From Elusimicrobiota bacterium (lineage in GTDB: Bacteria; Elusimicrobiota; Elusimicrobia; UBA1565), in contig JACRDO010000133.1 in the NCBI GenBank assembly GCA_016212885.1, positions 1-64,000 on the forward strand: DNA of 64,000 nucleotides, in the 5' to 3' direction. Each line of letters begins with the position of its first letter. Within the stretch, counting starts at the first letter, position 1. Of the stretch, positions 1 to 64,000 are shown one piece after another. The translations under genes and the position numbers were made by a program. The notes under the pieces were generated by a model. That model had not been told where the DNA came from and did not search any database. It worked only from the letters and a program-made list of their open reading frames with translations.

Positions 1-435
1 AGCCGCGGACGCGATCTGGGCCGCCGCAGCCGCCGACGCCTTCCTGTCCGCCTCCGCCTGCAGCCCCGGGAGCTTCGTCGTATCCGTCTCCGCGGCCACG
101 GCTTGCGCCGCGGCCCTGCTGGCAGCCTCTGCGTCCGCCGCTCTTTGGGCCGCATCCGCGGCCGCTTTCTTGGCCGCCTCTGCCGCCGCCACCTTCGGGG
201 CCGCCGCGGCAGCCGCCTTGGCCGCGGCCGAGGCCGAGGCTGCGCTGATCTCCTCCGCCTCCGCGGCGTTGGCCGCCGCCTCTTCAGCCGCGGCCTTGGC
301 CGCCGCCTCCATCGCCTTCAGATTGTTCCAGGTCGCGCTCTCCGCATCCCCGCCCGAGCCGGTCCTCGCGCAGAGCCCGGACAAAAGGCATCCCATCGAC
401 AGCATCGCGGCGATCTTGAAGATCCTGTTTTTCAT
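1..435 (-). CDS. Ala-rich exported protein, C-terminus cut by the window edge
   Basis: Reading leftwards from an ATG at 435, the frame is open for all 145 codons to the window edge, so the gene continues beyond it. The N-terminus (MKNRIFKIAAMLSMGCLLSG) is a signal peptide. Cysteines follow it, but neither forms a good lipobox, so lipidation is uncertain. The rest is alanine-rich with regularly spaced Glu, Lys and Asp, which predicts a long helix or coiled coil like the Lpp/TolA type of periplasmic spacer. A GAGGAAAG ribosome-binding site precedes the ATG, and the kinase gene upstream stops only 16 bases before it, so the two are probably co-transcribed. No enzymatic motif is visible. I do not recognise a named family. 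Confidence 0.7.
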   Translation of the reverse strand, partial: MKNRIFKIAAMLSMGCLLSGLCARTGSGGDAESATWNNLKAMEAAAKAAAEEAAANAAEAEEISAASASAAAKAAAAAAPKVAAAEAAKKAAADAAQRAADAEAASRAAAQAVAAETDTTKLPGLQAEADRKASAAAAAQIASAA

Positions 436-451
436 ATTCTTTCCTCAATAT

Positions 452-2665
452 TCATGTTTTGCGGGCCGCCGCGGCGGCCGCCTCCAGGCAGGCTAGAAAC
501 TCGGCCGCGGTCCTCATCCTGTGCGACGGATGCGGCTCAAGCGCCCGGCGGATCATATCGTCGACCTGTCGGGGGAGCCCAGGTACCCGCGCGCTCGCGG
601 CCACGAAATCCATGCCGGCCTTTTTCGTGAAGCTGTCCGGCTCCATGAAGGGCCACCGGCCGGTCAGCATCTCGTACAAGACGACCCCGAGCGCGTAGAT
701 GTCGAGCTCTTTGCATACGATCCCCTGCTGGGTCTCAGGGGACATGTAGGGAGGCGTCCCCACCACGTTGACGGTCCTTGCGTAAGCGCCGATGGCGGAA
801 GGAGAGGGGGCCGCGGTCCCTTGGACGGCGTTTCCCAGCGCGCCGCCCTCTCCGGGAGAGGAGACCGGCCGCCCTTCGAGGACTGCGGCCCCAAGGCCGC
901 GGCCCTCTCCGGGAGAGGAGACCGGCCGCCCTTCGAGGACGGCGCTTCCCAGCGCGCCGTCGACAAGGCTCCGGGCGATGCCGAAGTCCATGAGCTTGAT
1001 GCGCCCCTCCTCCGTCACCATGATGTTGGCGGGCTTGATGTCCCGGTGGACCATGCCTTTGCCGTGGGCATACTGCAGGGCCTGGCAGACGGGCCGCAGA
1101 ATCTCGCAGGCGCGGCCGAGATGGATCCGCTTCTCTTCGGCCAGGAGGTGCTGAACGGTCTTCCCCTTCACGAGCTCGAAGACGAGATACAAGTCGTCGC
1201 CGTCTTCGAGCACGGCATAAATCTCGACGATGGCCGAATGGTGGAGAGCGGCCACGCTGTGGGCTTCCTTGAGGAAGTACTGCCTGCCCTCCGGCCCCAT
1301 CTGCGCGAGCTGGGCCGCCATTTTCTTGATCGCCACGACGCGGCCCAGCGAGTGGTCCACGCCCTCATAGACCGCGCCCATGCCTCCTTTGCCGATGATG
1401 CGCAGCATTTCGTATTTGCCTGCCAGCCGGCCGTCCATAGCGATGTCCGCGGGGGCCGAGACCGGAGCTTTGGCCGCGCGGTCCGGCCCGACGCGCTTGC
1501 TGTACGCGTACCAGCCGCCCCCGCCGAGCGCGATCAAGGCGCCCAGAAGGAGGTAGGAGGACTGCGAGTCCCACCCCTGTCCTTGATCCCGGTCCTCGCA
1601 TGGGGGATTGCCCTTGTCGAACTCCTTGAGCCCGGCATCCATCCCCGGATCGTTTTCAGCCATTCGGACGAAATCGCCGCGCGCCTCCTTCGCCTTCCCC
1701 AGGCCCAGCTTCGAGCAGCCCGAGGCCCGGTAGAGCCTGGCCAGGATGCCGGGCTTCTCCGGCGAATACCATGTCTGCGCGACCTCGATGCCGCTGAGCG
1801 CGCTCTGGAGGGACTTCTCGTAATCGGACATCAGAAGCCCGGCGACAGAAGCCTCGAGGCACGCGGCGGGGTTCCCCTTCGGCTTGACGCGAAGGGACGC
1901 GGCGGCATCCGCATAGGCCTTCTCGGGCGCTTTGAGAAGGTTGTAGGCCCGGGCCCGCAGGTTATAGAGGGGGTGCGCCTCGACCCGGCCTTCCACGAGC
2001 TTCAGGGCCTCCCCGATCTTTCGGACCGCCTCCTCTCGGTCCGCCCTCAGCTCGCCTTTGTTCTTTCCCTCCCTTTTCAGGAGGCGCGCCGCGTCCTTGG
2101 ATGCGGCGTCGATGCGGCGGGCGGTTCTGCCCGGGAGGCAGGAGAAGAGGCGTCCGTCCCTCCACTCGCTCAACAGGCTCCGACGTTCCGGGTCCGCTTC
2201 CCCGGCTGCACGGAAATCATCTTCGGCGCCGGGATCGTTCTGCCGCCACTTCGCGCAGCCCGACACCTCGTAGGCCAGCGCCAGCTCATGCTTCGTGGCC
2301 GGAGACAGCCGGTAGAGCTCCGCGGCCTCGCCTGCGGACTCGACGGCGGCGGGGTATTTTCCGCCGTAGAGCCGCGCCATGGCGGCCCGGAGGTAAGCCA
2401 GGGCATTGGGGGAGATCTCGGCCGACTTCAGCGCGTCGCGCTCCGCCTCCGCGAACCTGCCGAGGTCCATGAGGACGCGGGCCCTCCGGTTGTACAGGGG
2501 GCAGGAGTCCAGATGGTCGGGCTGGAGCTTCGCCAGGGCCGAGTCCAGCTCCTCAAGCGTCTCTTCTTCGGCCCTGCCGCGGCTCGACGGAGCCTGCTGC
2601 GAAAACAGCGGGGAGACAGAGAGGAGACAAACCAGAAACCCTGCGGCGGCCCTTAGGAGCCTCAT
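452..2665 (-). CDS. Membrane Ser/Thr protein kinase with an extracytoplasmic TPR sensor
   Basis: About 737 aa. A signal-like hydrophobic segment at residues 4-20 is followed by TPR-like helical repeats to about residue 350, a transmembrane segment near 371-392 (LLLGALIALGGGGWYAY) and a Hanks-type kinase domain from about 416. The kinase shows the glycine loop GKGGMGAVYEG, the AIKK lysine, catalytic HRDIKPAN (about 541), DFG (about 561), and GTPPYMSPE closing the activation segment. The order is reversed from the common PknB layout: the sensor comes first and the kinase lies on the cytoplasmic C-terminal side. The activation segment carries a long insert encoded by a 57-bp tandem repeat. An ATG 39 bases further upstream is in frame, but a TATAAT lies between it and the chosen start, so I take 2665 as the start. 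Substrates are unknown; the Ala-rich exported protein gene follows directly. Confidence 0.88.
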   Translation of the reverse strand: MRLLRAAAGFLVCLLSVSPLFSQQAPSSRGRAEEETLEELDSALAKLQPDHLDSCPLYNRRARVLMDLGRFAEAERDALKSAEISPNALAYLRAAMARLYGGKYPAAVESAGEAAELYRLSPATKHELALAYEVSGCAKWRQNDPGAEDDFRAAGEADPERRSLLSEWRDGRLFSCLPGRTARRIDAASKDAARLLKREGKNKGELRADREEAVRKIGEALKLVEGRVEAHPLYNLRARAYNLLKAPEKAYADAAASLRVKPKGNPAACLEASVAGLLMSDYEKSLQSALSGIEVAQTWYSPEKPGILARLYRASGCSKLGLGKAKEARGDFVRMAENDPGMDAGLKEFDKGNPPCEDRDQGQGWDSQSSYLLLGALIALGGGGWYAYSKRVGPDRAAKAPVSAPADIAMDGRLAGKYEMLRIIGKGGMGAVYEGVDHSLGRVVAIKKMAAQLAQMGPEGRQYFLKEAHSVAALHHSAIVEIYAVLEDGDDLYLVFELVKGKTVQHLLAEEKRIHLGRACEILRPVCQALQYAHGKGMVHRDIKPANIMVTEEGRIKLMDFGIARSLVDGALGSAVLEGRPVSSPGEGRGLGAAVLEGRPVSSPGEGGALGNAVQGTAAPSPSAIGAYARTVNVVGTPPYMSPETQQGIVCKELDIYALGVVLYEMLTGRWPFMEPDSFTKKAGMDFVAASARVPGLPRQVDDMIRRALEPHPSHRMRTAAEFLACLEAAAAAARKT
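823..963. repeat. 57-bp in-frame tandem repeat (about 2.5 copies) in the kinase activation segment
   Basis: Units begin at 823, 880 and 937, each 57 bp (19 codons). The core CCCTCTCCGGGAGAGG recurs at 846 and 903 and is itself palindromic. On the coding strand each full unit encodes a peptide containing AVLEGRPVSSPGEG. Because the period is divisible by three, copy-number change would lengthen or shorten the loop between DFG and the APE-like motif without breaking the frame. Confidence 0.9.
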
Positions 2666-2675
2666 ACTTAAGGGT

Positions 2676-2681
2676 ATTATA
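2676..2681 (-). promoter_or_regulatory. Minus-10 hexamer of the kinase gene, probable leaderless transcript
   Basis: A perfect TATAAT on the minus strand ends 10 bases before the kinase ATG at 2665. A start site 6-8 bases downstream would leave almost no untranslated leader, and no Shine-Dalgarno sequence is present. No good -35 box is visible 16-18 bases upstream. Confidence 0.5.
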
Positions 2682-2800
2682 CCGTTCATTTGCCCTGCGC
2701 GCACGATTTTTTTGTGCCGCAGCGCGCAGCCGGCCCGGCAATTATGCTATCGTTTCCCGCGCCCAAGAGGGCTCATTCTGCGCCGAAGAGAGCGAACCCC

Positions 2801-4189
2801 ATGAATCCCGCCGCCGATCCTCGAGCCGAGATGCCGCAGCACTCCCCGGAATACCGGACGCGCCGCTTCTTCAACTGGTTCCCGCTCGGGCTCACCTACG
2901 CCCTGCTCTACATGGGCCGCTACAACCTCACCGTCAGCCAGACGGCCTTGGGCGACCTCATGCCCAAGGCGGACTTCGGCGAGATCTTCAGCGTCGGAGC
3001 CTGGGTCTATGCCCTCTCCTTCCTCGTCAACGGCCCCCTGACCGACAAGCTCGGCGGCAAGCGCGGCATGCTCATCGGGACCCTCGGCGCCTGCGTCTCG
3101 AACCTCCTCATGGGGCTCTATCTCGGGCACGTGCTCGCCATGCCGGACCCCAAGCAGGCGAACCTCAAGCTGGTCTTCACGCTCCTTTACGGCCTCAACA
3201 TGTACTTCCAGAGCTACGGGGCCGGCGCCATCGTCAAGGTCAACGCGCACTGGTTCCACGTGCGCGAGCGCGGGGTGTTCTCCGGCATATTCGGCGCCAT
3301 GATTTCCGCGGGGCTGTTCCTGGCCTTCGACGTCAACGAGCGCGTCCTGAGGTACGTGCAGGCCGGCGGGGTCTCCGGCCCCGAGGCCACCCGCTGGGTG
3401 TTCCTGGTGCCGGCCCTGCTTCTGGCCGTCTTCTTCCTCATCGAGATCTTCATGCTCAAGGACACGCCCTCGCAGGCGGGATTCGCCGACTTCGACACCC
3501 ACGATGCCTCCAGCGGCGAGGGCGAGGCCCAGCCCGCGGTCCTCGAGGTGCTCCGGAAGGTCCTCACCCACCCGGTCATCCTCACCATCGCCCTCGTGCA
3601 GTTCTGCACCGGCGTGGTCCGCAACGGGGTCATGCACTGGTTCAAGATCTTCGCCAAGGAGCACATCCTGGCCGGGCAGGCCGGCGGCTGGACGTTCACC
3701 AACGACAACTGGGGCCTGATGCTCATGGTCGCCGGCATCACGGGCGGGATGTTCGCCGGGATCGTCAGCGACAAGTTCTTCCAATCGCGGCGCGCCCCCG
3801 CCGCGGGCTTCCTCTACGGAACCGCCTTCGTCGCATCCCTGCTGATGATCCCGTTCCTTCAGAACGGCTGGGCCCTGGGGCTGCTGGTCTTCGTCATGTC
3901 CATCTGCGTCATCGGCACGCACGGCATGCTCAGCGGCACGGCCACCATGGACTTCGGCGGGCGCAAGGGCGCGGCCACGGCGGTGGGCATCATCGACGGG
4001 TTCGTCTACCTGGGCGCGGGCGCGCAGTCGCTCGCGCTGGGGATCCTGACGACCCGCAACTGGTACTACTGGCCGGCCTTCATGGCCCCCTTCGCGCTGA
4101 TCGGCTTCCTGCTCCTGCTGAGGATCTGGGACGCGAAGCCCATGGCCCAGAAGAAGCCCATCCCCATCGAGACCGAAGAAGACATCTAG
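2801..4189 (+). CDS. MFS transporter of the organophosphate:phosphate antiporter (OPA) family
   Basis: 462 aa and about twelve hydrophobic segments. The first loop YMGRYNLTVSQTAL matches the conserved GlpT/UhpT/UhpC region in which an arginine contributes to the phosphate-binding site. TDKLGGKRGM after helix 3 is the usual MFS loop 2-3 motif. This family exchanges inorganic phosphate for organophosphates such as glycerol-3-phosphate or hexose-6-phosphate across the inner membrane. The substrate cannot be read from the sequence, and a UhpC-like sensor role is not excluded. The start at 2801 (MNPAADPRAEMPQ) puts a normal short cytoplasmic tail before helix 1; an upstream in-frame extension to 2690 would overlap the kinase promoter region. 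It is divergent from the kinase gene, has no functional neighbours, and is followed by a nested stem-loop. Confidence 0.88.
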   Translation: MNPAADPRAEMPQHSPEYRTRRFFNWFPLGLTYALLYMGRYNLTVSQTALGDLMPKADFGEIFSVGAWVYALSFLVNGPLTDKLGGKRGMLIGTLGACVSNLLMGLYLGHVLAMPDPKQANLKLVFTLLYGLNMYFQSYGAGAIVKVNAHWFHVRERGVFSGIFGAMISAGLFLAFDVNERVLRYVQAGGVSGPEATRWVFLVPALLLAVFFLIEIFMLKDTPSQAGFADFDTHDASSGEGEAQPAVLEVLRKVLTHPVILTIALVQFCTGVVRNGVMHWFKIFAKEHILAGQAGGWTFTNDNWGLMLMVAGITGGMFAGIVSDKFFQSRRAPAAGFLYGTAFVASLLMIPFLQNGWALGLLVFVMSICVIGTHGMLSGTATMDFGGRKGAATAVGIIDGFVYLGAGAQSLALGILTTRNWYYWPAFMAPFALIGFLLLLRIWDAKPMAQKKPIPIETEEDI

Positions 4190-4195
4190 CATACG

Positions 4196-4253
4196 CGGCA
4201 GTAAGTTCGCCAATGGTTTTTGAGGCATCAAAATCATGGGCATTGAACTGCCG
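4196..4253. terminator. Nested inverted repeat after the transporter gene
   Basis: Three tiers pair symmetrically: CGGCAG (4196-4201) with CTGCCG (4248-4253), CAATG (4211-4215) with CATTG (4241-4245), and TTTTGA (4218-4223) with TCAAAA (4228-4233). It begins 6 bases after the transporter stop codon. There is no clear U-tract, so it could be a weak terminator, a 3' stabilising structure or a palindromic repeat. Confidence 0.5.
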
Positions 4254-4351
4254 AGCGGACGCGCGCTCAGCATCGAAGATTCGTCGCAGGTTCACCGAAG
4301 CGCCTCCTGAACGGCTCCCCGGCATTATACCCGATACGATGCGGATTATTC

Positions 4352-4380
4352 TTGACACCTGCCGAGCCGCGTCCTATACT
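4352..4380 (+). promoter_or_regulatory. Sigma70-type promoter for the GrpB-exonuclease gene
   Basis: TTGACA (4352-4357), a 17-base spacer and TATACT (4375-4380). The ATG at 4395 is only 14 bases beyond the -10 hexamer, so the leader is a few bases at most. An AGGAG at 4388-4392 lies too close to the ATG for ideal spacing. Confidence 0.75.
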
Positions 4381-4394
4381 CGCTCTTAGGAGAG

Positions 4395-5456
4395 ATGGAC
4401 GACCTCATCGAAGTCGCCGAGTACGACCCGGCCTGGCCCGCGATGTTCCACCGGGAGTGCGAGGCCATCCGCGGCCGGTTGCCCGCGGCCGAGACTCTTG
4501 AGCACATCGGGAGCACGGCGATCCCCGGGCTCGCGGCCAAACCCACCATCGACATCATGGTGGGGGTCAAGACCCTGGCGGTCGGCGAGGGCGTCATCTC
4601 CGGCCTCGCGGACCTCAGGTACCGCTACCTCGGGGAGTACGGGATCCCCGGCCGGCATTTCTTCCCCAAAGGCGGCTCGCGCACCCACCACGTGCATTGG
4701 GTCCGCCGGGACGCGGATTTCTGGCAGAAGCAGCTGGTTTTCCGGGACTACCTGCGCGCCAATCCCCAGGAGGCATCGGAATACGAGGGCGTCAAGCGCC
4801 GGCTGGCCGAGCGCTTCCACAATGACCGCGATTCCTACACGAGATCCAAGACGGACTGCGTGCTGACCCTCCTGGAGCGCGCCTGGCAATGGCGCGGGGC
4901 GAAGCTCATCGTGCTGGACCTCGAGGCCGCCTGCTGGAAGGACGAGCCCCGGAGCCCGCGCATGGAGACCATCGAGATCGGCGCGGTGCGCCTGGACGCC
5001 TCCCTGCGGCCGGAGGCCGAGTTCTCCCGCCTCATCAAGCCGCGCTGGGAGCCTGCGCTGAGCGAGTTCTGCCGCGGCCTCACCTCGATCACCCAGGCGG
5101 ACGTGGACTCGGCCGAAGGCTTCCCCGCGGTCTTCGCGGACTTCGTCCGCTGGATCGGCCCCGGCCCCTTCCGTCTCGCCTCCTGGAGCGACTACGACTT
5201 GAAGCAGCTCCAGAGGGACTGCCTGCGCCACGGCGTGGATTTCCCGGCGCCGCTCGAATGCCACCTGGACATGCGCTCGCACTTCGCCCGCCGCATGAAG
5301 GTCGAACCCTGCCCGATGACCAAAGCTTTCGAGCGGCTCGGCCTGACTCTCGAGGGCGTCCTCCACCGGGCGCTCCCCGACGCGCGCAACATCGCCAAGG
5401 TCGCCCAGCTCGTGCTCAAGGGCATGAGGGACGATTCCCTGCCGAACCCCGCCTGA
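4395..5456 (+). CDS. Fusion of a GrpB nucleotidyltransferase-fold domain and a DEDDh 3'-5' exonuclease
   Basis: 353 aa. Residues 1-170 match the GrpB/UPF0157 family: YDPAWP near the start, EHIGSTAIPGLAAKPTIDI (a nucleotidyltransferase GS motif followed by a D-x-D-like PTIDI), and HHVHWV. From about residue 173 a DEDDh exonuclease begins: VLDLEA carries the first Asp and Glu, SWSDYDLKQL the third acidic residue, and HRALPDARN the closing His and Asp. That is the ERI1/KapD-like arrangement, so the second half should be an active nuclease on RNA or single-stranded DNA. GrpB proteins are usually stand-alone and of uncertain function. Only one frame covers both domains, with no internal stop. The downstream lipoprotein gene can be read from an ATG overlapping this stop codon, but a start 54 bases further on fits better. 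Confidence 0.85.
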   Translation: MDDLIEVAEYDPAWPAMFHRECEAIRGRLPAAETLEHIGSTAIPGLAAKPTIDIMVGVKTLAVGEGVISGLADLRYRYLGEYGIPGRHFFPKGGSRTHHVHWVRRDADFWQKQLVFRDYLRANPQEASEYEGVKRRLAERFHNDRDSYTRSKTDCVLTLLERAWQWRGAKLIVLDLEAACWKDEPRSPRMETIEIGAVRLDASLRPEAEFSRLIKPRWEPALSEFCRGLTSITQADVDSAEGFPAVFADFVRWIGPGPFRLASWSDYDLKQLQRDCLRHGVDFPAPLECHLDMRSHFARRMKVEPCPMTKAFERLGLTLEGVLHRALPDARNIAKVAQLVLKGMRDDSLPNPA

Positions 5457-5473
5457 TGTCGAGCATTCGACGC

Positions 5474-5502
5474 TTGTATCCAAGAGTGCTTACTGCTATT
5501 GT
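5474..5502 (+). promoter_or_regulatory. Promoter for the CsgG-like lipoprotein gene
   Basis: TTGTAT (5474-5479), a 17-base spacer and TATTGT (5497-5502), followed 7 bases later by the ATG at 5510. This supports 5510 over the upstream ATG at 5456, because transcription would start at or next to the start codon. Confidence 0.45.
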
Positions 5503-5509
5503 CATTGCT

Positions 5510-6496
5510 ATGTGCAAGGCATGGCCTATTCTGCTCCTGTCGTGCGCCCTGCTGAGCGCCTGCCATCGATATACCAAAGTGGCATTCAATCCTAACATAG
5601 ACATACTCTCTATCCGTCGGGTGGCTGTACCCTACTCCCTGGACAAGACTGATCCCAACAGCGTAAACTGGATCATCGCGCCTGCCTTCAGCACCGAGTT
5701 CGGCCTCCTCTCTCTGGGCTATGCGGTCATTGACCGGGGCGACATAGATAGCATTCTTAAGGAGCACAAGCTTTCGTTGGTTGGCATCTCCGCTCCTGAG
5801 GAGGCAGCTAAGATCGGGCAGATTCTAGGAGTGCAGGGCATCGTCATCCCTTCCGTGGCTCCCGGCGATGAACCCAACGTGAAGCTTGTCGACATTACGA
5901 CCGGACGTATCGTATGGAACGTCACAGGGCCGGCACCCTTCGATAAGCTGGCGGACGATCTGGGAAATAAAGGTTGGAAGCACCATCAGGGCTACCAATC
6001 CTGGAACGAGAATGCGAACGCTTATAGGCTAGCCTTCAGTGCAAACCTCAGTCGACGCAAGACAATCCAGAGGATAGGAGTGCTGCCCTTTTATTCAGGA
6101 CACGGGCTAAGGAGCCAACAAGGTTCTCAGTCCTCTGACGTTGAGATTGTGAGATTGGACGGCGGCCTACAATCTGACAAGGTTGCCGGCGACATGTTGG
6201 CAGTCGGTTTTGACGTAATCGAAAGGAACCACCTGAGCCGTGTGCTGGACGAACTCAAGCTCAGCATGAGCGGGGCATTGACCCAGGAGAACGCTCAGCA
6301 AATCCAGAAGGTGCTGAACATCCAGGCCCTCGTCGTGGGCGCGGCTTTCAAATACGTATCCAATCCGACCATTGTGGTCAAGTTTATCCATTTGGAGAGC
6401 GGAGAAATTCTCTGTATATACCAAGGCCGACGGGGAGACTTTGCGAAAGCCGCGGTATCAATCAAAAAAGCGTTCTCCGAAACTGTATCTCAATAA
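5510..6496 (+). CDS. Lipoprotein with two CsgG/LPP-like repeats
   Basis: 328 aa from the ATG at 5510. MCKAWPILLLSCALLSAC is a lipoprotein signal ending in a clean LSAC lipobox. Two homologous halves follow. Each has a strand leading into a [VI][IV][DE]R motif (YAVIDRGDIDSIL and FDVIERNHLSRVL), then a helix and a second strand (QGIVIPSV and QALVVGAA). This is the CsgG/DUF799 core found in curli secretion pores and in periplasmic lipoproteins of the GNA1162 type. The GC content is visibly lower than in the flanking genes and codon use is more mixed, which suggests acquisition. A start at 5456 (overlapping the previous stop) would give two hydrophobic stretches before the cysteine and is less likely. 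The partner is unknown; no curli genes are nearby. Confidence 0.72.
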   Translation: MCKAWPILLLSCALLSACHRYTKVAFNPNIDILSIRRVAVPYSLDKTDPNSVNWIIAPAFSTEFGLLSLGYAVIDRGDIDSILKEHKLSLVGISAPEEAAKIGQILGVQGIVIPSVAPGDEPNVKLVDITTGRIVWNVTGPAPFDKLADDLGNKGWKHHQGYQSWNENANAYRLAFSANLSRRKTIQRIGVLPFYSGHGLRSQQGSQSSDVEIVRLDGGLQSDKVAGDMLAVGFDVIERNHLSRVLDELKLSMSGALTQENAQQIQKVLNIQALVVGAAFKYVSNPTIVVKFIHLESGEILCIYQGRRGDFAKAAVSIKKAFSETVSQ

Positions 6497-6537
6497 CGCT
6501 CACCCATTACTATGCCTCCTGACGGCCCCCGGTAGGA

Positions 6538-6693
6538 TTACGCCTTCGCCTGACTCAACTTCGCCAGCCGCCAGCGCAGGTATAGGTAGGAAACCGCGAG
6601 CGGAATCAGCATGAGCGACAGGTAGTAGAACGGCGTAAGCCCGGTCGCGACCTTGAAGAGGTACTTCATCCCGACGATGCCGAGGGTTCTTTT
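6538..6693 (-). pseudogene. Remnant: C-terminal end of a membrane-protein gene
   Basis: Reading leftwards, the frame around MKYLFKVATGLTPFYYLSLM (from 6669) gives one strongly hydrophobic helix, a basic tail (YLRWRLAKLSQAKA) and a stop at 6538-6540. It has the look of the last transmembrane segment of a transporter. The frame continues a few codons upstream and then enters the palindromic operator region of the next gene, where the similarity to a protein is lost. I interpret it as the 3' end of a gene whose 5' part was replaced when the DUF4143 gene inserted. The family is not recognisable from so short a piece, and a stand-alone 43-residue peptide is possible. Confidence 0.4.
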
Positions 6694-6739
6694 GCGTCAA
6701 CGCAAAATTTACCATGGGAATTTTTGCGTTGACGCAAAA
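6690..6739. promoter_or_regulatory. Paired palindromic operator upstream of the DUF4143 ATPase gene
   Basis: Two 18-bp palindromes, TTTTGCGTCAACGCAAAA (6690-6707) and TTTTGCGTTGACGCAAAA (6722-6739), each have 8-bp arms around a 2-bp centre. Their centres are 32 bp apart, about three helical turns, so dimers would bind the same face of the DNA. The second copy overlaps the likely -35 region of the next gene; a -10 candidate TATCCT (6747-6752) ends 7 bases before its ATG. Occupancy should repress the gene. Confidence 0.65.
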
Positions 6740-6759
6740 CTTATGGTATCCTATCGCCC

Positions 6760-7932
6760 ATGCTAAAAGACCGCTATATCAGCACCGACACGCTGGAGGA
6801 CCTCTCCAAGAAGATGGTTTTCGTGGCAGGTCCGCGCCAGATCGGCAAGACGACTTTGGCCAGGGATATCATCGGAGGGCATTTCAAGGAAACCGCCTAC
6901 TTCAACTGGGATGATCGGCAGCATCGCCGGCAGCTCATGTCTGCGAAGTGGCCGGCTGCGGCGCAATTGATCATTCTGGACGAAATACACAAGTTCAAAG
7001 GCTGGAAGGGCTTCCTTAAGGGCCAATACGATACTCAGAAAGACAAACACCGGTTTCTGGTCACAGGAAGCGCGCGCCTGGACGTTTACCGCAAGGGCGG
7101 CGACTCGCTTCAAGGCCGCTACCACCTCTACCGACTGCACCCTTTTACCCTGGCGGAACTGCTCAACCGCAAAGCGAAGATCCAGCCCTTGAAGGAACTG
7201 CCGCTGGAAACCGTCCCCGCAGGGAATAATCTGGACGTCCTAGATAAATTCGGAGGGTTCCCGGAGCCCTTACTGTCCCAGGACGATCGCACGCTGCGGC
7301 GCTGGCACCAGGAGCGCAACGAGCGTCTCTTCCGTGAGGACATCCAGGATGTGGAGGTAATCCGCGACCTTGGCCGCATGAAGATACTGAGCGACATGCT
7401 CCCGGGAAAGGTCGGGGCGCTGCTCTCGATCAACGCGATCCGCGAGGACCTGGAAGTGAGCCACCGCACCGTCTCGCACTGGCTGGACGTTCTGGAATCG
7501 TTCTACTATCACTTCCGCATCCATCCCTACTCGCGTTCCGCCTTCCGGTCCCTCAAGAAGATTCCCAAGCTTTACCTATGGGATTGGTCGGAAGTCCCTG
7601 ACGAAGCAGCGCGTTTCGAGAACCTTATCGCTTCGCATCTCCTAAAACTGGTGCACTGGCTACAAGATCGCGAAGGCTACAAGGCCGGGATTCACTTCCT
7701 GCGAGATGACGCCAAACGAGAGGTGGACTTCCTCGTCACCTGCCAGGGGAAGCCCTGGTTCGCTGTCGAGGTCAAGACACAGGATGAAAGCGTATCTCCG
7801 AACCTGAGATACTTCCGGGAAAAGCTGCAAATACCCTTTGCTTACCAGGTGCTCAAGAAAGAGGGAGTGGACTGGGCCAGCAATGGCATCCGGGTCATTT
7901 CCGCGGATAAGTTGCTCTCGGCCTTGGTGTAG
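6760..7932 (+). CDS. AAA-family ATPase with DUF4143 and a PD-(D/E)XK-like C-terminus
   Basis: 390 aa. Walker A GPRQIGKTTLA sits near residue 27, Walker B LIILDEIHK near 70, and a sensor-like VTGSARLD near 102; a winged-helix-like segment (LEVSHRTVSHWLDVLESF) lies around 230-250. The C-terminus has REVDFLVTCQGK followed by FAVEVKT, the D...ExK layout of restriction-like nucleases found in DUF4143 proteins. Such ATPases are widespread, often scattered between strains, and their function is unsettled. The gene stands alone behind a palindromic operator, with no adjacent regulator. A second, diverged member of the same broad class lies in the restriction operon at 15903-17411. Interruption of an older gene directly upstream suggests insertion. 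Confidence 0.87.
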   Translation: MLKDRYISTDTLEDLSKKMVFVAGPRQIGKTTLARDIIGGHFKETAYFNWDDRQHRRQLMSAKWPAAAQLIILDEIHKFKGWKGFLKGQYDTQKDKHRFLVTGSARLDVYRKGGDSLQGRYHLYRLHPFTLAELLNRKAKIQPLKELPLETVPAGNNLDVLDKFGGFPEPLLSQDDRTLRRWHQERNERLFREDIQDVEVIRDLGRMKILSDMLPGKVGALLSINAIREDLEVSHRTVSHWLDVLESFYYHFRIHPYSRSAFRSLKKIPKLYLWDWSEVPDEAARFENLIASHLLKLVHWLQDREGYKAGIHFLRDDAKREVDFLVTCQGKPWFAVEVKTQDESVSPNLRYFREKLQIPFAYQVLKKEGVDWASNGIRVISADKLLSALV

Positions 7933-8061
7933 CCAATGGCGTCTTTGACCTGGAGGCAATTGCTCCGCGGAGCTTGTTCCTGACGAGAACGGCCTGCCGC
8001 GGTCATCCTGCGCGACTGCGAGCTTGAGCGGCTGCTCACCCAATCCGGCGCTGTTGTGATA
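7933..8061. other. Short intergenic stretch
   Basis: About 130 bases between two convergent genes. I see no gene and no clear terminator hairpin in it. Confidence 0.4.
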
Positions 8062-9080
8062 TTATACTCGGGTTGGAGGGTGGATGCCCATGATCTTGAT
8101 GCCGTTGACGAGCCTGCCGTTGCTGGGAGTGCCCTTCGCCAGGGACGTATCGTGGATGACGCGGGGCTCCCCCTCGGGCCCGGTGTCGAAGCGGCTATAG
8201 CCCTTGAGCTTGTCGAGGGCTTGGGTGAAGGAGCTCTTGGGCGGCGCGTCGAGCGCGGCCCGGGTCTTGGCATCCATGAGGCCGGTGGGCTCGAGCCCGT
8301 TGCGCCTCTGGAACTCAGCCAGGGCTTTGCGCGTCTGCCGCCCGTAGACCACGTCCTGGCCTACTTTCACGCCGTGCTTGGCGATGTCCGCCTGCAGCTC
8401 CCGGACCTCGGGGCCGTGGGCGCCGGGGCCCAGCGCCTCCTTCGCCGCCGCCTGCGGGGAAAGGCGCCGGGCCAGGGCCTCCTTCGTCTGGGCGTCGTAT
8501 TTGCCGGTCTGCTCCAGGCCGTATTTCTCCTGGAAGTCCTTGACCGCCTGCGTGGTCTTCGGGCCGTAGAGGCCGTCCTGCCGGAGCTCGCGCAGGCCGA
8601 CCTTCCGGCGGTAGGCGTTCAGCTCGCCCTGCGCCTTGGCCACGTCCGGCCTGGAGGAGTCCGGCCCGACGGCCGCCGGCTTCGCGGCCGGCGTCGCCTG
8701 CTCCAGGGCACGAGCTCCACCTTGCGGAAGAGGAACTCCTTGGGCCTGGAGGCGTCCTCCCCGAAAGCCGCGGACGCCGCGCTCCCCATGGCCCCGCCGA
8801 GGATGGCGCCCATCCCGATCCCTTCCGCGATGTTCTCCGCGATGTCCGAGACCCGCTCCGCCCGGGTGTTCTTGCACGAGAGCAGGAAGAAGTGGAGGCC
8901 GTTGTCGGAGAGCACGGCGGGGCCTTTCAGGATCCAGCTGTCGAAGGACATCCCCGCCTCGGGATAGACCTTATGGCGGCCCAGCAGGCTCGCGGGCTTC
9001 TTGAAGAACAGGATCTCCCCGCAGTTGACGCATTTGTTCTTGTCGTCCGGGGTCTCCCCCAGGCATTTCGGGCAAAACAT
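8062..9080 (-). pseudogene. Frameshifted gene: zinc ribbon plus peptidoglycan-binding repeats
   Basis: Two overlapping minus-strand frames make one sensible protein only if joined near 8712. The 5' frame, starting at 9080, has a zinc ribbon (CPKC...CVNC), a middle region that may be PH-like, and a Gly/Ala-rich segment up to FRKVELV. After that it becomes Arg-rich nonsense. The other frame continues with an Ala/Pro linker and two peptidoglycan-binding modules (LRQDGLYGPKTTQAVKDFQ and GQDVVYGRQTRKALAEFQR) and stops at 8062. Skipping back one base at GTGCCC restores the reading. No slippery heptamer is visible, so a sequencing error, a recent mutation or a degenerating gene are all possible. A TATAAT at 9098-9103 lies 17 bases before the ATG. 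A cytosolic zinc ribbon on a wall-binding domain is an odd pairing. Confidence 0.65.
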
Positions 9081-9122
9081 GGTATCGGGCCTTGCGCATT
9101 ATACTACAGACGGCCTGCGGCG

Positions 9123-9464
9123 CTACCTCATTTGGCGTTGTGCCCGTCTGATGCGCAAACGGAGTGTGAGCCCTCCTTGAGAACTCGCCTTTCCCAGATA
9201 GGCATTCAACAGGCTCTTGAACAAAGCCCCGTGGTTTGGGACCACGAGGTGCACCAACTCATGTGCAATCACGAAATCCTGAAAAGAGGGAGGCTGCCCA
9301 AGCAAATCCCTGCTGAAGCATACCCTGCCTGTTGTTGAGGTCGAAGCCCATTTCCTACGCATGGCCTGGACATAGACCTGCTCGGGCTTGGCCCCGATCT
9401 TGGCAACCCAGCGCCCGATGCGGCCCTTAAAAAGCGCCAACTTGGTCTTCGGGGCGGGCTTCAT
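9123..9464 (-). CDS. DUF45/YgjP-type zinc metallopeptidase, last gene of the restriction operon
   Basis: 113 aa. The HELVH motif in FVIAHELVHLVVPNHG is the zinc-binding HExxH of the YgjP/DUF45 family, and the nearby NHG supplies the third histidine typical of that family. It is short compared with complete YgjP proteins (about 170-230 aa), lacking most of the N-terminal strand region. The ATG overlaps the hsdR stop as ATGA, which indicates translational coupling. DUF45 peptidase genes frequently sit beside hsdR in type I restriction loci; a role in turnover of the restriction subunit has been suggested but is inference here. Confidence 0.82.
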   Translation of the reverse strand: MKPAPKTKLALFKGRIGRWVAKIGAKPEQVYVQAMRRKWASTSTTGRVCFSRDLLGQPPSFQDFVIAHELVHLVVPNHGALFKSLLNAYLGKASSQGGLTLRLRIRRAQRQMR

Positions 9465-12349
9465 GTCTCGTACACCTTTTGGATTTGATCCGCCATGGTC
9501 TTCATGCGCTCAATGCCGACGACCGGCCGCAGCAGTTTGTATAGCTCGGCTTTCAACTGCCGCAGGTCCGCGGCATTGTCCGCAAAGTGCGGGAAGCGCT
9601 CCGCGAAAAGAACATCGGTTTGCCGGGCCACGGCCTCGGCCTGGGCTGCCCCGGCCCGATCCAGAAGCCAAAATACGGCAAAGGCTTCGGGTGAAAGCCC
9701 CGATTTATCTGCGCGGCGCTTGGCTCCCTCATATTCTTTGAGGAGCTTTTCGAGTTCTTGGAGGGCTTGCTCCGTCGTTAATTGCCGGTCGTCGTAATTC
9801 TTGACGATGGTCTCGACTCTCTCGCCAATGGGTATCAAGAACGGCTGTCGGTCGCCTTGGGTGCGGACGAGTTCCTCTAGAATCCGGGCCAGATTCATGA
9901 CTTTGGCCGCGGGCGGAGCCTGCTTCTTCTTGAGAGCATCCAACGTCGCCTCATTGATCTTGACGGTATGAGTTATGGCGCACAATCCTAAGGCCTCGGC
10001 CCTCTCCCGAACGATGCCCTCCGTCTTCTTCATGAGGTCAAGGTAGAGCCCCCGCCTCGGAGACACCGCGGCCCGGATCACTTGATAGAGCCGGCAAAGC
10101 CGGGCGTAGTCGTCCATGAAGTCGCGCAGCATCGGATCCGGGGATATGATCTCGTAGAGGTTCTCCAAGGCTTTGAAGAACTCAAAGAACTTGTCCCGCT
10201 TCGCCTTGTCGGCCAAGGCTTCCACTGCCCGCTCCACGGCCTTGTCATCCATGCGTCCGCGGCAGAAGACAAGATACGGCTGGGACTCCTCCTTCATCAT
10301 CTGGACAAAGCGGGTCTTGAGCACATCGAGGTTCTTGATGACGCTCTGCACCACGTCCGAATCGAACGACAAGGCCTTTTCCAGCCTCTCGAAGATGCCC
10401 ACGAAGTCCAGGACAAAGCCCGCAGGCTTCTTGATCCCTTCGGACTCGAAGGGCCGATTGACGCGCGCGATGGCCTGGAGCAAGGCGTGGTCCCGCATGG
10501 GTTTATCCAAGTACATGCAGTAGAGAATCGGCGCGTCGAAACCGGTCAGCAGCTTTTCCGTGACGATCAGGATTTTCGGGTTTTCGCCCGGCTTGGTGAA
10601 GGCCTTGCGGACGCGCTTCTCTTCATCCTCTTTGAGCTTGAACTTGGCAATGGTTGGGGAATCGTTGTGCTGAGACGTGTAGACCACCCGGGAGTAGCTT
10701 TCAGGCAAGAGACGGTCAAGCTCCTTCTTGTAGAGGGCGCAGGCTTCACGGTCCACGCCCACCAAGAAAGCTTTGTAGCCCAAAGGCTCCACGGTTGTCT
10801 TGAAATGCTCGGCCACGAACTGCGCCACCTTGTGGACCCGGTCCTTCGATTTGAGGAATGCCTTGAGGGTCACGGCTCGGTCCAGGATGCGGTTGAGCTC
10901 CTCGATGTCGCTGATGCCTTCTGTCTCTGCCAGGGCGAAGAATTCCTTTTCCAGCATGTCGCCGGGCACCCGGATCTCGTTGGGAGCCAAGGCATAGTGC
11001 AATTCAAGGGTCGTCCCATCTTCGATGGATTCTTTAATGGAGTATTTATCCAGGTATCCTTGCGGATCGTCCTTGCCGAATACCTTGAAAGTCCCCTTGC
11101 CGTAGGCGATGCGGTCTATTGGCGTGCCGGTGAAGCCTAGGAATGTGGCTTTAGGCAGGGCGGCCTGGAGGTAGTTGCCCAGGTCCCCGCTGGTCGAGCG
11201 GTGGGCTTCGTCCACCAGCACGAAAACGTTGTCCCGAGTGCAGAGTTCCTTGTCCGTCTTTTCGAACTTGTGGATCATCGAAACGATGAGGCCGCGATAG
11301 TCGGAGCGCAGGATGTCCCGCAAATGCTTCTTATTCTGCACGACCTCAGCCTTCCCCTCGCCCAGGACGCTGGTAATCCAGCCCGACAACTGGCCCTCCA
11401 GTTCGTTGCGATCCACCAGCATGAGCACGGTGGGCTTTCCGAAGGCTTCGTTCTCCAGAAGCCTGCGGGCCGCTGTGATCATGGTGAAGGTCTTCCCCGA
11501 GCCCTGGGTGTGCCATATGAGGCCGGTCTTCTTCACCGGGTCCAAGGCGCGCTCCACGATCTTCTCGACGGCCCTGGTCTGATGCTGGCGCAAGATGATC
11601 TTTCTTAGCTCGTCGTCCTTGGTGAAGAAGATGATCCAGTCCTGCAGGAGCTTGAGGAAGCGCTCCCGCGAGAAGAACCGCTTGACCTTGGCCTCGAAGT
11701 TGCCGGGCTCCTCTTCCTTCCAGTTGAAGATGTTCTTGCGCTCAAGGTTCCAGGTGACGCCGTAATAGAAGTCGAGGAGTTGGGTGGCCTCGAAGACCTG
11801 GGGGGCGGCCATGAGCTCCGGAGTCTCTTCGTGGTAGCGGCGGAGCTGGACCACGGCGCGGTCTATGCCGTCCGCGTACTTGGCGCTCTTGGTTTCGGCT
11901 ATGGCGACGGGGATGCCGTTGATGAGGAAGACGATGTCGGGGCGGTTGCCCTTTTGGCCGTTGGTGTATTCCCATTCGTCGGTGACGTGGAAGACGTTGT
12001 TGGCGGGATGGTCGAAGTCCACGGTAGCGACGTTGCGCCTGCGTTTGTCGTCTTCCGAGTGAACGGAGTGCTCGCCGCGCAACCATTTGAGGATTTCGAA
12101 GTTGCCTTCGATGGAGCAGCGGACGCTTTCGATGCGGGCGATGAGAGCGTCGGCGTTCTTGTCGTCAACGACGCCGGGGTTGAGGACGATGAGCTTTTCA
12201 TGGAGGACGGGGTAGAGGAGCCAGCCGCCGGCGCCGCGGCGGAGGTTGAGGGCTTCGTCGGGGGAGAGGTAGGACCAGCCGATCTCTTCGGCGTAGCTGA
12301 TCAGCGGATTCTGGACGGCCCCGCGCTCAGAACCGAGGCCGGGGGTCAT
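9461..12349 (-). CDS. hsdR: Type I restriction enzyme, R (endonuclease/translocase) subunit
   Basis: 962 aa, the usual length. The N-terminal nuclease domain has RPDIVFLINGIPVAIAETKS, i.e. the D...ExK catalytic core near residues 137-154. The SF2 translocase follows: Walker A HTQGSGKTFT (about 280), DEAH box VFVLVDEAHRS (about 380), motif III FLGFTGTPI (about 405), and helicase motifs V/VI LLTGFDAP and AIARVNRP (about 605-640). A C-terminal helical region contacts the methylase complex in known enzymes. It cleaves unmodified DNA after ATP-driven translocation. The ATG is overlapped by the stop of a 29-codon ORF, and the stop overlaps the DUF45 gene. No truncation or missing motif was seen. 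Confidence 0.95.
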   Translation of the reverse strand: MTPGLGSERGAVQNPLISYAEEIGWSYLSPDEALNLRRGAGGWLLYPVLHEKLIVLNPGVVDDKNADALIARIESVRCSIEGNFEILKWLRGEHSVHSEDDKRRRNVATVDFDHPANNVFHVTDEWEYTNGQKGNRPDIVFLINGIPVAIAETKSAKYADGIDRAVVQLRRYHEETPELMAAPQVFEATQLLDFYYGVTWNLERKNIFNWKEEEPGNFEAKVKRFFSRERFLKLLQDWIIFFTKDDELRKIILRQHQTRAVEKIVERALDPVKKTGLIWHTQGSGKTFTMITAARRLLENEAFGKPTVLMLVDRNELEGQLSGWITSVLGEGKAEVVQNKKHLRDILRSDYRGLIVSMIHKFEKTDKELCTRDNVFVLVDEAHRSTSGDLGNYLQAALPKATFLGFTGTPIDRIAYGKGTFKVFGKDDPQGYLDKYSIKESIEDGTTLELHYALAPNEIRVPGDMLEKEFFALAETEGISDIEELNRILDRAVTLKAFLKSKDRVHKVAQFVAEHFKTTVEPLGYKAFLVGVDREACALYKKELDRLLPESYSRVVYTSQHNDSPTIAKFKLKEDEEKRVRKAFTKPGENPKILIVTEKLLTGFDAPILYCMYLDKPMRDHALLQAIARVNRPFESEGIKKPAGFVLDFVGIFERLEKALSFDSDVVQSVIKNLDVLKTRFVQMMKEESQPYLVFCRGRMDDKAVERAVEALADKAKRDKFFEFFKALENLYEIISPDPMLRDFMDDYARLCRLYQVIRAAVSPRRGLYLDLMKKTEGIVRERAEALGLCAITHTVKINEATLDALKKKQAPPAAKVMNLARILEELVRTQGDRQPFLIPIGERVETIVKNYDDRQLTTEQALQELEKLLKEYEGAKRRADKSGLSPEAFAVFWLLDRAGAAQAEAVARQTDVLFAERFPHFADNAADLRQLKAELYKLLRPVVGIERMKTMADQIQKVYET

Positions 12350-12435
12350 CTATAGTCCCTCAAAAATTCATCGAACTTCAGCACGTATCCTGCGATCTCT
12401 CGCGGCTTGGCGCGGCTGCCGATATCAGGAGCCAT
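12346..12435 (-). CDS. Possible 29-aa coupled ORF between the TOPRIM-like gene and hsdR
   Basis: An ATG at 12435 opens inside the 3' end of the upstream gene (11-base overlap). The frame ends with a TGA that overlaps the hsdR ATG as ATGA. The predicted peptide begins MAPDIGSRAKPREIAGYVLK and ends FDEFLRDYR. It fits exactly into an otherwise untranslated gap in an operon whose other junctions all overlap, which argues that it keeps ribosomes moving into hsdR. It could also be a chance ORF. I recognise no family. Confidence 0.4.
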   Translation of the reverse strand: MAPDIGSRAKPREIAGYVLKFDEFLRDYR

Positions 12436-13039
12436 ATTGGGGACTGAAACTCACCAATTTGGAGATAGTCCGTCGCAAAGTTGAAGAGCACTTTTGCGCC
12501 CGTCGGACGTTCCAGCGATTCCATACGAACCATGAAAGCCGTCCGTTGTAGTCAGGCCCTTGTTCCCGCTTGCTGCCTTTCGGAGGGACTATGTCCTTGC
12601 GCAAAGCGGCGTATGGAGATTTCCGCGCCAACCCGATTAGAAATTCCTTCGGATCACTTATGCTGTCGGAGTCATTCGGGAGGATATGCGCGCTGATGCC
12701 GAGATATTTTGCGAAAGCCCCCCTGTCTGCCAGAAGCCACGATTCGACTTCCCGCACGGCAACCCTCAATAGCAGATTGGGATGGCGGGGTTGCCGCAGC
12801 CACTCTTGGATAAGCGCAGGCGAACACTTGGCAATATCCAAGTCGGTCAGGATGAGAAAGGGAGTTCCTTTGGCGGCATTGTTAAACCCATGAATGGTCT
12901 TCCTCAAATAACCAAAGCCGCCTCTTGCGTAGCATGTTCCCACCGCGTAGCGGCGTGGCGATTGACGCAGCATAACGCGGAGAACCGATTCGGAAAGGTC
13001 GTCCTCGACGGCTAAGTTAACCGGTATTGGGTTCGTCAT
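12425..13039 (-). CDS. TOPRIM/DUF4276-like protein, probable partner of the upstream ATPase
   Basis: 204 aa. AVEDDLSESVL near the N-terminus, FLILTDLD near residue 64 and VREVESWLLAD near 97 give the pattern of acidic residues (E...DxD...E) seen in TOPRIM-like DUF4276/RloB proteins. These pair with AAA ATPases in OLD-like two-gene defence modules. The nuclease role is therefore likely but inferred; the family assignment is by motif, not by search. Its ATG overlaps the stop of the ATPase gene as ATGA, the expected order for such a pair. Basic residues increase towards the C-terminus. Confidence 0.62.
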   Translation of the reverse strand: MTNPIPVNLAVEDDLSESVLRVMLRQSPRRYAVGTCYARGGFGYLRKTIHGFNNAAKGTPFLILTDLDIAKCSPALIQEWLRQPRHPNLLLRVAVREVESWLLADRGAFAKYLGISAHILPNDSDSISDPKEFLIGLARKSPYAALRKDIVPPKGSKREQGPDYNGRLSWFVWNRWNVRRAQKCSSTLRRTISKLVSFSPQYGS

Positions 13040-14190
13040 TGGAAGAGGTGCAGCTGCTCGGCTTGGGGCGGGTTGGTCCGTGGAAGCACGGCTTCGGCGA
13101 TACTGAGGCCGCTTTCAAGCAGTCGCTTTACTTCCTCGATGTGCAAGACGGGCTCAACCTTGGTCCCTTTTTGACCGGTCGGCTCCAAGAGCAGGACTTC
13201 TTCAGGCCCGATACCTTTGTCGGAGACCAAATCAGCGCTATGCGTGCTTAGTATGACTTGGCTGCCGGTGTAACGCTGCAACCGATGGACAAGCGCAGGC
13301 AACTTCCTGATGATGGCGGAATTCAAGGACAATTCGGGCTCCTCCAACAGCATGAGTGCGTTGCTTTCCTGAAGGGCCCAAAGCAATCCAAGTAATCGCA
13401 ATGTTCCGTCTGAGAACTGATCCTCGCGTTGCTTGGCGCCGCGCGCCCGCCAATGCTCATAGACAGCCTCGAGATGAGTCGCGCCGGTTTCGTCTTGGAC
13501 ATCAGCCAATTCCTTCATCTGCGGGACCGCCAGCCGCAGGGCCGCTTCGATTTTCCTGAGGCGAGCACGGCGGGTCTTGGGTGGCGTCTTTGCCACGCGC
13601 TCCAGAAAATTCAGGCCGAAAGGGTCCCCCGGAAGTCCCGGCCCGGAAAATGCATGCGGATATCGCAATAGCTGCGGAATTATGTGGAAATACAGCGCGG
13701 ATTCCAGAAACTTCGCGATTTCTCTGAAGTCCGCGTTTGCATTGATCTGCTCCAGATGCGTTTGTGTTAGGCGCATTTTGTCTTTATCATCCTCAGGGCC
13801 AGGTCTGGCAAGAATCTTTTCTGTACCGCGCCAGACACGCTCGTATGCCAGGTATGGCTGCCGTGCCCCGCGAGATTCCTGCTTGATGCCGATCGCGTAC
13901 TTCCAGGACGCGGGCTTGCCCGGCGAGTTGGAAAGTTCGATCTCAATCTCAATGTTCGGATGTCTCCCAGCGGCGAGGCAGCGTATCTTCGAGATGCCAT
14001 TTCGGTCTTCGACTGCCTGCTTCAGGCCGCCTCCCTTCGGCTTGGCGATATCCCGCAGGAATCTAAGAGCATCCATGAAATTCGATTTCCCGGAAGCGTT
14101 GGGGCCGACCAGGAAGACTCTTTGGCCGAGCGGCACGTCAACATTTAGGAAATTGCGCCAGTTTTTGAGCGCGATGCGTGAAACTATCAT
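13036..14190 (-). CDS. OLD/RloA-like AAA ATPase (AAA_15/AAA_21 type)
   Basis: 384 aa with an SMC/ABC-type head. It has ALKNWRNF at the start (the LKNFR motif), Walker A GPNASGKSN near residue 30, the signature-like FSDGTLRLLGL near 270, Walker B LMLLEEPELSLN near 292, and the switch histidine in ILSTHSADLV near 325. The central insertion is short, as in the OLD/RloA group, rather than a long coiled coil as in SMC or Rad50. With the next gene it forms an ATPase-plus-TOPRIM pair embedded between hsdS and hsdR, the arrangement known as restriction-linked ORFs (Rlo) in Campylobacter. Likely role: a phage-triggered abortive or nuclease response. Confidence 0.82.
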   Translation of the reverse strand: MIVSRIALKNWRNFLNVDVPLGQRVFLVGPNASGKSNFMDALRFLRDIAKPKGGGLKQAVEDRNGISKIRCLAAGRHPNIEIEIELSNSPGKPASWKYAIGIKQESRGARQPYLAYERVWRGTEKILARPGPEDDKDKMRLTQTHLEQINANADFREIAKFLESALYFHIIPQLLRYPHAFSGPGLPGDPFGLNFLERVAKTPPKTRRARLRKIEAALRLAVPQMKELADVQDETGATHLEAVYEHWRARGAKQREDQFSDGTLRLLGLLWALQESNALMLLEEPELSLNSAIIRKLPALVHRLQRYTGSQVILSTHSADLVSDKGIGPEEVLLLEPTGQKGTKVEPVLHIEEVKRLLESGLSIAEAVLPRTNPPQAEQLHLFQ

Positions 14191-15467
14191 TGTTTAGCCT
14201 CCCGTCCGATCGAGACAGCGTCTCCCAATATCACCCCGAAACTCGGGTGGTCTGCCCGAACTTGGCCCGTCATGAGAAGATGCAGCATTGATGCGAAAAG
14301 TATGGCCAGGGTTTGTTGTTCCTTTGTGTGCCGCGAGATTGCGCGGTCGAGTCGTGCAATTACTTTGGCGATTGCTTGCTGGTCTTGAATTGGTGGGATC
14401 GGAAAGAGCAGGTTGGCCAGTACGGATGCACTCATGCCGCCCTTGAGGTTCCTGCCTTTGTTGGCCGATATCTGTTGCCAATAGGCCTCGGATTGAAAGA
14501 ATAGCGACAAGAAAGAGCTATCTATCTCAGTGTTGGCCCGCAGACGGATCAAGTAGGATGCAAATACTGCTGTTGGACATTCCTTAATTAGATAACTCTT
14601 GCCCGTTGTTGCACCAATCCGGGCAAAAACAAGGTCTCCCGGAGCAAGCTTATATTGATTAACGAGAGAGAAAGGACACTGGCAGTAAGGGACCGAATCC
14701 CAATCAACACCATCGTCAGTGATGTCGGTAATTCGGAGGAACTTCGGTCCTGTCGGTTCCTTAGTGGCGCTCTGGGTATAGCCGTATTGAGGCTTTTCGC
14801 AGTGGTCGCCAACGCAACCGACATCCCAACTTTCAGGAATTTCGCCGTCCTCGGTCTGTTTGAGCGGCTCGCCATGGAGCCCCTCCCGGAACAATTTCGC
14901 CATGGTCGCAGTCTTGAGTTCCTTGAGCCCGGCCACGATCTTGCCCTGCGTCTCGGCCGCCGCTTGGATTTTCGAAAGGACAGCCGCGATGGCGCGCTGT
15001 TCGGCAAGAGGAGGAATAGGATGCAAAAAGCTAGCGATACTGGCCCAAGAAGTCCTTGGGTGATTAACTCCCGATGTCGTCGCTACAGCGTGGTTGATGA
15101 AAGCGGCCGTGTGCAGCAGAAAACTCACATATCTTGGATCTGCAACTTCAGCACGCGAAGTTAAGGTGAGTATATCAGTCGAACAGACGCCCTCCCACTC
15201 GGCAAATACCGCTTTGTCTAGATAAGGCCGCAATTTCCCATAAAGAATATCTCCTGCATAGAAACGGCTCTTAGTGCTTCGCAAGTCCTTATCGTTGCCC
15301 CAGCGCCGTATCTGAGAGATACCTGGATCAATATGTTCCAATCCCACATAGCGGTTGCTGCCAGCCAATGAGGGCTCGACAAGTTCCTTCCGCAGGGAGG
15401 AAATCTCGTCCAACGTTCGTTCCTGCCACTCCTTCGGTACAGTGCACTTTGTTTCAGTTTTCACCAT
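14187..15467 (-). CDS. hsdS: Type I restriction enzyme, S (specificity) subunit
   Basis: 426 aa with the expected two-fold build. Target recognition domain 1 runs from about 10 to 155 and ends in PPLAEQRAIAAVLSKI with its conserved helix. Domain 2 starts at about 205 (IPESWDVGCVGD) and ends in PPIQDQQAIAKVIARL with a second helix. The two domains read the two halves of a bipartite DNA target; the target cannot be predicted by eye. The start MVKTETKC overlaps the end of the preceding 149-aa gene by 14 bases, and the stop overlaps the next ATG. No inverted repeats or spare half-genes that would allow phase-variable shuffling were seen nearby. Confidence 0.94.
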   Translation of the reverse strand: MVKTETKCTVPKEWQERTLDEISSLRKELVEPSLAGSNRYVGLEHIDPGISQIRRWGNDKDLRSTKSRFYAGDILYGKLRPYLDKAVFAEWEGVCSTDILTLTSRAEVADPRYVSFLLHTAAFINHAVATTSGVNHPRTSWASIASFLHPIPPLAEQRAIAAVLSKIQAAAETQGKIVAGLKELKTATMAKLFREGLHGEPLKQTEDGEIPESWDVGCVGDHCEKPQYGYTQSATKEPTGPKFLRITDITDDGVDWDSVPYCQCPFSLVNQYKLAPGDLVFARIGATTGKSYLIKECPTAVFASYLIRLRANTEIDSSFLSLFFQSEAYWQQISANKGRNLKGGMSASVLANLLFPIPPIQDQQAIAKVIARLDRAISRHTKEQQTLAILFASMLHLLMTGQVRADHPSFGVILGDAVSIGREAKQ

Positions 15468-15903
15468 TCCCTACCTGAAACCCAATCCGGCACTTGGATT
15501 TCTCCAACGCCGCCGTCACTCGCCGAACGGCCTTAACCCCTTTCTTCACGTCTTGAGACTTGGATGCCCGCATAAGCCGCCTAAACCCCCCTTCCGGCAT
15601 CCGCCCGATCTCTTCGACCAGCGCGCTGATTTCCCTGACCGTCCAATCCAAATCCGCAATTTCGCCCGGAGGAATAAAAACCGCAGACGAGGAAACGCGA
15701 GGAGGCCTCCACTTATTGAAGAACCCATCCACCTCGCGGGAAAGCAAAACCAATTCTCCCTGAGTGAGCCCTTCCGGTAATTCGAGCAACAAGCGCCGGA
15801 AACGCCGGACATGGTCGATTATTGATCCAAAGAAAATCCGATTTCGATCAACCGCGGAATCAAGCCTTTCAACGTGGAACAGAAGCTTTCCGAGAGGATT
15901 CAT
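15454..15903 (-). CDS. Unknown 149-aa helical protein in the restriction operon
   Basis: Mostly helical, with many Arg and Lys residues and no catalytic motif. It begins MNPLGKLLFHVERLD, has a central FIPPGEIADLDWTVREIS, and ends with a basic segment (SKSQDVKKGVKAVRRV). Its ATG overlaps the TAA of the upstream ATPase gene as TAATG, and its end overlaps the hsdS start, so it is translated as part of the operon. I do not recognise the family. The position between an ATPase and hsdS suggests an accessory of one of them, possibly a DNA-binding protein given its charge. Confidence 0.7.
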   Translation of the reverse strand: MNPLGKLLFHVERLDSAVDRNRIFFGSIIDHVRRFRRLLLELPEGLTQGELVLLSREVDGFFNKWRPPRVSSSAVFIPPGEIADLDWTVREISALVEEIGRMPEGGFRRLMRASKSQDVKKGVKAVRRVTAALEKSKCRIGFQVGNGEN

Positions 15904-17411
15904 TATCTCAGCAAAAGCAAACTGCTCGCCGGAATCCGGATGATCCGGGGGTCGAGGTCGGACTCCGTATCCTCCCGCGTCACCAACAGCCCGAAACTCG
16001 CGCGGTTGCCGGACTTCTCCAAGAAGCGTTTGAGCGCGTCCGTATCGTCCACCGGGTCCAAGCGCTTGGTGTATTTGACCTCGACCGGGATACGGCGATC
16101 ACCGGCGGTGATGACGAAGTCCACCTCAGGCTCCACCTCCCGGGCGGGAAAGTGGTTTAGGTTGAGCTCGGAAAACTCGCCCAGGTAGTAGCCGACCGCG
16201 CCTTCCGCAAGACGGCCGGCAACAGTGGCCGCATCCGGGTCACGGTCGAGGCTCTCCGGGTCCAGAGGAACCGGCTCGCCCAGCCAAGCCTTGCGCAGCC
16301 CATGGTCACAGAGACAGATTTTGTCGTGCCCTTTGCGCCGCTTGAGCCTAAGTTCCAGCGGGGGAACCAGCCTCAGCAGCAAGGTCTGGTCCAAAAAACG
16401 AAGGTAGTAGGAGATTCGCTGGACCCCGACATCGCGCTGGAGGGCGCGACGGACCTCGTCGGCCAGCTTGGCCGGACTCGGGTATTGTCCGCTGTAGCGG
16501 CATGCCACCCGGAAGGTTTCTTCGAGGAGGCGCGGATCTCGCCCCTTCGCTTTCTGTCCTCCGGCGCGCAGGTCCAACTGGATGACCCGGTCAATGACGG
16601 TGGCTTTGAGCTGGGCGGCGACCTCCTCCCAGGGGGCTTCCCGGCGGACATGGGCCACCGGATACCCCCCCCGCTCCGAGAACCACCGGAAGGCCTGACG
16701 CCTGGCGTCGGCATGCTTGACTCCATGGGAAACGAGCTCTTGCCACAACTCCTGTTTGGAGAAGGCCGCGGCCCCATTCTGGGGGAAGCAGGGCGCCAGG
16801 TCAAGCCTCCCCATGGCACCGATCTCCCACAAACGCATGGGGCCCATGCGAATATCGCTCACGCGGCCCGCCAGGCTCTCCTTGCCGAGCCCGACGCGCA
16901 GGGCGCTGGAGCCGGTCGCGAGGACTTTGACCTTCGCGCGGTCTACGAGATTCTTGATCTGGCTCGCCCATTCCGGCAGGTTTTGGACCTCGTCGAAAAA
17001 GAGATAGGCGGTCCGCCTCTCGCGAACGAGCTGATTGAAGGGCTTTCGGATGACATTGTCCTCGAACCACCCCGCGATGTGCAGAATAGGGTCCAACGAC
17101 ACCTTCCTGAACTCTCTCCAGGACGGAAGGCTGTCGAATTGAACGTACAGGATTTCCTTGGGATGGGCCTTGCGGGTCTCGATAAGGTGTTGGATGATTT
17201 GGGCCTGAAGCGTGCTTTTGCCGACTTGCCGAGGCCCCCTGAGGAGGACTGCTGGAGCCAACCCCAATTCGAAGTTTTTGAGGATGCGCTGGAAGGCCCA
17301 TCGTCGAAACGGCGGCGGGGGCTCCATCTCATTGCCCGACCACCATGGATTGCCGTCGCGCAAGCGGCGCTCGATGTCCGCAGGCAGCAGATATTTTGAT
17401 TGAGTGGCCAT
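15903..17411 (-). CDS. AAA ATPase of the DUF4143 class inside the hsd operon
   Basis: 502 aa. It has Walker A LRGPRQVGKSTLQ near residue 59, Walker B AYLFFDEVQNLPEW near 138, and the sensor VLATGSSALRVG near 163. The C-terminus carries EPEVDFVITAGDRRIPVEVKY, the D...ExK restriction-like signature. It is longer than the related gene at 6760-7932 and clearly diverged. It sits between hsdM and hsdS and is joined to both sides by one-base TAATG overlaps, so it is made with the methylase. This class is not a normal component of type I enzymes; here it looks like a passenger or added defence layer. Function unproven. Confidence 0.82.
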   Translation of the reverse strand: MATQSKYLLPADIERRLRDGNPWWSGNEMEPPPPFRRWAFQRILKNFELGLAPAVLLRGPRQVGKSTLQAQIIQHLIETRKAHPKEILYVQFDSLPSWREFRKVSLDPILHIAGWFEDNVIRKPFNQLVRERRTAYLFFDEVQNLPEWASQIKNLVDRAKVKVLATGSSALRVGLGKESLAGRVSDIRMGPMRLWEIGAMGRLDLAPCFPQNGAAAFSKQELWQELVSHGVKHADARRQAFRWFSERGGYPVAHVRREAPWEEVAAQLKATVIDRVIQLDLRAGGQKAKGRDPRLLEETFRVACRYSGQYPSPAKLADEVRRALQRDVGVQRISYYLRFLDQTLLLRLVPPLELRLKRRKGHDKICLCDHGLRKAWLGEPVPLDPESLDRDPDAATVAGRLAEGAVGYYLGEFSELNLNHFPAREVEPEVDFVITAGDRRIPVEVKYTKRLDPVDDTDALKRFLEKSGNRASFGLLVTREDTESDLDPRIIRIPASSLLLLR

Positions 17412-19300
17412 TAGATGGAGGCTCCTTGCTTGTACTTGTAACCCAGTCCCTCGAAAATCCGTCGCAGCTCGCCCTCTTGGCGGGCCGCGTCCTTGTCGAG
17501 CTTGGCCAAATCGTTGAGAATCTCCTGGATGTCCCGATGCTCGGTCGGCGAAGCTGTCTCGACGTACCGCGAGGGCGAGAGGTTAAAGTCGTTCTTGCCG
17601 CCGATCAAATCGGCTTTCACAACCTTGGCAAAGCGCTCCGCATCCTTTCCCGAGCGAAACGCCGCCGCGATCTTCTCGACGGCCGCCTCGGTCAGGAAGT
17701 TCTTCGGCCGTCCCTTCTCGAACTCGCCGCCCGCGTTGATCATCAGCACCTTGCCCTTGCGCTCCTTGGCTTTGGCGTTGTTGATGACCATGATGATGCC
17801 TGCGGCCGTAGTGTTGTAGAAGAGGTTGTCCGGCAGGAGTATCACGGCCTCGATTATGTCCTGCTCGACGAACCATTTGCGGATGGACTTCTCCCGGTTG
17901 TCGCCCTGACTGCCGCTGCCGCGGCTCGCGGCCCCTGTGTCAAGGACGATGGCGGCCCGTCCCTTTTCCTCTAAAGAGGCGTGAATATGCTGCAGCCAGG
18001 CCCAGTCCGCGCTTTGCCGGGGGGCGAAACCGCCGCGGCCGGAGAAGCGGTCCAGAGGGTCCTTCTCGTAGGTCTCCTCCGGGTCAAAGTTGTCCTGGTT
18101 CCACATCGGATTCGTCACCACGATGTCGAAGCGCTTGAGCCTATTGCCATCGCGGAACTTCGGATTCGTCATGGTGTTCCCGCGGACGATCTCTCCGGCC
18201 ATATCGTGAATCACCATATTCATCCGGCCGATGGCAAAGCTCGCGCCGGTAAGCTCCTGTCCGTACAGCTTGAGCGGCTTGGCCACCCGGCCTTCGCGCT
18301 CGGTCAAGTCCAGCTCGCACTTGACCAAAAGCCCGCCGGAACCGCAGCAGGGGTCGTAGGCCTCTTCGCCTTGCTGGGGCCCAAGAATCTTGGCGATGAG
18401 ACGGCCGACCTCGCGCGGCGTGAAGAATTCGCCGGCGCTTTGGCCCTGGCCCTCCGCAAATTTGCGCAGGAGATATTCATAGGCTCGACCCAAGAAGTCG
18501 GGCTCCACATCGGACAGGCCCAAGCGGTGACGGTTCAGAATCTCGATGAGGCGTTCCAAAGCGTTGTCGCTGATCTCCCGCTCGCCGTTGCGGGTCTCGT
18601 TGTAATCCACGATGTCGATAACGCCCTGGAGGGATTCATTGACCTTGGCCACAGCGCGGACCGCGCTGGTAATCTGCTCGCCCAGGGTCTTCGGCTTGCG
18701 GCTCTGCCGCCCGTCAAGCTGCTTCCTTCCGCTGAGGACCGGCCAGCGCGCCTCTTCTGGGATGTAGAAGCGGACCAAGCTGTGGTCCGCCTCGACCATC
18801 TCCAAGGCCGTGATCTCATTGCCGAAGGTCTTGATCAGCCGGGTGATCTCGTCTTCGAACACATCGGAAAGGCGCTTAATGAATACTAAAGGAAGAATGT
18901 AATCTTTGAACTTGGGCGCATCCTTCTCTCCCCGGATGGAGCAGGCGGCTTGCCAGAGCATCCCCTCCATGGTCTTGACGTCCAGCATGGCGGGCGCCCG
19001 CCGAACGCTGATTAGCTCATCCGAGGCCTCTTCAGCCGAAAAAGGCTCCTCAGGCAAAGCTCCGGCCTCTACTTCTGCATCAGGGAAGAATTCCGCTATA
19101 ATATCGCCGCAGGCGTTCCCCTGCCGCAGGACGAATTGCTCGATGGCATGGAGCGCCAAGGCGTCGGGGAATGTTTTTCCGTTTTCCCAGCGGTTGATCG
19201 TTGGGAAGGATACCTTCAGCGATCTCGCGAGCGCGGCTTGGCTAAGTTCCAGGCGCTTGCGCAATGATTTAAGGAGCCTTTGAAGCTGTTTGTTGGTCAT
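17411..19300 (-). CDS. hsdM: Type I DNA methyltransferase (M subunit) fused to an N-terminal XRE-type HTH
   Basis: 629 aa. Residues 5-60 form a Cro/C1-like helix-turn-helix (LELSQAALARSLKVSFPTIN, then RWENGK). About 50 linker residues lead to the HsdM core. The N-terminal helical domain is followed by the SAM-binding motif AYDPCCGSGGLLV near residue 318 and the catalytic motif DIVVTNPMW near 395. In most HsdM the catalytic tetrapeptide is NPPF or NPPY, so NPMW is a variant. N6-adenine methylation is expected. The HTH is not part of the usual M subunit and probably lets the protein control its own promoter, where an inverted repeat overlaps the -10. It is the first gene of the operon. Confidence 0.93.
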   Translation of the reverse strand: MTNKQLQRLLKSLRKRLELSQAALARSLKVSFPTINRWENGKTFPDALALHAIEQFVLRQGNACGDIIAEFFPDAEVEAGALPEEPFSAEEASDELISVRRAPAMLDVKTMEGMLWQAACSIRGEKDAPKFKDYILPLVFIKRLSDVFEDEITRLIKTFGNEITALEMVEADHSLVRFYIPEEARWPVLSGRKQLDGRQSRKPKTLGEQITSAVRAVAKVNESLQGVIDIVDYNETRNGEREISDNALERLIEILNRHRLGLSDVEPDFLGRAYEYLLRKFAEGQGQSAGEFFTPREVGRLIAKILGPQQGEEAYDPCCGSGGLLVKCELDLTEREGRVAKPLKLYGQELTGASFAIGRMNMVIHDMAGEIVRGNTMTNPKFRDGNRLKRFDIVVTNPMWNQDNFDPEETYEKDPLDRFSGRGGFAPRQSADWAWLQHIHASLEEKGRAAIVLDTGAASRGSGSQGDNREKSIRKWFVEQDIIEAVILLPDNLFYNTTAAGIIMVINNAKAKERKGKVLMINAGGEFEKGRPKNFLTEAAVEKIAAAFRSGKDAERFAKVVKADLIGGKNDFNLSPSRYVETASPTEHRDIQEILNDLAKLDKDAARQEGELRRIFEGLGYKYKQGASI

Positions 19301-19342
19301 ATATCACCTGATAAGTATAACTGATATATCTATCATTGTCAA
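19300..19342 (-). promoter_or_regulatory. hsd operon promoter with overlapping inverted-repeat operator
   Basis: On the minus strand, TTGACA (19342-19337), a 17-base spacer and TATACT (19319-19314) make a near-consensus promoter. TATATCA (19300-19306) and TGATATA (19322-19328) form 7-bp inverted arms centred on 19314, so they enclose the -10 hexamer and reach the hsdM ATG. The leader is only a few bases long and has no ribosome-binding site. Binding here by the HTH of HsdM itself is the simplest reading. Confidence 0.72.
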
Positions 19343-19595
19343 GGTCGTCGGCCAATGTCGGGCGGTGATTCGTACCATTGACGGCCTAGCGCGAGAAGGC
19401 TATACTTTAATTGTAGCCCGACCAAGCCGAATTCCGAGGCTTTGCCTCGGCCGTAGTCCTAGATGGGATTACTAGGCTGACGTTGGGCTATGCTGTTTCC
19501 GGGGCTTTGGCCTTCCAGAAATTCACGCGAAATTTTTCCTTGGTGTAGGCGTTGCGTTCTCTCAAATGCGCGACGCAGATTGCGATTCTCCGACT
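19343..19595. other. Intergenic region between the hsd promoter and the end of the giant gene
   Basis: About 250 bases of lower GC. CCGAGGC and GCCTCGG pair around a TTT loop at 19435-19451, and CCTAG/CTAGG arms follow at about 19458-19475. Being downstream of the giant gene, these may terminate its transcript, although no U-tract follows on that strand. No coding frame is convincing. Confidence 0.4.
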
Positions 19596-22500
19596 TCAAG
19601 AAGCCCTCCCCCGGAGGTTCCGGGGAATCGGGATCTGATGGCGGCGCCGGAAGATCCACCACGCGGCGAGGGCTGCGGCCATCGCGGTCGCGGCCCAGCC
19701 GATCCAGGCCCAAGGCAGGTGCGCTTGGGCCGGAGAAACCGGGTTCTGCGGGTGCAGCGGATCGCCTGGGCTCTGAGGGCCCTGGGGACTCTGCGGAGCG
19801 GCCGGCTTGGGCGGGCGCGCCGGCTCAGCTTCGAGTTCCCGCAGATGCCGCTGCTCACGCGCCAGCTCCTCCCGGAGCCGCGCCAGGTCCTGGGCGAGAG
19901 CGCGCATCCGGGCTTCCAAGGCTTCCTGCGCGCCGATGCGCCAGGCTCGGGCGTGCGCCTCATCGCTGAGCGCGCCCAGGCGGGCATCGACGGCGCGGCG
20001 CGCCGAAAGGGCGTCCCTGAGCTCGTTCTCGGCCGCGGTCAGGTCAGCCGCGAAGCGTTCGCGGTCTTTGGTCGAGGCCTGCCGGTTGCGCTCGATGAGG
20101 GCCGGCAGCTTGGCGAGCCCTTCCTCGATGGAGCCGTACTGGCGGGCCCCGGGCCGGATGCGCAGGCGGCGCTCGACCTTGTCCACCTCGATGTGGCCCG
20201 GCTCCCCGGAGAGGCGAACCTCGCCCCGCCCCTCCGAGCCCGGGGAGAAAGCCACGTCCGGGTCATCCAGGGCCTTCTCCAGCTGTTCTAAGCCCGGCTT
20301 TTCCTCGACGCTGGAGCTCAGGTAGAGGCCCGCGCGGCCGCGGCGGGTCGCGAGCCAGGTCTCCTCCACTCCCCCCTCGAAGAACGAGAGCACCCGCTTG
20401 CGCGCGTTGAGGAGGTCCTCGACGCTGCCGCTCACCCCGCGGGAGATGGCCTGCTTGCCGTAGTGGAGGTCATGCTCGCCCGCGGCCAGGTCCTTGTCGT
20501 AGAGGTTCTGGCCGGGCAGGAGCGGGGAGTCGAGGTCCGCTTCCTTGGGGAACTGGCTCGGGTCGAAGTACCACTGGACCGGGTCCGGGAGGATGTCTAG
20601 CACGTCCAGCTTCCCGGCGATCCGCCGGAAGAAGCCGTGGTGCTCGGTCGCGCCGCCCTCGATCTTGCGCAGGTAGACCCGGCCCAGGTAGCCCTGCTGC
20701 CTCGGGTCCTCGCCGGTGAGGAGCTCGATCGGAGTGCGCAGCACGCCCTTTGGCGCCTCGAGCAGGAGGTTGCCCCAGTTCCACGGCATGAGGCCCCAGT
20801 TCTCCGCCTCAGTGAGCTTGCGGCCCGCTCCCTCGAGACGCGAGATGAGGTAGCGGCGGTTGAGCATGACCGGCAGGCCGGAGGCGGGCTCCACGTAGTG
20901 CAGGAGCCGCAGGTTCGGATCCAGCCTGGAGCCGACCGAGGGATAACCCGAGGAAGTGCCGCCTCCATTCGCCGTCGGAAGGCGGCCGCCCGTGGTCCGG
21001 CCGGAGACGGCCTTGAGCTGCCAGGCCTTGGCCGCGGACTCGACCGAATCGCCGTCCATGTAGAGGCTCACCAGGGTCTGGTCCCGGTCTAAGACAGCTG
21101 CGAACACCTCGCCGCGCACGACCTTGAGCGCGCCCTGGGCCCTTCCGAAGCGGTCATCCAGGCGCCTTGCGCCCAGGGCCGGCTCCGCGCTCACGCCGAT
21201 GAGCGTATGGCCCTCGTCGATGAGGAGCGCCGCGTCGCGAGTCACGTAGAGGCTGAATTCCCCGCAGCGCTCCAGGAAGGATTTCTGCTCGGCAAGCTCG
21301 GCGTCGCTCGCGCCCGCTTCTTTGAGCGCGGCGAGATAGAAGCCGCCCAGCTTCGCCCAGAGCCCGGCCGCGGCCGCGACCTTGCCGGCCTCCTTGAGGT
21401 CCCTCAAGGCCTCATCCGCCTTCCGCAGGGCGTCGAGCCGGGCTTCATCGAGCTTGGCGGTCCTCTCGAAGCTCTCGGACATGCGCTTCTGGGCCGCCTT
21501 GAAGTCCTTGTCCGCGCTCACGAGGCGGTCGATCTCTCCCTTCGGCTTCCCGGCGCCGGCCTGCGCGGAAATCCGCTCCCGGACTTCTTTTTGTACGAGC
21601 TGGTAGCGCAGGGACTCACCGTCCGAGAGGGCGCGCTGCCTCTGGGCCGCGTCCGCGGCGGCCGCGGCTTTCTCACGGGCGGCTTCCAGCAGGCGGATGG
21701 TCTTGGGCAGGAGGTCCGCGGCGCCGCGCAGGGCTTTGGCCGCCTCGTCGAAGTCGTCCTTGGTCATATAGAGCGCCGCGACCTTCCCGCTCTTGTCCAC
21801 GGCGAAGCCGTAGGTCTGGAGCTTGACCCCCATCCAGCCCGCGCGGACATGGCGAAGACGCTGTTCCTGAGCGGCCTCCAGCATCTTCCGCACTCCCTCG
21901 GGCCCGGCCTCGAGCCGGAAGAACTGGGCCGCCTCCGCCGGGTCGCTCTTGGAGAGGCGAGAGAGATGCTCTTTGAGGGCCTCCAAGGTCGGGAACCGGT
22001 CGCGAGAGAGAATCTGGGCCCCGAGGTAGACGATGGTCTCGGTCCCCGCGGGGTCGCTCCAAAGGGCCTTGAGCGGATGCACCGCGGCTCTCAAGCCGCT
22101 CGGACCCGGCTCCGCGGCGAAGTAGAAGACCCCTCTGTCCTTCGAAGCCAGGGCGGAGGCCTCCTCGTAGGAGATTCCCTTGGCCGCCCCGCCGTCGAGG
22201 CCCACCAGGGCGAAGTCGCTTTTCTCCAGGGCTTCGTAGACCTTCGCGCGCAAGCCCGCGCTCTCCGCGCCCGATTGGGCCCGGCTCCGCCTGCTTTCGG
22301 CGAGGTCCACGCCGGAGACGACCTCGAGCTTGTCGCCGGAGCCCGCGGGCTTCAGCCACAGGCGCCCCTCGGGGTCCTTCGTTATCTGGCCCGCGGCGAG
22401 CAGCTTGTCCACGTCCTCCTGCGTATGCCAGCCTTCGATGGTCCAGAGCCTGCGGCCCCCATCCGTCTTCGTGGCGGCGTAGAGCGGCGAGAGGCCCTTC

Positions 22501-25500
22501 AGGTCGCCCGAGAGCCAGCTCTCGCGCAGCCTGCTCAGCCGGTCCGCGCTCGCGAGGACCTCGTCGAACTCCGCGTGCGAAGCCCGCCTCCACTGCAGCG
22601 CGGCGAGGCGCGCGTCCTCCAGCATGAGGAGGGCGTCTATGGCCAGCAGGCCCCGGCCGCGCTGCGCGAGCGCCTTCTGGCGCGCGAGCGCGTCCTTGAG
22701 CCCGTAGACCGCGTCGAGCCGCCGCGCGAGGACCGGGTCCGAGCGCAGCTCCTTGGAATCGAACAGGCGCACCACCGCTTCGTCGTAAGCCGTCACGGCC
22801 TTGAGGTAGGCGTCGAGCGCCAGGTCGCGCAGGACGAACTCGGCCGGGCCGCGCAGGTCCGTAAGATAATCTTCCAAAAGGGCCTGCCGGGCCGCGTCGC
22901 GCTCGCGGCGCAGGGCGTCGAGCTTGTCAGCTGCGCCTTGGACCGCGAAGGGCTTCTCGAAGCCGGCCGCGAAGGCCTCGCGCATGGCCTCGATCACGGC
23001 CTCGGTATGCGCGCGTGCGGATTCGGAGCCGGCGATATCTCTGCGGTTCTCGCCTTTGAGGAAGTCGATGAAGCCCTTGCGCGCCTCAAGGCCCATGGCG
23101 GCCCAGGCGTCGGAGAGGGCCCCCTGGAGGCGGGCTCTGCGGCCCTCCACGTCGGCCTTCACGAGGGCGTCGAGCTTGAGGGCGGGCGCGACGTCGCCAT
23201 GGCGGACAATGTCGGCGTCCTGGGACATCCGGCGGTAGACCCGGCCGAGCTCTTCGATCCCGTTCGCCTGGTCCGCGGGAAGGCCCTGGGCCCGCAGGAA
23301 GGAGCCGAGACGCCCGGCGAAATCCGCATCCAGCATGCGGCGCGAGAGGTGCTCGAAGACCCGGGCCTGCGGAGACTTCCGAGCCTCCGGCGCGGGGTCC
23401 AGGGGGCGGGCGGTCGGCTGGAGGACGGACCTGGAATCGAACCCCAGGGCCTCCAGTTCGGCGACCAGGGCCGCGAAGTCGTTCTTGGCTTCGGAAGCGG
23501 TCTGCGTGAACGCGGTCCACGCCGAGACGAGCCTCTGCTCAGCTGCCAGGACATCATCCGGTCCGGCCAGTCCCCGGGTCTGGCGCAGGGCCGCGGCGCG
23601 GAGTTCATCCTGCGCGGCGAGGGCCAGCTCGTGCTGGCGCTCGAGCAGGAGAGCCTTGTCCGAGACGCCCTTCATGAGGAGGTGGAGCTTGAGCGTCAGC
23701 TCCTGCATGCGGCCCTGCGCGAGGAGCTCCCGCCTGAGCGAGTCGCTCAAGACGCTTTCCAGCGAGCGCTCGATTGAGCGGGGGTCCGGCGCCTCGAGGA
23801 AGGCCGCTCCCACGCCGCGGCCGCGGAACACGCCGAAAGCCCCGACCGGGGTGAAGCCCTTGAAGCTCATGCGCTCGGCGATCACGTCGGCCTTGATCTG
23901 GGGGGAGATGTCGTCTTCCGCGCCGAGCTTGGGCAGGCCGACCGAGGGATAACCCGAGGAAGTGTCTCCTCCGGACGCCGTTCGGGGGAGACCGTTCTCG
24001 AAGATGGTCCGCGCGAACTGGCCGAGGGCCTCGTCCTGCGACTGGGCGATGAGCCGCGCGGCGATGCGCTCGGGCGATTCGGAGCCGGAGGGGTCTGAGG
24101 GCACCAGCCGCGTCAGGGCCTCGGTCGGAGTTCCCTGCGGCATGCCGATGAGGGCCTCGATCTCGGCTGCGCGCGCCTCGACCCGGTCCTCGAGCTGGCG
24201 GACGAACCGGTAGAAGTCCTTGCCCCGGCCCTCCTGCGCCCTCCTCTCGTCCTTCGCCCACCTCAGCAGGCGCACGTCCGTCTCGAACTGGGCCAGCAGG
24301 ATCCGGGCCTGGGCGCGCGCCGCGGACACGTCGTTGCGAAAGGCCCGGTCCGCCTTGTCCGTGCGGAGCTTCGCGAGCGCGAGCAGGACCTCCGCCGGGG
24401 TGTCCTGGCTGCGCAGGCGGACCTCGACCCAGCCCTCGAGGAAGCTCTTCCCCACCGGGTCTCCCCCGAGGCTGGTCTTCACGTCGTAGTAGCGCGCAGC
24501 TGCGAGCGACTGGTAGCGCACGGTCTGGGGATCGAGAAGGGAGACCTGCGGCTCCCGGGCAGCTGCGAAGGCGGCCTGCTTGCCCTCCGCCAGGCGCTCG
24601 CCCAGCTCGACGTAGGAGAGGGGCGCCTCGGCGTTCTGGATGGAGGCGCCTTCCGACACCCCCATCCGGGCCAGCGCGGCTTCGAGCACCGCTGACTGGG
24701 TCCGCAGCCCCAGCGCGGCCAGACGGGACTCCGCGTCCCCCCGGTTTTCGAGCTTCGCGAGCCGCCGCCGCGCCTGCGAGAGTTCGGCAGCTGCGCGGGC
24801 CTTGCGGGCCGCGGCGTCCGCCTCGAAGGACTCCTCGGCCCGCTCGGCTTCCAAGGTTTGGATGCGGGCCGCGGCCGCGAGGTCGGGGTTCCCGATGCCT
24901 TCGTCCGACAGGGCGTGGATCAGGCGGCCCAGGGACCGGACCACGAGGGAGACCGGCTCGACCCGGAGCTCCTCGGCTTTGAGGTTCTTGTCCGCCATGG
25001 TCTCGACCGCCCGCGCGACCTCGACCCGCGCTGAGAGCACGGCCTTGTCCGCGGCCAACGCGTTCTTGTCCGCGAGGATGATCTTCAAGTCCGCCAGGGC
25101 CTTCTCCGGAGACATCCGCCAGTCCGCCCCGCCTTTCTCATAACCGAGAAGGTAGTTGAGCGTCGCCCGCGCCTCTTCAGCTGCCAGGCGCGCCGAGACC
25201 AGCCGGCGTTGGGCGGAGTCGAGCTGGGCCTGGGTCTTGGCCTGCGGCACGACTTCCGACTCCAGGATATCGACCGCGCGCTGGGAATTCTGGAGCATGA
25301 CCGCGCTGCGGAAGATCTCCACGGACAGGTCCGCCTCGAGCTTCATCTTGAAAGCCTCGAAGTAGCGGCTCTGCCCCTCGCCGCGGCGCACCTGCAGCTC
25401 CTTGAGCTCCTCGGGCTTGAGCTCGAAGGTCGGCGCCGGCATCACGCCGAAGCCCGTGGCCCCGATGGCGGGGATCCAGCCGACCCCGGAGGAGGTCAGG

Positions 25501-28500
25501 TTCCAGCCCACGTACACGTCGAGCCAGAACTTCTCGATGCGGTGGCTGTTGGCTCGGGCCATGGCCGCGGCCGAGGCCTGCCGGGCGCCGATCTCCTCCA
25601 GGCTTGAGGAATTGCGCGCCGCGAGGTCGAAGGCCTCCTGGAACGAGGAGAGCCGGACCGTTCCTCCGGAAGCGGAGGAAGGCCGCTCTGCGAGAGTACC
25701 GTCTAACTCCGCCCAGGCCGCGGCGACTGTCCGCTTGCCCTCAGCTGCCAGCAGGCCCGCGGTGACGTCCCGCCAGCGCGAGAAGGCCTCGCGCAGGCGG
25801 CTGTCGCCGACGAGGCCGTTGCGGTGTCCGGCCAGGGCGTCGAGCAGCTCCCGCCCGGCCGGCAGGGCCTGCGGGGCAAGGATGTCCGACTCGCGGCCCG
25901 CGGCCTTAGCCTGCAGGGCCTCCTTCTGCGCGCGCAGGCGGATCTCGCCGTAGACGGTCTTGATCTGCGCCAAGGACGCCTGCGCCTCGAGCCGGTAGGC
26001 GCCGTCCTTCTCTTTCGATGAAGGGTCGTAGATGGGCAGGCGCACGCTCCCGCCGAAGCCGAGGACCTGGCCGGCCATCAGGTCCTGCAGCTGGACCCCG
26101 AAGGAGAGGGTCAGGCGGTCCACCCACGGGAGCCAGTCGATGAGGTTGAAGCGGTCCTCCCCGAGCTCGGATTTGAGCGCCTCGCGGTCTAAGCCGCTGA
26201 GGACCTCCGCGAGCCGGTCCTCGGAGGAGAGTGTCCTGCGGATCTCAGCGAGGACTTCCCCGAGCTGGGATGCGTCCAGGTCTTTGAAAGGCAGGGCGTC
26301 CCCTTCCGCCCTGCCCGCGAGCAGGTTGTAGCGCACCGTCGCCGCGTTGAGCCCGGCCTGGGCCTGGGCCTCCCAGACCCGGCCCTCGGCGCGCATCGCG
26401 TCGGTCGGGGCGCGCTCGACCATGTAGCGCGCCATCTTGAGCTCCCACTGGGCCTGCGCCACGTCCAGCACCGCCTGCTGCCACTGCTTGCTCAAGCCGA
26501 TGAGGCGCTCCTGCAGACGCAGGCCTTCGCGGTAGAGGGATTCTGACCTGGCCTCGATCAAGGCCTTCTGGGTCTTGGTGAGGGTGAGCTCGGTCTGGGT
26601 CCCGGCCACGAACCCTCCGCCAGCGGCCCGGTCGCTCAGGTCGTACCCGACCGGGTTCGAGACGAAGCCGGCCATGCCCCGGATGCGCGTGTTGTCGAGC
26701 ACGGCCCCGGCCCGGCGCAGCTGGGCGATCTCGCGCGAGAGGCTGCCGATGTCCTGGGTGATGAGGCGCCGGCCAACGTCGTTCATGAAGACGCGCTTGA
26801 TCTCCTCGGCCGCGGCCGGGTCATTACCCTTCGAGGAGAACAGGCCTTCCATGTCCTCGTTGAAAGGCTTCAGCGCGCCTGAGCCCTGCAGGCCGTCCGA
26901 GGCGCCCTCCGCGACCGCGGCCCAGAGCTCTCCGAGCGTAAAGGCGCTGTTGAGCGAGAGGGTCAGCCGGTCCGGGATGCCGGCGTAGCGGCTGCCGTAG
27001 CTGGCCGAGAGGTTCGTATGGGTCCCCATGGCCTTCGAGGCTTCGAGGAAGTAGGTCTTGGCGTCGCCGAGCAGGCGGCCCTCGGCGCTCAGGGCGATGC
27101 CCTGCCGGGGCAGGGTCACGGAGACGCGGTCCGTGTAGGTGTTGTACTGCTCGCCGCGCTCCGCGCCCGCCCGGTTGCTGATGACCATCCACGGCTTGCC
27201 CGAGTCGTCCTTGATGGTGAAGCCCTTGATCACGCTGACTCCCGCCGAGTTCTGGGTGAAGTCGTCGGCGCCCTCCTGGCGCGCGACGTAGAAATCCACC
27301 GTGAAGGCGTCCGGGGACCCGATGAGGCGGGCGATGTCGAAGCTTGGGCCCAGCTGGGTCCGCGTGTAGGTCTTCCGGTCGCCCTTGGCGTCGATGACGA
27401 AGTCCTGGTTGAGATCCGGGTCTAAGCCGGTGAAGTCGAGGTTCACGGTCTGCAGGAAGGAGCGGGGGTCGTTGGCGAATATGCGCTGCTGCTCGGCGTT
27501 GAGCCTCATGACCTCGCTCAGCTTCAGCGAGGTCTTCACGCTGCCCCCGTAGAAGGCGGGCTTCTCCTGGGCGTTGCCCAGGGCGATGTCGGCGAAGCCG
27601 GCCGCGCCGACGTAGAGGCGGTCCCCGAAGAGCATCATCGCGAAGTCGTCGAAGACGAGCAGGCGGCTCTGGCGCGCCGAGGAGGCCATGGTCACGTTCT
27701 GCGGGATGTCCTGGATGAAGCGGTGGAGGTCCACGTTGAGGTAGTTGACCCAGTTCGACCCCTGCAGGGACTCGATCTGCGCCTCCACGCCCTTGTCTCC
27801 CCATGGGGCGTTCTCCTCGTTGGGCGGGCTCACGAACTGGTAGCCGCTGACGCTGACGTTATTGCCCCAGAGGCGCGCGACGTTGCCGAAGGTCACCGCG
27901 TTGGAGGACTCCAGCCCGTGGGGCACTGAGAACTGGGTCTGGTAGACGATGTAGAAGCCGTCCGCGTCGCCGAAGGAGAGGACCTGCGCGTCCGGGATGA
28001 GCCCGGAGAGGCCGGCTGGGTTGGCCAGGAGGTCCTGGCGCAGGCCCGCGAGGTTCCGGGTCGAGGGCTCGTTCTTGAGGATGCCCGCGAAGATCTGGTC
28101 GATGAAGCGCGTGAAGTCCCGCTTCGGGACCACCAGGGCCGCGGCGTCCCCCTCCGCTTCCGCGGGCAGGTACCACGCCCCGCGGGCCCCGCGGAGCGCG
28201 TTGATGCGCGAGAGCAGCGCGGGGCTCAGGCCGCCGGGGTCGTTTAAGTCGCGAAGCTCCTTCTCTAAGGAAGCCTGCGCCTCGTCCATGCCCTTGATGA
28301 GCCAGCGCACGATCTCGTGCTCCCTGGCTGCGCGCTCCTCGACCTCGCGGTACTGGATGTTCTGCTCCAGAACCGCGCGGGTCTTGTCCTGGAGGTCGCG
28401 GATGTTCTCCGCGGTGCGCCGGAGGGCGCTCTCGTGCGGGTCGTTGAGCTGGGCCAACCAGCCGGCCAGCTTGACGCGGTTGGTCTCGAGGTCCCGGTAG

Positions 28501-31500
28501 GTCTTGGCCAGGGCCTCCTTCATCTTGAGGACAGCCTCCCGCTCCGCGTCCGAGACCTGGGCCGAGGAGCCGTAGATGCGGCCCGTGGAATCGTAGTAGG
28601 TGTCGACGAGGTCCACGGTGCCGCTGCCCTCGCGGTCCCAGGCCGCCTTCTGGCCGAAGAAAGCCGCCACGGAGCCCGTGAGGCCGTTGAGCTCGCGGTA
28701 GACGGCCAGCTTGCGGTCCGTCACGGACTGCGCGCTCTCCCCGGAGCCGTTGGAGTCCACGTAGGCTTTGTCCGATTCGAGGTCAGCGATCGCGTGCTGG
28801 AGCCCGATCTTCGCCTGGCCCAGGATCTGCTCCGCGGCTGGGATGCGCTCCTCGAGGTTCTTGCGCGAGGCCGAGATGACGGCGTTGGAGTAGAGGAAGC
28901 GCGCGACCGCGTAGGAGGCCGAGGACTCCGGGGCGTTGGGCCCGCCCTGGTTTGTGGAGGGCGCCAGGCGCTTGGCCGTCTCCATGGCGAGGAGCGCGAC
29001 CTGCGTGTTGTCGTCCACCGTGGGCGAGGGCTGCGTGCCGGTGGGGACCCCCTCCGAGGAGCCGCCTCCCATGCTCACCGCCGCGCCCTTCGCCTTGTAG
29101 ATCTCGCCGATCTCGCTCAAGCGGTCCCCGAGCGCGCAGAGGGTCTTGTTGTCGATGAGGCTCTGGAGGATGTCCACGCTCCCTTGTCCTTCGGGGTCCA
29201 TGCCCGTGGGCAGGCGCAGGGAGGCGAGGCCGTACCGGCCGGCCGTCATCCTGTCGAGGCGCTCCAGGATGGAGTTGATGTCAGCTGCCTGAGCGTTGTA
29301 CTGGGCCGCGCGCCGGCTCTTCTCGGAGGAGTACCGGCTGATCTTGCGCGGCAGGCTGAAGGGCTGGGCCTCGCCGTAGATGTCCTCGGCGCCCGTAAAG
29401 TTCGGGTCCTTGCGGCGGCTCATCTCGTTGAGGAGCTCCTCGACGCCGCTGTGGCGGCCTTGGGCGTCGTCGTAGCCGCTCAGGTACCTCTGGTATTTCC
29501 GGCGGGTTCCCTCGATGTTCGAAAGGCCGGTCGCCTTGTCTCCGTCCGGGGCCCCGCTCGATGCCAAAGCCCAGGGCAGGGTCCGCTCCACGGCTTTCTG
29601 GGACGCGTCGTAGAGTTTCCTCTGGGCCGAGAAGAGGCGCGCCCACATGTCGCCCTTGGGGTCCATGGCCCGGATCTGGTCGTTCATGAACGGGATGAGG
29701 GCTTCCCGAACCATGGCCCTGGCGGCCTCGATCTTCGGCCGCATCTCCTGGGCGAGCATCGCGCGCTTGCGGTCTAGGAGCGCCTGGTTCTGGGCCGGGG
29801 AGTGGCTTCCGGCTTTGATGTAAGCCCGGTCCGCCTGGGCGTCGGTGAGGATGCGGCCCATCAAGGACACGACGCCCTCTAGCCCGCCCTGCGCGCGCGG
29901 GAGGGTGTTGGCGATCACGTCCTGCAGCTTGGAGGACGTGGCGTCGGCCTTGCTCCACCTCAGGACCGCGCGGCCCGCCTGGGGCAGGAGGCGCCCGACG
30001 CCCAGCAGGGCCATCTTCGCGCGGAAGATCTCCTGGGTGTCGGAGTTCGGGAAGTTCACCGCGGCCAGCTTGTCCGGGTAGGCCTCGATCGCGTCCTGGA
30101 GGGCCTTGAGCTCCAGCCCGGAGAGCATGGGCAGGTTCGCGCCGCTGACCGCTTGGTTGATCTCGCCGGCCAGCTGGTCCACCTGGCCGAGCAGGCGGCG
30201 CGCCTCCTCCCGGCCGCGGGAGAGGTTCTCGCGCTCCTGGGCCTGCCAGCGGACCAGGGAGATGGGATGGGATTCGCCGAAGTCGTCCGTCTCCGCGCCC
30301 GCGTAGCTCGGGCTGAGCCGGTTGCGGACTTCGGTCAAGAGCTTGTCGTAGTCGGCTTTCTGGGCCCGCCAGTAGGTCTCGCGCTCGTCTAAGATCTGCA
30401 GGGTCCGCTCGATGGTGGGGTTGACGAGCGGGCCCACATCGGGCACCCCGGGCACCGCGATGACGGCGATGCCAGCGAACTCAATCGGGGTCTGGTCCAG
30501 CTTGCGGACCCCGTCGTCGATCTTGCGCAGGTAGGTCTCGACCTCCGAGATGCTGGCCTCGAACCTCTTCAAGGAAAGATAATCGGGCTCCCCAGGCTTG
30601 CCGGCGCGCATCCATTCCACGATGGAGGGCAGGAGGGCCTGGCGGCGGCTGTATTCGGCCGCCGCGTTCAGGCTTAAGCCGGAATCCTCGGCGTCGATGC
30701 GCGCGAGCAGGGACTTCACGTCGGTCCGGAAGGCCGCGATGCGCTCCGCCGCGAGAGCGGTCTGCTCCTGCAGGTCCAGCATGTCCTTCATGGAGACCTG
30801 GTCGCTCTTCACGCTCTTGTCCACTTCCTGGCGCCAGGCGTCCGAGTTCCGCCTCATCCGCTCGGCCTCGGCTTTGGCCGCGTCGCTCGCCTGGCGGACC
30901 CCGTCGATCTTCGCGAGCTTTTTGTCGAGCAGCTGCTGCATGCCCGTGATGGCCTTCTGGGCGGCTGCGATCTCGTTGAGCGAGAAGGCGAGGTCCATGA
31001 CCGTGGCGAGCCGCGCCATGTTCTTGTGGAACTCGAGCATGTCCTTGCCGTTCCTGCGCTCGCGCAGGGCCGCGTTGCGGGTGGTATTGAGCGCGGAGAG
31101 GAGCTTCGAGAGGGCCTCCCGGTTGGCCAGCTCGGCTTTGGCCTGCTCGCGCAGTCCCTCGATGCGGCCCACGAGCTCGCCGACCCGCTTCTCAGTCTCG
31201 GCGTCCACGCGCGCAACGGTCCCCTGCTTGGGCCGGAACTCGGAGCGCTCGCCGCCGAGGTTCTCCAGGATGCCTTGAAGGGCTTTGAGGGAAGCTGTTT
31301 GGACCGCCTGGTCGTCAGCGTGGCCCGGGTTCTTGGTCCGCGGCAGGAGGGCCGCGTCGTAGAACTTTTCGAGCTTCTTGAGCGCTTCGAGCCGGCCCTC
31401 TTCCTCCGGCCGGCCCGCGGCCAGGTCCTTGATCTCGGCCATCTTCGCGCGGATGTAGGACTCGTCGCGGCCTTCCTGCAGGGCCTGCATCAGCTCGCGG

Positions 31501-34085
31501 TAGCGCTCGCGCTCAGCCGCGTCCACCGGGCGGCTCTGGCCGGCCATGGAATCGAGCCGGCCCTCTTGGAGCGAGGCCTGCGCTTCCAAGCCGCGGATGC
31601 GCTCGCGCGCCTGGCGGATGGCCTCGGCCAGGTCCCCGGGCTTGGGGCCCTTGTTCGAGTCGCTTTGCTGGGCGGCGGCGCCGACCACGGCGGCCACCAC
31701 GGAGCGGCCGGCCCCTCCGGCCCCGCCCGCCCCTCCGGCCTCGACGGCCTCGATGATCGGGTCCCCGCGCACGCCGGTCGTCAGGCCGCGCGTCAGGCGG
31801 TAGACGCTGTCGGTGAGGTTGAAGCCGAGGAGGTTCTGGAGCTTGTAGATGAGGATGTTGCCCCAGGTGATGGCGCCGCCGAAGGGGATGGGGCTCTCGC
31901 CCTGGGGCCGCTCCACCGCGGCGCCGATGGTCTGGAAGAGGCGGAACTCATGGCCGGTCCCGGCCTTGAAGGCCGGGGTGAGGGCCCGGTCCAGGGCTCC
32001 GGCGTAGCCCATGACGCCCTCGATCTCCGCGCCCACCATCATGAGCCCGGCCAGGGACTTGAGGTTCTGGGACCAGAAGGTCCGGCTCGCGAGGGTCCCG
32101 AACACGCCGTGCCACCAGAGCGCGCTCAAGGCCCGCGGCGGGGAAAGGGTCCCGTGGCGGCCGTCCATGAAGCGCTGCTTGAGGGCCGCGGGGAAAGTCA
32201 TGATGGAGGAGAGCACAAGGGAATTGAGCAGGGGTCCTATTGAAAGGTCGCCCACGAGGGCGTTCAAGGCGCCGCCGAGCACGGAGGAGGCGGCCCCACC
32301 CACCCAGGGCAAATGCGCCGCGGCTGCCGGCAGGGCCTGGAGCATTGCGAGCGCGGGCCCAAGGGCCGGCAGGGCGCTCAAGTGGATGGCGAGCAGGGGC
32401 AGGGGCAGGATGCCGGCCACCAGACCCATGGCGGCCGCGCTCAGGATGGCCATAGTGGCCCTGCGCCAGATGAACTGGAGCAGGGGCTGGATGAGCGGGG
32501 TCAGGAAGTATCTTAAGACCAGCCGGCCCGCCCGGGTCCCTCCAGCCTTTTCGAGGAGAGTGGGCTGGCGGAAGGCCGAGCGGCTCATGGCCGACTCAAG
32601 CCAGCGCTCGGAGGCGGCCTTCTCTTCCACGCTGCCGCCTTCCCTCGCGATCCGCTCGCGCTCCAGGGCGTCGCGCACCGCGAAGAAGTCCTCGGCGCCG
32701 TGGAAGAACTCGTAGGCGATATTGCGGCGGAAGTAGCCGAAGATGAAGGAATCGAAGAGGTGGTAGGGGAAGCGGATGAAGAAGCCGAGCACATGCTTCT
32801 GGATCTCGAAGCTCCTCTGCAGGACGCCCTTCATCCCGGGCGCGTAGCTCTTGTTGGCCAGCTTGCGCCAGGGCGCATCCTCGGCCTTCCTGCGCAGGCC
32901 GAGCTTCGCCATCAGCCGGCCGAAGGCGTCCGAGATCAGCCCGCCTTGGTACTTCTTGGAATCGAGGTGCGAGAACTCCTCGCGGTTGGCGCGCTGGAGG
33001 CGGTCGTAGACCGCGAGCCAGGCGGCGCGGTCCTTGATGCGGTAGCGCTCGCCCAGGTCCACGACCTTGGCGTGGGCGATTCCGAATTGCCTTGAGATCT
33101 GCTCGATGATGCGGGGCACGTCCGCGCCCGCGGGGAGAGCCTTCAGCGACGAATCGTGCCGGACCCCGCGCACCCGGCGGAAGCCGAAGAAGTCCTCTTC
33201 GATGTGCTTGGAGGAGGCCGGGGGCTCTGGCTTCTCTTCGGCCTTCGCGGCCGGGGCAGCGTCTGCCGGGGGCCGGACTTCGATGTGCGACACGAGGTAG
33301 ATCTTGCCGCTTGCATCGGTGGTGGCCTGGTAGCGGCCTGCGCGGACCGCCGCCGCGACCACGCGGCCGTCCAAGGGCTGGAAGGAGGCGGCATCGTAGC
33401 TGTAGACGTACGCCGGGCCGCCCTTGCTCAACTGCTCGGCCGCTTCATCAGCGGAGAGCCGGCGCACGCCTTGTGCAAATCCCTTGGGGGTGGTCTGGTC
33501 CGGGCGCAGGTCCACGGCGCTGGGGCGGGAAGCCTGGGCCGCCACTCCGTCCTTGAGCTCATCGAAGCTCTTCTCAGCCCACTCGCGCGATGAGCCGTCG
33601 CCCTGCAGGGTCTCGGCTGAGGGCTTGAGGTTCTCTGCTTGCGGGTTCTCCGCAGCAGGGGCCGGCTTCTGCTCGGCGTTCTCCGTGAGGACCTCGTGGG
33701 ACACGGCCTTGAGCATTCCCCAAGCTTTCTTCTCATCCTGAGCTTTCTCGATGACGGGCTGGAGTATCCGCGATGGAAGGGCCTGCTGGATCTTCACCGG
33801 GGCGTGGATGTCCGCTGAAACGCTGGGGGCTGAAACCGAGCGCCTGACGCCTGGCATGGACACCGTGGGCAGGGCCGCGCCGGTCTTCAGGGCGCTTGGC
33901 TGGAACTGAAGGCTTTGCGGCTGGATGCTGACCGGAACGACTGTGGCCGGAAGGCCTGCGCTCTGTCCCGCTTTGGCCGCCTGCGCCATGTCCTGGGCCG
34001 AGGCGTAGATCGCGAGGGTTCCGGGGGTGGTGAGGAGGAGGGAGAGCGCGACGGCAACGGCCAGAAGCTTCCGCGCTACTTTCAC
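19596..34085 (-). CDS. Giant exported protein (4829 aa) with TolC-like segments and a C-terminal membrane anchor
   Basis: The chosen start is a GTG at 34085, giving a signal peptide (VKVARKLLAVAVALSLLLTT). A TTG 60 bases upstream is in frame but adds a charged leader. Residues about 520-720 are hydrophobic with several possible membrane segments. From about 820 the protein is dominated by long Ala/Glu/Arg/Leu helices, predicted coiled coils. Around 2650-3000 the pattern resembles outer-membrane efflux (TolC/OEP) proteins: a beta-rich LTLSFGVQLQDL, then GWNLTSSGVGWIP, then a helical hairpin ending RLAAEEARATLNYLLG. The C-terminus has a Pro-rich stretch (PQSPQGPQSPGD), one helix (WIGWAATAMAAALAAWWIF) and RRRHQ, a tripartite anchor or sorting-signal layout. 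Two identical 28-bp repeats lie inside. No stop or frameshift interrupts 14.5 kb, so it is clearly maintained. Possibly an envelope-spanning or surface fibre protein; function unknown. Confidence 0.85.
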   Translation of the reverse strand: MKVARKLLAVAVALSLLLTTPGTLAIYASAQDMAQAAKAGQSAGLPATVVPVSIQPQSLQFQPSALKTGAALPTVSMPGVRRSVSAPSVSADIHAPVKIQQALPSRILQPVIEKAQDEKKAWGMLKAVSHEVLTENAEQKPAPAAENPQAENLKPSAETLQGDGSSREWAEKSFDELKDGVAAQASRPSAVDLRPDQTTPKGFAQGVRRLSADEAAEQLSKGGPAYVYSYDAASFQPLDGRVVAAAVRAGRYQATTDASGKIYLVSHIEVRPPADAAPAAKAEEKPEPPASSKHIEEDFFGFRRVRGVRHDSSLKALPAGADVPRIIEQISRQFGIAHAKVVDLGERYRIKDRAAWLAVYDRLQRANREEFSHLDSKKYQGGLISDAFGRLMAKLGLRRKAEDAPWRKLANKSYAPGMKGVLQRSFEIQKHVLGFFIRFPYHLFDSFIFGYFRRNIAYEFFHGAEDFFAVRDALERERIAREGGSVEEKAASERWLESAMSRSAFRQPTLLEKAGGTRAGRLVLRYFLTPLIQPLLQFIWRRATMAILSAAAMGLVAGILPLPLLAIHLSALPALGPALAMLQALPAAAAHLPWVGGAASSVLGGALNALVGDLSIGPLLNSLVLSSIMTFPAALKQRFMDGRHGTLSPPRALSALWWHGVFGTLASRTFWSQNLKSLAGLMMVGAEIEGVMGYAGALDRALTPAFKAGTGHEFRLFQTIGAAVERPQGESPIPFGGAITWGNILIYKLQNLLGFNLTDSVYRLTRGLTTGVRGDPIIEAVEAGGAGGAGGAGRSVVAAVVGAAAQQSDSNKGPKPGDLAEAIRQARERIRGLEAQASLQEGRLDSMAGQSRPVDAAERERYRELMQALQEGRDESYIRAKMAEIKDLAAGRPEEEGRLEALKKLEKFYDAALLPRTKNPGHADDQAVQTASLKALQGILENLGGERSEFRPKQGTVARVDAETEKRVGELVGRIEGLREQAKAELANREALSKLLSALNTTRNAALRERRNGKDMLEFHKNMARLATVMDLAFSLNEIAAAQKAITGMQQLLDKKLAKIDGVRQASDAAKAEAERMRRNSDAWRQEVDKSVKSDQVSMKDMLDLQEQTALAAERIAAFRTDVKSLLARIDAEDSGLSLNAAAEYSRRQALLPSIVEWMRAGKPGEPDYLSLKRFEASISEVETYLRKIDDGVRKLDQTPIEFAGIAVIAVPGVPDVGPLVNPTIERTLQILDERETYWRAQKADYDKLLTEVRNRLSPSYAGAETDDFGESHPISLVRWQAQERENLSRGREEARRLLGQVDQLAGEINQAVSGANLPMLSGLELKALQDAIEAYPDKLAAVNFPNSDTQEIFRAKMALLGVGRLLPQAGRAVLRWSKADATSSKLQDVIANTLPRAQGGLEGVVSLMGRILTDAQADRAYIKAGSHSPAQNQALLDRKRAMLAQEMRPKIEAARAMVREALIPFMNDQIRAMDPKGDMWARLFSAQRKLYDASQKAVERTLPWALASSGAPDGDKATGLSNIEGTRRKYQRYLSGYDDAQGRHSGVEELLNEMSRRKDPNFTGAEDIYGEAQPFSLPRKISRYSSEKSRRAAQYNAQAADINSILERLDRMTAGRYGLASLRLPTGMDPEGQGSVDILQSLIDNKTLCALGDRLSEIGEIYKAKGAAVSMGGGSSEGVPTGTQPSPTVDDNTQVALLAMETAKRLAPSTNQGGPNAPESSASYAVARFLYSNAVISASRKNLEERIPAAEQILGQAKIGLQHAIADLESDKAYVDSNGSGESAQSVTDRKLAVYRELNGLTGSVAAFFGQKAAWDREGSGTVDLVDTYYDSTGRIYGSSAQVSDAEREAVLKMKEALAKTYRDLETNRVKLAGWLAQLNDPHESALRRTAENIRDLQDKTRAVLEQNIQYREVEERAAREHEIVRWLIKGMDEAQASLEKELRDLNDPGGLSPALLSRINALRGARGAWYLPAEAEGDAAALVVPKRDFTRFIDQIFAGILKNEPSTRNLAGLRQDLLANPAGLSGLIPDAQVLSFGDADGFYIVYQTQFSVPHGLESSNAVTFGNVARLWGNNVSVSGYQFVSPPNEENAPWGDKGVEAQIESLQGSNWVNYLNVDLHRFIQDIPQNVTMASSARQSRLLVFDDFAMMLFGDRLYVGAAGFADIALGNAQEKPAFYGGSVKTSLKLSEVMRLNAEQQRIFANDPRSFLQTVNLDFTGLDPDLNQDFVIDAKGDRKTYTRTQLGPSFDIARLIGSPDAFTVDFYVARQEGADDFTQNSAGVSVIKGFTIKDDSGKPWMVISNRAGAERGEQYNTYTDRVSVTLPRQGIALSAEGRLLGDAKTYFLEASKAMGTHTNLSASYGSRYAGIPDRLTLSLNSAFTLGELWAAVAEGASDGLQGSGALKPFNEDMEGLFSSKGNDPAAAEEIKRVFMNDVGRRLITQDIGSLSREIAQLRRAGAVLDNTRIRGMAGFVSNPVGYDLSDRAAGGGFVAGTQTELTLTKTQKALIEARSESLYREGLRLQERLIGLSKQWQQAVLDVAQAQWELKMARYMVERAPTDAMRAEGRVWEAQAQAGLNAATVRYNLLAGRAEGDALPFKDLDASQLGEVLAEIRRTLSSEDRLAEVLSGLDREALKSELGEDRFNLIDWLPWVDRLTLSFGVQLQDLMAGQVLGFGGSVRLPIYDPSSKEKDGAYRLEAQASLAQIKTVYGEIRLRAQKEALQAKAAGRESDILAPQALPAGRELLDALAGHRNGLVGDSRLREAFSRWRDVTAGLLAAEGKRTVAAAWAELDGTLAERPSSASGGTVRLSSFQEAFDLAARNSSSLEEIGARQASAAAMARANSHRIEKFWLDVYVGWNLTSSGVGWIPAIGATGFGVMPAPTFELKPEELKELQVRRGEGQSRYFEAFKMKLEADLSVEIFRSAVMLQNSQRAVDILESEVVPQAKTQAQLDSAQRRLVSARLAAEEARATLNYLLGYEKGGADWRMSPEKALADLKIILADKNALAADKAVLSARVEVARAVETMADKNLKAEELRVEPVSLVVRSLGRLIHALSDEGIGNPDLAAAARIQTLEAERAEESFEADAAARKARAAAELSQARRRLAKLENRGDAESRLAALGLRTQSAVLEAALARMGVSEGASIQNAEAPLSYVELGERLAEGKQAAFAAAREPQVSLLDPQTVRYQSLAAARYYDVKTSLGGDPVGKSFLEGWVEVRLRSQDTPAEVLLALAKLRTDKADRAFRNDVSAARAQARILLAQFETDVRLLRWAKDERRAQEGRGKDFYRFVRQLEDRVEARAAEIEALIGMPQGTPTEALTRLVPSDPSGSESPERIAARLIAQSQDEALGQFARTIFENGLPRTASGGDTSSGYPSVGLPKLGAEDDISPQIKADVIAERMSFKGFTPVGAFGVFRGRGVGAAFLEAPDPRSIERSLESVLSDSLRRELLAQGRMQELTLKLHLLMKGVSDKALLLERQHELALAAQDELRAAALRQTRGLAGPDDVLAAEQRLVSAWTAFTQTASEAKNDFAALVAELEALGFDSRSVLQPTARPLDPAPEARKSPQARVFEHLSRRMLDADFAGRLGSFLRAQGLPADQANGIEELGRVYRRMSQDADIVRHGDVAPALKLDALVKADVEGRRARLQGALSDAWAAMGLEARKGFIDFLKGENRRDIAGSESARAHTEAVIEAMREAFAAGFEKPFAVQGAADKLDALRRERDAARQALLEDYLTDLRGPAEFVLRDLALDAYLKAVTAYDEAVVRLFDSKELRSDPVLARRLDAVYGLKDALARQKALAQRGRGLLAIDALLMLEDARLAALQWRRASHAEFDEVLASADRLSRLRESWLSGDLKGLSPLYAATKTDGGRRLWTIEGWHTQEDVDKLLAAGQITKDPEGRLWLKPAGSGDKLEVVSGVDLAESRRSRAQSGAESAGLRAKVYEALEKSDFALVGLDGGAAKGISYEEASALASKDRGVFYFAAEPGPSGLRAAVHPLKALWSDPAGTETIVYLGAQILSRDRFPTLEALKEHLSRLSKSDPAEAAQFFRLEAGPEGVRKMLEAAQEQRLRHVRAGWMGVKLQTYGFAVDKSGKVAALYMTKDDFDEAAKALRGAADLLPKTIRLLEAAREKAAAAADAAQRQRALSDGESLRYQLVQKEVRERISAQAGAGKPKGEIDRLVSADKDFKAAQKRMSESFERTAKLDEARLDALRKADEALRDLKEAGKVAAAAGLWAKLGGFYLAALKEAGASDAELAEQKSFLERCGEFSLYVTRDAALLIDEGHTLIGVSAEPALGARRLDDRFGRAQGALKVVRGEVFAAVLDRDQTLVSLYMDGDSVESAAKAWQLKAVSGRTTGGRLPTANGGGTSSGYPSVGSRLDPNLRLLHYVEPASGLPVMLNRRYLISRLEGAGRKLTEAENWGLMPWNWGNLLLEAPKGVLRTPIELLTGEDPRQQGYLGRVYLRKIEGGATEHHGFFRRIAGKLDVLDILPDPVQWYFDPSQFPKEADLDSPLLPGQNLYDKDLAAGEHDLHYGKQAISRGVSGSVEDLLNARKRVLSFFEGGVEETWLATRRGRAGLYLSSSVEEKPGLEQLEKALDDPDVAFSPGSEGRGEVRLSGEPGHIEVDKVERRLRIRPGARQYGSIEEGLAKLPALIERNRQASTKDRERFAADLTAAENELRDALSARRAVDARLGALSDEAHARAWRIGAQEALEARMRALAQDLARLREELAREQRHLRELEAEPARPPKPAAPQSPQGPQSPGDPLHPQNPVSPAQAHLPWAWIGWAATAMAAALAAWWIFRRRHQIPIPRNLRGRAS
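20931..20958. repeat. 28-bp in-frame repeat, copy 1
   Basis: Identical over 28 bp to 23937-23964. In the coding frame both give TSSGYPSVG preceded by a Gly-rich stretch. The copies lie 3006 bp (1002 codons) apart, so the frame is the same. The flanks diverge, but in both cases run into GGxTSSGYPSVG after a basic or proline-containing segment (GGRLPTANGG here). Confidence 0.85.
23937..23964. repeat. 28-bp in-frame repeat, copy 2
   Basis: Second copy of the repeat at 20931-20958, encoding GGDTSSGYPSVG after NGLPRTAS. It is short, identical in DNA and inserted between unrelated helical stretches, so a recently spread palindromic or linker element is more likely than domain homology. Confidence 0.85.
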
Positions 34086-34168
34086 ACTATTAGTGTAGTG
34101 GATATAGGCACGCCTCGGATGAGCCCATGGGCTGGAAAAACGCAATATAATGGCCCAAGATCCGTTGG

Positions 34169-34179
34169 GACCTAGGGCC
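34169..34179. promoter_or_regulatory. Shared 11-bp motif upstream of the giant gene
   Basis: GACCTAGGGCC here is identical to 43540-43550. It lies about 84-94 bases upstream of the giant gene's GTG, as the other copy lies about 97-107 bases upstream of the SecA-like gene. The minus-strand reading is GGCCCTAGGTC. The related words AGGGCCTAGG occur at 47173-47182 and 47221-47230, in the gap next to the 1163-aa gene. Candidate binding site for a common regulator. Confidence 0.4.
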
Positions 34180-34192
34180 TAAAAGAGCCGGG

Positions 34193-35142
34193 TGTCAGAC
34201 TTTATTTATTTATTTTATAGGCTTTTTCGTCCGCTGCCCGGATGAGCTGGCTAATGGCCGAAGGGGTGCGGTTGAACATGCGCGCGAGCTCGGTGACCCC
34301 GACCTTGGCCTCGCGCCAGATGCGGTAAATGGCTTCCCGGCGTATGGCGGTCAATTTCCGCCATTGGCCCCGCCCGAGCAGCCTTTCCTCGTCGACGCGG
34401 TGGCGCTGGAGGACATCGGCCAGGATGGCCTTCGCGGCCGCGGCTGCGACCGGGGCGTCCGCGGCCGGCGGCAGATCTCCAACGGTCTTGCGGACAGATT
34501 CCGCGAACTCTAGGTCGCCGATGAAAAGGCTGGCGTGGGAGGGAAGCGAGATTCCCCCCTGCTTTGCGCGCTCTTTGATGAACTTGAGGTAGAGCACGGA
34601 CTGCTTGAGGCGGTTCTTGGCCAGGCGGACGAGCACGGCCTCGGAGTCCACGAGCGGCTCGCGCTCTTCCGCCTCTACAAAGGCCGCGCAGGAGGACCAG
34701 AGGTAGCGCCACGGCTTCTCGCGCAGGCCTTCGCGCACCGGCGTCAGGTGCACGTAGCCGGTCAGATCGAGCAGGCACTTCTCCTTGTCGACGAGCAGGG
34801 CCTTGTAGCGGCCCTGGAACACGTGCCCGATGGCGCCATGCTCGAGGTTGAAGTGCTTGGTGTAGGCGGTGTTGAAGCCCTGCATGACCTTCGAGAGGTT
34901 GGGCTGGGAGGTCTCCAGCACGAGGTCCACGGAGCTCTCCATGAGGCAGTAGGCGTAGACCTTCAAGCCAAAGCGTTCCTTATAGGCGCGCAAGAGCTGG
35001 AGGAAGGCGCGGCGATCCTGGTTGCTCAGGAAGATGCTCTGGCGGTTGTTGCCGCCCAGCCGGATGTAGTAGCAGGCGCCTGGGAACTGGATGCGGTTTG
35101 GACGGCCCATAAGGCGAGTGTATCAAACTTTAAAGTCTGACA
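34193..35142. mobile_element. RAYT (REP-associated tyrosine transposase) element with 12-bp inverted ends
   Basis: Perfect inverted ends TGTCAGACTTTA (34193-34204) and TAAAGTCTGACA (35131-35142) enclose a single transposase gene, about 950 bp in all. The left end overlaps the transposase stop codon and the right end lies just upstream of its ATG. No target duplication is obvious. A strong GC-rich palindrome starts 15 bases outside the right end, as REP-like sequences often do near these genes. Confidence 0.82.
34202..35110 (-). CDS. Y1/HUH-type (RAYT) transposase lacking the histidine pair, with a C-terminal HTH
   Basis: 302 aa. Residues 1-150 match the Y1_Tnp fold: GACYYIRLGGNNRQSIF near the start, AYCLMESSVDLVLE near 55, FQGRYKALLVD near 105, and GYVHLTPVREG near 122 with the catalytic tyrosine. 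The family normally has NHVH or NHYH in the second motif; here it is SSVD, so both metal-binding histidines are gone although the tyrosine and surrounding residues are intact. The C-terminal third has a helix-turn-helix (VTELARMFNRTPSAISQLI), as in the longer members of the family. With an intact frame, this looks like either a very recently inactivated transposase or a protein kept for DNA binding. Confidence 0.85.
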   Translation of the reverse strand: MGRPNRIQFPGACYYIRLGGNNRQSIFLSNQDRRAFLQLLRAYKERFGLKVYAYCLMESSVDLVLETSQPNLSKVMQGFNTAYTKHFNLEHGAIGHVFQGRYKALLVDKEKCLLDLTGYVHLTPVREGLREKPWRYLWSSCAAFVEAEEREPLVDSEAVLVRLAKNRLKQSVLYLKFIKERAKQGGISLPSHASLFIGDLEFAESVRKTVGDLPPAADAPVAAAAAKAILADVLQRHRVDEERLLGRGQWRKLTAIRREAIYRIWREAKVGVTELARMFNRTPSAISQLIRAADEKAYKINK

Positions 35143-35156
35143 CATGGAGGCCTAAT

Positions 35157-35201
35157 GACCCGCCGCTCCCGCGTGGCTGACCCACGAAGTGCGGGCGGGT
35201 C
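35157..35201. terminator. GC-rich stem-loop between the RAYT element and the protease gene
   Basis: GACCCGCCGC (35157-35166) pairs with GCGGGCGGGTC (35191-35201) with one bulge, and an inner CGTGG/CCACG pair sits in the loop. It follows the protease gene on the minus strand and could end its transcript; no U-tract follows. A REP-like palindrome is the alternative. Confidence 0.5.
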
Positions 35202-35220
35202 AATCGAATGTTCGACGGAG

Positions 35221-35607
35221 TCACTTCAGGTCTAGTCGCTTTACGTGAACGAGGCGATGACCCATCATGTCCACAGCCGCCTGCGCTTGCTCCAAGACGA
35301 CATAGCCGATCAGGGGTTCGTACTGGCCATCCTTGGGCTCCATTTCCACGAATATGACCTCGCTGAAAATGGGGCGGAATCCTTCGATTTGAATTTGCAC
35401 CGGACCACAAACCGACCCCTTAATCGGCGTCTGATTAGCCATTTCCAACTCGATCTCTGCTAGTTGCTTGAGTTCCCCAAGGCGGTGCCGCCAGGCTGCC
35501 GGCAGGACCATGTGCGATGCGCCGGTGTCGACCAGCGCATCACACTCTATCTTCTTATCTGGGCTGGATGAATTCTCAATTGTAACGAACGACGCAACTC
35601 TCCCCAT
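35221..35607 (-). CDS. Retropepsin-like aspartic protease, clan AA
   Basis: 128 aa from the ATG at 35607, which has a GGAGAGG ribosome-binding site 8 bases upstream; a GTG 9 bases earlier is also in frame. ALVDTGASHMVLP near residue 26 is the D-T-G-A active-site loop with the hydrophobic residues that follow it in bacterial retropepsin-like proteins. LIGYVVLEQAQAAVD near the C-terminus matches the hydrophobic-hydrophobic-Gly pattern (usually LLG) before the last strand. Such small enzymes act as dimers. There is no signal peptide, so it would be cytosolic. Substrates are unknown; similar stand-alone genes are common near mobile DNA, as here. Confidence 0.83.
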   Translation of the reverse strand: MGRVASFVTIENSSSPDKKIECDALVDTGASHMVLPAAWRHRLGELKQLAEIELEMANQTPIKGSVCGPVQIQIEGFRPIFSEVIFVEMEPKDGQYEPLIGYVVLEQAQAAVDMMGHRLVHVKRLDLK

Positions 35608-35751
35608 CGAAATCACCTCTCCAATCTGCTTGCCCTTCCTCTATTATAGGGCACTTGCAGTCTGTGCGCCAGCCCGTATCCCTGCCGTCGAACGATAGAG
35701 TGGGCCGAACAGCCCATCCCGGCCCCAAAAATATCATACCACGGATTTTGT

Positions 35752-35865
35752 CCTTTTCACCTCGGGCATGACGAACAATTCAGGATCGTCTTCGAGGCGA
35801 TCCGCCAATTGATGGAACCGCCGTCGGAGCCGTGCAAGCAGATAGGGTTCAAGCCGCCGGGCTGA
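35752..35865 (+). pseudogene. 3' remnant of an ORF6N-type gene
   Basis: The plus-strand frame ending with TGA at 35863-35865 reads HDEQFRIVFEAIRQLMEPP and then KQIGFKPPG. This closely resembles the conserved C-terminal tail of ORF6N (KilA-N related, phage antirepressor-like) proteins, which commonly end in DxQF..VF.AIR.LM..P..IGF. Nothing upstream continues the family, so the rest of the gene is lost. It meets the SecA-like gene tail to tail, with 3 bases between them. Confidence 0.6.
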
Positions 35866-35868
35866 CGC

Positions 35869-38800
35869 CTACCGCCCTTCGAGGCCGCGGAAGAGCGGGT
35901 TGCTCAGCTTCGGGGCGTCGCGCAGGACGCTGGCCGCGCGGAGCTGCTCCTGCTCCACCACGTCCTGCCTCATGGTGAGGTACTTCTCTACGGTTTTGTG
36001 GTAGGCGTCCGTGAGCCCCGGGCTCCTCCGGCCGGCCTCGAGCTCCTGGACGTAGGTGTGCAGGACCGCCCAGTCCGCGAGGAGCTTGCCCTGCCTGAGC
36101 GTGATAACCTGCGCCTCGGGGCTCTCGGCCAGCTGGCGCATGATGGGCTCGTCCGCCATCATCCTCTGGAACACCGGGTCCTTCTGCGCGGTCTGCACGT
36201 CCATGACCAGCTTGAAGTTGCGCGTCACGCCCGGCAGTACGCGGCCGAGGTCGATGCGGCCCTGGGACTGGATGTTGTGGACCCCGGACATCTCCTGCGG
36301 GTCTAAGATCAGCATCTCGAATTTCTTGTAGCCGCCGAAGCCGCCCGGCTTGCCGCGCTCGCCCTTGAAGTTCAGGTCCAGTCCCCGGCCGCCCACGCGC
36401 GTGTCGAGGATCAGCACCTTCACCTTGCCCGTGGTCAGGCCGTCCAGGTTCATCTGCCGGCCCACCTGGGCCTGGGGCCGGTTGAGGCGCATGAGCTCCG
36501 CGTCCGAGAACACCATGGCGATGTTCTCGGGCTCAAGCAGGCCGGTCTTGAGCAGGTACTGGCGCACCGCCTTGACCATCTTCGTGTCCGAGACGCTCAA
36601 GACCACCAGGGACTCCCCGTCCGCGGCCCGCACCGTCTCGCCCACGGTCGTGAACTTGCCCGAGGGCCCGGAGTGCAGCTCCAGAGTCGTGTTGGGCGCT
36701 CCGGCCGAGCCCTTGCCCACGATGTCCACCTTGTTGCCGGACATGTAGGAGTAGAACTCCTTGCCCGTGGTCCCCGAGAACCCCACGAACCGGAAGTTGT
36801 GGTTGTCGCGGATCAGGTCGTTCATCGTCACGATCGTCTTGTGCTCGTAGGGGAGGGTCAGGTCCGTGCCGTACTCCAGCTCCCAGTAGCGCCGCGTGGG
36901 CGTGTCCATGGACTCGAACCACTGGCCGTTGTGGATGATGTTGATGCGGCCCGTGATGTTGTCCACGCGGATGTTGGCCGGGTTGTCTAAGTAGCCGCGC
37001 GCCAGGTTGAAGAGCTCGGCGCGCACCCAGCCCGAGCTCTGGCCCGTGGGGCCGCGCGGCCAGATGGCCGAGGGCGCGATCTCCCAGAACATCCGCCACT
37101 TCACGTCCGGCGGCAGGAAGGGGTCGTTTAAGAACTGCTTGGCCAGGTCCCCGGCGTAAACGCGGGCGAGGCCCTTGGTCGTAGGCGTGATCGGCTGCAG
37201 CACCCGCGCCTCCGAGAGGCCGGGCACCTTCGAGAGCGCCCAACTCAGGCCGGTCCACCTCAGCCCGTAGCGCAGGGCCAGCTCGGAGGAGCCCACGCCG
37301 TCGATGCGCCTCTGCCAGATCTGCGCGGCTTTGTCCGCGGTGATCTCCAGGCGCTTGATCTCGGACTGGAAGGCCGCGGGCATGGGCTCCACGCTCAGAC
37401 GCACCATGTCCGCCTCCGGGCCCTTGAAGGCGGAGAGGTTCGTCTTCCAGGCCGCCGCGGTCTGCCGGGAGTCGGCCAGCAGGGTCTCCAGTTGGGCCAC
37501 GACGGCCTGTTTCCTCGGCAGGTCGAAGCGCGAGATGGAGTGGTTCAAGTCCGATATCTTCCCGTTCCACAGGTCCACCTGGACCTGGGCCGAGCCGAGC
37601 TTCTCGCGCATCGCGACCTTCTGGGTCGGCTCAGCCGCGTCGAAGTCCGCGCGGGCGGTCTTGAGCTGGGTCTCGGCCTTGGCGAGACCCTCGTGCGCGC
37701 TCAGTCTCGCGGCCAGCAGGGCCTGGTGCTCCGCGTTCACCGGAGCGTCGAGCATCGTGCGGAGCTTGGCCGCCTGCTGGTTCCAGCGCGTCTGGAGCTG
37801 TTTGGCCGCCTCGACGTAAGGTTCGGCCTTCGGGTCGCTCTGGGCCAGCTTCTGCACGCGCTCCACCAGGTCCTTGCCGGCCGTCTCCAGCCTGAGGGCC
37901 GCCTGCTTCGGGCTCCCGGAGACGACCAGGGCGTCGTCCTGGGTGCGGACAGTCGAGCGCACCATCGAGTACATGTCCTGGCGCATCTTGGAGAAGATCT
38001 CGTAGATCGGGTTCTCGCGGGCCACGGCCTTGTCCACGAGCACCTCGCGCTTGGCCAGCAGCTCGCGCGCCTTCAGCTCCCAGCCCGGGGTCCCTTCTTT
38101 GACCGCCTGCCGGAGGCCTTCGGCGTTCGCCTTGAGCTCGACGCGCGCCTTGGCCGCGCCTTCGGAGAGCTTGAAGGCCTGGGCCTCGTACTCGCGGGCC
38201 AGCTCCGCGTTCCCCTTCCCGCGCGCCTGGGCCGCCATGCGGCGCAGGTTCTTGGCCAGGGCGTCGCCGGAGGGCTGGGCCTGGAGCAGGACCGACTTCT
38301 GGTCTAGGAGCAGGCCCTCCACCTGGCGGATCATGGCCTGCCGGTCCGCGAGCGGGATCGACTTCCGCTCCGTGAGCGCCTTCATCAGGTCCTTGCCAGC
38401 GGCTTCGATCTCCAGCTTCACGGACTGGGCCTGCGGCATCTCGGAAACCAGATTGGTCTGCTTGCCCACGATGTTCTGGATCCTCTGCTCCGCCTTCATC
38501 ACGTCGTACTGGACCGCCGAGTTGTGCAGCTCGCGCAGCTTCATGTCCAACTTCTCGACCACGGAAGCGGCCTCGCCCGGCGCGGCCTTGAGCTCGCTGA
38601 CGAGCTTGCTCAGCGCCTCGGCGTCGGCCTGCGAGAGCTTCTGAGCGCCCTGGCGGTTGAGCCAGCCCCGAGCCCGCTCGAGCGCAACCCCCTTGTTGTC
38701 CGACGGGGTGAAAGCCTTGGACTCCTGCAGGGCCAGGCTGCGGGAGGCCTGCAGGAGGTCCTTCGCGTTCTGGAGCATGGCGGCCCGCGCCGGGCCCTCC

Positions 38801-41800
38801 GGCATGGACTCAGCTGTCGCCTGCATGCGCCGCACCTGCGACTCGACGGAGGTCCGCGCCTCCTGCGGGGCCTTGTTGAACAGGTTCTCCATGCGCTTGC
38901 CCAGGCTCTTGAGCATGCGGTAGCCGGACCCCTCCTTGGAGATGGAGGCCGTGGTCTCGCCGATGGTGAGCGCCGGCTGAAGGGCCGCGCCGTCCATCTC
39001 GTCGCCCAGGATCCAGTAGTCGTCGGTGGTGTTGTGGAACTTGAGCTTGCCCTCGGCGATCTTCGTCTTGAACCCTTCCCAGGTGTCCAGGGTCATCTTG
39101 GTCGCGAGCTTCTTCAGGCTGCGGAACTCCATGCGGGCCTGGGACTCCAGGTTCGACTGGACCGTCAGGAACATGGTCTTCTTGCCGCGCAGGGTGGCGT
39201 CGGCGTCCGCGAAGGGCAGGAGCCCCTCGAAAGCGATCAGGGTCTTGCCCGCGCCGGTCTTCATCTGCAGGAAGGTGCGGACGATCTCGGAGGACTGCGC
39301 GCCGCTGCGCGTGACCGAGTACAGGAAGTACATCAGGCCCTCGAACTGGACAGGCCGCCAGCCCTGCAGGTTCGTCCCTTTCGAGTCTTGGAGCATCCAG
39401 GGCGCGGCCTGGATCTCTTTATAGGCGCCATCGAGCACGGCGAGGTCCGAGGCCGCGAGGTTCGGCTTCTGTGCGTCGATGGTCTTCTTGAGCTCGAGGA
39501 GCAGGCCGCCGAAGTCCCCGGGCTTGGCGGCCTTGGGGCTCTCGCCTGGCTTGAGGATGGCCTCGCCGGCCGAGCGGTTCTGCGCGGCCCAGTCCAAGGT
39601 CCGCCGGAGCATCCCGTCCAAGGTGCGCTGGACCGTCTGGTTCGGGGAGGAGGCGCCGGTGTACTCCGTCTTGAGCGCCTCCAGGGAGGTCTTCACCCGG
39701 GAGACGAAGGTCTCCTGGCGGTTGAAGTACTGGAAGCGCTGCTGGATGGCCTCGAGATAGTCCAGGGTCTTGCCCAGGACCGTGGTCTCGGCAGCTGAGA
39801 GCTGGGCCTTCTTGGCCTCGATCTTGCTGCGGAACTCTGTGAAGAGATCCACGTAGCTCTTCGAGGCGTCGGCGTGCGGGGTGTCCTGGTTGTTCTTCCA
39901 CTGCACGGTACGCTGCATCATCTCCTCGACGGTCTGCGTGAAGGTCTTCGAGGGCGTCGGGTTCTTCCCCAGGGCCTCCACCAAGGCCTTGGCCTTGCCG
40001 GCCACGAGCTGCTCAGACTCCAGGTACGGCTTGAGGATCCGCAGGCTCGCTTCGTACTGGCCCTTGGGGACCGAGGCGGCGCCGTCCTGCTGGGCGCGGT
40101 AGAGGATGCGGGCGACCTCCTCCTGGTGGCGCAGTTGGACCGTGCCGAAGCCGTCGATCTTGCTGCCGGGCTTCGCGTCGAGGATGCTCCCGGCGAGCTT
40201 CGTGTTCTTGACGATGGACTTCTCGAAGAGCCCCTGGGCCTGGTCGCGGACCTCGTCGTTGACGTAGAGCTTGCCGCCCACCATCTGGTTGTCGTTCATC
40301 TGGCTGACTTTGTAGTACTCGAGCGGATTGACGGAGAGCGGGTCCACCTTCTCGCCGCGGCCGGCGCCCTTGATGGCCCCGGGCAGGACCTCCTGGATCG
40401 CCTGGTACTTCATGTTCTTATCGACTTTGAAGTTGCCGTGCTCGCCGGACTCGCCGCGCCAGCGCAGGTTGAATATCCTCTGGGAGATGGGGGTCTGCGG
40501 GTCGTGCTTGAGAGGCAGCTCGGCGGTGTCCGCGGCCGCGTTGGCGATCTTGTCGAGCTCTCCGGCCTTCTTGTACTCCTCGTAGCCCTGCTTGCTGCGC
40601 TGCTGGGCCTGCGCGTGGGCCTCGTACTTGGCCGGGTAGACCGGCAGGGCCAGCCACAGCGGCAGCTCCATGGCCGCCATCCCCGCCTGCTGGGCCCGCA
40701 GGATGCGCCGCTCGATGTTGCTGCCGTCGATGGTGTTGAAGCGGTAGGAGGCCCACTGGGCGGCCGCTCCCGAGCCGTAGCTCAGCGCGTAGTACTTGGC
40801 GATGTTGTCGCCCATGCTCAGGAATGTCGCCGCGGCCGACTGCCAGCCGCCGGCCTTGGCCAGGCCCTCGATGCCGTGCGAGCCGAGCCACCTCGCGGCG
40901 CCGCTCGTGGCGCCGAAGCGCGAGAGGCCCGACTCGGCCAGGGCGCTCGCGTTGCCGACCAAGCCGCGCGTGGCGAGGGAGTCGGCCACCGGGGCCATGA
41001 ACGTTCCCTCGTAGACGCTGGAGGGGATCCCGGCGTAGAGCAGCATCGGGTGCCAGGAATCCGTGGCCCACTTGGCGCCCTGCTGGTAGCCCAGGACGAA
41101 CGCCTCGCCCGCGGTGGCGAAGGCCGAGTGCCCCTTCCCGATCTTCTGCTCGTACATGTGGGTGCCTGCGGCCATGGCGCCGGAGATGGGCCCGGAGAGG
41201 AGCAGGGCGAAGGAGCCCATCCTGGCGGAGGCGTTGACGAAGCGCACCATGCCCCCTTCCATCACCCGCAGTGTCCGGGTGGCGCTGTAGAGCTTGTCAG
41301 CTGCCGGGCTGAGGCTGGAGAGGCGCAGGGCCGTGTGCTCGGCGATCGCGCCTGCGGCGCGCAGGCCGAAGGCCAGGGGGCGGCCGATGTAGGCGATCCC
41401 TTGGACCGCCTTGGCCGCGGTGAAAGCCATCTTGGCGACGCCGGTGAGCGCCGCCGAGGCCACGGGCGCGGCGATGGCCAGCGCGGCGGACCATGCGAGG
41501 GTGTTGATGACGATCCCGGTCCAGACATGGACCTTGGCCACGCTCTGGAGGGTCTCCTGGGTCTTGCGCAGGGAGGCCTGGATCCTCTGCGGGTCGGTGA
41601 TCTTGTTGTCGCCGCCCAGGGTGATGCTGCCGTAGGCGTCCACGGCGTCTGGGTCCATGGCGATGATGGCGGTCCGGGCCGCCTTGAAGTCCCCCCGGGA
41701 GATCATGCGGGCGATCGAGAGGAGCTGGGGCCGGAACTTGCCCAGGGTCTCGCGGTTCTGGAGGTAGCCGCCGGCCGCGTCGCCCTTCCAGAGCTTCGAG

Positions 41801-43443
41801 AGCTTGTTGACGAGCTTCGCGCCGCCGCGGGTCAGCAAGGGGGTCACGCCGCGGTCCTCGTCCTTGGTGATCTTGGCGAGCTGGGGCATCGCCGAATAGA
41901 TCATGTAGTCGAGGCCGACGTCGCCGAGCTGCTTCTGCGTTGACTGCAGGGCGGAGGAGATGAGCCCCATGCCGGTCACGTGGTCCGCGTCTAAGGCCTC
42001 GCCCTCGAGCTTGCGGAAGATCGCCATCAGCTGCTGCAGGCGCTTGCCGAGGATGTCTGCGGCCTTCTTGTAGTCCGCCTTCTCGGCCTCCGAGAGCGGC
42101 GAGTCCTTCAGGGCCTTGCGCAGCGCCTCGGCCTCCGGGGCCTTCTTAAGCCGCCTGAGCACCAGGGCCCCGTTCTCCACGCTCACCTCGAAGCCGAGGC
42201 TCTCGAGCTGGTTGACCGTATGGAAGCGCTGGGTCTCGAGGAAGGTGAGGACCACGTACTTGAAGATGATCTGCTCGTCCGCCTGCATGCCGGAGATCTC
42301 CTCAGGCAGGATGACGTCCCGGCCCTTGAAGGACTCCACGCGGCGGCGATAGCTGAGGAGGTGCTTCTTCGCCTTGTCCAGGTAGGCGTTGCGCTTTTCC
42401 AGCCGGCAGTCCACGAGGTCCGTGTAGTCGCTGACCACGCGGCCGCAGACGCCGTCGTACTCGTTGATCTTCTTCTTGCGGCCCATGGCCGCGAGGTCCG
42501 CCTCCAGTGTCTTGTCCTTGATGAACTGGTCCTCGCGGTACTGCTTGCCCAAAAGCTGCGCCAGGCGCGCCATGCGGTCGATGCGCTCGCCCTTCTCGAT
42601 TTGGTCTACCTGCTCCTGCCGCTGGCAGTAGCTGTAGTAGAGCATCTCGTAGTTGTAGCGGCCCGTCTCCGGGATTTTCGGCGCGCATGGGGGCCGGCCC
42701 TTGTTCATCTTCTGCTGCTGGCGCACCAGGTCGCGGTTGTAGGTGACGACGCCGCCCGTCTCTGCGCACTCCCAATCCTCCCAATCTCCGGAGGCCTCCT
42801 TCTCGGCCTTGAACGTCGGGAACTTCGCCATCGACATCTTAAGCGGCTCGTAGCCGGCGGGCCAGCGCCGGCTGCGGCAGGACATGCTCTTCATCATCCG
42901 GACCGCCACGCCCCGGCGGTCCACGAAGACGAAGTCCTGGTCCGTGTCCACCTGCATGAAGTCCTGCTTGGGCTGCTCGGCCTGCATCACCCCGGTCAGC
43001 AGGGCGTTGAGCTTGGCGCCGAGCATGAACGCATCCTCCGCGTCCGCGCCCGCGACGCTGCCGAAGCGGTCCGTGACGTCCTTGTAGGCCTTCTCCACGG
43101 CCTCGCGCTTCTTGTCCGTGTAGGCGCCGAGCTTGCGGATGTCCTCGAAGGTCTCCTGGTACTCGCCGATCTGCTGCTCGTCGGCCATGAAGTAGCGGTA
43201 GAGGGTCTCGCCTATGCGGGTGAGCTTGCCGGTCTTGGCGTCGAAGACGTAGCTGAGCAGGGGGTCCTTCTCCGACTTGATGACGCCCTTCTGCTTGAGG
43301 AAGGCGAGGGCTTGGGCGGGGTCCGGCGCCGCGGCAACGGGGGCCTTGCTCTCGCCGGCCCAAGCGGAGACGGGCGCCCCGGCGGTCCAGACCAAGGACG
43401 CGGCGAGCAAGCAGGCGAGGAGCTTCTTGAGTGCCAGGGTCAT
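35869..43443 (-). CDS. Signal-bearing 2524-aa protein with a split SecA-like ATPase core
   Basis: The N-terminus (MTLALKKLLACLLAASLVWT, then AGAPVSAWAGE) is a signal peptide. Residues about 640-800 contain several hydrophobic segments. Walker A QMKTGAGKTLIA lies at about 1393-1404 and DEMD (Walker B) at 1481-1484; both resemble SecA (MQTGEGKT, DEVD) more than ordinary helicases. About 700 residues of mostly coiled coil then intervene. The second RecA half has FSGTTGKEFYSY near 2222 (SecA MTGTA..TE..EF), ILDTRVGGRGLDL near 2345 (SecA motif V, T..AGRGTDI) and QSQGRIDLGR near 2392 (motif VI). SecA itself is about 850-900 aa, cytosolic and has no signal. ATP would be available only if the membrane segments return the core to the cytoplasm. 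Function unknown; a translocation motor is one possibility. Confidence 0.8.
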   Translation of the reverse strand: MTLALKKLLACLLAASLVWTAGAPVSAWAGESKAPVAAAPDPAQALAFLKQKGVIKSEKDPLLSYVFDAKTGKLTRIGETLYRYFMADEQQIGEYQETFEDIRKLGAYTDKKREAVEKAYKDVTDRFGSVAGADAEDAFMLGAKLNALLTGVMQAEQPKQDFMQVDTDQDFVFVDRRGVAVRMMKSMSCRSRRWPAGYEPLKMSMAKFPTFKAEKEASGDWEDWECAETGGVVTYNRDLVRQQQKMNKGRPPCAPKIPETGRYNYEMLYYSYCQRQEQVDQIEKGERIDRMARLAQLLGKQYREDQFIKDKTLEADLAAMGRKKKINEYDGVCGRVVSDYTDLVDCRLEKRNAYLDKAKKHLLSYRRRVESFKGRDVILPEEISGMQADEQIIFKYVVLTFLETQRFHTVNQLESLGFEVSVENGALVLRRLKKAPEAEALRKALKDSPLSEAEKADYKKAADILGKRLQQLMAIFRKLEGEALDADHVTGMGLISSALQSTQKQLGDVGLDYMIYSAMPQLAKITKDEDRGVTPLLTRGGAKLVNKLSKLWKGDAAGGYLQNRETLGKFRPQLLSIARMISRGDFKAARTAIIAMDPDAVDAYGSITLGGDNKITDPQRIQASLRKTQETLQSVAKVHVWTGIVINTLAWSAALAIAAPVASAALTGVAKMAFTAAKAVQGIAYIGRPLAFGLRAAGAIAEHTALRLSSLSPAADKLYSATRTLRVMEGGMVRFVNASARMGSFALLLSGPISGAMAAGTHMYEQKIGKGHSAFATAGEAFVLGYQQGAKWATDSWHPMLLYAGIPSSVYEGTFMAPVADSLATRGLVGNASALAESGLSRFGATSGAARWLGSHGIEGLAKAGGWQSAAATFLSMGDNIAKYYALSYGSGAAAQWASYRFNTIDGSNIERRILRAQQAGMAAMELPLWLALPVYPAKYEAHAQAQQRSKQGYEEYKKAGELDKIANAAADTAELPLKHDPQTPISQRIFNLRWRGESGEHGNFKVDKNMKYQAIQEVLPGAIKGAGRGEKVDPLSVNPLEYYKVSQMNDNQMVGGKLYVNDEVRDQAQGLFEKSIVKNTKLAGSILDAKPGSKIDGFGTVQLRHQEEVARILYRAQQDGAASVPKGQYEASLRILKPYLESEQLVAGKAKALVEALGKNPTPSKTFTQTVEEMMQRTVQWKNNQDTPHADASKSYVDLFTEFRSKIEAKKAQLSAAETTVLGKTLDYLEAIQQRFQYFNRQETFVSRVKTSLEALKTEYTGASSPNQTVQRTLDGMLRRTLDWAAQNRSAGEAILKPGESPKAAKPGDFGGLLLELKKTIDAQKPNLAASDLAVLDGAYKEIQAAPWMLQDSKGTNLQGWRPVQFEGLMYFLYSVTRSGAQSSEIVRTFLQMKTGAGKTLIAFEGLLPFADADATLRGKKTMFLTVQSNLESQARMEFRSLKKLATKMTLDTWEGFKTKIAEGKLKFHNTTDDYWILGDEMDGAALQPALTIGETTASISKEGSGYRMLKSLGKRMENLFNKAPQEARTSVESQVRRMQATAESMPEGPARAAMLQNAKDLLQASRSLALQESKAFTPSDNKGVALERARGWLNRQGAQKLSQADAEALSKLVSELKAAPGEAASVVEKLDMKLRELHNSAVQYDVMKAEQRIQNIVGKQTNLVSEMPQAQSVKLEIEAAGKDLMKALTERKSIPLADRQAMIRQVEGLLLDQKSVLLQAQPSGDALAKNLRRMAAQARGKGNAELAREYEAQAFKLSEGAAKARVELKANAEGLRQAVKEGTPGWELKARELLAKREVLVDKAVARENPIYEIFSKMRQDMYSMVRSTVRTQDDALVVSGSPKQAALRLETAGKDLVERVQKLAQSDPKAEPYVEAAKQLQTRWNQQAAKLRTMLDAPVNAEHQALLAARLSAHEGLAKAETQLKTARADFDAAEPTQKVAMREKLGSAQVQVDLWNGKISDLNHSISRFDLPRKQAVVAQLETLLADSRQTAAAWKTNLSAFKGPEADMVRLSVEPMPAAFQSEIKRLEITADKAAQIWQRRIDGVGSSELALRYGLRWTGLSWALSKVPGLSEARVLQPITPTTKGLARVYAGDLAKQFLNDPFLPPDVKWRMFWEIAPSAIWPRGPTGQSSGWVRAELFNLARGYLDNPANIRVDNITGRINIIHNGQWFESMDTPTRRYWELEYGTDLTLPYEHKTIVTMNDLIRDNHNFRFVGFSGTTGKEFYSYMSGNKVDIVGKGSAGAPNTTLELHSGPSGKFTTVGETVRAADGESLVVLSVSDTKMVKAVRQYLLKTGLLEPENIAMVFSDAELMRLNRPQAQVGRQMNLDGLTTGKVKVLILDTRVGGRGLDLNFKGERGKPGGFGGYKKFEMLILDPQEMSGVHNIQSQGRIDLGRVLPGVTRNFKLVMDVQTAQKDPVFQRMMADEPIMRQLAESPEAQVITLRQGKLLADWAVLHTYVQELEAGRRSPGLTDAYHKTVEKYLTMRQDVVEQEQLRAASVLRDAPKLSNPLFRGLEGR

Positions 43444-43452
43444 CGCTCTACC

Positions 43453-43522
43453 CGTCCAAACTTTCCCAACGACGCAGGTTTGGACGTATCGAACCTACGA
43501 CGTCTGGTAAGTTCGATACGTC
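43453..43522. repeat. Double palindrome upstream of the SecA-like gene
   Basis: CGTCCAAAC (43453-43461) pairs with GTTTGGACG (43478-43486). GACGTATCGAAC (43483-43494) pairs perfectly with GTTCGATACGTC (43511-43522). Both loops are 16 bases and the two hairpins share GACG. The layout matches 47034-47103 in mirror orientation. It ends 9 bases before the SecA-like ATG, so it lies in the leader. Confidence 0.8.
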
Positions 43523-43539
43523 GATAGCGTAGCCTCCAA

Positions 43540-43550
43540 GACCTAGGGCC
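43540..43550. promoter_or_regulatory. Shared 11-bp motif upstream of the SecA-like gene
   Basis: GACCTAGGGCC, identical to 34169-34179 upstream of the giant gene, at a similar distance from the start codon. It is placed between the terminator of the 1163-aa gene and the double palindrome. Candidate regulatory site. Confidence 0.4.
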
Positions 43551-43557
43551 GCCAGAG

Positions 43558-43604
43558 ATAAAAGGCCCAGCCCCCAGGGGGCTTGGCGGCCCATGGGGGC
43601 TGGG
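43558..43604 (-). terminator. Terminator of the 1163-aa protein gene
   Basis: An 11-bp perfect stem, CCCAGCCCCCA (43566-43576) with TGGGGGCTGGG (43594-43604), is followed on the minus strand by a short T-rich run (CCTTTTATC). It lies 26 bases after the stop codon and separates this gene from the SecA-like gene. Confidence 0.7.
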
Positions 43605-43629
43605 ACTACGGGCCTACGACGTTTCGGCG

Positions 43630-46600
43630 CTATTTCTTGAGCTCCGCCCACTCCAGCGCCTGGCTCTCCGGCGCACCCCACCAGACGACGAGCCCCTGCA
43701 CGTTCCTCTCCCGCGCGGAAGGCGCGTCGAAGAGGGCCCGGCAGCTGGCCTTCTGGTACTTATGAGAGCCGTCCGCGAGCAGCTTCGGAGGCACGTCGAG
43801 GCGCACCTGGCTCCAGTCGAGGTCCTTGTTGAGATGGACACCCTTCGCCTGGATGGATTTGCCGAACTCGGCCTTCGCGCTCTTCAGGCGCAGGTAGACC
43901 GGGTCCTTCGGCTGGCGCACCTCGGTCTTGCTCCAGACCGCGAACTGGACGTAGTAATGGAACTTCCCGCCGTCCTCTACCTGGTAGACCACCGCGTCGC
44001 AGCGGACCTTCCCTGCGCTGTCCTTGTAGTAATGGCTGTTCACGACCTTCCCTGTGAGGGTCTTGCCCTGGTGCTCGATGGGCCTGTCCGCGGGCTTGAA
44101 GGACTCGTCGAATTCGGTCCAGGCCATCGTGTTGGAGGAGTCCACCTCCACCCCGGCCGGCGCGTCCGGCCCCTGGTGTCCGCCGGTCGGGTCCTCGACG
44201 ACCTCCGGGTAGATCGTGTCGACGTAGGCTTTGATCTCGTCTCCGACGCGCAGCGAGATCGACACCGCGACGACGCCCGCTTCCCCGCCCAGGCCCTTGG
44301 CCTCGGGCCCGTCGATCGAGTTGAAGGTCTTGGCGCCGCGCTTCTTCAGCCGCTCCTCCACCCGGGCGAGGATGGTGTTGACCTGCTCGCCGCTGTAGCC
44401 GACCAGCGGCAGAAGGTCCTCGGCCACGAGCCGGTTGGGGACCCTGAACTGGGAGCCCTTGCGGTGCTGCGCCACCTGAGCGAAGGAGGCCTTGGCCCCG
44501 GAGCCCTCGAGTCCCTTCTCCACGTCGACGTAGAGGATCCACTTGTCGCTTTCCGTGCGGAGGATGTTCCCTCCGATGATCTTTTGCGACAAGGCCGCCG
44601 ACGCCTCCAGGTAGGGCAGGAGGGCCTGGTTGTTGGAGGCGGCGTTCCATACGATCATGGTCCTGAACGGGTTGTACTCGGCGCCCGGAGCTGGCTTCTC
44701 GTCGTAGAAACGGACCCTGTTGTCGAAGAGATCCTTCCTAAGGGCTTTGTTCAGCGGCCCCGCGATGGGGCCGTCCTGCGTGTAGGCCGGCAGGTTCGGC
44801 GGCCAGCCGCCCACCTGCCCGCCCCCGGTCCCCGTCCCTGTGCCGGTCCCGGTACCCGTGCCTCCGCCTGTCCCCGTCTGCGTCCCTGTGCCGGTCCCCG
44901 TCTGCGTCCCTGTCCCTGTGGTGGGCGGCGGCTCCGGCGGCGCCGGCTCCGCGCCTTCCACCGGCTGCCACATATTGATCTTGACGTTCCACTTCAGGTC
45001 GTACCATTTCCCGTTGACCCGGCCGAGGCTGACCTGGTCCTTGATGTTCGAGACGAGGCCTCCGGTTTTGCGGTTGACGTAAGCCAGCATCTCGGGCTGG
45101 AGCCCGCGCAGGTTCAGATTGGGGTCGTCCAGGCTGCCCTCGATCATCTCCTGCGGCCAGAAGAGCAGGGCGCCCCTGTCCGAGGACTGGCCGGAGACGT
45201 AGTACTTCTGGCCGCCGACATCGACCAGGTTGCCGATGTCCTTGACCTGCTGGGCCCTCTGCCGGAAGAGCCCGTTGACCGTGATGTCCGCGGGCTTGTC
45301 GGTGGGATACTCGATCTTCCCCCCGTCTCCGCCCGCGACGCTGATGACGGTGTCGTTGCCTCTCGCTATCAACTCGAGCTTGTAGCGCTTGCCCTTGGGG
45401 TTGCGGTCGTCCAGGATGAAGGGGTCCTTGCCGACGTAGTCCAGCGCGAATCGCCGGCCGAAGATGTCCGACTCGTCGGTGATGTCGTAGATGCCGACCT
45501 CGGTCTTCAAGGCGCCGGGTTGATTGTCCGAAAGCTTGGAGTTGCGCAGGACGATGGCGATCTTGCGGCCGTCCACGTAGATGACGTTGGGGTCCCCCCA
45601 TTTGCCGAAGAGCTCCGCCACGCCGAAAGGCCGGCCGAGGTTGGCCCCGATCTGGGAGATCCGGCCGCCCGTGCCCCCTCCCGTCGTGTCGACCACGGCC
45701 TGCTCGCGTTCGCCCGCCTCCGACTTCAGCCGCGCCAGCGCGTCCTGGAGCTTCTTGATCTCGGAGGAGAGGAGCTTGACCGCTTCGGCCGAGCTGTCGG
45801 CCAGGAAAGCCTCCAGCCACGCGGCGTGGAGCTCGCCTCCGCCCTGGAGCGGACCCTTCTGCCGGCCCTTGATCGCCTCGGCCTTCGCGCAGCCGTCAAC
45901 CTCCGAGCCGCCCGCCCAGCGGTCCAGGCAACCTACGAGCTTCGCCTCGAACGTCTTCATGGTCTCGCTCTGCGCCCGCACGGCGAAGATGGCGGCGAGG
46001 TCCTCGTTGCTCTCGATCCAATCCGGCGTCTTCTCGCCCGAGCCGAGGCCGTAGTAGAGGAGCGCGGCCGACTCCCAGGCGCCTTTGACCCACGCCTGGA
46101 TGGCGCCCGCTTGCGCAGTCTCGAGCTCCTTCTTCTTTTCGCGGAGCTCCGGGGAAACGAAGGACTTCCCTGCGTGCTCGGCCCAGAGGAAATCATAGAT
46201 TCTCAAGGCCACATCCGACTCATGCCCTTTCAGAAGGTCCCCGAGGCCTTTGGCGAATTTGACGAACTGATCCCCCTTGAGCACCTTCTCCTGGCCCGGA
46301 ACAGGACGTCCCTCGATATCTTCAGGCTTCTTCTGCACGATCGGCGCGGAAGCCTGCGCTTCGCCGCCGAGCGCCTTCTGAACCTCCTCCGCGGAGAGCT
46401 TGTTCCAGATTTGCGGCGCGACCGGGAGCGGCTTGGCGCCCTTGGGCGGATGGAAGCTCCAATCCTTGTTCGCGCCCTTCTGCAGGAAGCTTTGCGATTT
46501 CGCGCTGGGGTCGTTTAAGTCCGGCTTCGTGTAGAGGGCGACCGGGCCGCCCTTCGAGAGAGCGCCTTCCTGGTAATAGTAAGCCTGCCCGTTGATGACG

Positions 46601-47121
46601 CCATTGCGCCACGCCGAGTCCTTCTTGACGCCTGAGGGCTGCCGGAGGTCGTTGCCGCGGGCAGCCGGCGCCTTCACCCTCCGGATGTCGAAGCTCAGGT
46701 CCGTGCCGAGCTCGCGCGCGAACTCCATCGGCGCCGGGTCCGCCCCTTCCGAGATCCAGATGAAGACGGGCTTGCCCGAACGGACATCGATCCGGCTCTT
46801 GGCCGGCCGCTTGCACTCGGAGTCCAGGCAGAGCGGCAGGGTCCCGCTCTTCGGGACAGGGCTGGGTGAATAGAAATCCCTTTGCCGGCTGGGGCCGGCG
46901 AGCGTCACGGCTTTCCTGCCTGTGACGTAATATTGGTACCAGCGCTCCGTCTGCTCCGCGGCCGAAGCGGCCGCAGGGCCTGAGAGCGCGGCCAAGGACG
47001 GCAGGGCCAGCGTGAATAATATTGATACTGCACGACGTCCCGAACATCCGAAATACGTAAGTTCGGGACGTCCAAAACCTACAGACTCTCGATGTTTGGG
47101 ACGAGAGGTCTCGGCGCTCAT
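43630..47121 (-). CDS. Large exported protein of unknown function (1163 aa)
   Basis: The ATG at 47121 has a strong ribosome-binding site (GGAGGGAG, 3-10 bases upstream); an in-frame ATG at 47145 lacks one. A charged 31-residue leader precedes the hydrophobic core of the signal peptide (VSILFTLALPSLAALSGPAAASA). The leader is long because a double palindrome (47034-47103) lies inside it. The mature protein mixes helical stretches (about 290-470) with a beta-rich region (about 480-720; GRKIAIVLRNSKL, VISVAGGDGGKIEYP). A Thr/Gly repeat linker (about 735-765) follows, then a C-terminal domain with more beta strands (RCDAVVYQVEDGGKFHYYVQFA). Two cysteine pairs suggest a periplasmic location. No known domain is recognised. 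Its neighbours on both sides are the other envelope giants. Confidence 0.78.
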   Translation of the reverse strand: MSAETSRPKHRESVGFGRPELTYFGCSGRRAVSILFTLALPSLAALSGPAAASAAEQTERWYQYYVTGRKAVTLAGPSRQRDFYSPSPVPKSGTLPLCLDSECKRPAKSRIDVRSGKPVFIWISEGADPAPMEFARELGTDLSFDIRRVKAPAARGNDLRQPSGVKKDSAWRNGVINGQAYYYQEGALSKGGPVALYTKPDLNDPSAKSQSFLQKGANKDWSFHPPKGAKPLPVAPQIWNKLSAEEVQKALGGEAQASAPIVQKKPEDIEGRPVPGQEKVLKGDQFVKFAKGLGDLLKGHESDVALRIYDFLWAEHAGKSFVSPELREKKKELETAQAGAIQAWVKGAWESAALLYYGLGSGEKTPDWIESNEDLAAIFAVRAQSETMKTFEAKLVGCLDRWAGGSEVDGCAKAEAIKGRQKGPLQGGGELHAAWLEAFLADSSAEAVKLLSSEIKKLQDALARLKSEAGEREQAVVDTTGGGTGGRISQIGANLGRPFGVAELFGKWGDPNVIYVDGRKIAIVLRNSKLSDNQPGALKTEVGIYDITDESDIFGRRFALDYVGKDPFILDDRNPKGKRYKLELIARGNDTVISVAGGDGGKIEYPTDKPADITVNGLFRQRAQQVKDIGNLVDVGGQKYYVSGQSSDRGALLFWPQEMIEGSLDDPNLNLRGLQPEMLAYVNRKTGGLVSNIKDQVSLGRVNGKWYDLKWNVKINMWQPVEGAEPAPPEPPPTTGTGTQTGTGTGTQTGTGGGTGTGTGTGTGTGGGQVGGWPPNLPAYTQDGPIAGPLNKALRKDLFDNRVRFYDEKPAPGAEYNPFRTMIVWNAASNNQALLPYLEASAALSQKIIGGNILRTESDKWILYVDVEKGLEGSGAKASFAQVAQHRKGSQFRVPNRLVAEDLLPLVGYSGEQVNTILARVEERLKKRGAKTFNSIDGPEAKGLGGEAGVVAVSISLRVGDEIKAYVDTIYPEVVEDPTGGHQGPDAPAGVEVDSSNTMAWTEFDESFKPADRPIEHQGKTLTGKVVNSHYYKDSAGKVRCDAVVYQVEDGGKFHYYVQFAVWSKTEVRQPKDPVYLRLKSAKAEFGKSIQAKGVHLNKDLDWSQVRLDVPPKLLADGSHKYQKASCRALFDAPSARERNVQGLVVWWGAPESQALEWAELKK
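44826..44925. repeat. Thr-Gly minisatellite in the 1163-aa protein
   Basis: About 100 bp of 6- and 12-bp units on the coding strand, reading GGxACx, encode (TG)n with interspersed Q and G (TGTGTQTGTGTG). This makes a flexible linker between the beta-rich middle and the C-terminal domain. Such repeats change length by slippage. Confidence 0.8.
47034..47103. repeat. Double palindrome inside the 5' end of the 1163-aa gene
   Basis: GACGTCCCGAAC (47034-47045) pairs perfectly with GTTCGGGACGTC (47061-47072). CGTCCAAAAC (47069-47078) pairs with GTTTGGGACG (47094-47103) with one mismatch. Both loops are 15 bases. Compared with 43453-43522, the stems differ by compensating changes (CCC/GGG versus ATC/GAT) while GACGT, GAAC and the layout are kept. 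Confidence 0.8.
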
Positions 47122-47238
47122 AAGCTCCCTCCGCGGGAAGAACAAATCCTGATTATGGTAGTTTACCAGAGAAGGGCCTAGGAGGCAAGTCCTTCTTGGC
47201 CTATGATGAACATAGGACCAAGGGCCTAGGCATCAAAG
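47122..47238. other. Gap upstream of the 1163-aa gene
   Basis: It holds two direct copies of AGGGCCTAGG (47173-47182 and 47221-47230), related to the 11-bp motif upstream of the giant and SecA-like genes. On the minus strand a weak -10 candidate, CATAAT, lies at about 47151-47156. No -35 match and no gene are visible. Confidence 0.4.
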
Positions 47239-47266
47239 AGCCGGGCGGCCTCTCGGCCGCCCGGCT
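47239..47266 (-). terminator. Terminator after the 879-aa protein gene
   Basis: A 12-bp perfect stem, AGCCGGGCGGCC (47239-47250) with GGCCGCCCGGCT (47255-47266), has a 4-base loop and is followed on the minus strand by CTTTGATG. It lies about 25 bases after the stop codon and ends the 51263-47290 transcription unit. Confidence 0.75.
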
Positions 47267-47289
47267 TCTACGCGCGCGATTGCCAGACG

Positions 47290-49929
47290 CTACTGCGCCT
47301 TCGCGCTGGTTCCCACCTTGTCCGCCGCCTCTTTGGCAGGCTTATAAGCCTCCCCCGCATTCGTGTTGGCGGTCTTGAGCGGCTCGATCGTCTGGTCCTG
47401 CTGCAGAGCCGCGTTGTAGGCCGCCACCTGCGTCTTCAAGTCGCAGGTGGTTGAGCACGGCGTGGTCACGTTGGCCTTCCACAGGTTCAACGCAGCGCCC
47501 AGGATGGGGTTCTCGGACGCGCCGCCCGAGACCTGGAACTGGCCTTTCGTCAGCGCCGCGGCCTCGACGATGGACTTGACCGACGCGCCCGCGGCCCCCT
47601 TGATCATCTCCTCATCCGCGGCTTTCCGCTCGGCTCCCTCCCCGGTTATGATCTTCTTCTCCGTCTGCGTGTTGGCGTACTTGTCATAAGCGTGGATCGC
47701 TTTCCGGGCATCCGCCAGCTCGTCGCGCACGCCGACCGCCATGGTCTGGAGCTTGGTCAAGGCGGTGTATTGCTCCTTCACGTTCGTTTCGACTTCGCCC
47801 AGCACCTTGGTGAAGTTGCTGGCGAGCCACTCGTTCCGGTCGTCTTTGGGCACCGCCGGCGCCTGGCCCGTGCCTCCGTCAGACACCTCCTTCTCCGCGG
47901 TCTTGAGGTAATTGGCGGACGATTTCTGGTTCTTCTCCAGCGCATTGGTCGCGAGGGTTATCCCCTTGTTCTGGTGGACGATCATCTGCTCGACCTCGGC
48001 GACCGGAGCCTTCGTCTCCTCGAGCGCCGCCTTGCCGGCGTCGTAGGCCTTCACCGCCTTGCTGTCGAGTTTGAACTCCGCGCTCGGCTTGGCTTCATTC
48101 TGCTTGAGCCCGTCGCGGGCCTCTACGAACTTGGTCTCCGTTGTCCCGATCTTGCTGTTGACGGTGTCCAACCCGCCTGCTTTCCCCTTCAGCTCGTTCT
48201 GGGCGGCCGCCACGCCGTTGGCAAGATGCCCTCTGGCCTTGGTGAGCTGGTCCCCGGCGTTGGCCATGCTCTTGACGGCTTTCACGTATGCGGCTCTCTT
48301 GGGCTCCAGGACACGGACCGCGGCGCAATAGGCCTCGGATACGTCGGCGGACTTGGGCCCAGTCGCTCCGCCGCACTGCGTCGCGTACGCGGCGCTCAGG
48401 TTCTGGATGGAGTTGAGATCCCCCTGCGCCTTGTCCAGGTTGCCTTTGACTTTGACGAGCCCCGTGCCGATGTTGGCGTGCCCGGTCTGGTTGCTCTCGC
48501 TGGTGTTCCCGGCGTTGTCGACGTTCCCCGGAGAGTGGTCGCTATCGCCGCCGCCCGGAGGCGGGTTCTCGCCGGCCGAGCTGCACGTGCCCCAAAGTAC
48601 GGTGCCGTTGTACAGCTTCCCGTCCTTGTCCAGGAGCCAGGTCTTCCCGTCGATCTTGCCCTTGTCGAAGGTGAAGAGCTTCCCTCCGGGGCTTTGGCAG
48701 GCCAGGATGTTGGCCCCTCCGCTCGTCAGGCTGTCGAACAAGCCGGCCATGGCCTTGCCCATGGGCTCGAAGAGGCCCTTGCCGAGGATGTTCTCGATGG
48801 CGCTCTTGATGACCGTCTCCTCGATCATCTTCTGCCGCTCGAACTCATACCACGCCTTCTTCTTCCACTTCAGGTCCAAGGCCTTCTCCATCTCCATCTT
48901 GGCCTTCAAATAAGCCAGGGACTCGCCGATGTTCTTCTCGCCTCCCCCCTTGGCGTAGCCGGGCGTCTTGGTCTCGTCGCCGGCGCCCGTGGCCCCGCCG
49001 CTGCCCCAAGGCTTTCCGCCCGGGATGGCTTCCCGGGCCGCCTGGTCGAGCGCGCCGGAGGCCGAGCCGCCCTTGTTCATGATGTCGCCCTGCTTGGCTG
49101 CGCCCGCTTTCATGGACTCCGGCCCTCCGCCGCCCGCCAGGGAGCGGGACGCCGCCCCGCGGAAGCTGGGACCGGCCTGGACCCTCTGCAGCGAGCGGGA
49201 GCCCGCGGCCGTATTGGGCACGTTCGAGGCGGAGAGCGCCGGCAAGGTGAAGGATCCGCCCCCTCCCCCGCCGATCGCGCCCAAGCCCCGCAGGCCCGCG
49301 GCGAGCTTCGGGTGCGGCACCGGCAGCGCCGCCTTCTGGGTCGCCTTCGTGGCGCCTTTCTGCGCCGCGGCCAAAGCGTCCTTCCAGGCGGAGCTGTCCC
49401 CCGGCTTGGCCGCAGGCGCCTCGATGGTGGCGGAAAGCTTCTGGGCCGCCCCGGGGCCCATGACCAGGGCGCTCGGGTCCCGGACGTTGAGCGGGGTGAT
49501 GACGTCGCTGCCCTGCCCGAGCAGTCCGCCCGGCGAGAAGCCGCCCGCGCCGGGGTCGTAGATGCTTCCGACGTCGCCGGGGAAGGCGGCGTTGGTGCTG
49601 AAGCCTTTCTGGAGCTGGCCGGCCTGGTCCTCGGGGTTCATGAGGAAATGCTCAGCCAGCGGCGCCATGATGAGGACGGAGAGGCCCGCGGCGATGAAGG
49701 CGAGGTCCTTCTTCCGGAGCGATTTCAGCCGCTCCATGAGCGAGGCGCCGCCGCCGAGGCCCCGCACGCGCAGCATGGGCGAGCTCCCCTTCGGGGCGCT
49801 CCTCAGGAACGACGGCATTCCCTTGCCGGCAGCGGACGGCAGTCCTCCGCCTGCTTTCTTCTCCTCTTTCTGCGGCTGCTGGGCAGATTTGAAAGGCGGC
49901 AGCTGGGGCGACTCATTTTCCGGGTTCAT
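47290..49929 (-). CDS. Bitopic inner-membrane protein, largest member of the scaffold run (879 aa)
   Basis: The start at 49929 has GGGAGGACGT just before the ATG; longer in-frame reading upstream overlaps the previous gene and lacks a site. A cytoplasmic N-terminus with EEKKAGGGLP resembles the KKxERKxGGAL signature of its neighbours. One membrane segment follows near residue 100 (LAFIAAGLSVLIMAPLAEHF). The exported part begins with a Gly/Ala/Ser-rich stretch, then a helical segment (KAKMEMEKALDLKWKKKAWY), a Cys-containing patch, and about 400 residues of Lys/Ala/Asn-rich helices. A CxxxC element (TPCSTTCDLK) lies near the C-terminus. It is co-transcribed with the preceding gene. No known domain is visible; I infer a periplasmic structural role from composition and context. 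Confidence 0.8.
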   Translation of the reverse strand: MNPENESPQLPPFKSAQQPQKEEKKAGGGLPSAAGKGMPSFLRSAPKGSSPMLRVRGLGGGASLMERLKSLRKKDLAFIAAGLSVLIMAPLAEHFLMNPEDQAGQLQKGFSTNAAFPGDVGSIYDPGAGGFSPGGLLGQGSDVITPLNVRDPSALVMGPGAAQKLSATIEAPAAKPGDSSAWKDALAAAQKGATKATQKAALPVPHPKLAAGLRGLGAIGGGGGGSFTLPALSASNVPNTAAGSRSLQRVQAGPSFRGAASRSLAGGGGPESMKAGAAKQGDIMNKGGSASGALDQAAREAIPGGKPWGSGGATGAGDETKTPGYAKGGGEKNIGESLAYLKAKMEMEKALDLKWKKKAWYEFERQKMIEETVIKSAIENILGKGLFEPMGKAMAGLFDSLTSGGANILACQSPGGKLFTFDKGKIDGKTWLLDKDGKLYNGTVLWGTCSSAGENPPPGGGDSDHSPGNVDNAGNTSESNQTGHANIGTGLVKVKGNLDKAQGDLNSIQNLSAAYATQCGGATGPKSADVSEAYCAAVRVLEPKRAAYVKAVKSMANAGDQLTKARGHLANGVAAAQNELKGKAGGLDTVNSKIGTTETKFVEARDGLKQNEAKPSAEFKLDSKAVKAYDAGKAALEETKAPVAEVEQMIVHQNKGITLATNALEKNQKSSANYLKTAEKEVSDGGTGQAPAVPKDDRNEWLASNFTKVLGEVETNVKEQYTALTKLQTMAVGVRDELADARKAIHAYDKYANTQTEKKIITGEGAERKAADEEMIKGAAGASVKSIVEAAALTKGQFQVSGGASENPILGAALNLWKANVTTPCSTTCDLKTQVAAYNAALQQDQTIEPLKTANTNAGEAYKPAKEAADKVGTSAKAQ

Positions 49930-49970
49930 ACGTCCTCCCTGTCGGCTTTTGTCGGTCGAGCCATATCCCG

Positions 49971-51263
49971 TCATTGATCGCACTTCATCAGCACCGGAGC
50001 GTTGTGGCACGCATTGGCTATCAGCTTCACCCTGTCGTTGTAGTCGCGGCAGAACGGCTTCATCTCATTGCCTTTGTCCCTGCATGCCCCCGCCTTGCTC
50101 TTGCTGCATGTCCCGGTGTTGCACATATAGTTCACGTCCTGCGTAAGCACATCCGAAATCCTTTGGATCTCGTACATGTCCTTGCGCATCGTCGGGCCTT
50201 CGCGGTTCATCACGGTCTCGCAGTTCTTCATGTCGTTTTCCAAATTGACGGCCTCGTCGATCAGGGTCTGGGCCTGCGTGTCGCTGGGCGTCACGGGCGA
50301 GGGCGCCTCGCCGAGCTGCGTCGCCGTCAGCAGCTGGCCGCCCGGCGATCCTCCGTCGAAGACGGCCCCGCCCGCGTTGGAGGCGTACTCGGCCGGGCAG
50401 GAGCCCGGGTCGCAGTAGCCCGGGGCAGCTGCGATGCTGTAGGCCCGCCCCTCGGCGAGCTGGTACATCACCGAGCCCGGGCCGCTCCTCTGCAGGCCGG
50501 CGGCGCGGCTTGAGCTCGCGTGGAGGTTCTTCCCCTTCTGCCAGCCCAGCTTGCCCCCGGCCGCGCCCTCGAAAGTGCGGCCGCTCACGACGGGCACTCT
50601 CTCGTTGCCCAAGGTGTTCTTGACCATGTCCAAGCCGGAGTTGGAGGCGCCGACATAGCCGCCGCCGCCCGTGACGCCAAGCGCTTCGGCCGCGCCGCTG
50701 CCGGGGGCGGCCCCCGGCCCGCCCGCGGCGCCCGGCCCGCCGGGGACCACGCCGGCATAGGCGTTCATCAGGCCGCCGCGCAGCTCATCCTCATCGATCA
50801 TGACGCCCTTGTCGTTCTTGATCGAGTCTTCCGGGTTCAGGATGCCGCCGACCGTCTTGCCGCCCTTCTGTCTGATGCTGTCCGCGAGGCCGGCCTTCTC
50901 GGGCTCGCTCTCGAGCAGCTTCTTGTCGCCCTTGATGTACACCAGAGAAGACTGCCTCTCCCCCGTGTTCGACGACATCAGCGCCAACGCGGGGCGGCTG
51001 CGGGCGGAATCCAGGGTCCTGTCCATCTCTCCCTTGCCCGCGCTCTGCCGGACCCGGGCGCCCTGCAGTCCGCCCAGGCCCATGCGCTGCAAACCCACGT
51101 GGAGCCAGGGCAGGCTGAAAAAGCTCCCGGAGGGCGCTATGAAGAGCCCGGCCAGCAGGCCGATCATCGTCAGAATCGCCCACACTCCCTTGCCCCTCTT
51201 CAGGAACAGAAGGAGCGCGGCCAGAATCCCTTTCTTCCTATGCCTCTGCAGAAACTCGCTCAT
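49971..51263 (-). CDS. Bitopic inner-membrane protein of the scaffold run with a Cys-rich C-terminus (430 aa)
   Basis: Start at 51263 (MSEFLQRHRKKG) after GGGGGAAG; an ATG 12 bases upstream is in frame but less well placed. A basic N-terminus and one membrane helix (GVWAILTMIGLLAGLFIAPS) lead into an exported Gly/Ala-rich domain. Residues about 245-290 carry the motif shared by the run, here as MYQLAEGRAYSIAAA and then EYASNAGGAVFDGGSPGG. The C-terminal 100 residues are helical with at least eight cysteines (NCETVM, MCNTGTCSKSKAGAC, FCRDY, ACHNAP, KCDQ), probably disulphide-bonded in the periplasm. First gene after an internal promoter at 51330-51358 and followed closely by the 879-aa gene. 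Confidence 0.8.
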   Translation of the reverse strand: MSEFLQRHRKKGILAALLLFLKRGKGVWAILTMIGLLAGLFIAPSGSFFSLPWLHVGLQRMGLGGLQGARVRQSAGKGEMDRTLDSARSRPALALMSSNTGERQSSLVYIKGDKKLLESEPEKAGLADSIRQKGGKTVGGILNPEDSIKNDKGVMIDEDELRGGLMNAYAGVVPGGPGAAGGPGAAPGSGAAEALGVTGGGGYVGASNSGLDMVKNTLGNERVPVVSGRTFEGAAGGKLGWQKGKNLHASSSRAAGLQRSGPGSVMYQLAEGRAYSIAAAPGYCDPGSCPAEYASNAGGAVFDGGSPGGQLLTATQLGEAPSPVTPSDTQAQTLIDEAVNLENDMKNCETVMNREGPTMRKDMYEIQRISDVLTQDVNYMCNTGTCSKSKAGACRDKGNEMKPFCRDYNDRVKLIANACHNAPVLMKCDQ

Positions 51264-51329
51264 AACTTCCCCCAAGAGACGGCCCGGGGAGCTTCTCGAC
51301 GGAAACGCGCCTTTCGCCTCTCATTAATT

Positions 51330-51358
51330 AGTGTAAAGACGGCCCCTTGAGTTGTCAA
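51330..51358 (-). promoter_or_regulatory. Promoter for the 51263-47290 transcription unit
   Basis: On the minus strand, TTGACA (51358-51353), a 17-base spacer ending CGTCTT, and TACACT (51335-51330). The -35 hexamer, spacer length, spacer end and -10 match the promoter at 59181-59209, so the two units are probably controlled together. Confidence 0.82.
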
Positions 51359-51396
51359 GGGTCCCCGGTCCCATAGCCCTATTTGCGCGCTTGCTA

Positions 51397-51645
51397 TCAA
51401 GGCTTATCCTCCTTGCCGGGCTTGATGAAAAACCCGGCGAAGAACATCGCCCCGACCGCGGCCATCGCCAATATGCATGAGCCGCCCCGCGAGATCAGCC
51501 GGTACGTCAGCCCCGGAACGTGGCCGAAGTCGTTGACGAACCCGGCGAGGAGGGCCGAAGCCAGGACCGCTCCGCCCCAGAGGCCGCAAGCGAGGGCGAC
51601 GTTCACGCGTCGGCACTGCGCGGGGTCCAGGGCCCGGAATCTCAT
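51397..51645 (-). CDS. Small two-TM inner-membrane protein A (82 aa)
   Basis: The start at 51645 (MRFRALDPAQCRRVN) overlaps the stop of the upstream scaffold gene as ATGA, so it is translationally coupled. Two hydrophobic helices (VALACGLWGGAVLASALLAG and CILAMAAVGAMFFAGFF) are separated by a short loop with VPGLTYRLISRGG, and the tail is charged (IKPGKEDKP). Size, topology and position match the small protein at 53211-53426, which also follows a scaffold gene by ATGA, and both have VPGL in the loop. It is probably a dedicated partner of the preceding membrane protein. It is the last gene before the promoter of the next unit. Confidence 0.75.
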   Translation of the reverse strand: MRFRALDPAQCRRVNVALACGLWGGAVLASALLAGFVNDFGHVPGLTYRLISRGGSCILAMAAVGAMFFAGFFIKPGKEDKP

Positions 51646-53159
51646 CGCCACCTCCGGCACAGCTCCTTGCGAGTGCGTATGCATCTTACGTAGTTCGCCA
51701 ACTCCTGGCTTCCCTTCATACGTTCCCTATACCCGCATTGCTTATAGAGCGAGTCCATGCAGGCCTGGTTGAACTTGATCCCGGCCATCGCCCCCGCGGC
51801 GTCGCTGTCGATGATCTGCTTCTGGCCCATCTGCCCGTACTTCTCGGAGATCGAGTCGGTCATGCTCTTCGCCATGAGGGCCATCGCGATGGCGGCCCCG
51901 AGCATCGCGGCGCCGATGCCGAGAAGAATCGGGCCCCAGGGCATCACCGCGATGAGCTTGATCCCGAGGAGGATGAGCGCGATCCCGATGATGGCCAATA
52001 TCAGCGCCAGCTTGAGGAGCTTCTGCGCGTTCTCCAGCTCCTCCTGGTACGGAGTGACGTTCGTGCCGTCGAGCCCGGGCGGGACGCAGACTCCTGTCTC
52101 ATCCGGGGTCCAGGGCTCCGGGCACTGGGTGATGGTTCCGCTGGCCTGCCCGTCGATCGCGGATGCGCCCGTGCCGAGAGAGCTGATGGCCCCGCCGCCG
52201 CCCCCGCCCCCTCCTGTCCCCGCGCCCCCTCCGCCGCCCGGCTTCCCGGCCTCCGGCCCTTGGAGAACGCCCCCGCCCGTCTGGCTCTGGTCGAAAGCAT
52301 TGGCCGCGTACTGGGCTTGGGTCTCATGCGCCCCGGCCCCCGCGCCCTGCAGGGATAGGTCCTTCGCGAACTTGAGCTGGTCGTAGGCGCGCTTGGCGTT
52401 GAGGGCTTTCCTGCGCAGGCTCTGCGCGCTCATCACGGGCAACCTGGAGCGTCCAGCTGCCGTGGGCCTGCGGGAGGCCGGCTTGGCCCCCCCGAGGGCC
52501 ACGGCGAGCAGGGCGTTCGCGTCAAGGGCCTTCTGAGCCGCGCGGTCCTGAGCGCTTTCAGAAGCAGCCGAAGATGATCCCCCCGAGCCGCCGGCGGATT
52601 GTCCGCCCAAGCGCTGATTGCCGGCAAGCCCCTGGGCCTTGAGCTGCTCCGCGTTCTGGATGATGTCCGCGCTGCTTAGGCCCACGTCCTTGGGGTCCGC
52701 GACCGCGGCGTCTGTGGCCGGCTCCGCTTCGGAGCCCTGAACCGCATCCTGCGCAGCTGTCGGGCTCTGCGCAGACCCCGAAGCAGCGGCGTTCCCTTTA
52801 TCCTGGTCAGCCGCGGCCCCCTGCCAGGCATAGTTCAAAGAACGGCTGCCCACCGGATCGCGCTTGCGGACCCGGACAGAGGGCTCCATGGGGAAGAATT
52901 TCGGCCCCTCGACGCCCGCGGCCTTGCCGCCCAAAGTCCCGTCCTGGATGAAATGGGCGAGGACCCCCGCCCCTCCGACCCCGAGAACCATGAGCAGGAC
53001 GCCCGCCTTGCTGGTCAAAAAGGAGGAGAAGCCGCCCAGGGCTTTGCCTGGAGCCGCGGGGGCCCCGGAGAGCAAAGCTCCCCCGCGCTTGCGCTCTTTC
53101 TTCTCTTCCAGGCCGGAATTCTTTACTCGAAGATCCTGATTGCTGTCCAAATCTCCCAT
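51642..53159 (-). CDS. NVTPYQ-family inner-membrane protein, paralog 1 (505 aa)
   Basis: Domains in order: a cytoplasmic tail with LEEKKERKRGGALLSGAP, a membrane helix near 55-75, KFFPMEPSVRVRKR, an Ala/Ser/Gln-rich exported linker, then LRRKALNAKRAYDQLKFAKD and AHETQAQYAANAFDQSQTGG (about 245-285). A Gly-rich spacer follows. Next come a small Cys loop CPEPWTPDETGVCVPP, NVTPYQ (about 370), three closely packed hydrophobic helices and a C-terminal domain with four cysteines (ACMDSLYKQCGY, YVRCIR, ELCRRW). GGAGGTGG precedes the ATG. The closest relative is the next upstream gene (53423-54859), which it matches over most of its length. I know of no described family with this architecture. Confidence 0.82.
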   Translation of the reverse strand: MGDLDSNQDLRVKNSGLEEKKERKRGGALLSGAPAAPGKALGGFSSFLTSKAGVLLMVLGVGGAGVLAHFIQDGTLGGKAAGVEGPKFFPMEPSVRVRKRDPVGSRSLNYAWQGAAADQDKGNAAASGSAQSPTAAQDAVQGSEAEPATDAAVADPKDVGLSSADIIQNAEQLKAQGLAGNQRLGGQSAGGSGGSSSAASESAQDRAAQKALDANALLAVALGGAKPASRRPTAAGRSRLPVMSAQSLRRKALNAKRAYDQLKFAKDLSLQGAGAGAHETQAQYAANAFDQSQTGGGVLQGPEAGKPGGGGGAGTGGGGGGGGAISSLGTGASAIDGQASGTITQCPEPWTPDETGVCVPPGLDGTNVTPYQEELENAQKLLKLALILAIIGIALILLGIKLIAVMPWGPILLGIGAAMLGAAIAMALMAKSMTDSISEKYGQMGQKQIIDSDAAGAMAGIKFNQACMDSLYKQCGYRERMKGSQELANYVRCIRTRKELCRRWR

Positions 53160-53210
53160 GAACCACCTCCATCGCTCCCGAGGAGCGGCGCGCGTCCCTA
53201 AAGATCCGAT

Positions 53211-53426
53211 TCAGGCCCTCGCTGAAAAACCCCTATAGCACCACCAGCCCAAGGCGGCATAGAGAGCCGCCATCCCCCAGCCGATCAAGAGCAGACGGCG
53301 CTCCAGCCCGGGGACGACCGGGACATAGATGCATATCCCCAGGGTCAGGACGATCCCGACGAGCGAAGCCGCCCAGAGCCCCCACGCGGCCCGCTTGCGG
53401 ACCTCATTGAGATCGAGCGCCTTCAT
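53211..53426 (-). CDS. Small two-TM inner-membrane protein B (71 aa)
   Basis: The ATG at 53426 overlaps the stop of the preceding scaffold gene as ATGA. Two helices (GLWAASLVGIVLTLGICIYV and LLLIGWGMAALYAALGWWCY) flank a short VPGLERR loop; the N-terminus is charged (MKALDLNEVRKRAAW). The layout and position repeat those of the protein at 51397-51645, although sequence identity is low. Probable partner of the paralog 2 protein. Confidence 0.75.
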   Translation of the reverse strand: MKALDLNEVRKRAAWGLWAASLVGIVLTLGICIYVPVVPGLERRLLLIGWGMAALYAALGWWCYRGFSARA

Positions 53427-54859
53427 TTGGCGTCCTCATAGGTCGACTTGCTCTCCTCCTGGGTGGTCTGATGGATGTCTTTGGACTCGCCGAGTTGGCC
53501 CTGATAGGCCGATTGCTTGCCGTCGGCCGCGCTCGTGGAGTGCTGATCGATGACGTTCTCCTGCTCCGGCTGGCCGTACTGGCTGCCGATGTTGCCGCCC
53601 ATCTGCTGGGCCATCAGGGCCAGCATCAGCGCGACGGCGAGCAGAGCGATCCCGATCCCGATGAGCACGTAAGCCCATGGCCAGGGGGTATTCGCATAGC
53701 CGATGGCGAGGAGAGCCAGCCCGAGGACCGCGAAGATAAGGGCCATGGTCGTCATGGTCTGCGCGGAATTCACCATGGGCTGATACGGGGTGACGTTGGT
53801 GCCGGCGACGTCGGGAGGCTGGCAGCCCCCGCCGTCGACCGGCGTATACCCCGACGGACATTCGACGGCCGGCGAGGTCGGCGTGGTGGGAGCGGAGGGC
53901 GTGCCGCCCCCCATGGGATTCACCGTTCCGGCGCCGTCGAAGTTGGGCCCCGACAGCTCCCCTCCCTGGGTCTTGCCCTGCTCAAAGGCCGCGGCGGCGT
54001 AGTTCGCCCCGGTCTCGTGCGCGCCCGCGGCCGCGCCCTGCCGGGATTGGGCGTTCGCGAATTTGAGCTGGCCCATGGCCCGCTTCGCCGTGACGCCCTT
54101 GGCTGTCATCTTCTGCGCGGTGACCGGAGTCCTCTTTCTTCCCAGAGACGACATCTTCCCGAGAGGCGTTCTGCCCAGGTTCCCTTTGGCGAGCATATTG
54201 CCGCCGCCCATGCCCTGGAGCTGCTTCATGCCCCCGCCGGAGCCGAAGATGCTGCGGCTGCCGAAGGAGTTCGAAGAGCCCTGGCTGAGCTTTGCGCCGG
54301 CGAAATCATTGCTCATCCGCTGCGCCGCGGCGATCTGCTCCTCGACGCCTTTCTCTTCCACAGCCTTGTCCGAAGGCGCGTCGGCGTCTTTGCCGTCCTC
54401 CGCTTTGGCGGCCGCGGGGTCGTCGGCGGAAGGCTTTCCCTCCGCCTTCGGCACCGCCGTGCCGCCGTCCCAGCGCAGTTCGCCTTTCGTGGCCTCGGAG
54501 GCGAAGTTGAGCGAATTGCTGGCGTTCACGGCGGGCCTTCGCACGTGGAGCGAAGTCTCCATCCCGAACAGCTTGGGCTTCGCCGCCGTCGCGTTGGAGC
54601 CGCCGCTCTTGCCTTTGAGCACGCCGTAGCCGACGAGCCCGGCGGCGCCGACCCCCAGGACGAGCACCGCGAGCCCCGCCTTGCTCGTCAAAACCGCGGC
54701 CAGGCCCGAGGCCGCCTTGGCCCCCGCCAGGCGCACGCCTCCGGCTGCCCCGGGCGCCCCGGACAACAAGGCGCCCCCGGCTTTCCGCTCCTTGGGATCC
54801 TTCTTCAAGTTCGGAATCTCAATCTGGTCTTTTCCGCTATTCGATCCTAAATCTTCCAT
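53423..54859 (-). CDS. NVTPYQ-family inner-membrane protein, paralog 2 (478 aa)
   Basis: Same order as paralog 1: cytoplasmic KKDPKERKAGGALLSGAP, a membrane helix near 60-80, KLFGMETSLHVRRP then NSLNFASEATKG, an Ala/Asp/Lys linker, and an Ala/Gly region. Then TAKRAMGQLKFANAQSR and AHETGANYAAAAFEQGKTQGG (about 255-300), the Cys loop CPSGYTPVDGGGCQPP, NVTPYQ (about 358) and two to three C-terminal helices. The tail here is Gln/Ser/Glu-rich and has no cysteines, unlike paralog 1. The ribosome-binding site is GGAGGGTG. Duplication of a gene-plus-small-partner pair explains the two adjacent copies (53211-54859 and 51397-53159). Confidence 0.82.
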   Translation of the reverse strand: MEDLGSNSGKDQIEIPNLKKDPKERKAGGALLSGAPGAAGGVRLAGAKAASGLAAVLTSKAGLAVLVLGVGAAGLVGYGVLKGKSGGSNATAAKPKLFGMETSLHVRRPAVNASNSLNFASEATKGELRWDGGTAVPKAEGKPSADDPAAAKAEDGKDADAPSDKAVEEKGVEEQIAAAQRMSNDFAGAKLSQGSSNSFGSRSIFGSGGGMKQLQGMGGGNMLAKGNLGRTPLGKMSSLGRKRTPVTAQKMTAKGVTAKRAMGQLKFANAQSRQGAAAGAHETGANYAAAAFEQGKTQGGELSGPNFDGAGTVNPMGGGTPSAPTTPTSPAVECPSGYTPVDGGGCQPPDVAGTNVTPYQPMVNSAQTMTTMALIFAVLGLALLAIGYANTPWPWAYVLIGIGIALLAVALMLALMAQQMGGNIGSQYGQPEQENVIDQHSTSAADGKQSAYQGQLGESKDIHQTTQEESKSTYEDAK

Positions 54860-54897
54860 GACACCCTCCGCCTACGCCCCTTCAAGGCCGTCGCAAG

Positions 54898-56523
54898 CTA
54901 ATCCCCGCCGCCGCCGGCAGCCGGGCCGCCCGCCGCGCCGGCGGCTCCAGCGGCGGAACCGCCTGCAGCCGCGGCGCCGGCCCCGCTGGTCAGCCCGCCA
55001 GCCGCCACATTGGCCGCGGCGTGCTCAGCCGCGCCCTCGATCCCCTTCGTAGCCGCTTCGGAGAAAGCCTTCTCCGCCGCCTCGCCCGTCAGCTTCTCGG
55101 CGGCCTGCTTGCCGGCCTCCATCCCGATCTTCTCAGCCGCCTGCTGCGCCGTGGCCGCTTTGCTGTAGCCCTCCGCCGCGACGTAAGCCAAAGCCGCCTG
55201 CAAAGCTCCGATGGCCGTGAAGATGCCTCCCTGCAGCATCTGGCCTTGGGCCATGATCGCGATGCCCAGGACCGCCACGATGGCGGACAGGGCCAGGGCC
55301 GCATAGGCCAGGTATTTCGCGATGGCGTACAGGACCGAGCCGTAGAGCGGGATGGCCTTGGCGGCCAAGCCGATCAAAAACGCCAGCAGGAGCAGGATGG
55401 AAGCCGCGGTGAGCAGCGCGGTCGCCATATCCACCTGGCTCTGCCAGGGCGTGACGTTCTTATGGTCCAGCTGGGAATCGGTCGCCTCGCAGGAGCTGCC
55501 CACCAGCTTGAAGCCGGCGGGGCATCCCGTCGGCGTCTGTGAGGCATCCGTGATCGGCCCTCCTTCGCCCGGCCCGGCGCCGGACGACCCTGTTCCGATG
55601 CCTGTGCCGGACACCCCGGGGCCCTGCATGCCCTGCCCGCCGGGCTGCGAATTCGACCACTGCTGGGTCTGGGCAGCTGCGCCGGTTTCAGGATTGACGC
55701 GCCGGCTCGAGGCCATGGCCCGCTCCATCTTATCCAGCCGCTTGCCCGTTGCGCTATTCATCTTGCTGAGGCGCGCGGCGCCCCGCGCGTTGGCCGGGAT
55801 CATGGCGCGGGTCGTCTTCGCTTTCTGGCCCTTCGAGAACGCGGACGCCTGCCCGAGAGCCGCGTTCGAGAGCTTGGCCTGCTGGAAGCCCTGGCCGATG
55901 CCCCCGGACATCCCGCCGCCTCCCGAGAGCCTGCTGTTGCCGGAGCTCAGGCGGCCGTAGTTGGAAGACTGCATTTTCGCCGAGCTTTGCGCGTTGGCCG
56001 CGGCCTGCTGGGCCTGAGCGGCGACGTCCGCGGCATTGGGGACCGCCGCGCTGTTGTCCTGCGCCGAGCCCTGATCCGAGGATGCCGCCGCGTCTTGCGC
56101 CGCCACTTGGTCCTTGCCCGGCGCCGAGGCGGAGCTTTCGTCGAAGGCTCCCTTGTTCGCCTTGACGGCCAATTCGAGAGCGGACGGGCCGGAGCGCTCC
56201 GCGCCCGGCAGGCCGAGGGCCGAGGCCGAATCGTAGTTCGGCTTGAACAAGCCGGCCTTCTGCTTGGCCTGGGGCTCCACCCCGAATCCGCCTCTCTTGT
56301 TCATGTCCATCAGCCCATAGCTGGACACAGCGAGCGCGCCGGCGATGATGGCCATGCTCGCCAGCTTGGTCGAAAAGACGGCGTTGAGCCTGGCAATGAG
56401 CCCCAGTCCCGCCCGCCCGCCGACCCCAGCGCCGGAGCCTCCAGCTCCCACGCGGGCGCTGCCGGCCATCCAGGTCGGGAGCGCGCCTCCGCCTTTCTTC
56501 TCTTCTTCCTTCTTATAACTCAT
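54898..56523 (-). CDS. NVTPYQ-family inner-membrane protein, paralog 3 (541 aa)
   Basis: The start at 56523 (MSYKKEEEKKGGGALPTW) follows GGGAGAG; an ATG 12 bases upstream is in frame. A membrane helix lies near 55-75, then KAGLFKPNYDSASALGL and an Ala/Gln/Ser linker. The shared region is looser here (MNSATGKRLDKMERAMASS, then ETGAAAQTQQWSNSQPGGQG). The Cys loop CPAGFKLVGSSCEAT and NVTPWQ (Trp for Tyr) precede three or four hydrophobic helices (about 370-460). The C-terminus is a long amphipathic helix ending in an Ala/Gly tail that would be flexible. It is more diverged than paralogs 1 and 2. Confidence 0.82.
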   Translation of the reverse strand: MSYKKEEEKKGGGALPTWMAGSARVGAGGSGAGVGGRAGLGLIARLNAVFSTKLASMAIIAGALAVSSYGLMDMNKRGGFGVEPQAKQKAGLFKPNYDSASALGLPGAERSGPSALELAVKANKGAFDESSASAPGKDQVAAQDAAASSDQGSAQDNSAAVPNAADVAAQAQQAAANAQSSAKMQSSNYGRLSSGNSRLSGGGGMSGGIGQGFQQAKLSNAALGQASAFSKGQKAKTTRAMIPANARGAARLSKMNSATGKRLDKMERAMASSRRVNPETGAAAQTQQWSNSQPGGQGMQGPGVSGTGIGTGSSGAGPGEGGPITDASQTPTGCPAGFKLVGSSCEATDSQLDHKNVTPWQSQVDMATALLTAASILLLLAFLIGLAAKAIPLYGSVLYAIAKYLAYAALALSAIVAVLGIAIMAQGQMLQGGIFTAIGALQAALAYVAAEGYSKAATAQQAAEKIGMEAGKQAAEKLTGEAAEKAFSEAATKGIEGAAEHAAANVAAGGLTSGAGAAAAGGSAAGAAGAAGGPAAGGGGD

Positions 56524-56536
56524 AATCTCTCCCAAT

Positions 56537-58087
56537 TCACTTATTCAGCGCCAACTGCCCTGCGTTCAAGTTGTTGGATACGGCGGGCGCCGATCCAGTG
56601 GTTCCAGTCGTGGAGCCGCCATACCCCATCTGGATCGTGCCCTTCTCGTAGGTCGCCAGGCCCTCGGAATTGACGCACTTGAAGGCGCCCGTATCGTTCG
56701 TGACCAAAGACTTCGCATCGGCGTTCATCTGGGCTTTGGCTTGGTCCGCCTGGGTGCTGTCGAAAGCCGCGAGCGCGGCTTTGACCGTCAGGATGCCGCC
56801 CATGATGGTGAACATCATGCCCTGCATCATCTGGTTGTAGGGCTCGCGCATGAGGATGACGCCGATCACGGTCGCGGCCCCCCCGGCGATCGCCGCCAGT
56901 CCAGCCAGCAGCTGCGCTTTGGCGGCCAGCGCCGCCTTGCTGATCGGATCCGGGTCGACCTTCGCCGCATCGCCGACCTTCCCGGCGAAGTACATCAGGA
57001 GCAGAGACAGCGCCATGGCCCCCATGGCGGCATAGATGAGATTCTGGTACGGCGTCACGTTCTTGTTGTCTTTCGTCTTGGGCGGCGGCGGAGAGACTTC
57101 CTTGATATCGTTCGCCACGCTGGCCCCGGGCGAGTGCACGCCGGCGCCTTCTCCCACGCCCGCTCCGCCCACGCCCGCGCCCCCGGCGCTCGCGCCCGCT
57201 GAGCCGACGTTCGCGGCGCCGCCGTCGTAGGTGAGCCCTGAGCCCGGGCTCGACACCGACGCAGAGCGCAGGTTGCCGCTGACGACCTTCTTGGTCGCCG
57301 CAAGCTGCTTGGCCGCGGTGCCGAGCCGCGGGTTGGCCATCCTGCTCGAGGCCGCCATCCGGGTGCGCGGGCCCTGCGCCAGCGCGCTCATCGCGCTTTT
57401 CGGGGGCGCCTTGTAAGTCCCCTGGAAGCCCCCTCCGATGCCGCCGGACAAGCCCGACTGAGGATCGAGCCGGGCCATCGCGCTCGCGCCCCCGCCTGCG
57501 GTGGAGCCGAGCTGGCCCTTCACCAGCTTGGGCTTCGCCGCGGTTGCCGCGGTCTGCCGAGTCGCCGCAAGGCTGTCCTGGCCCGCGGGCTCGGAGGAGG
57601 CGTCTGAAGCCGCGACGGAGCCGGAAGCGGACGCGTCCTTGGCGTCGGAGGGAGCGGCCTCTCCCTCAGTCTTCGGGGCCGGGTTGGCTTTCGCGAAATA
57701 GTCCAGCGAATTGGAGGCGCCTCCTTTGGAGGCTTCCGAAGCGGCGATCTTCTCCGCGTTGAGGGCGGAGGCCGTGTCCGCCCCCGGCTGGCCGGACGTG
57801 GAAGAAAAGACGCTCCCTCCTCCGGACGACGATTTATGGCTGGGCGCGTTCGACCTGAGGATGCTGATCCCAGCTGCCACGGAAGCGCCGACCATGACCA
57901 TCGCGACCACGCCCGCCTTCGTCGCGAATAGTCCTCCGCTGATCCCGGCGCCGGCGGCGCCCGCGGAGCCGCCCAGGCCGAGCTTGCTCAGCAGGCCGGA
58001 AACGAATCCCGCGCCCTTGCGCTCCTCGTCTTCGCGGCGCATGGTCTGGGGCTGGATATCCGGCTTGTCCGCAGATTTTGGATCCAT
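56537..58087 (-). CDS. NVTPYQ-family inner-membrane protein, paralog 4 (516 aa)
   Basis: The ATG at 58087 has GGGAGGACGC before it. The cytoplasmic tail (MRREDEERKGAGFVSGL) keeps the ERKGxG core, and a membrane helix lies near 62-85. The exported part has NSLDYFAKANPAPK (compare NSLNFA in paralogs 1 and 2), an Ala/Ser linker and a basic region (RLGTAAKQLAATKKV). NVTPYQ (about 340) has no Cys loop before it, but helices follow as in the others: MGAMALSLLLMYFAG, LLAGLAAIAGGAATVIGVIL and MMFTIMGGILTVKAALAAF. The tail has one cysteine (FKCVNSEG) and a Gly/Thr-rich end. Confidence 0.82.
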   Translation of the reverse strand: MDPKSADKPDIQPQTMRREDEERKGAGFVSGLLSKLGLGGSAGAAGAGISGGLFATKAGVVAMVMVGASVAAGISILRSNAPSHKSSSGGGSVFSSTSGQPGADTASALNAEKIAASEASKGGASNSLDYFAKANPAPKTEGEAAPSDAKDASASGSVAASDASSEPAGQDSLAATRQTAATAAKPKLVKGQLGSTAGGGASAMARLDPQSGLSGGIGGGFQGTYKAPPKSAMSALAQGPRTRMAASSRMANPRLGTAAKQLAATKKVVSGNLRSASVSSPGSGLTYDGGAANVGSAGASAGGAGVGGAGVGEGAGVHSPGASVANDIKEVSPPPPKTKDNKNVTPYQNLIYAAMGAMALSLLLMYFAGKVGDAAKVDPDPISKAALAAKAQLLAGLAAIAGGAATVIGVILMREPYNQMMQGMMFTIMGGILTVKAALAAFDSTQADQAKAQMNADAKSLVTNDTGAFKCVNSEGLATYEKGTIQMGYGGSTTGTTGSAPAVSNNLNAGQLALNK

Positions 58088-58103
58088 AGCGTCCTCCCGC
58101 AAC

Positions 58104-59141
58104 CTACATCGCGCTCATGCCCATCATCATGGCCGGCGCCATCGCGCTGAAGCTCGGGCCCAGCATGCCGCCCATCATCATCATCATCATCATCATCATC
58201 ATTTGAGCGTTGTTGTCCTTGGGCTTGACCGCGCTCGAGCTCGCGATCGGGGGCGGCGTGATCTCCTTCTTGTCGAGCTTGCTGTAATCGGCGGCCTTGA
58301 GGTTCGTGGGGACGTCCTCGCCCTCTCCCATCCCCACCCCGCCGGTGTTCGGCATGCCGGCCAGGGACTTGGACTGGGCCCCGGCCGCGTCGAAGGATTT
58401 CTGAGCGATGTTCGCCGCGCGCTCCGTGTTGCCGAGGAGCGCGCTTGCGGAAGCCTTCTCCATCGATTTGAGCGCATCCAGATTCTGGTTCCCGCCGCCC
58501 TGCCCGAGGCGGGAGGAAACCTTGGCATCCTTGAGGTCCGGGGCCCGCGACTCCACGAGGCCCGGGTTGCCGCCGAGGCCGAAAGGCTTGTTCACGGCCG
58601 CCGCGGAAGCCGACGATGAGCCGCCGCCGGAGCGCGACGGGAGCTGGCCGAAGTTCGCCCGCGGAGCCGAGAAGCCCGTGTGCACGGCCTGGTTTCCCCA
58701 CCCCCCGCGGCTCGAGGATTTCGACGCCGAATCGCTGACGCGCTTGAGCGCGGCGGCCAAGGAGTCGCCCGTCCCGCGGCCCGCGGCTGGGGAGGCGGAC
58801 TCTTCCCCGGTCAAAGACGCTCCAGCCGCGGCCCCGGGCCCTTGGAAGAGCGAAGAGACGCCCTGGGGCTCCGAGTCCCTGCGGGCATAGGCGCCTCTGC
58901 CGGGCATCCCGACATTGAGGGAGGAGCCCGGCGCGCCCTGCGGGTTCTCCGCGGCGTCGAGGGAGCGCAGGCTCTGCTCGCCCGCCTCTTTTTCGACCCC
59001 CGGCAGTCTGACGGAATCCGAGCCCGTCTGATGCATCAGCGGGGTGTTGAGCCAGAACCCGACCCCTACCAAAAGGACGATGATCAGCCACCAGTTGTTT
59101 TTCAACCAAGCGGCCAAATCCTCATCCCGGCGAAAAGCCAT
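58104..59141 (-). CDS. Bitopic membrane protein with a Met-rich end, first gene of the scaffold operon (345 aa)
   Basis: The ATG at 59141 follows GGAGGG by 9 bases. A short charged N-terminus and one membrane helix (WWLIIVLLVGVGFWLNTPLM) are followed by an exported Ser/Gly/Ala-rich domain. It contains a region like the one shared by the run (MEKASASALLGNTERAANIA, then KSFDAAG). There is no NVTPYQ and no cysteine. The C-terminus has ten consecutive methionines and further Met-rich segments (APAMMMGM), which together make a hydrophobic end. It is the first gene behind the promoter at 59181-59209, and the next gene starts 16 bases after its stop. Confidence 0.8.
   Translation of the reverse strand: MAFRRDEDLAAWLKNNWWLIIVLLVGVGFWLNTPLMHQTGSDSVRLPGVEKEAGEQSLRSLDAAENPQGAPGSSLNVGMPGRGAYARRDSEPQGVSSLFQGPGAAAGASLTGEESASPAAGRGTGDSLAAALKRVSDSASKSSSRGGWGNQAVHTGFSAPRANFGQLPSRSGGGSSSASAAAVNKPFGLGGNPGLVESRAPDLKDAKVSSRLGQGGGNQNLDALKSMEKASASALLGNTERAANIAQKSFDAAGAQSKSLAGMPNTGGVGMGEGEDVPTNLKAADYSKLDKKEITPPPIASSSAVKPKDNNAQMMMMMMMMMMGGMLGPSFSAMAPAMMMGMSAM
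58173..58202. repeat. Trinucleotide repeat coding for ten methionines
   Basis: Ten perfect CAT units on the plus strand, read as ATG x10 on the coding strand. Perfect trinucleotide runs are slippage-prone; changes here would alter the length of the Met tract in frame. Each ATG is also a potential internal start codon in the same frame. Confidence 0.95.
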
Positions 59142-59180
59142 GGACGAAAGCCCTCCTTGGAGACAATTTCCCTTATTAGG

Positions 59181-59209
59181 AGTGTAAAGACGCGGCGAAA
59201 TTTTGTCAA
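59181..59209 (-). promoter_or_regulatory. Promoter for the scaffold operon
   Basis: On the minus strand, TTGACA (59209-59204), a 17-base spacer ending CGTCTT, and TACACT (59186-59181). It nearly duplicates the promoter at 51330-51358. The leader is about 30 bases and includes a good ribosome-binding site. Confidence 0.82.
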
Positions 59210-59239
59210 GGGACCATTGGCACGCATCAATTGGGAACG

Positions 59240-60931
59240 CTAAGCGGGAAGCGGCCCGGGATTCGGCGGGGGAAGCGTCTGCGCGCCCGCGGGGAGGACC
59301 GGGGGAACCGGAAGGCCCGGCTGGAGCGGCTGCTTGCCGTATTCCAGGAAGACCTGGACGATCTCGTCGTAATCCAGCTCGTCGCGCTTGAGGAGTTCAG
59401 CCGCGAAGCGCTCGACGATGCGCCATTCGGCCTTGAGGATCGCCTCGACCTCGACATAGGACTGGTGGAGAATCACCTGGGTCTGCTCGTTGAGCTGGTC
59501 CTTGAGCGACTCGGAAAGATAGCTGGGACACACGGCCTTGAAGTCGCCGACCAAGCCGTCCGTGCCCATCCCCAGGCGCCAGACCATCGTATGCGCATGG
59601 AACATGGCGCCCTGAAAGTCGGAGCTCACCCCGTCGCTGGTCACGCCGTACTTCAGCTTCTCCGAGACATAGCCTCCGAGGCTGACCTTGATGCTGGCGA
59701 GCCAGGTGTTTCGATCATTGCTGTAGATCTCTTCGCGCGGCGTATGGTGGACCACGCCCAGGACCCCGCCGCGCTGAATGATGGAGGCTTTGAACACGTC
59801 GTCGGTCGGATGGATGAGGTACAGTATGACGAGGTGGCCCGCCTCATGATAAGCCGTCATCTCGCGCTCGTGCGGGGTCAGATTCAAGCGGTGCTCGATG
59901 CCCAGCTCGATACGTTCGATGGCCGCGGTGATCTCCTTGTAGCCGATCAGATCCTTCTTGCCGCGGGCGGCGATGAGCGCCGATTCCTTGAGGATGTTCT
60001 CGATCTCCGCGGGAGTCTTGCGGATGGCCTTGCGCGCCAGGCGCGCCATGTCCACGCCCGGCTCGAGGCGGATTTTCTTCGCGTAATAGCGGAAGATCTC
60101 CTCGCGCTCCTGCAGGTTCGGCCGGCCGATTTCGATCCTGCGATCGAACCGGCCCGGCCTGAGCAGCGCGGGATCGAGCACGTCCACGTCCGCGTTCATC
60201 GCCCCTATGACGAGGACATGGGCGTCGCTCTCGTGCAGGCCGTCCATCTCGACGAGAAGCTGGTTCAAGGTCGAGTTCCCCTCGGAGGAGCCGCCGAAGG
60301 CGTCGTAGAACACGCGGGAGCGGCCCAGCACCTCGAGCTCGTCGATGAAGATGATGCAGCCCCCGTAGGCCTGTGCGTACTGGCGGGACTGCCTGAAAAG
60401 CTTGCGCACCCGCGCGGCGCCGACCCCCACGAATATCTCCACGAACTCGGAGCCCGCCACGGAAAAGAACGGGATGCCGGCCTCGGTGGCGATGGCCTTG
60501 GCGAGCAGGGTCTTCCCGCACCCGGGCGGCCCCATGAGCAGGACCCCGCGCATGATGTTGCCCCCAAGGCGCCGCACGGCCGAGCGGTCCTTGAGGAGCT
60601 GGACCACCTCGATGGCCTCGCGCTTGGCCTCCGTCAGTCCGATGACGTCGCTGAAGCGGACCTTCACATCGCGGGCATCGATGCGGGCCTTCTTGAAGCG
60701 CGCGAAGCCGCCTCCGTACTGGAGAAGATAAAGGAAGGCGACGAAGACCAGGGTCTGCAGGATGCCCCAGGGCAGGGAGGCGACGTTGATGCCGATGATG
60801 TAGCGGCGGATGCTCTCCTCCATCCCGGAGAGGTACCACATCGGCAGGACCACGGCCACGAAGACCCCGGCCGCGACGGCGAACCAAATCCAATAGGCCC
60901 AGAAAAACAGCTTGATCTTCGCCCAGAGCAT
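59240..60931 (-). CDS. FtsH-like membrane AAA+ zinc metalloprotease
   Basis: 563 aa. Two N-terminal membrane helices (about 8-30 and 57-72) enclose a short periplasmic loop of about 25 residues, much shorter than the usual FtsH loop of about 70. The AAA module has Walker A GPPGCGKT (about 133), Walker B CIIFIDELEVLG (about 190; most FtsH have DEIDAIG) and the second region of homology LLRPGRFDRRIEIG (about 260). The protease domain has HEAGH (about 362) and a downstream acidic residue in SSDFQGA as the third zinc ligand. A Pro-rich tail ends the protein. All catalytic residues are present, so it should extract and degrade membrane proteins. Its position between the pilin-like and scaffold genes suggests a dedicated role rather than the housekeeping FtsH. 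A TATAGT lies 6 bases before the ATG. Confidence 0.92.
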   Translation of the reverse strand: MLWAKIKLFFWAYWIWFAVAAGVFVAVVLPMWYLSGMEESIRRYIIGINVASLPWGILQTLVFVAFLYLLQYGGGFARFKKARIDARDVKVRFSDVIGLTEAKREAIEVVQLLKDRSAVRRLGGNIMRGVLLMGPPGCGKTLLAKAIATEAGIPFFSVAGSEFVEIFVGVGAARVRKLFRQSRQYAQAYGGCIIFIDELEVLGRSRVFYDAFGGSSEGNSTLNQLLVEMDGLHESDAHVLVIGAMNADVDVLDPALLRPGRFDRRIEIGRPNLQEREEIFRYYAKKIRLEPGVDMARLARKAIRKTPAEIENILKESALIAARGKKDLIGYKEITAAIERIELGIEHRLNLTPHEREMTAYHEAGHLVILYLIHPTDDVFKASIIQRGGVLGVVHHTPREEIYSNDRNTWLASIKVSLGGYVSEKLKYGVTSDGVSSDFQGAMFHAHTMVWRLGMGTDGLVGDFKAVCPSYLSESLKDQLNEQTQVILHQSYVEVEAILKAEWRIVERFAAELLKRDELDYDEIVQVFLEYGKQPLQPGLPVPPVLPAGAQTLPPPNPGPLPA

Positions 60932-60972
60932 GGGGTAACTATAGCTAATGTCGGCGCCCTACGCCATAGACC

Positions 60973-61503
60973 TCACGGGTTGAGGCCGGGCAGGATGAAG
61001 GCGATGGGCCGGTCCCGGTTCGGCACGTACTTGGTGACCTCGAAGATGTAGCCCTGGTTGTGGAAGAGGGGCACGTTGACGGGCTTCGTCCAAACCGTGA
61101 GGGTCACGACGTTCCAGACCTGCGTGCGCGTGATCGGACACAGCCGCGCGCCGGTGGCAGTGTAACGCTTCAAGGAAAGGAACCCCTCGGTCACTTGGTT
61201 CTGGGGGCAATCCCCGTTGGCGAACCCGAGATAGCAGCTGACCTTCGATTCGATGTCGGGGCAGAGAGTGTTCTCGTCGAAACCCTCGTGCGAGATGTTC
61301 CGGTGCGATTCGAGCTGCCAGCGCCGCGCAGCGTAATAGGAGGCGACCTCCATCTTCTGCACCAGCACGAGCAGGGCGAAGACCTTCGAGAACGCGAAGA
61401 GGAAGAACATGAACAGCGGCAGCAGGAGGACCACCTCGGTGGTAGCCTGGCCCCCGGCTCCGCCCCGGCGGAGCTTGCTTCGGAGCAGTCTCATCGGCTT
61501 CAT
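60973..61503 (-). CDS. TadE-like pilin-type membrane protein (176 aa)
   Basis: The start at 61503 overlaps the stop of the TadG-like gene as ATGA. A basic N-terminus (MKPMRLLRSKLRRGGAGGQA) is followed by TTEVVLLLPLFMFFLFAFSK, the TadE pattern of a Glu at position +2 or +3 of a long hydrophobic helix, then an exported domain of about 120 residues with four cysteines. TadE proteins are minor pseudopilins of Tad/Flp pili and insert by the N-terminal helix. No TadA ATPase, TadB/C platform, RcpA secretin or TadV peptidase gene is in the window, so the assembly machinery is elsewhere or different. Confidence 0.8.
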   Translation of the reverse strand: MKPMRLLRSKLRRGGAGGQATTEVVLLLPLFMFFLFAFSKVFALLVLVQKMEVASYYAARRWQLESHRNISHEGFDENTLCPDIESKVSCYLGFANGDCPQNQVTEGFLSLKRYTATGARLCPITRTQVWNVVTLTVWTKPVNVPLFHNQGYIFEVTKYVPNRDRPIAFILPGLNP

Positions 61504-62642
61504 GGGTATAGCCTCACCTGGAATTTCGGAGTCGGGTAGGGCCAAAGCTTCCCGCCCGAGAGCATCACGGTCGCGTGCACGCACGGGCTCGTGGTGCCCA
61601 CCGCCGGGCATTTGACGAGCCCGTTGAAGTTCACGAGGAAGTAGTTGTCCGGCGCTGTCCAGTTCTGGATGACCGGGTAGCCTTGATAGTTCGACAGGCC
61701 CGCGTGCACGCTCGCCATATTGGCCAGATGCGCGTCCGGGATCGCCTCCAGCTGGAACAAGCCCGGGGGCCTGCAGTTCTTGATCGTGGGCGGCATGTCG
61801 ACCGCTTTGTCCGGCGCCCATATCTGGTAGGGCTGGAACGCGTTGCTCGTCGGCTTGTTGCCGTAGATCATCACCTGGCGGATGCAGTAGGGCACGGGTT
61901 TGAACTGGTAGTTGTCGAAGAAGTCCGCGCCGCAGTTGCCCATGGTGCAGTCTTCGCCGGTGTTCAGCCAGTAGGATTTCCTGAAGAAATTGTGCTTGTT
62001 GATGAGGCGCTCGAAAACCGAGTACTGCGCTTCCTCCACGGAGCCCAGGAGCTGGTAGATCTGGACATAGAGCTTGTAGATGTCCTGCGCGTCGTCCCAA
62101 TTGATCCAGTACTTCAAAGCGTCGGCCATCGTCAGGATGTCGAGGCGGTCGGGGCTCATATCCGGCTCTCCGGAGTAGCCCCCCTTGTTGCCCGGCTGGC
62201 CGTTCTTCCCGCCCCCGGTGCCGCCGAACTTGATGTACCAGGTCCGTTCGGGGTCGAGCGTGAGCTCGTTGACCTTCTCCTCCCACATCGGGAAGGCCCC
62301 GTTCTTGTAGAGGATGTCGAAGAGCCGGTCCGGCGTGGTGGCGTCCTTGCGCTCGATCTTGGTGTTGTAGAACCCCTCGTAGAAGATGCGCTGGGGGAAC
62401 GCCCCGTTGACGTAGGCGGAGCGATTGAGGAAATCGGAGTAGTTCGTCATCTCGATGAAGGACGCCGCGTCGACCGCGAATTGGTGGCGGATCTTCTCGC
62501 GCGAGATCTTGGCGGTCTCGAAGAGCAGATAGATCATCAGGAACAGCGATGGCAGCACGAAAAGGGAGGGAATGGCGATCTGCCCCCGGCGCGAGCCGAG
62601 GAAGGCAATAAGAAACGACGCGCCAAACCGTGAAGGTCGCAC
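61500..62642 (-). CDS. TadG-like pilin-type membrane protein (380 aa)
   Basis: After a basic start (RPSRFGASFLIAFLGSRRGQ) comes the helix IAIPSLFVLPSLFLMIYLLF and then ETAKISREKIRHQFAVDAAS. That last stretch has the form of TadG/Flp-type proteins, where a helix is followed by an R/Q...AxDAAA segment. The exported domain (about 330 aa) is Tyr/Asn/Pro-rich with several cysteines and no VWA motif (no MIDAS DxSxS seen), unlike many TadG. A promoter TTGCAT-17-TATAAC ends 6 bases before a GTG at 62642, which I take as the start. The in-frame ATG at 62666 lies within the promoter spacer. First gene of the minus-strand set; divergent from the lipase-like gene. Confidence 0.75.
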   Translation of the reverse strand: MRPSRFGASFLIAFLGSRRGQIAIPSLFVLPSLFLMIYLLFETAKISREKIRHQFAVDAASFIEMTNYSDFLNRSAYVNGAFPQRIFYEGFYNTKIERKDATTPDRLFDILYKNGAFPMWEEKVNELTLDPERTWYIKFGGTGGGKNGQPGNKGGYSGEPDMSPDRLDILTMADALKYWINWDDAQDIYKLYVQIYQLLGSVEEAQYSVFERLINKHNFFRKSYWLNTGEDCTMGNCGADFFDNYQFKPVPYCIRQVMIYGNKPTSNAFQPYQIWAPDKAVDMPPTIKNCRPPGLFQLEAIPDAHLANMASVHAGLSNYQGYPVIQNWTAPDNYFLVNFNGLVKCPAVGTTSPCVHATVMLSGGKLWPYPTPKFQVRLYP

Positions 62643-62648
62643 ATGATA

Positions 62649-62677
62649 GTTATAGCCTTCATGCATTACAAATGCAA
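62649..62677 (-). promoter_or_regulatory. Promoter for the TadG/TadE-like genes, leaderless
   Basis: On the minus strand, TTGCAT (62677-62672), a 17-base spacer and TATAAC (62654-62649), followed after 6 bases by GTG. The start site would fall on the start codon itself. Confidence 0.6.
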
Positions 62678-62717
62678 GTCCGCAGGTTTAACGTTCGGTA
62701 AAAAGCTTCCGCCCCAC

Positions 62718-62745
62718 TTGAAATCTGTCCAGGCCCTGCTATACT
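62718..62745 (+). promoter_or_regulatory. Promoter for the lipase-like gene
   Basis: TTGAAA (62718-62723), a 16-base spacer and TATACT (62740-62745), 23 bases before the ATG at 62769. It is divergent from the TadG promoter with about 40 bases between the two -35 elements. Confidence 0.6.
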
Positions 62746-62768
62746 CAGAGAGGCGCTTTGAGGCCGTG

Positions 62769-64000
62769 ATGAAACATCTTCTGCCGCGGCTGCCGCTGGC
62801 GTTCATTCTTTGGCCGATTTCGGCCCTCCCCGCCGCGGGCTCGATCTGGAACGAGGGCTCCTCGGCCGACATCGCGCTGGGCGAGGCCGTTTCCGGCGCC
62901 CGCGCCTTCGTCTCGGCGTCCTCGCCGACCATAGGGCCCCTGGCGCGGGACGGCTGGAGGCCCGAGTCCGAGGACCGCACGAACGCCCAGATGCTGCTGC
63001 GCTATCCCCGCTCCAGCTTCCTGGCCGAGGCCCTGGGCGGGGGATTTACGCCGATCGGCTGGAGCGGCGAGTACCAGAAGATTCCGGAGAGGAAAGCAGC
63101 TGTCCGGAATTTCATGAACGTCGTCGAGAACGAATACGCCGCGGACCACAAGAAGCCCATCAACGTCGTCTGCCACGGCCACGGCTGCGCCCTCGCCCTG
63201 GAGGCCCTTGAGGAGATGAACGCCAAGGGAATCCGGGTCAACAAGCTCGTCTCCATCGGCGCGAAGCTCTCCAGGCTGCGCTGGGAGGGTAAGCCCAACC
63301 GGCCGCCCAATGTGGCCGAATGGGTGAACGTCTACTCGGAGGCGGCGCAGAGGAAGGCCGGCGGGCCCGGGAGTCCCGAGGAGGCCTCGGCCCAGATCGG
63401 CCGGGGCATCGCCAGCTACTGCGTCGAGCGGCCCCCGGACGTCCGCAGGCCCGGCTTCTCCGAGTACTTCGGCAACAGCGGCGTGCGCGAAGCCGTCGCG
63501 CAGATGGTCAAATCGGACGGGCCGGCCGGCGAGGTCCTCGCGCAGGCAAGATACAGGGGCCTTTTCAACTTCGCCCGGTGCCCGGTCAGGGAGATCGCTC
63601 AAAAACCGCTGAGGCCGCCGCCGAAACTCTCCCAAAAACCGCCCGCCAAGCAGGCGGCCGCGGATCCGGCCCCCCGGACCGAAGCGGAGTACCTGAAGGG
63701 CCCGCGCAAGCTGATCCTCGGCGCGATCGACCTGGCGCGGTCCCTTGCCAGGCAGACGAGGGACCGGGTCGAGAGGATCCGGGCGGACAAGCTGCTGCGC
63801 AAGGAGGATTTCCTGGCGAAGAAGAAGCAGGAAGACGAGGAGCGCAGGCTCAGGGCCCAAGGCCAGCAGCCTGCGGACCAGTATCCCTGGGACCCGGGGC
63901 CCATGGGCATGAAAGCGCCCCCGGGGCATCCGGCCGCGGGCGCGTCGGCCTTCGGCTCGTTCCCCTCGGGAGGAGGCAGAGGCCGCATCAGCGCCTTCTC
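62769..64000 (+). CDS. Exported lipase-like protein without the catalytic serine, cut by the right edge
   Basis: The ATG at 62769 starts a signal peptide (MKHLLPRLPLAFILWPISAL, then PAAGS). The frame is open through all 410 codons to the window end, and its codon use is that of a GC-rich gene. Residues about 85-170 resemble an alpha/beta-hydrolase core: TPIGWSGEYQKIPERKAAV, then INVVCHGHGCALALEAL, where lipases have G-H-S-x-G. Here the nucleophile position is Gly (H-G-H-G), so it is probably not a hydrolase. The second half is Pro/Lys/Gln-rich, with a charged helical stretch (LARQTRDRVERIRADKLLRK) and a low-complexity end. A longer frame on the opposite strand (62745-63929) has no signal or domain and I take it as a shadow. 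Confidence 0.75.
   Translation, partial: MKHLLPRLPLAFILWPISALPAAGSIWNEGSSADIALGEAVSGARAFVSASSPTIGPLARDGWRPESEDRTNAQMLLRYPRSSFLAEALGGGFTPIGWSGEYQKIPERKAAVRNFMNVVENEYAADHKKPINVVCHGHGCALALEALEEMNAKGIRVNKLVSIGAKLSRLRWEGKPNRPPNVAEWVNVYSEAAQRKAGGPGSPEEASAQIGRGIASYCVERPPDVRRPGFSEYFGNSGVREAVAQMVKSDGPAGEVLAQARYRGLFNFARCPVREIAQKPLRPPPKLSQKPPAKQAAADPAPRTEAEYLKGPRKLILGAIDLARSLARQTRDRVERIRADKLLRKEDFLAKKKQEDEERRLRAQGQQPADQYPWDPGPMGMKAPPGHPAAGASAFGSFPSGGGRGRISAF

Follow-up and report, generated by a model that had tools for sequence, protein, structure and literature searches.

SecA-like domains have been noted, in one sentence each, in giant secreted toxins of actinobacteria (PMC8195603) and in effectors of Amoebophilus (PMC3482391), and these are the nearest precedents that we found for the protein family described here. 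Both resemble it in having a SecA-like ATPase domain within a giant or effector-like exported protein. Compared by description alone, the Elusimicrobiota family differs in being signal-peptide-borne, syntenic, and order-wide, and, unlike the actinobacterial toxins, the protein studied here has no toxin domain (ART, metallopeptidase, and others) among its Pfam matches. An earlier note on this DNA stated that it knew of no description of a membrane-tethered or extracytoplasmic SecA-like ATPase; the two precedents qualify that statement, although no report of the Elusimicrobiota motor family was found in the literature searched. In the consulted portions of three further papers, predation or attachment is the role discussed for giant proteins of a sister phylum (PMC10066038, PMC12057145), and an enrichment in huge proteins is described for Elusimicrobiota (PMC11573180). 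These giants of Omnitrophota and Elusimicrobiota come from the same or sister phyla and likewise are very long ORFs with poor annotation and a link to the membrane or surface, discussed as surface weapons or adhesins. By contrast, those portions mention no SecA-like or SF2 motor, and the motor family, at 2400-6100 aa, is conserved rather than strain-specific.

The motor gene lies at 35869..43443 of the window, the 64,000-nucleotide stretch of an Elusimicrobiota contig that was analysed; this gene and all genes of the surrounding cluster are on the minus (-) strand. It is an intact ORF of 2524 aa with an ATG start and is present in single copy in the source genome. The orthologue in Elusimicrobia bacterium UBA9639 (L021), which is the closest relative with a name, is 74% identical over residues 1-2524 and collinear end to end. 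A chimeric or frameshifted ORF was ruled out as an artefact, since the orthologues are collinear and have the same domain order. The chain begins with a signal peptide (43357..43443; residues 1-29, MTLALKKLLACLLAASLVWTAGAPVSAWA, followed by G) that ends in an AWA cleavage site, as read from the sequence. Next comes an N-terminal domain (42244..43356; residues 30-400) with six Cys residues (189/226, 253/273, and 333/346) that probably form disulfides. A weak hydrophobic segment at residues 640-665 (41449..41526), which is absent or below transmembrane grade in about half of the homologues, and a second one at residues 742-760 (41164..41220) precede the motor. Thus, of the signal peptide and hydrophobic segments claimed for this region, the former was borne out, whereas the latter are weak.

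RecA-like half 1 (38914..39426; residues 1340-1510) contains Walker A (MKTGAGKT; 39241..39264; residues 1394-1401) and motif II (DEMD; 38992..39003; residues 1481-1484) and gives the only Pfam match of the protein above cut-off, ResIII (2.9e-5). A variable helical insert of about 570 aa (37192..38913; residues about 1511-2084) separates it from the end of half 1 and RecA-like half 2 (36184..37191; residues 2085-2420), where motifs III (SGT; 36769..36777; residues 2223-2225), V (RVGGRGLDL; 36373..36399; residues 2349-2357), and VI (QSQGRIDLGR; 36241..36270; residues 2392-2401) are found. The two RecA-type halves proposed earlier are supported by motifs in the expected order and by the ResIII match to the first half. 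The proposed separation of about 700 residues corresponds to the 742 aa between motifs II and III, although the insert itself is shorter. Alignments of two sequences gave AlphaFold2 models with pLDDT values of 39 (residues 1330-2524) and 41 (residues 2087-2524), and in these low-confidence models (pLDDT ~40) the insert is nearly all helix and the C-terminal tail (35872..36183; residues 2421-2524) is helical. A PDB sequence search with the full-length protein returned no match, and one with the motor halves returned generic helicases alone (E ~0.04-0.3). NCBIfam and PADLOC matched nothing in the protein, and PHROGs gave a weak DNA helicase match (0.005).

A motor homologue was matched in 48 of 57 related genomes, and a profile search across the phylum was positive in 27 of 248 Elusimicrobiota genomes. 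The motor family is conserved across an Elusimicrobiota order and present in most genomes of that order, and the search for homologues in related genomes that had been suggested was answered by a conserved family. No relatives of the motor were found in IMG/VR, phages, or plasmids. In an alignment of 22 near-full-length homologues (2400-3400 aa; 21-74% identical), G1399, K1400, T1401, D1481, E1482, and D1484 of half 1 and S2223, T2225, R2353, G2354, L2355, D2356, Q2392, G2395, R2396, and R2401 of motifs III, V, and VI are invariant, and G2224 of motif III is at least 90% conserved. All of the SecA-type motifs reported earlier are present at the residues listed above, and the invariance of these 16 catalytic-motif positions is far beyond chance. 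Pfam matched ResIII at E<=1 in 20 of 21 homologues. In a comparison of the window gene with L021, half 1 is 96% identical with a dN/dS of 0.047, compared with 0.277 for half 2 and 0.535 for the poorly conserved insert. The invariant or near-invariant ATPase motifs and the low dN/dS of half 1 imply that selection keeps the ATPase site. With Walker A, DExD/H, and motifs III, V, and VI in order and the catalytic residues conserved, the motor has the features of an SF2 (two-RecA) ATPase. The GKT spelling is lost in one remote member, L125, and the DExD spelling in L171. In another genome, the motor homologue L041 (G044:C1:2574668-2582955) is split into several broken frames with an in-frame stop, which may reflect sequencing error or decay.

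The motor shares with SecA (PF07517/PF01043/PF07516) two RecA-like halves, Walker A, DExD, TGT/SGT, an AGRGxD-type motif V, and a QxxGR motif VI, and both have a large insertion between motifs II and III. At this place SecA has its preprotein cross-linking domain (PPXD). Motifs II and III are 182 aa apart in E. coli SecA and only 26-55 aa apart in RecG, Mfd, PriA, RecQ, DeaD, and UvrB. These motifs are separated by 742 aa in the window protein, by 614-1391 aa in most other homologues, and by 185-302 aa in the shorter-insert members L120, L121, L122, L042, and L043, so that the whole family spans 185-1391 aa; both the window protein and short members (185, 208, 219, and 261 aa) have the large insertion typical of SecA. 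In contrast to SecA, which is cytosolic and lacks a signal peptide, the window protein has a signal peptide for export. Its insert is several times larger than that of SecA, no Pfam match to PPXD (PF01043) was found in the insert at E<=1, and no match to the scaffold/wing model SecA_SW (PF07516; HSD/HWD) was found in the protein at the same threshold. Only about 120 residues follow motif VI. SecA_DEAD (PF07517) was never above its gathering score (0.14 for the window motor and at best 0.03 among 21 homologues).

With hhalign, the core family scored 53-54% with SecA, 47% with DEAD-box, and 41% with UvrB, whereas the widened family scored 97% with DEAD-box (on RecA2), 70% with UvrB, and 52% with SecA. 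The SecA alignment ran from the post-insert stretch, paired with the segment of SecA after PPXD (VDEFTGRLMP...TLATITFQN...GMTGT), through motif VI (234 columns, 52% probability). Against single E. coli helicases, hhalign could not rank SecA relative to RecG or DEAD-box proteins. The family shares with ResIII/DEAD-box SF2 helicases a Walker A half that passes the ResIII cut-off and a RecA2 half that matches the DEAD-box profile, but differs from them in its long separation of motifs II and III, its export, and its near lack of Cys. A true SecA is separately encoded in 37 of 38 genomes searched (at G000:C126 in the source genome), and the motor gene is absent from the PF07517 matches of the source genome. 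We conclude that the sequence tests establish generic SF2 similarity only and give no significant kinship to SecA, and that kinship of the motor to SecA is architectural, from insert position and layout. Because of the DEAD-box (97%) and UvrB (70%) scores and the absence of the PPXD and SecA_SW models, we describe the layout of the motor as SecA-like but do not classify the motor as a SecA. The earlier description as SecA-like therefore stands for motif spelling and insert position, but not for Pfam SecA domains, and the DEAD-box profile scores as good or better.

Several features bear on the location of the motor. All homologues whose N-terminus is complete have a basic n-region and a hydrophobic stretch, followed in nearly all by a small-x-Ala site (read by eye). 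The motor plus insert contains 6 Cys in 30,987 residues, the motor halves 2 in 16,825, and the conserved core 0 in 9,091, compared with 109 in 16,042 (0.68%) in helicase-family ORFs of related Elusimicrobiota genomes. The corresponding Fisher p values (1.6e-31 for the halves and 7e-22 for the core) treat residues as independent, and since the homologues are related, what should be taken from them is the size of the effect, about 57-fold. In the N-domain, the window protein shares a Cys pair 20 apart with L022/L023, L037/L038, and L042/L046 and a pair 13 apart with L022/L023 and L025. These pairs keep the same spacing and are gained or lost together among homologues, a pattern that is probably that of disulfides.

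On a crude hydrophobicity scale, the best segment ahead of the motor lies near residue 644 in many homologues, and its estimated insertion energy is 1.3-2.6 kcal/mol in about 12 of 23; residues 644-662 of the window protein are borderline, at an estimated 2.1 kcal/mol. Pre-motor segments are not clearly more hydrophobic than those of soluble helicases in L120, L121, L042/L046, L037/L038, L040, L032/L030, and L028. The depletion of Cys, the signal peptides, and the lack of a conserved return segment imply that the motor of the family is most likely extracytoplasmic. Of the two placements considered earlier, the extracytoplasmic one is thus favored by the Cys depletion, the paired N-domain Cys, and the homologues without a return segment, and membrane tethering is doubtful, with the 640-660 segment being transmembrane-like in only about half of the homologues.

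Two giant relatives each extend over a pair of loci: G117 (6071 aa) over L120:14770-20000 with L168:1-13482 (G117:C13), and G219 (5008 aa) over L121:11395-20000 with L169:3-7418 (G219:C27). Their motors lie within about 600 aa of the signal peptide (residues 635-1176 and 596-1115, respectively), and the best segment between signal peptide and motor is estimated, on the same crude scale, at 4.5 kcal/mol in G117 and 3.5 kcal/mol in G219. Both giants contain few Cys (7 of 6071 and 3 of 5008 residues). Behind its motor, G117 contains an ATP-grasp domain of the PPDK/PEP-synthase type (PPDK_N, 4.5e-68), a PEP-mobile domain, and a weak beta-propeller match. G219 contains two Clp-type AAA modules (AAA_2, 3.6e-55), an M14 carboxypeptidase, and a weak M50 match; the combination of M14 with Clp-type AAA was found in G219 only. 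The recurrence of ATP-using modules on signal-peptide-bearing chains of the family argues that these proteins encounter ATP where they are delivered. G117 also has four internal repeats resembling prepilin starts (RGFALLGS / RGMALLG) before hydrophobic hairpins, which are possibly cut by a prepilin peptidase.

The motor gene is part of a cluster whose order recurs whole or in part in relatives of its own and other families. In transcriptional order, the cluster contains genes for a pseudopilin-like protein (61500..62666; 388 aa with an N-terminal hydrophobic helix), a TadE-like pseudopilin (60973..61500; Pfam TadE 0.0014, below cut-off), and, adjoining these, an FtsH-like protein (59240..60931) with transmembrane segment, AAA (4.9e-37), and Peptidase_M41 (3e-31). 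A 345-aa membrane protein (58104..59141) and five further proteins with transmembrane segments (49971..58102; genes at 49971, 51642, 53423, 54898, and 56537) follow. Next are a core 906-aa single-pass membrane protein (47290..50010), found in 50 of 57 relatives, and, directly upstream of the motor, an exported 1171-aa protein without a Pfam match (43630..47145). Downstream of the motor are genes for a 302-aa Y1-transposase-like HTH protein (34202..35110; Pfam Y1_Tnp 2.3e-6) and a giant exported protein of 4849 aa (19596..34145) with a signal peptide, a C-terminal hydrophobic anchor, and a basic tail, in which Pfam found no match. The Y1-HTH gene follows the motor in many relatives, and its product is probably domesticated rather than mobile. 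The 4849-aa giant has two Cys, and its C-terminal hydrophobic segment and basic tail resemble a sorting signal. In G021 and G026 (L172, L173), genes of the 906-aa and 1171-aa types are present and no motor gene was detected beside them, which implies that the motor can be lost. The TadE-like and FtsH-like genes link the cluster to the Tad pilus and to the FtsH protease, but the cluster differs from a Tad system in that genes for TadA/B/C and a secretin were not recognised in the segment read. No secretion or injection machine was identified in the cluster, and no domain pointing to prey or host was found. Beyond the cluster, a type I restriction-modification set occupies 9461-19300 (HsdR, DUF4276, an AAA_21 ATPase, HsdS, AAA_14/DUF4143, and HTH-HsdM).

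We favor, with a probability of about 0.55, the reading that the family consists of exported SF2-type ATPases of SecA-like layout, active as judged from sequence, that are retained in the envelope or on the surface within the cluster-encoded machine and move or unfold polypeptide. The giant protein would be exported by Sec, and its C-terminal half would be an active ATPase whose first RecA half is interrupted by the long helical insert where SecA has its preprotein-binding domain. It may be retained in the envelope or on the surface within a machine of TadE-like pseudopilins, the FtsH-like protease, the set of membrane proteins, and the second giant exported protein. A motor that moves or unfolds polypeptide in the manner of SecA or Clp is suggested by the SecA-like layout and by the Clp-type modules in a relative. 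The least certain step is the site of action, which may lie inside a contacted cell or directly at its surface, where ATP would be available. ATP is scarce in the periplasm and is normally found only inside cells, so that a contacted cell would be the most likely site. Such action would also be the simplest way to meet ATP, given that predation or attachment is discussed for the giants of a sister phylum and that Elusimicrobiota are rich in huge proteins, but nothing in the window directly shows it. A search for an ATP/ADP translocase (PF03219), as a sign of energy parasitism, gave weak partial matches only.

We know of no ATP supply outside the cytoplasm, and this counts against an exported motor. 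The problem would be solved if the protein were a membrane protein with a periplasmic N-domain whose motor is returned to the cytoplasm through residues 640-760 and powers an envelope machine with ordinary ATP. The many membrane proteins encoded in the cluster and the segment near residue 644 are consistent with such a return, but the soluble-protein values of this segment in L028, L030, L032, L037, L038, L040, L042, L046, and the giants L120 and L121, together with a motor almost as free of Cys as an exported protein, make it unlikely. We keep it as the main rival because the hydrophobicity scale is crude and the window protein is borderline. Alternatively, the lack of expected ATP in the periplasm, the exported location, and the lost motif spellings in L125 and L171 could indicate that the motor fold serves as a nucleotide- or polymer-binding scaffold and not as an ATP motor. 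This is improbable in view of the Walker A Lys, DExD, and both motif VI Arg, which are invariant in the 22-member alignment down to 21% identity, and of the strong constraint on half 1. Least probable is a nucleic-acid helicase that acts on extracellular DNA, in biofilm or uptake, instead of on polypeptide. ResIII and DEAD helicase models are indeed the best generic matches, but the insert between motifs II and III and the AGRGxD spelling of motif V are closer to SecA than to DNA helicases, no nucleic-acid-binding domain was found, and no cluster gene except that for the Y1-HTH protein was recognised as one for DNA uptake.

Returning to an exported polypeptide motor, we propose more tentatively, at somewhat less than even odds, that the family forms part of a lineage-wide envelope machine with an ATP-hydrolysing SecA-like motor outside the cytoplasm of the producer, and that in relatives a single giant exported chain joins this motor to modules of the Clp-type unfoldase or PEP-synthase kind. 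ATP-driven motors are assumed to be cytoplasmic, since ATP is located there. If the proposal is true, either ATP would have to be supplied outside the cytoplasm or the motor would have to be delivered into another cell. An intact-looking exported SF2/SecA-type motor would thus break the cytoplasm-only assumption or mark a protein destined to work within another cell, and either answer would provide a first function for part of the giant-protein repertoire of Elusimicrobiota and their relatives.
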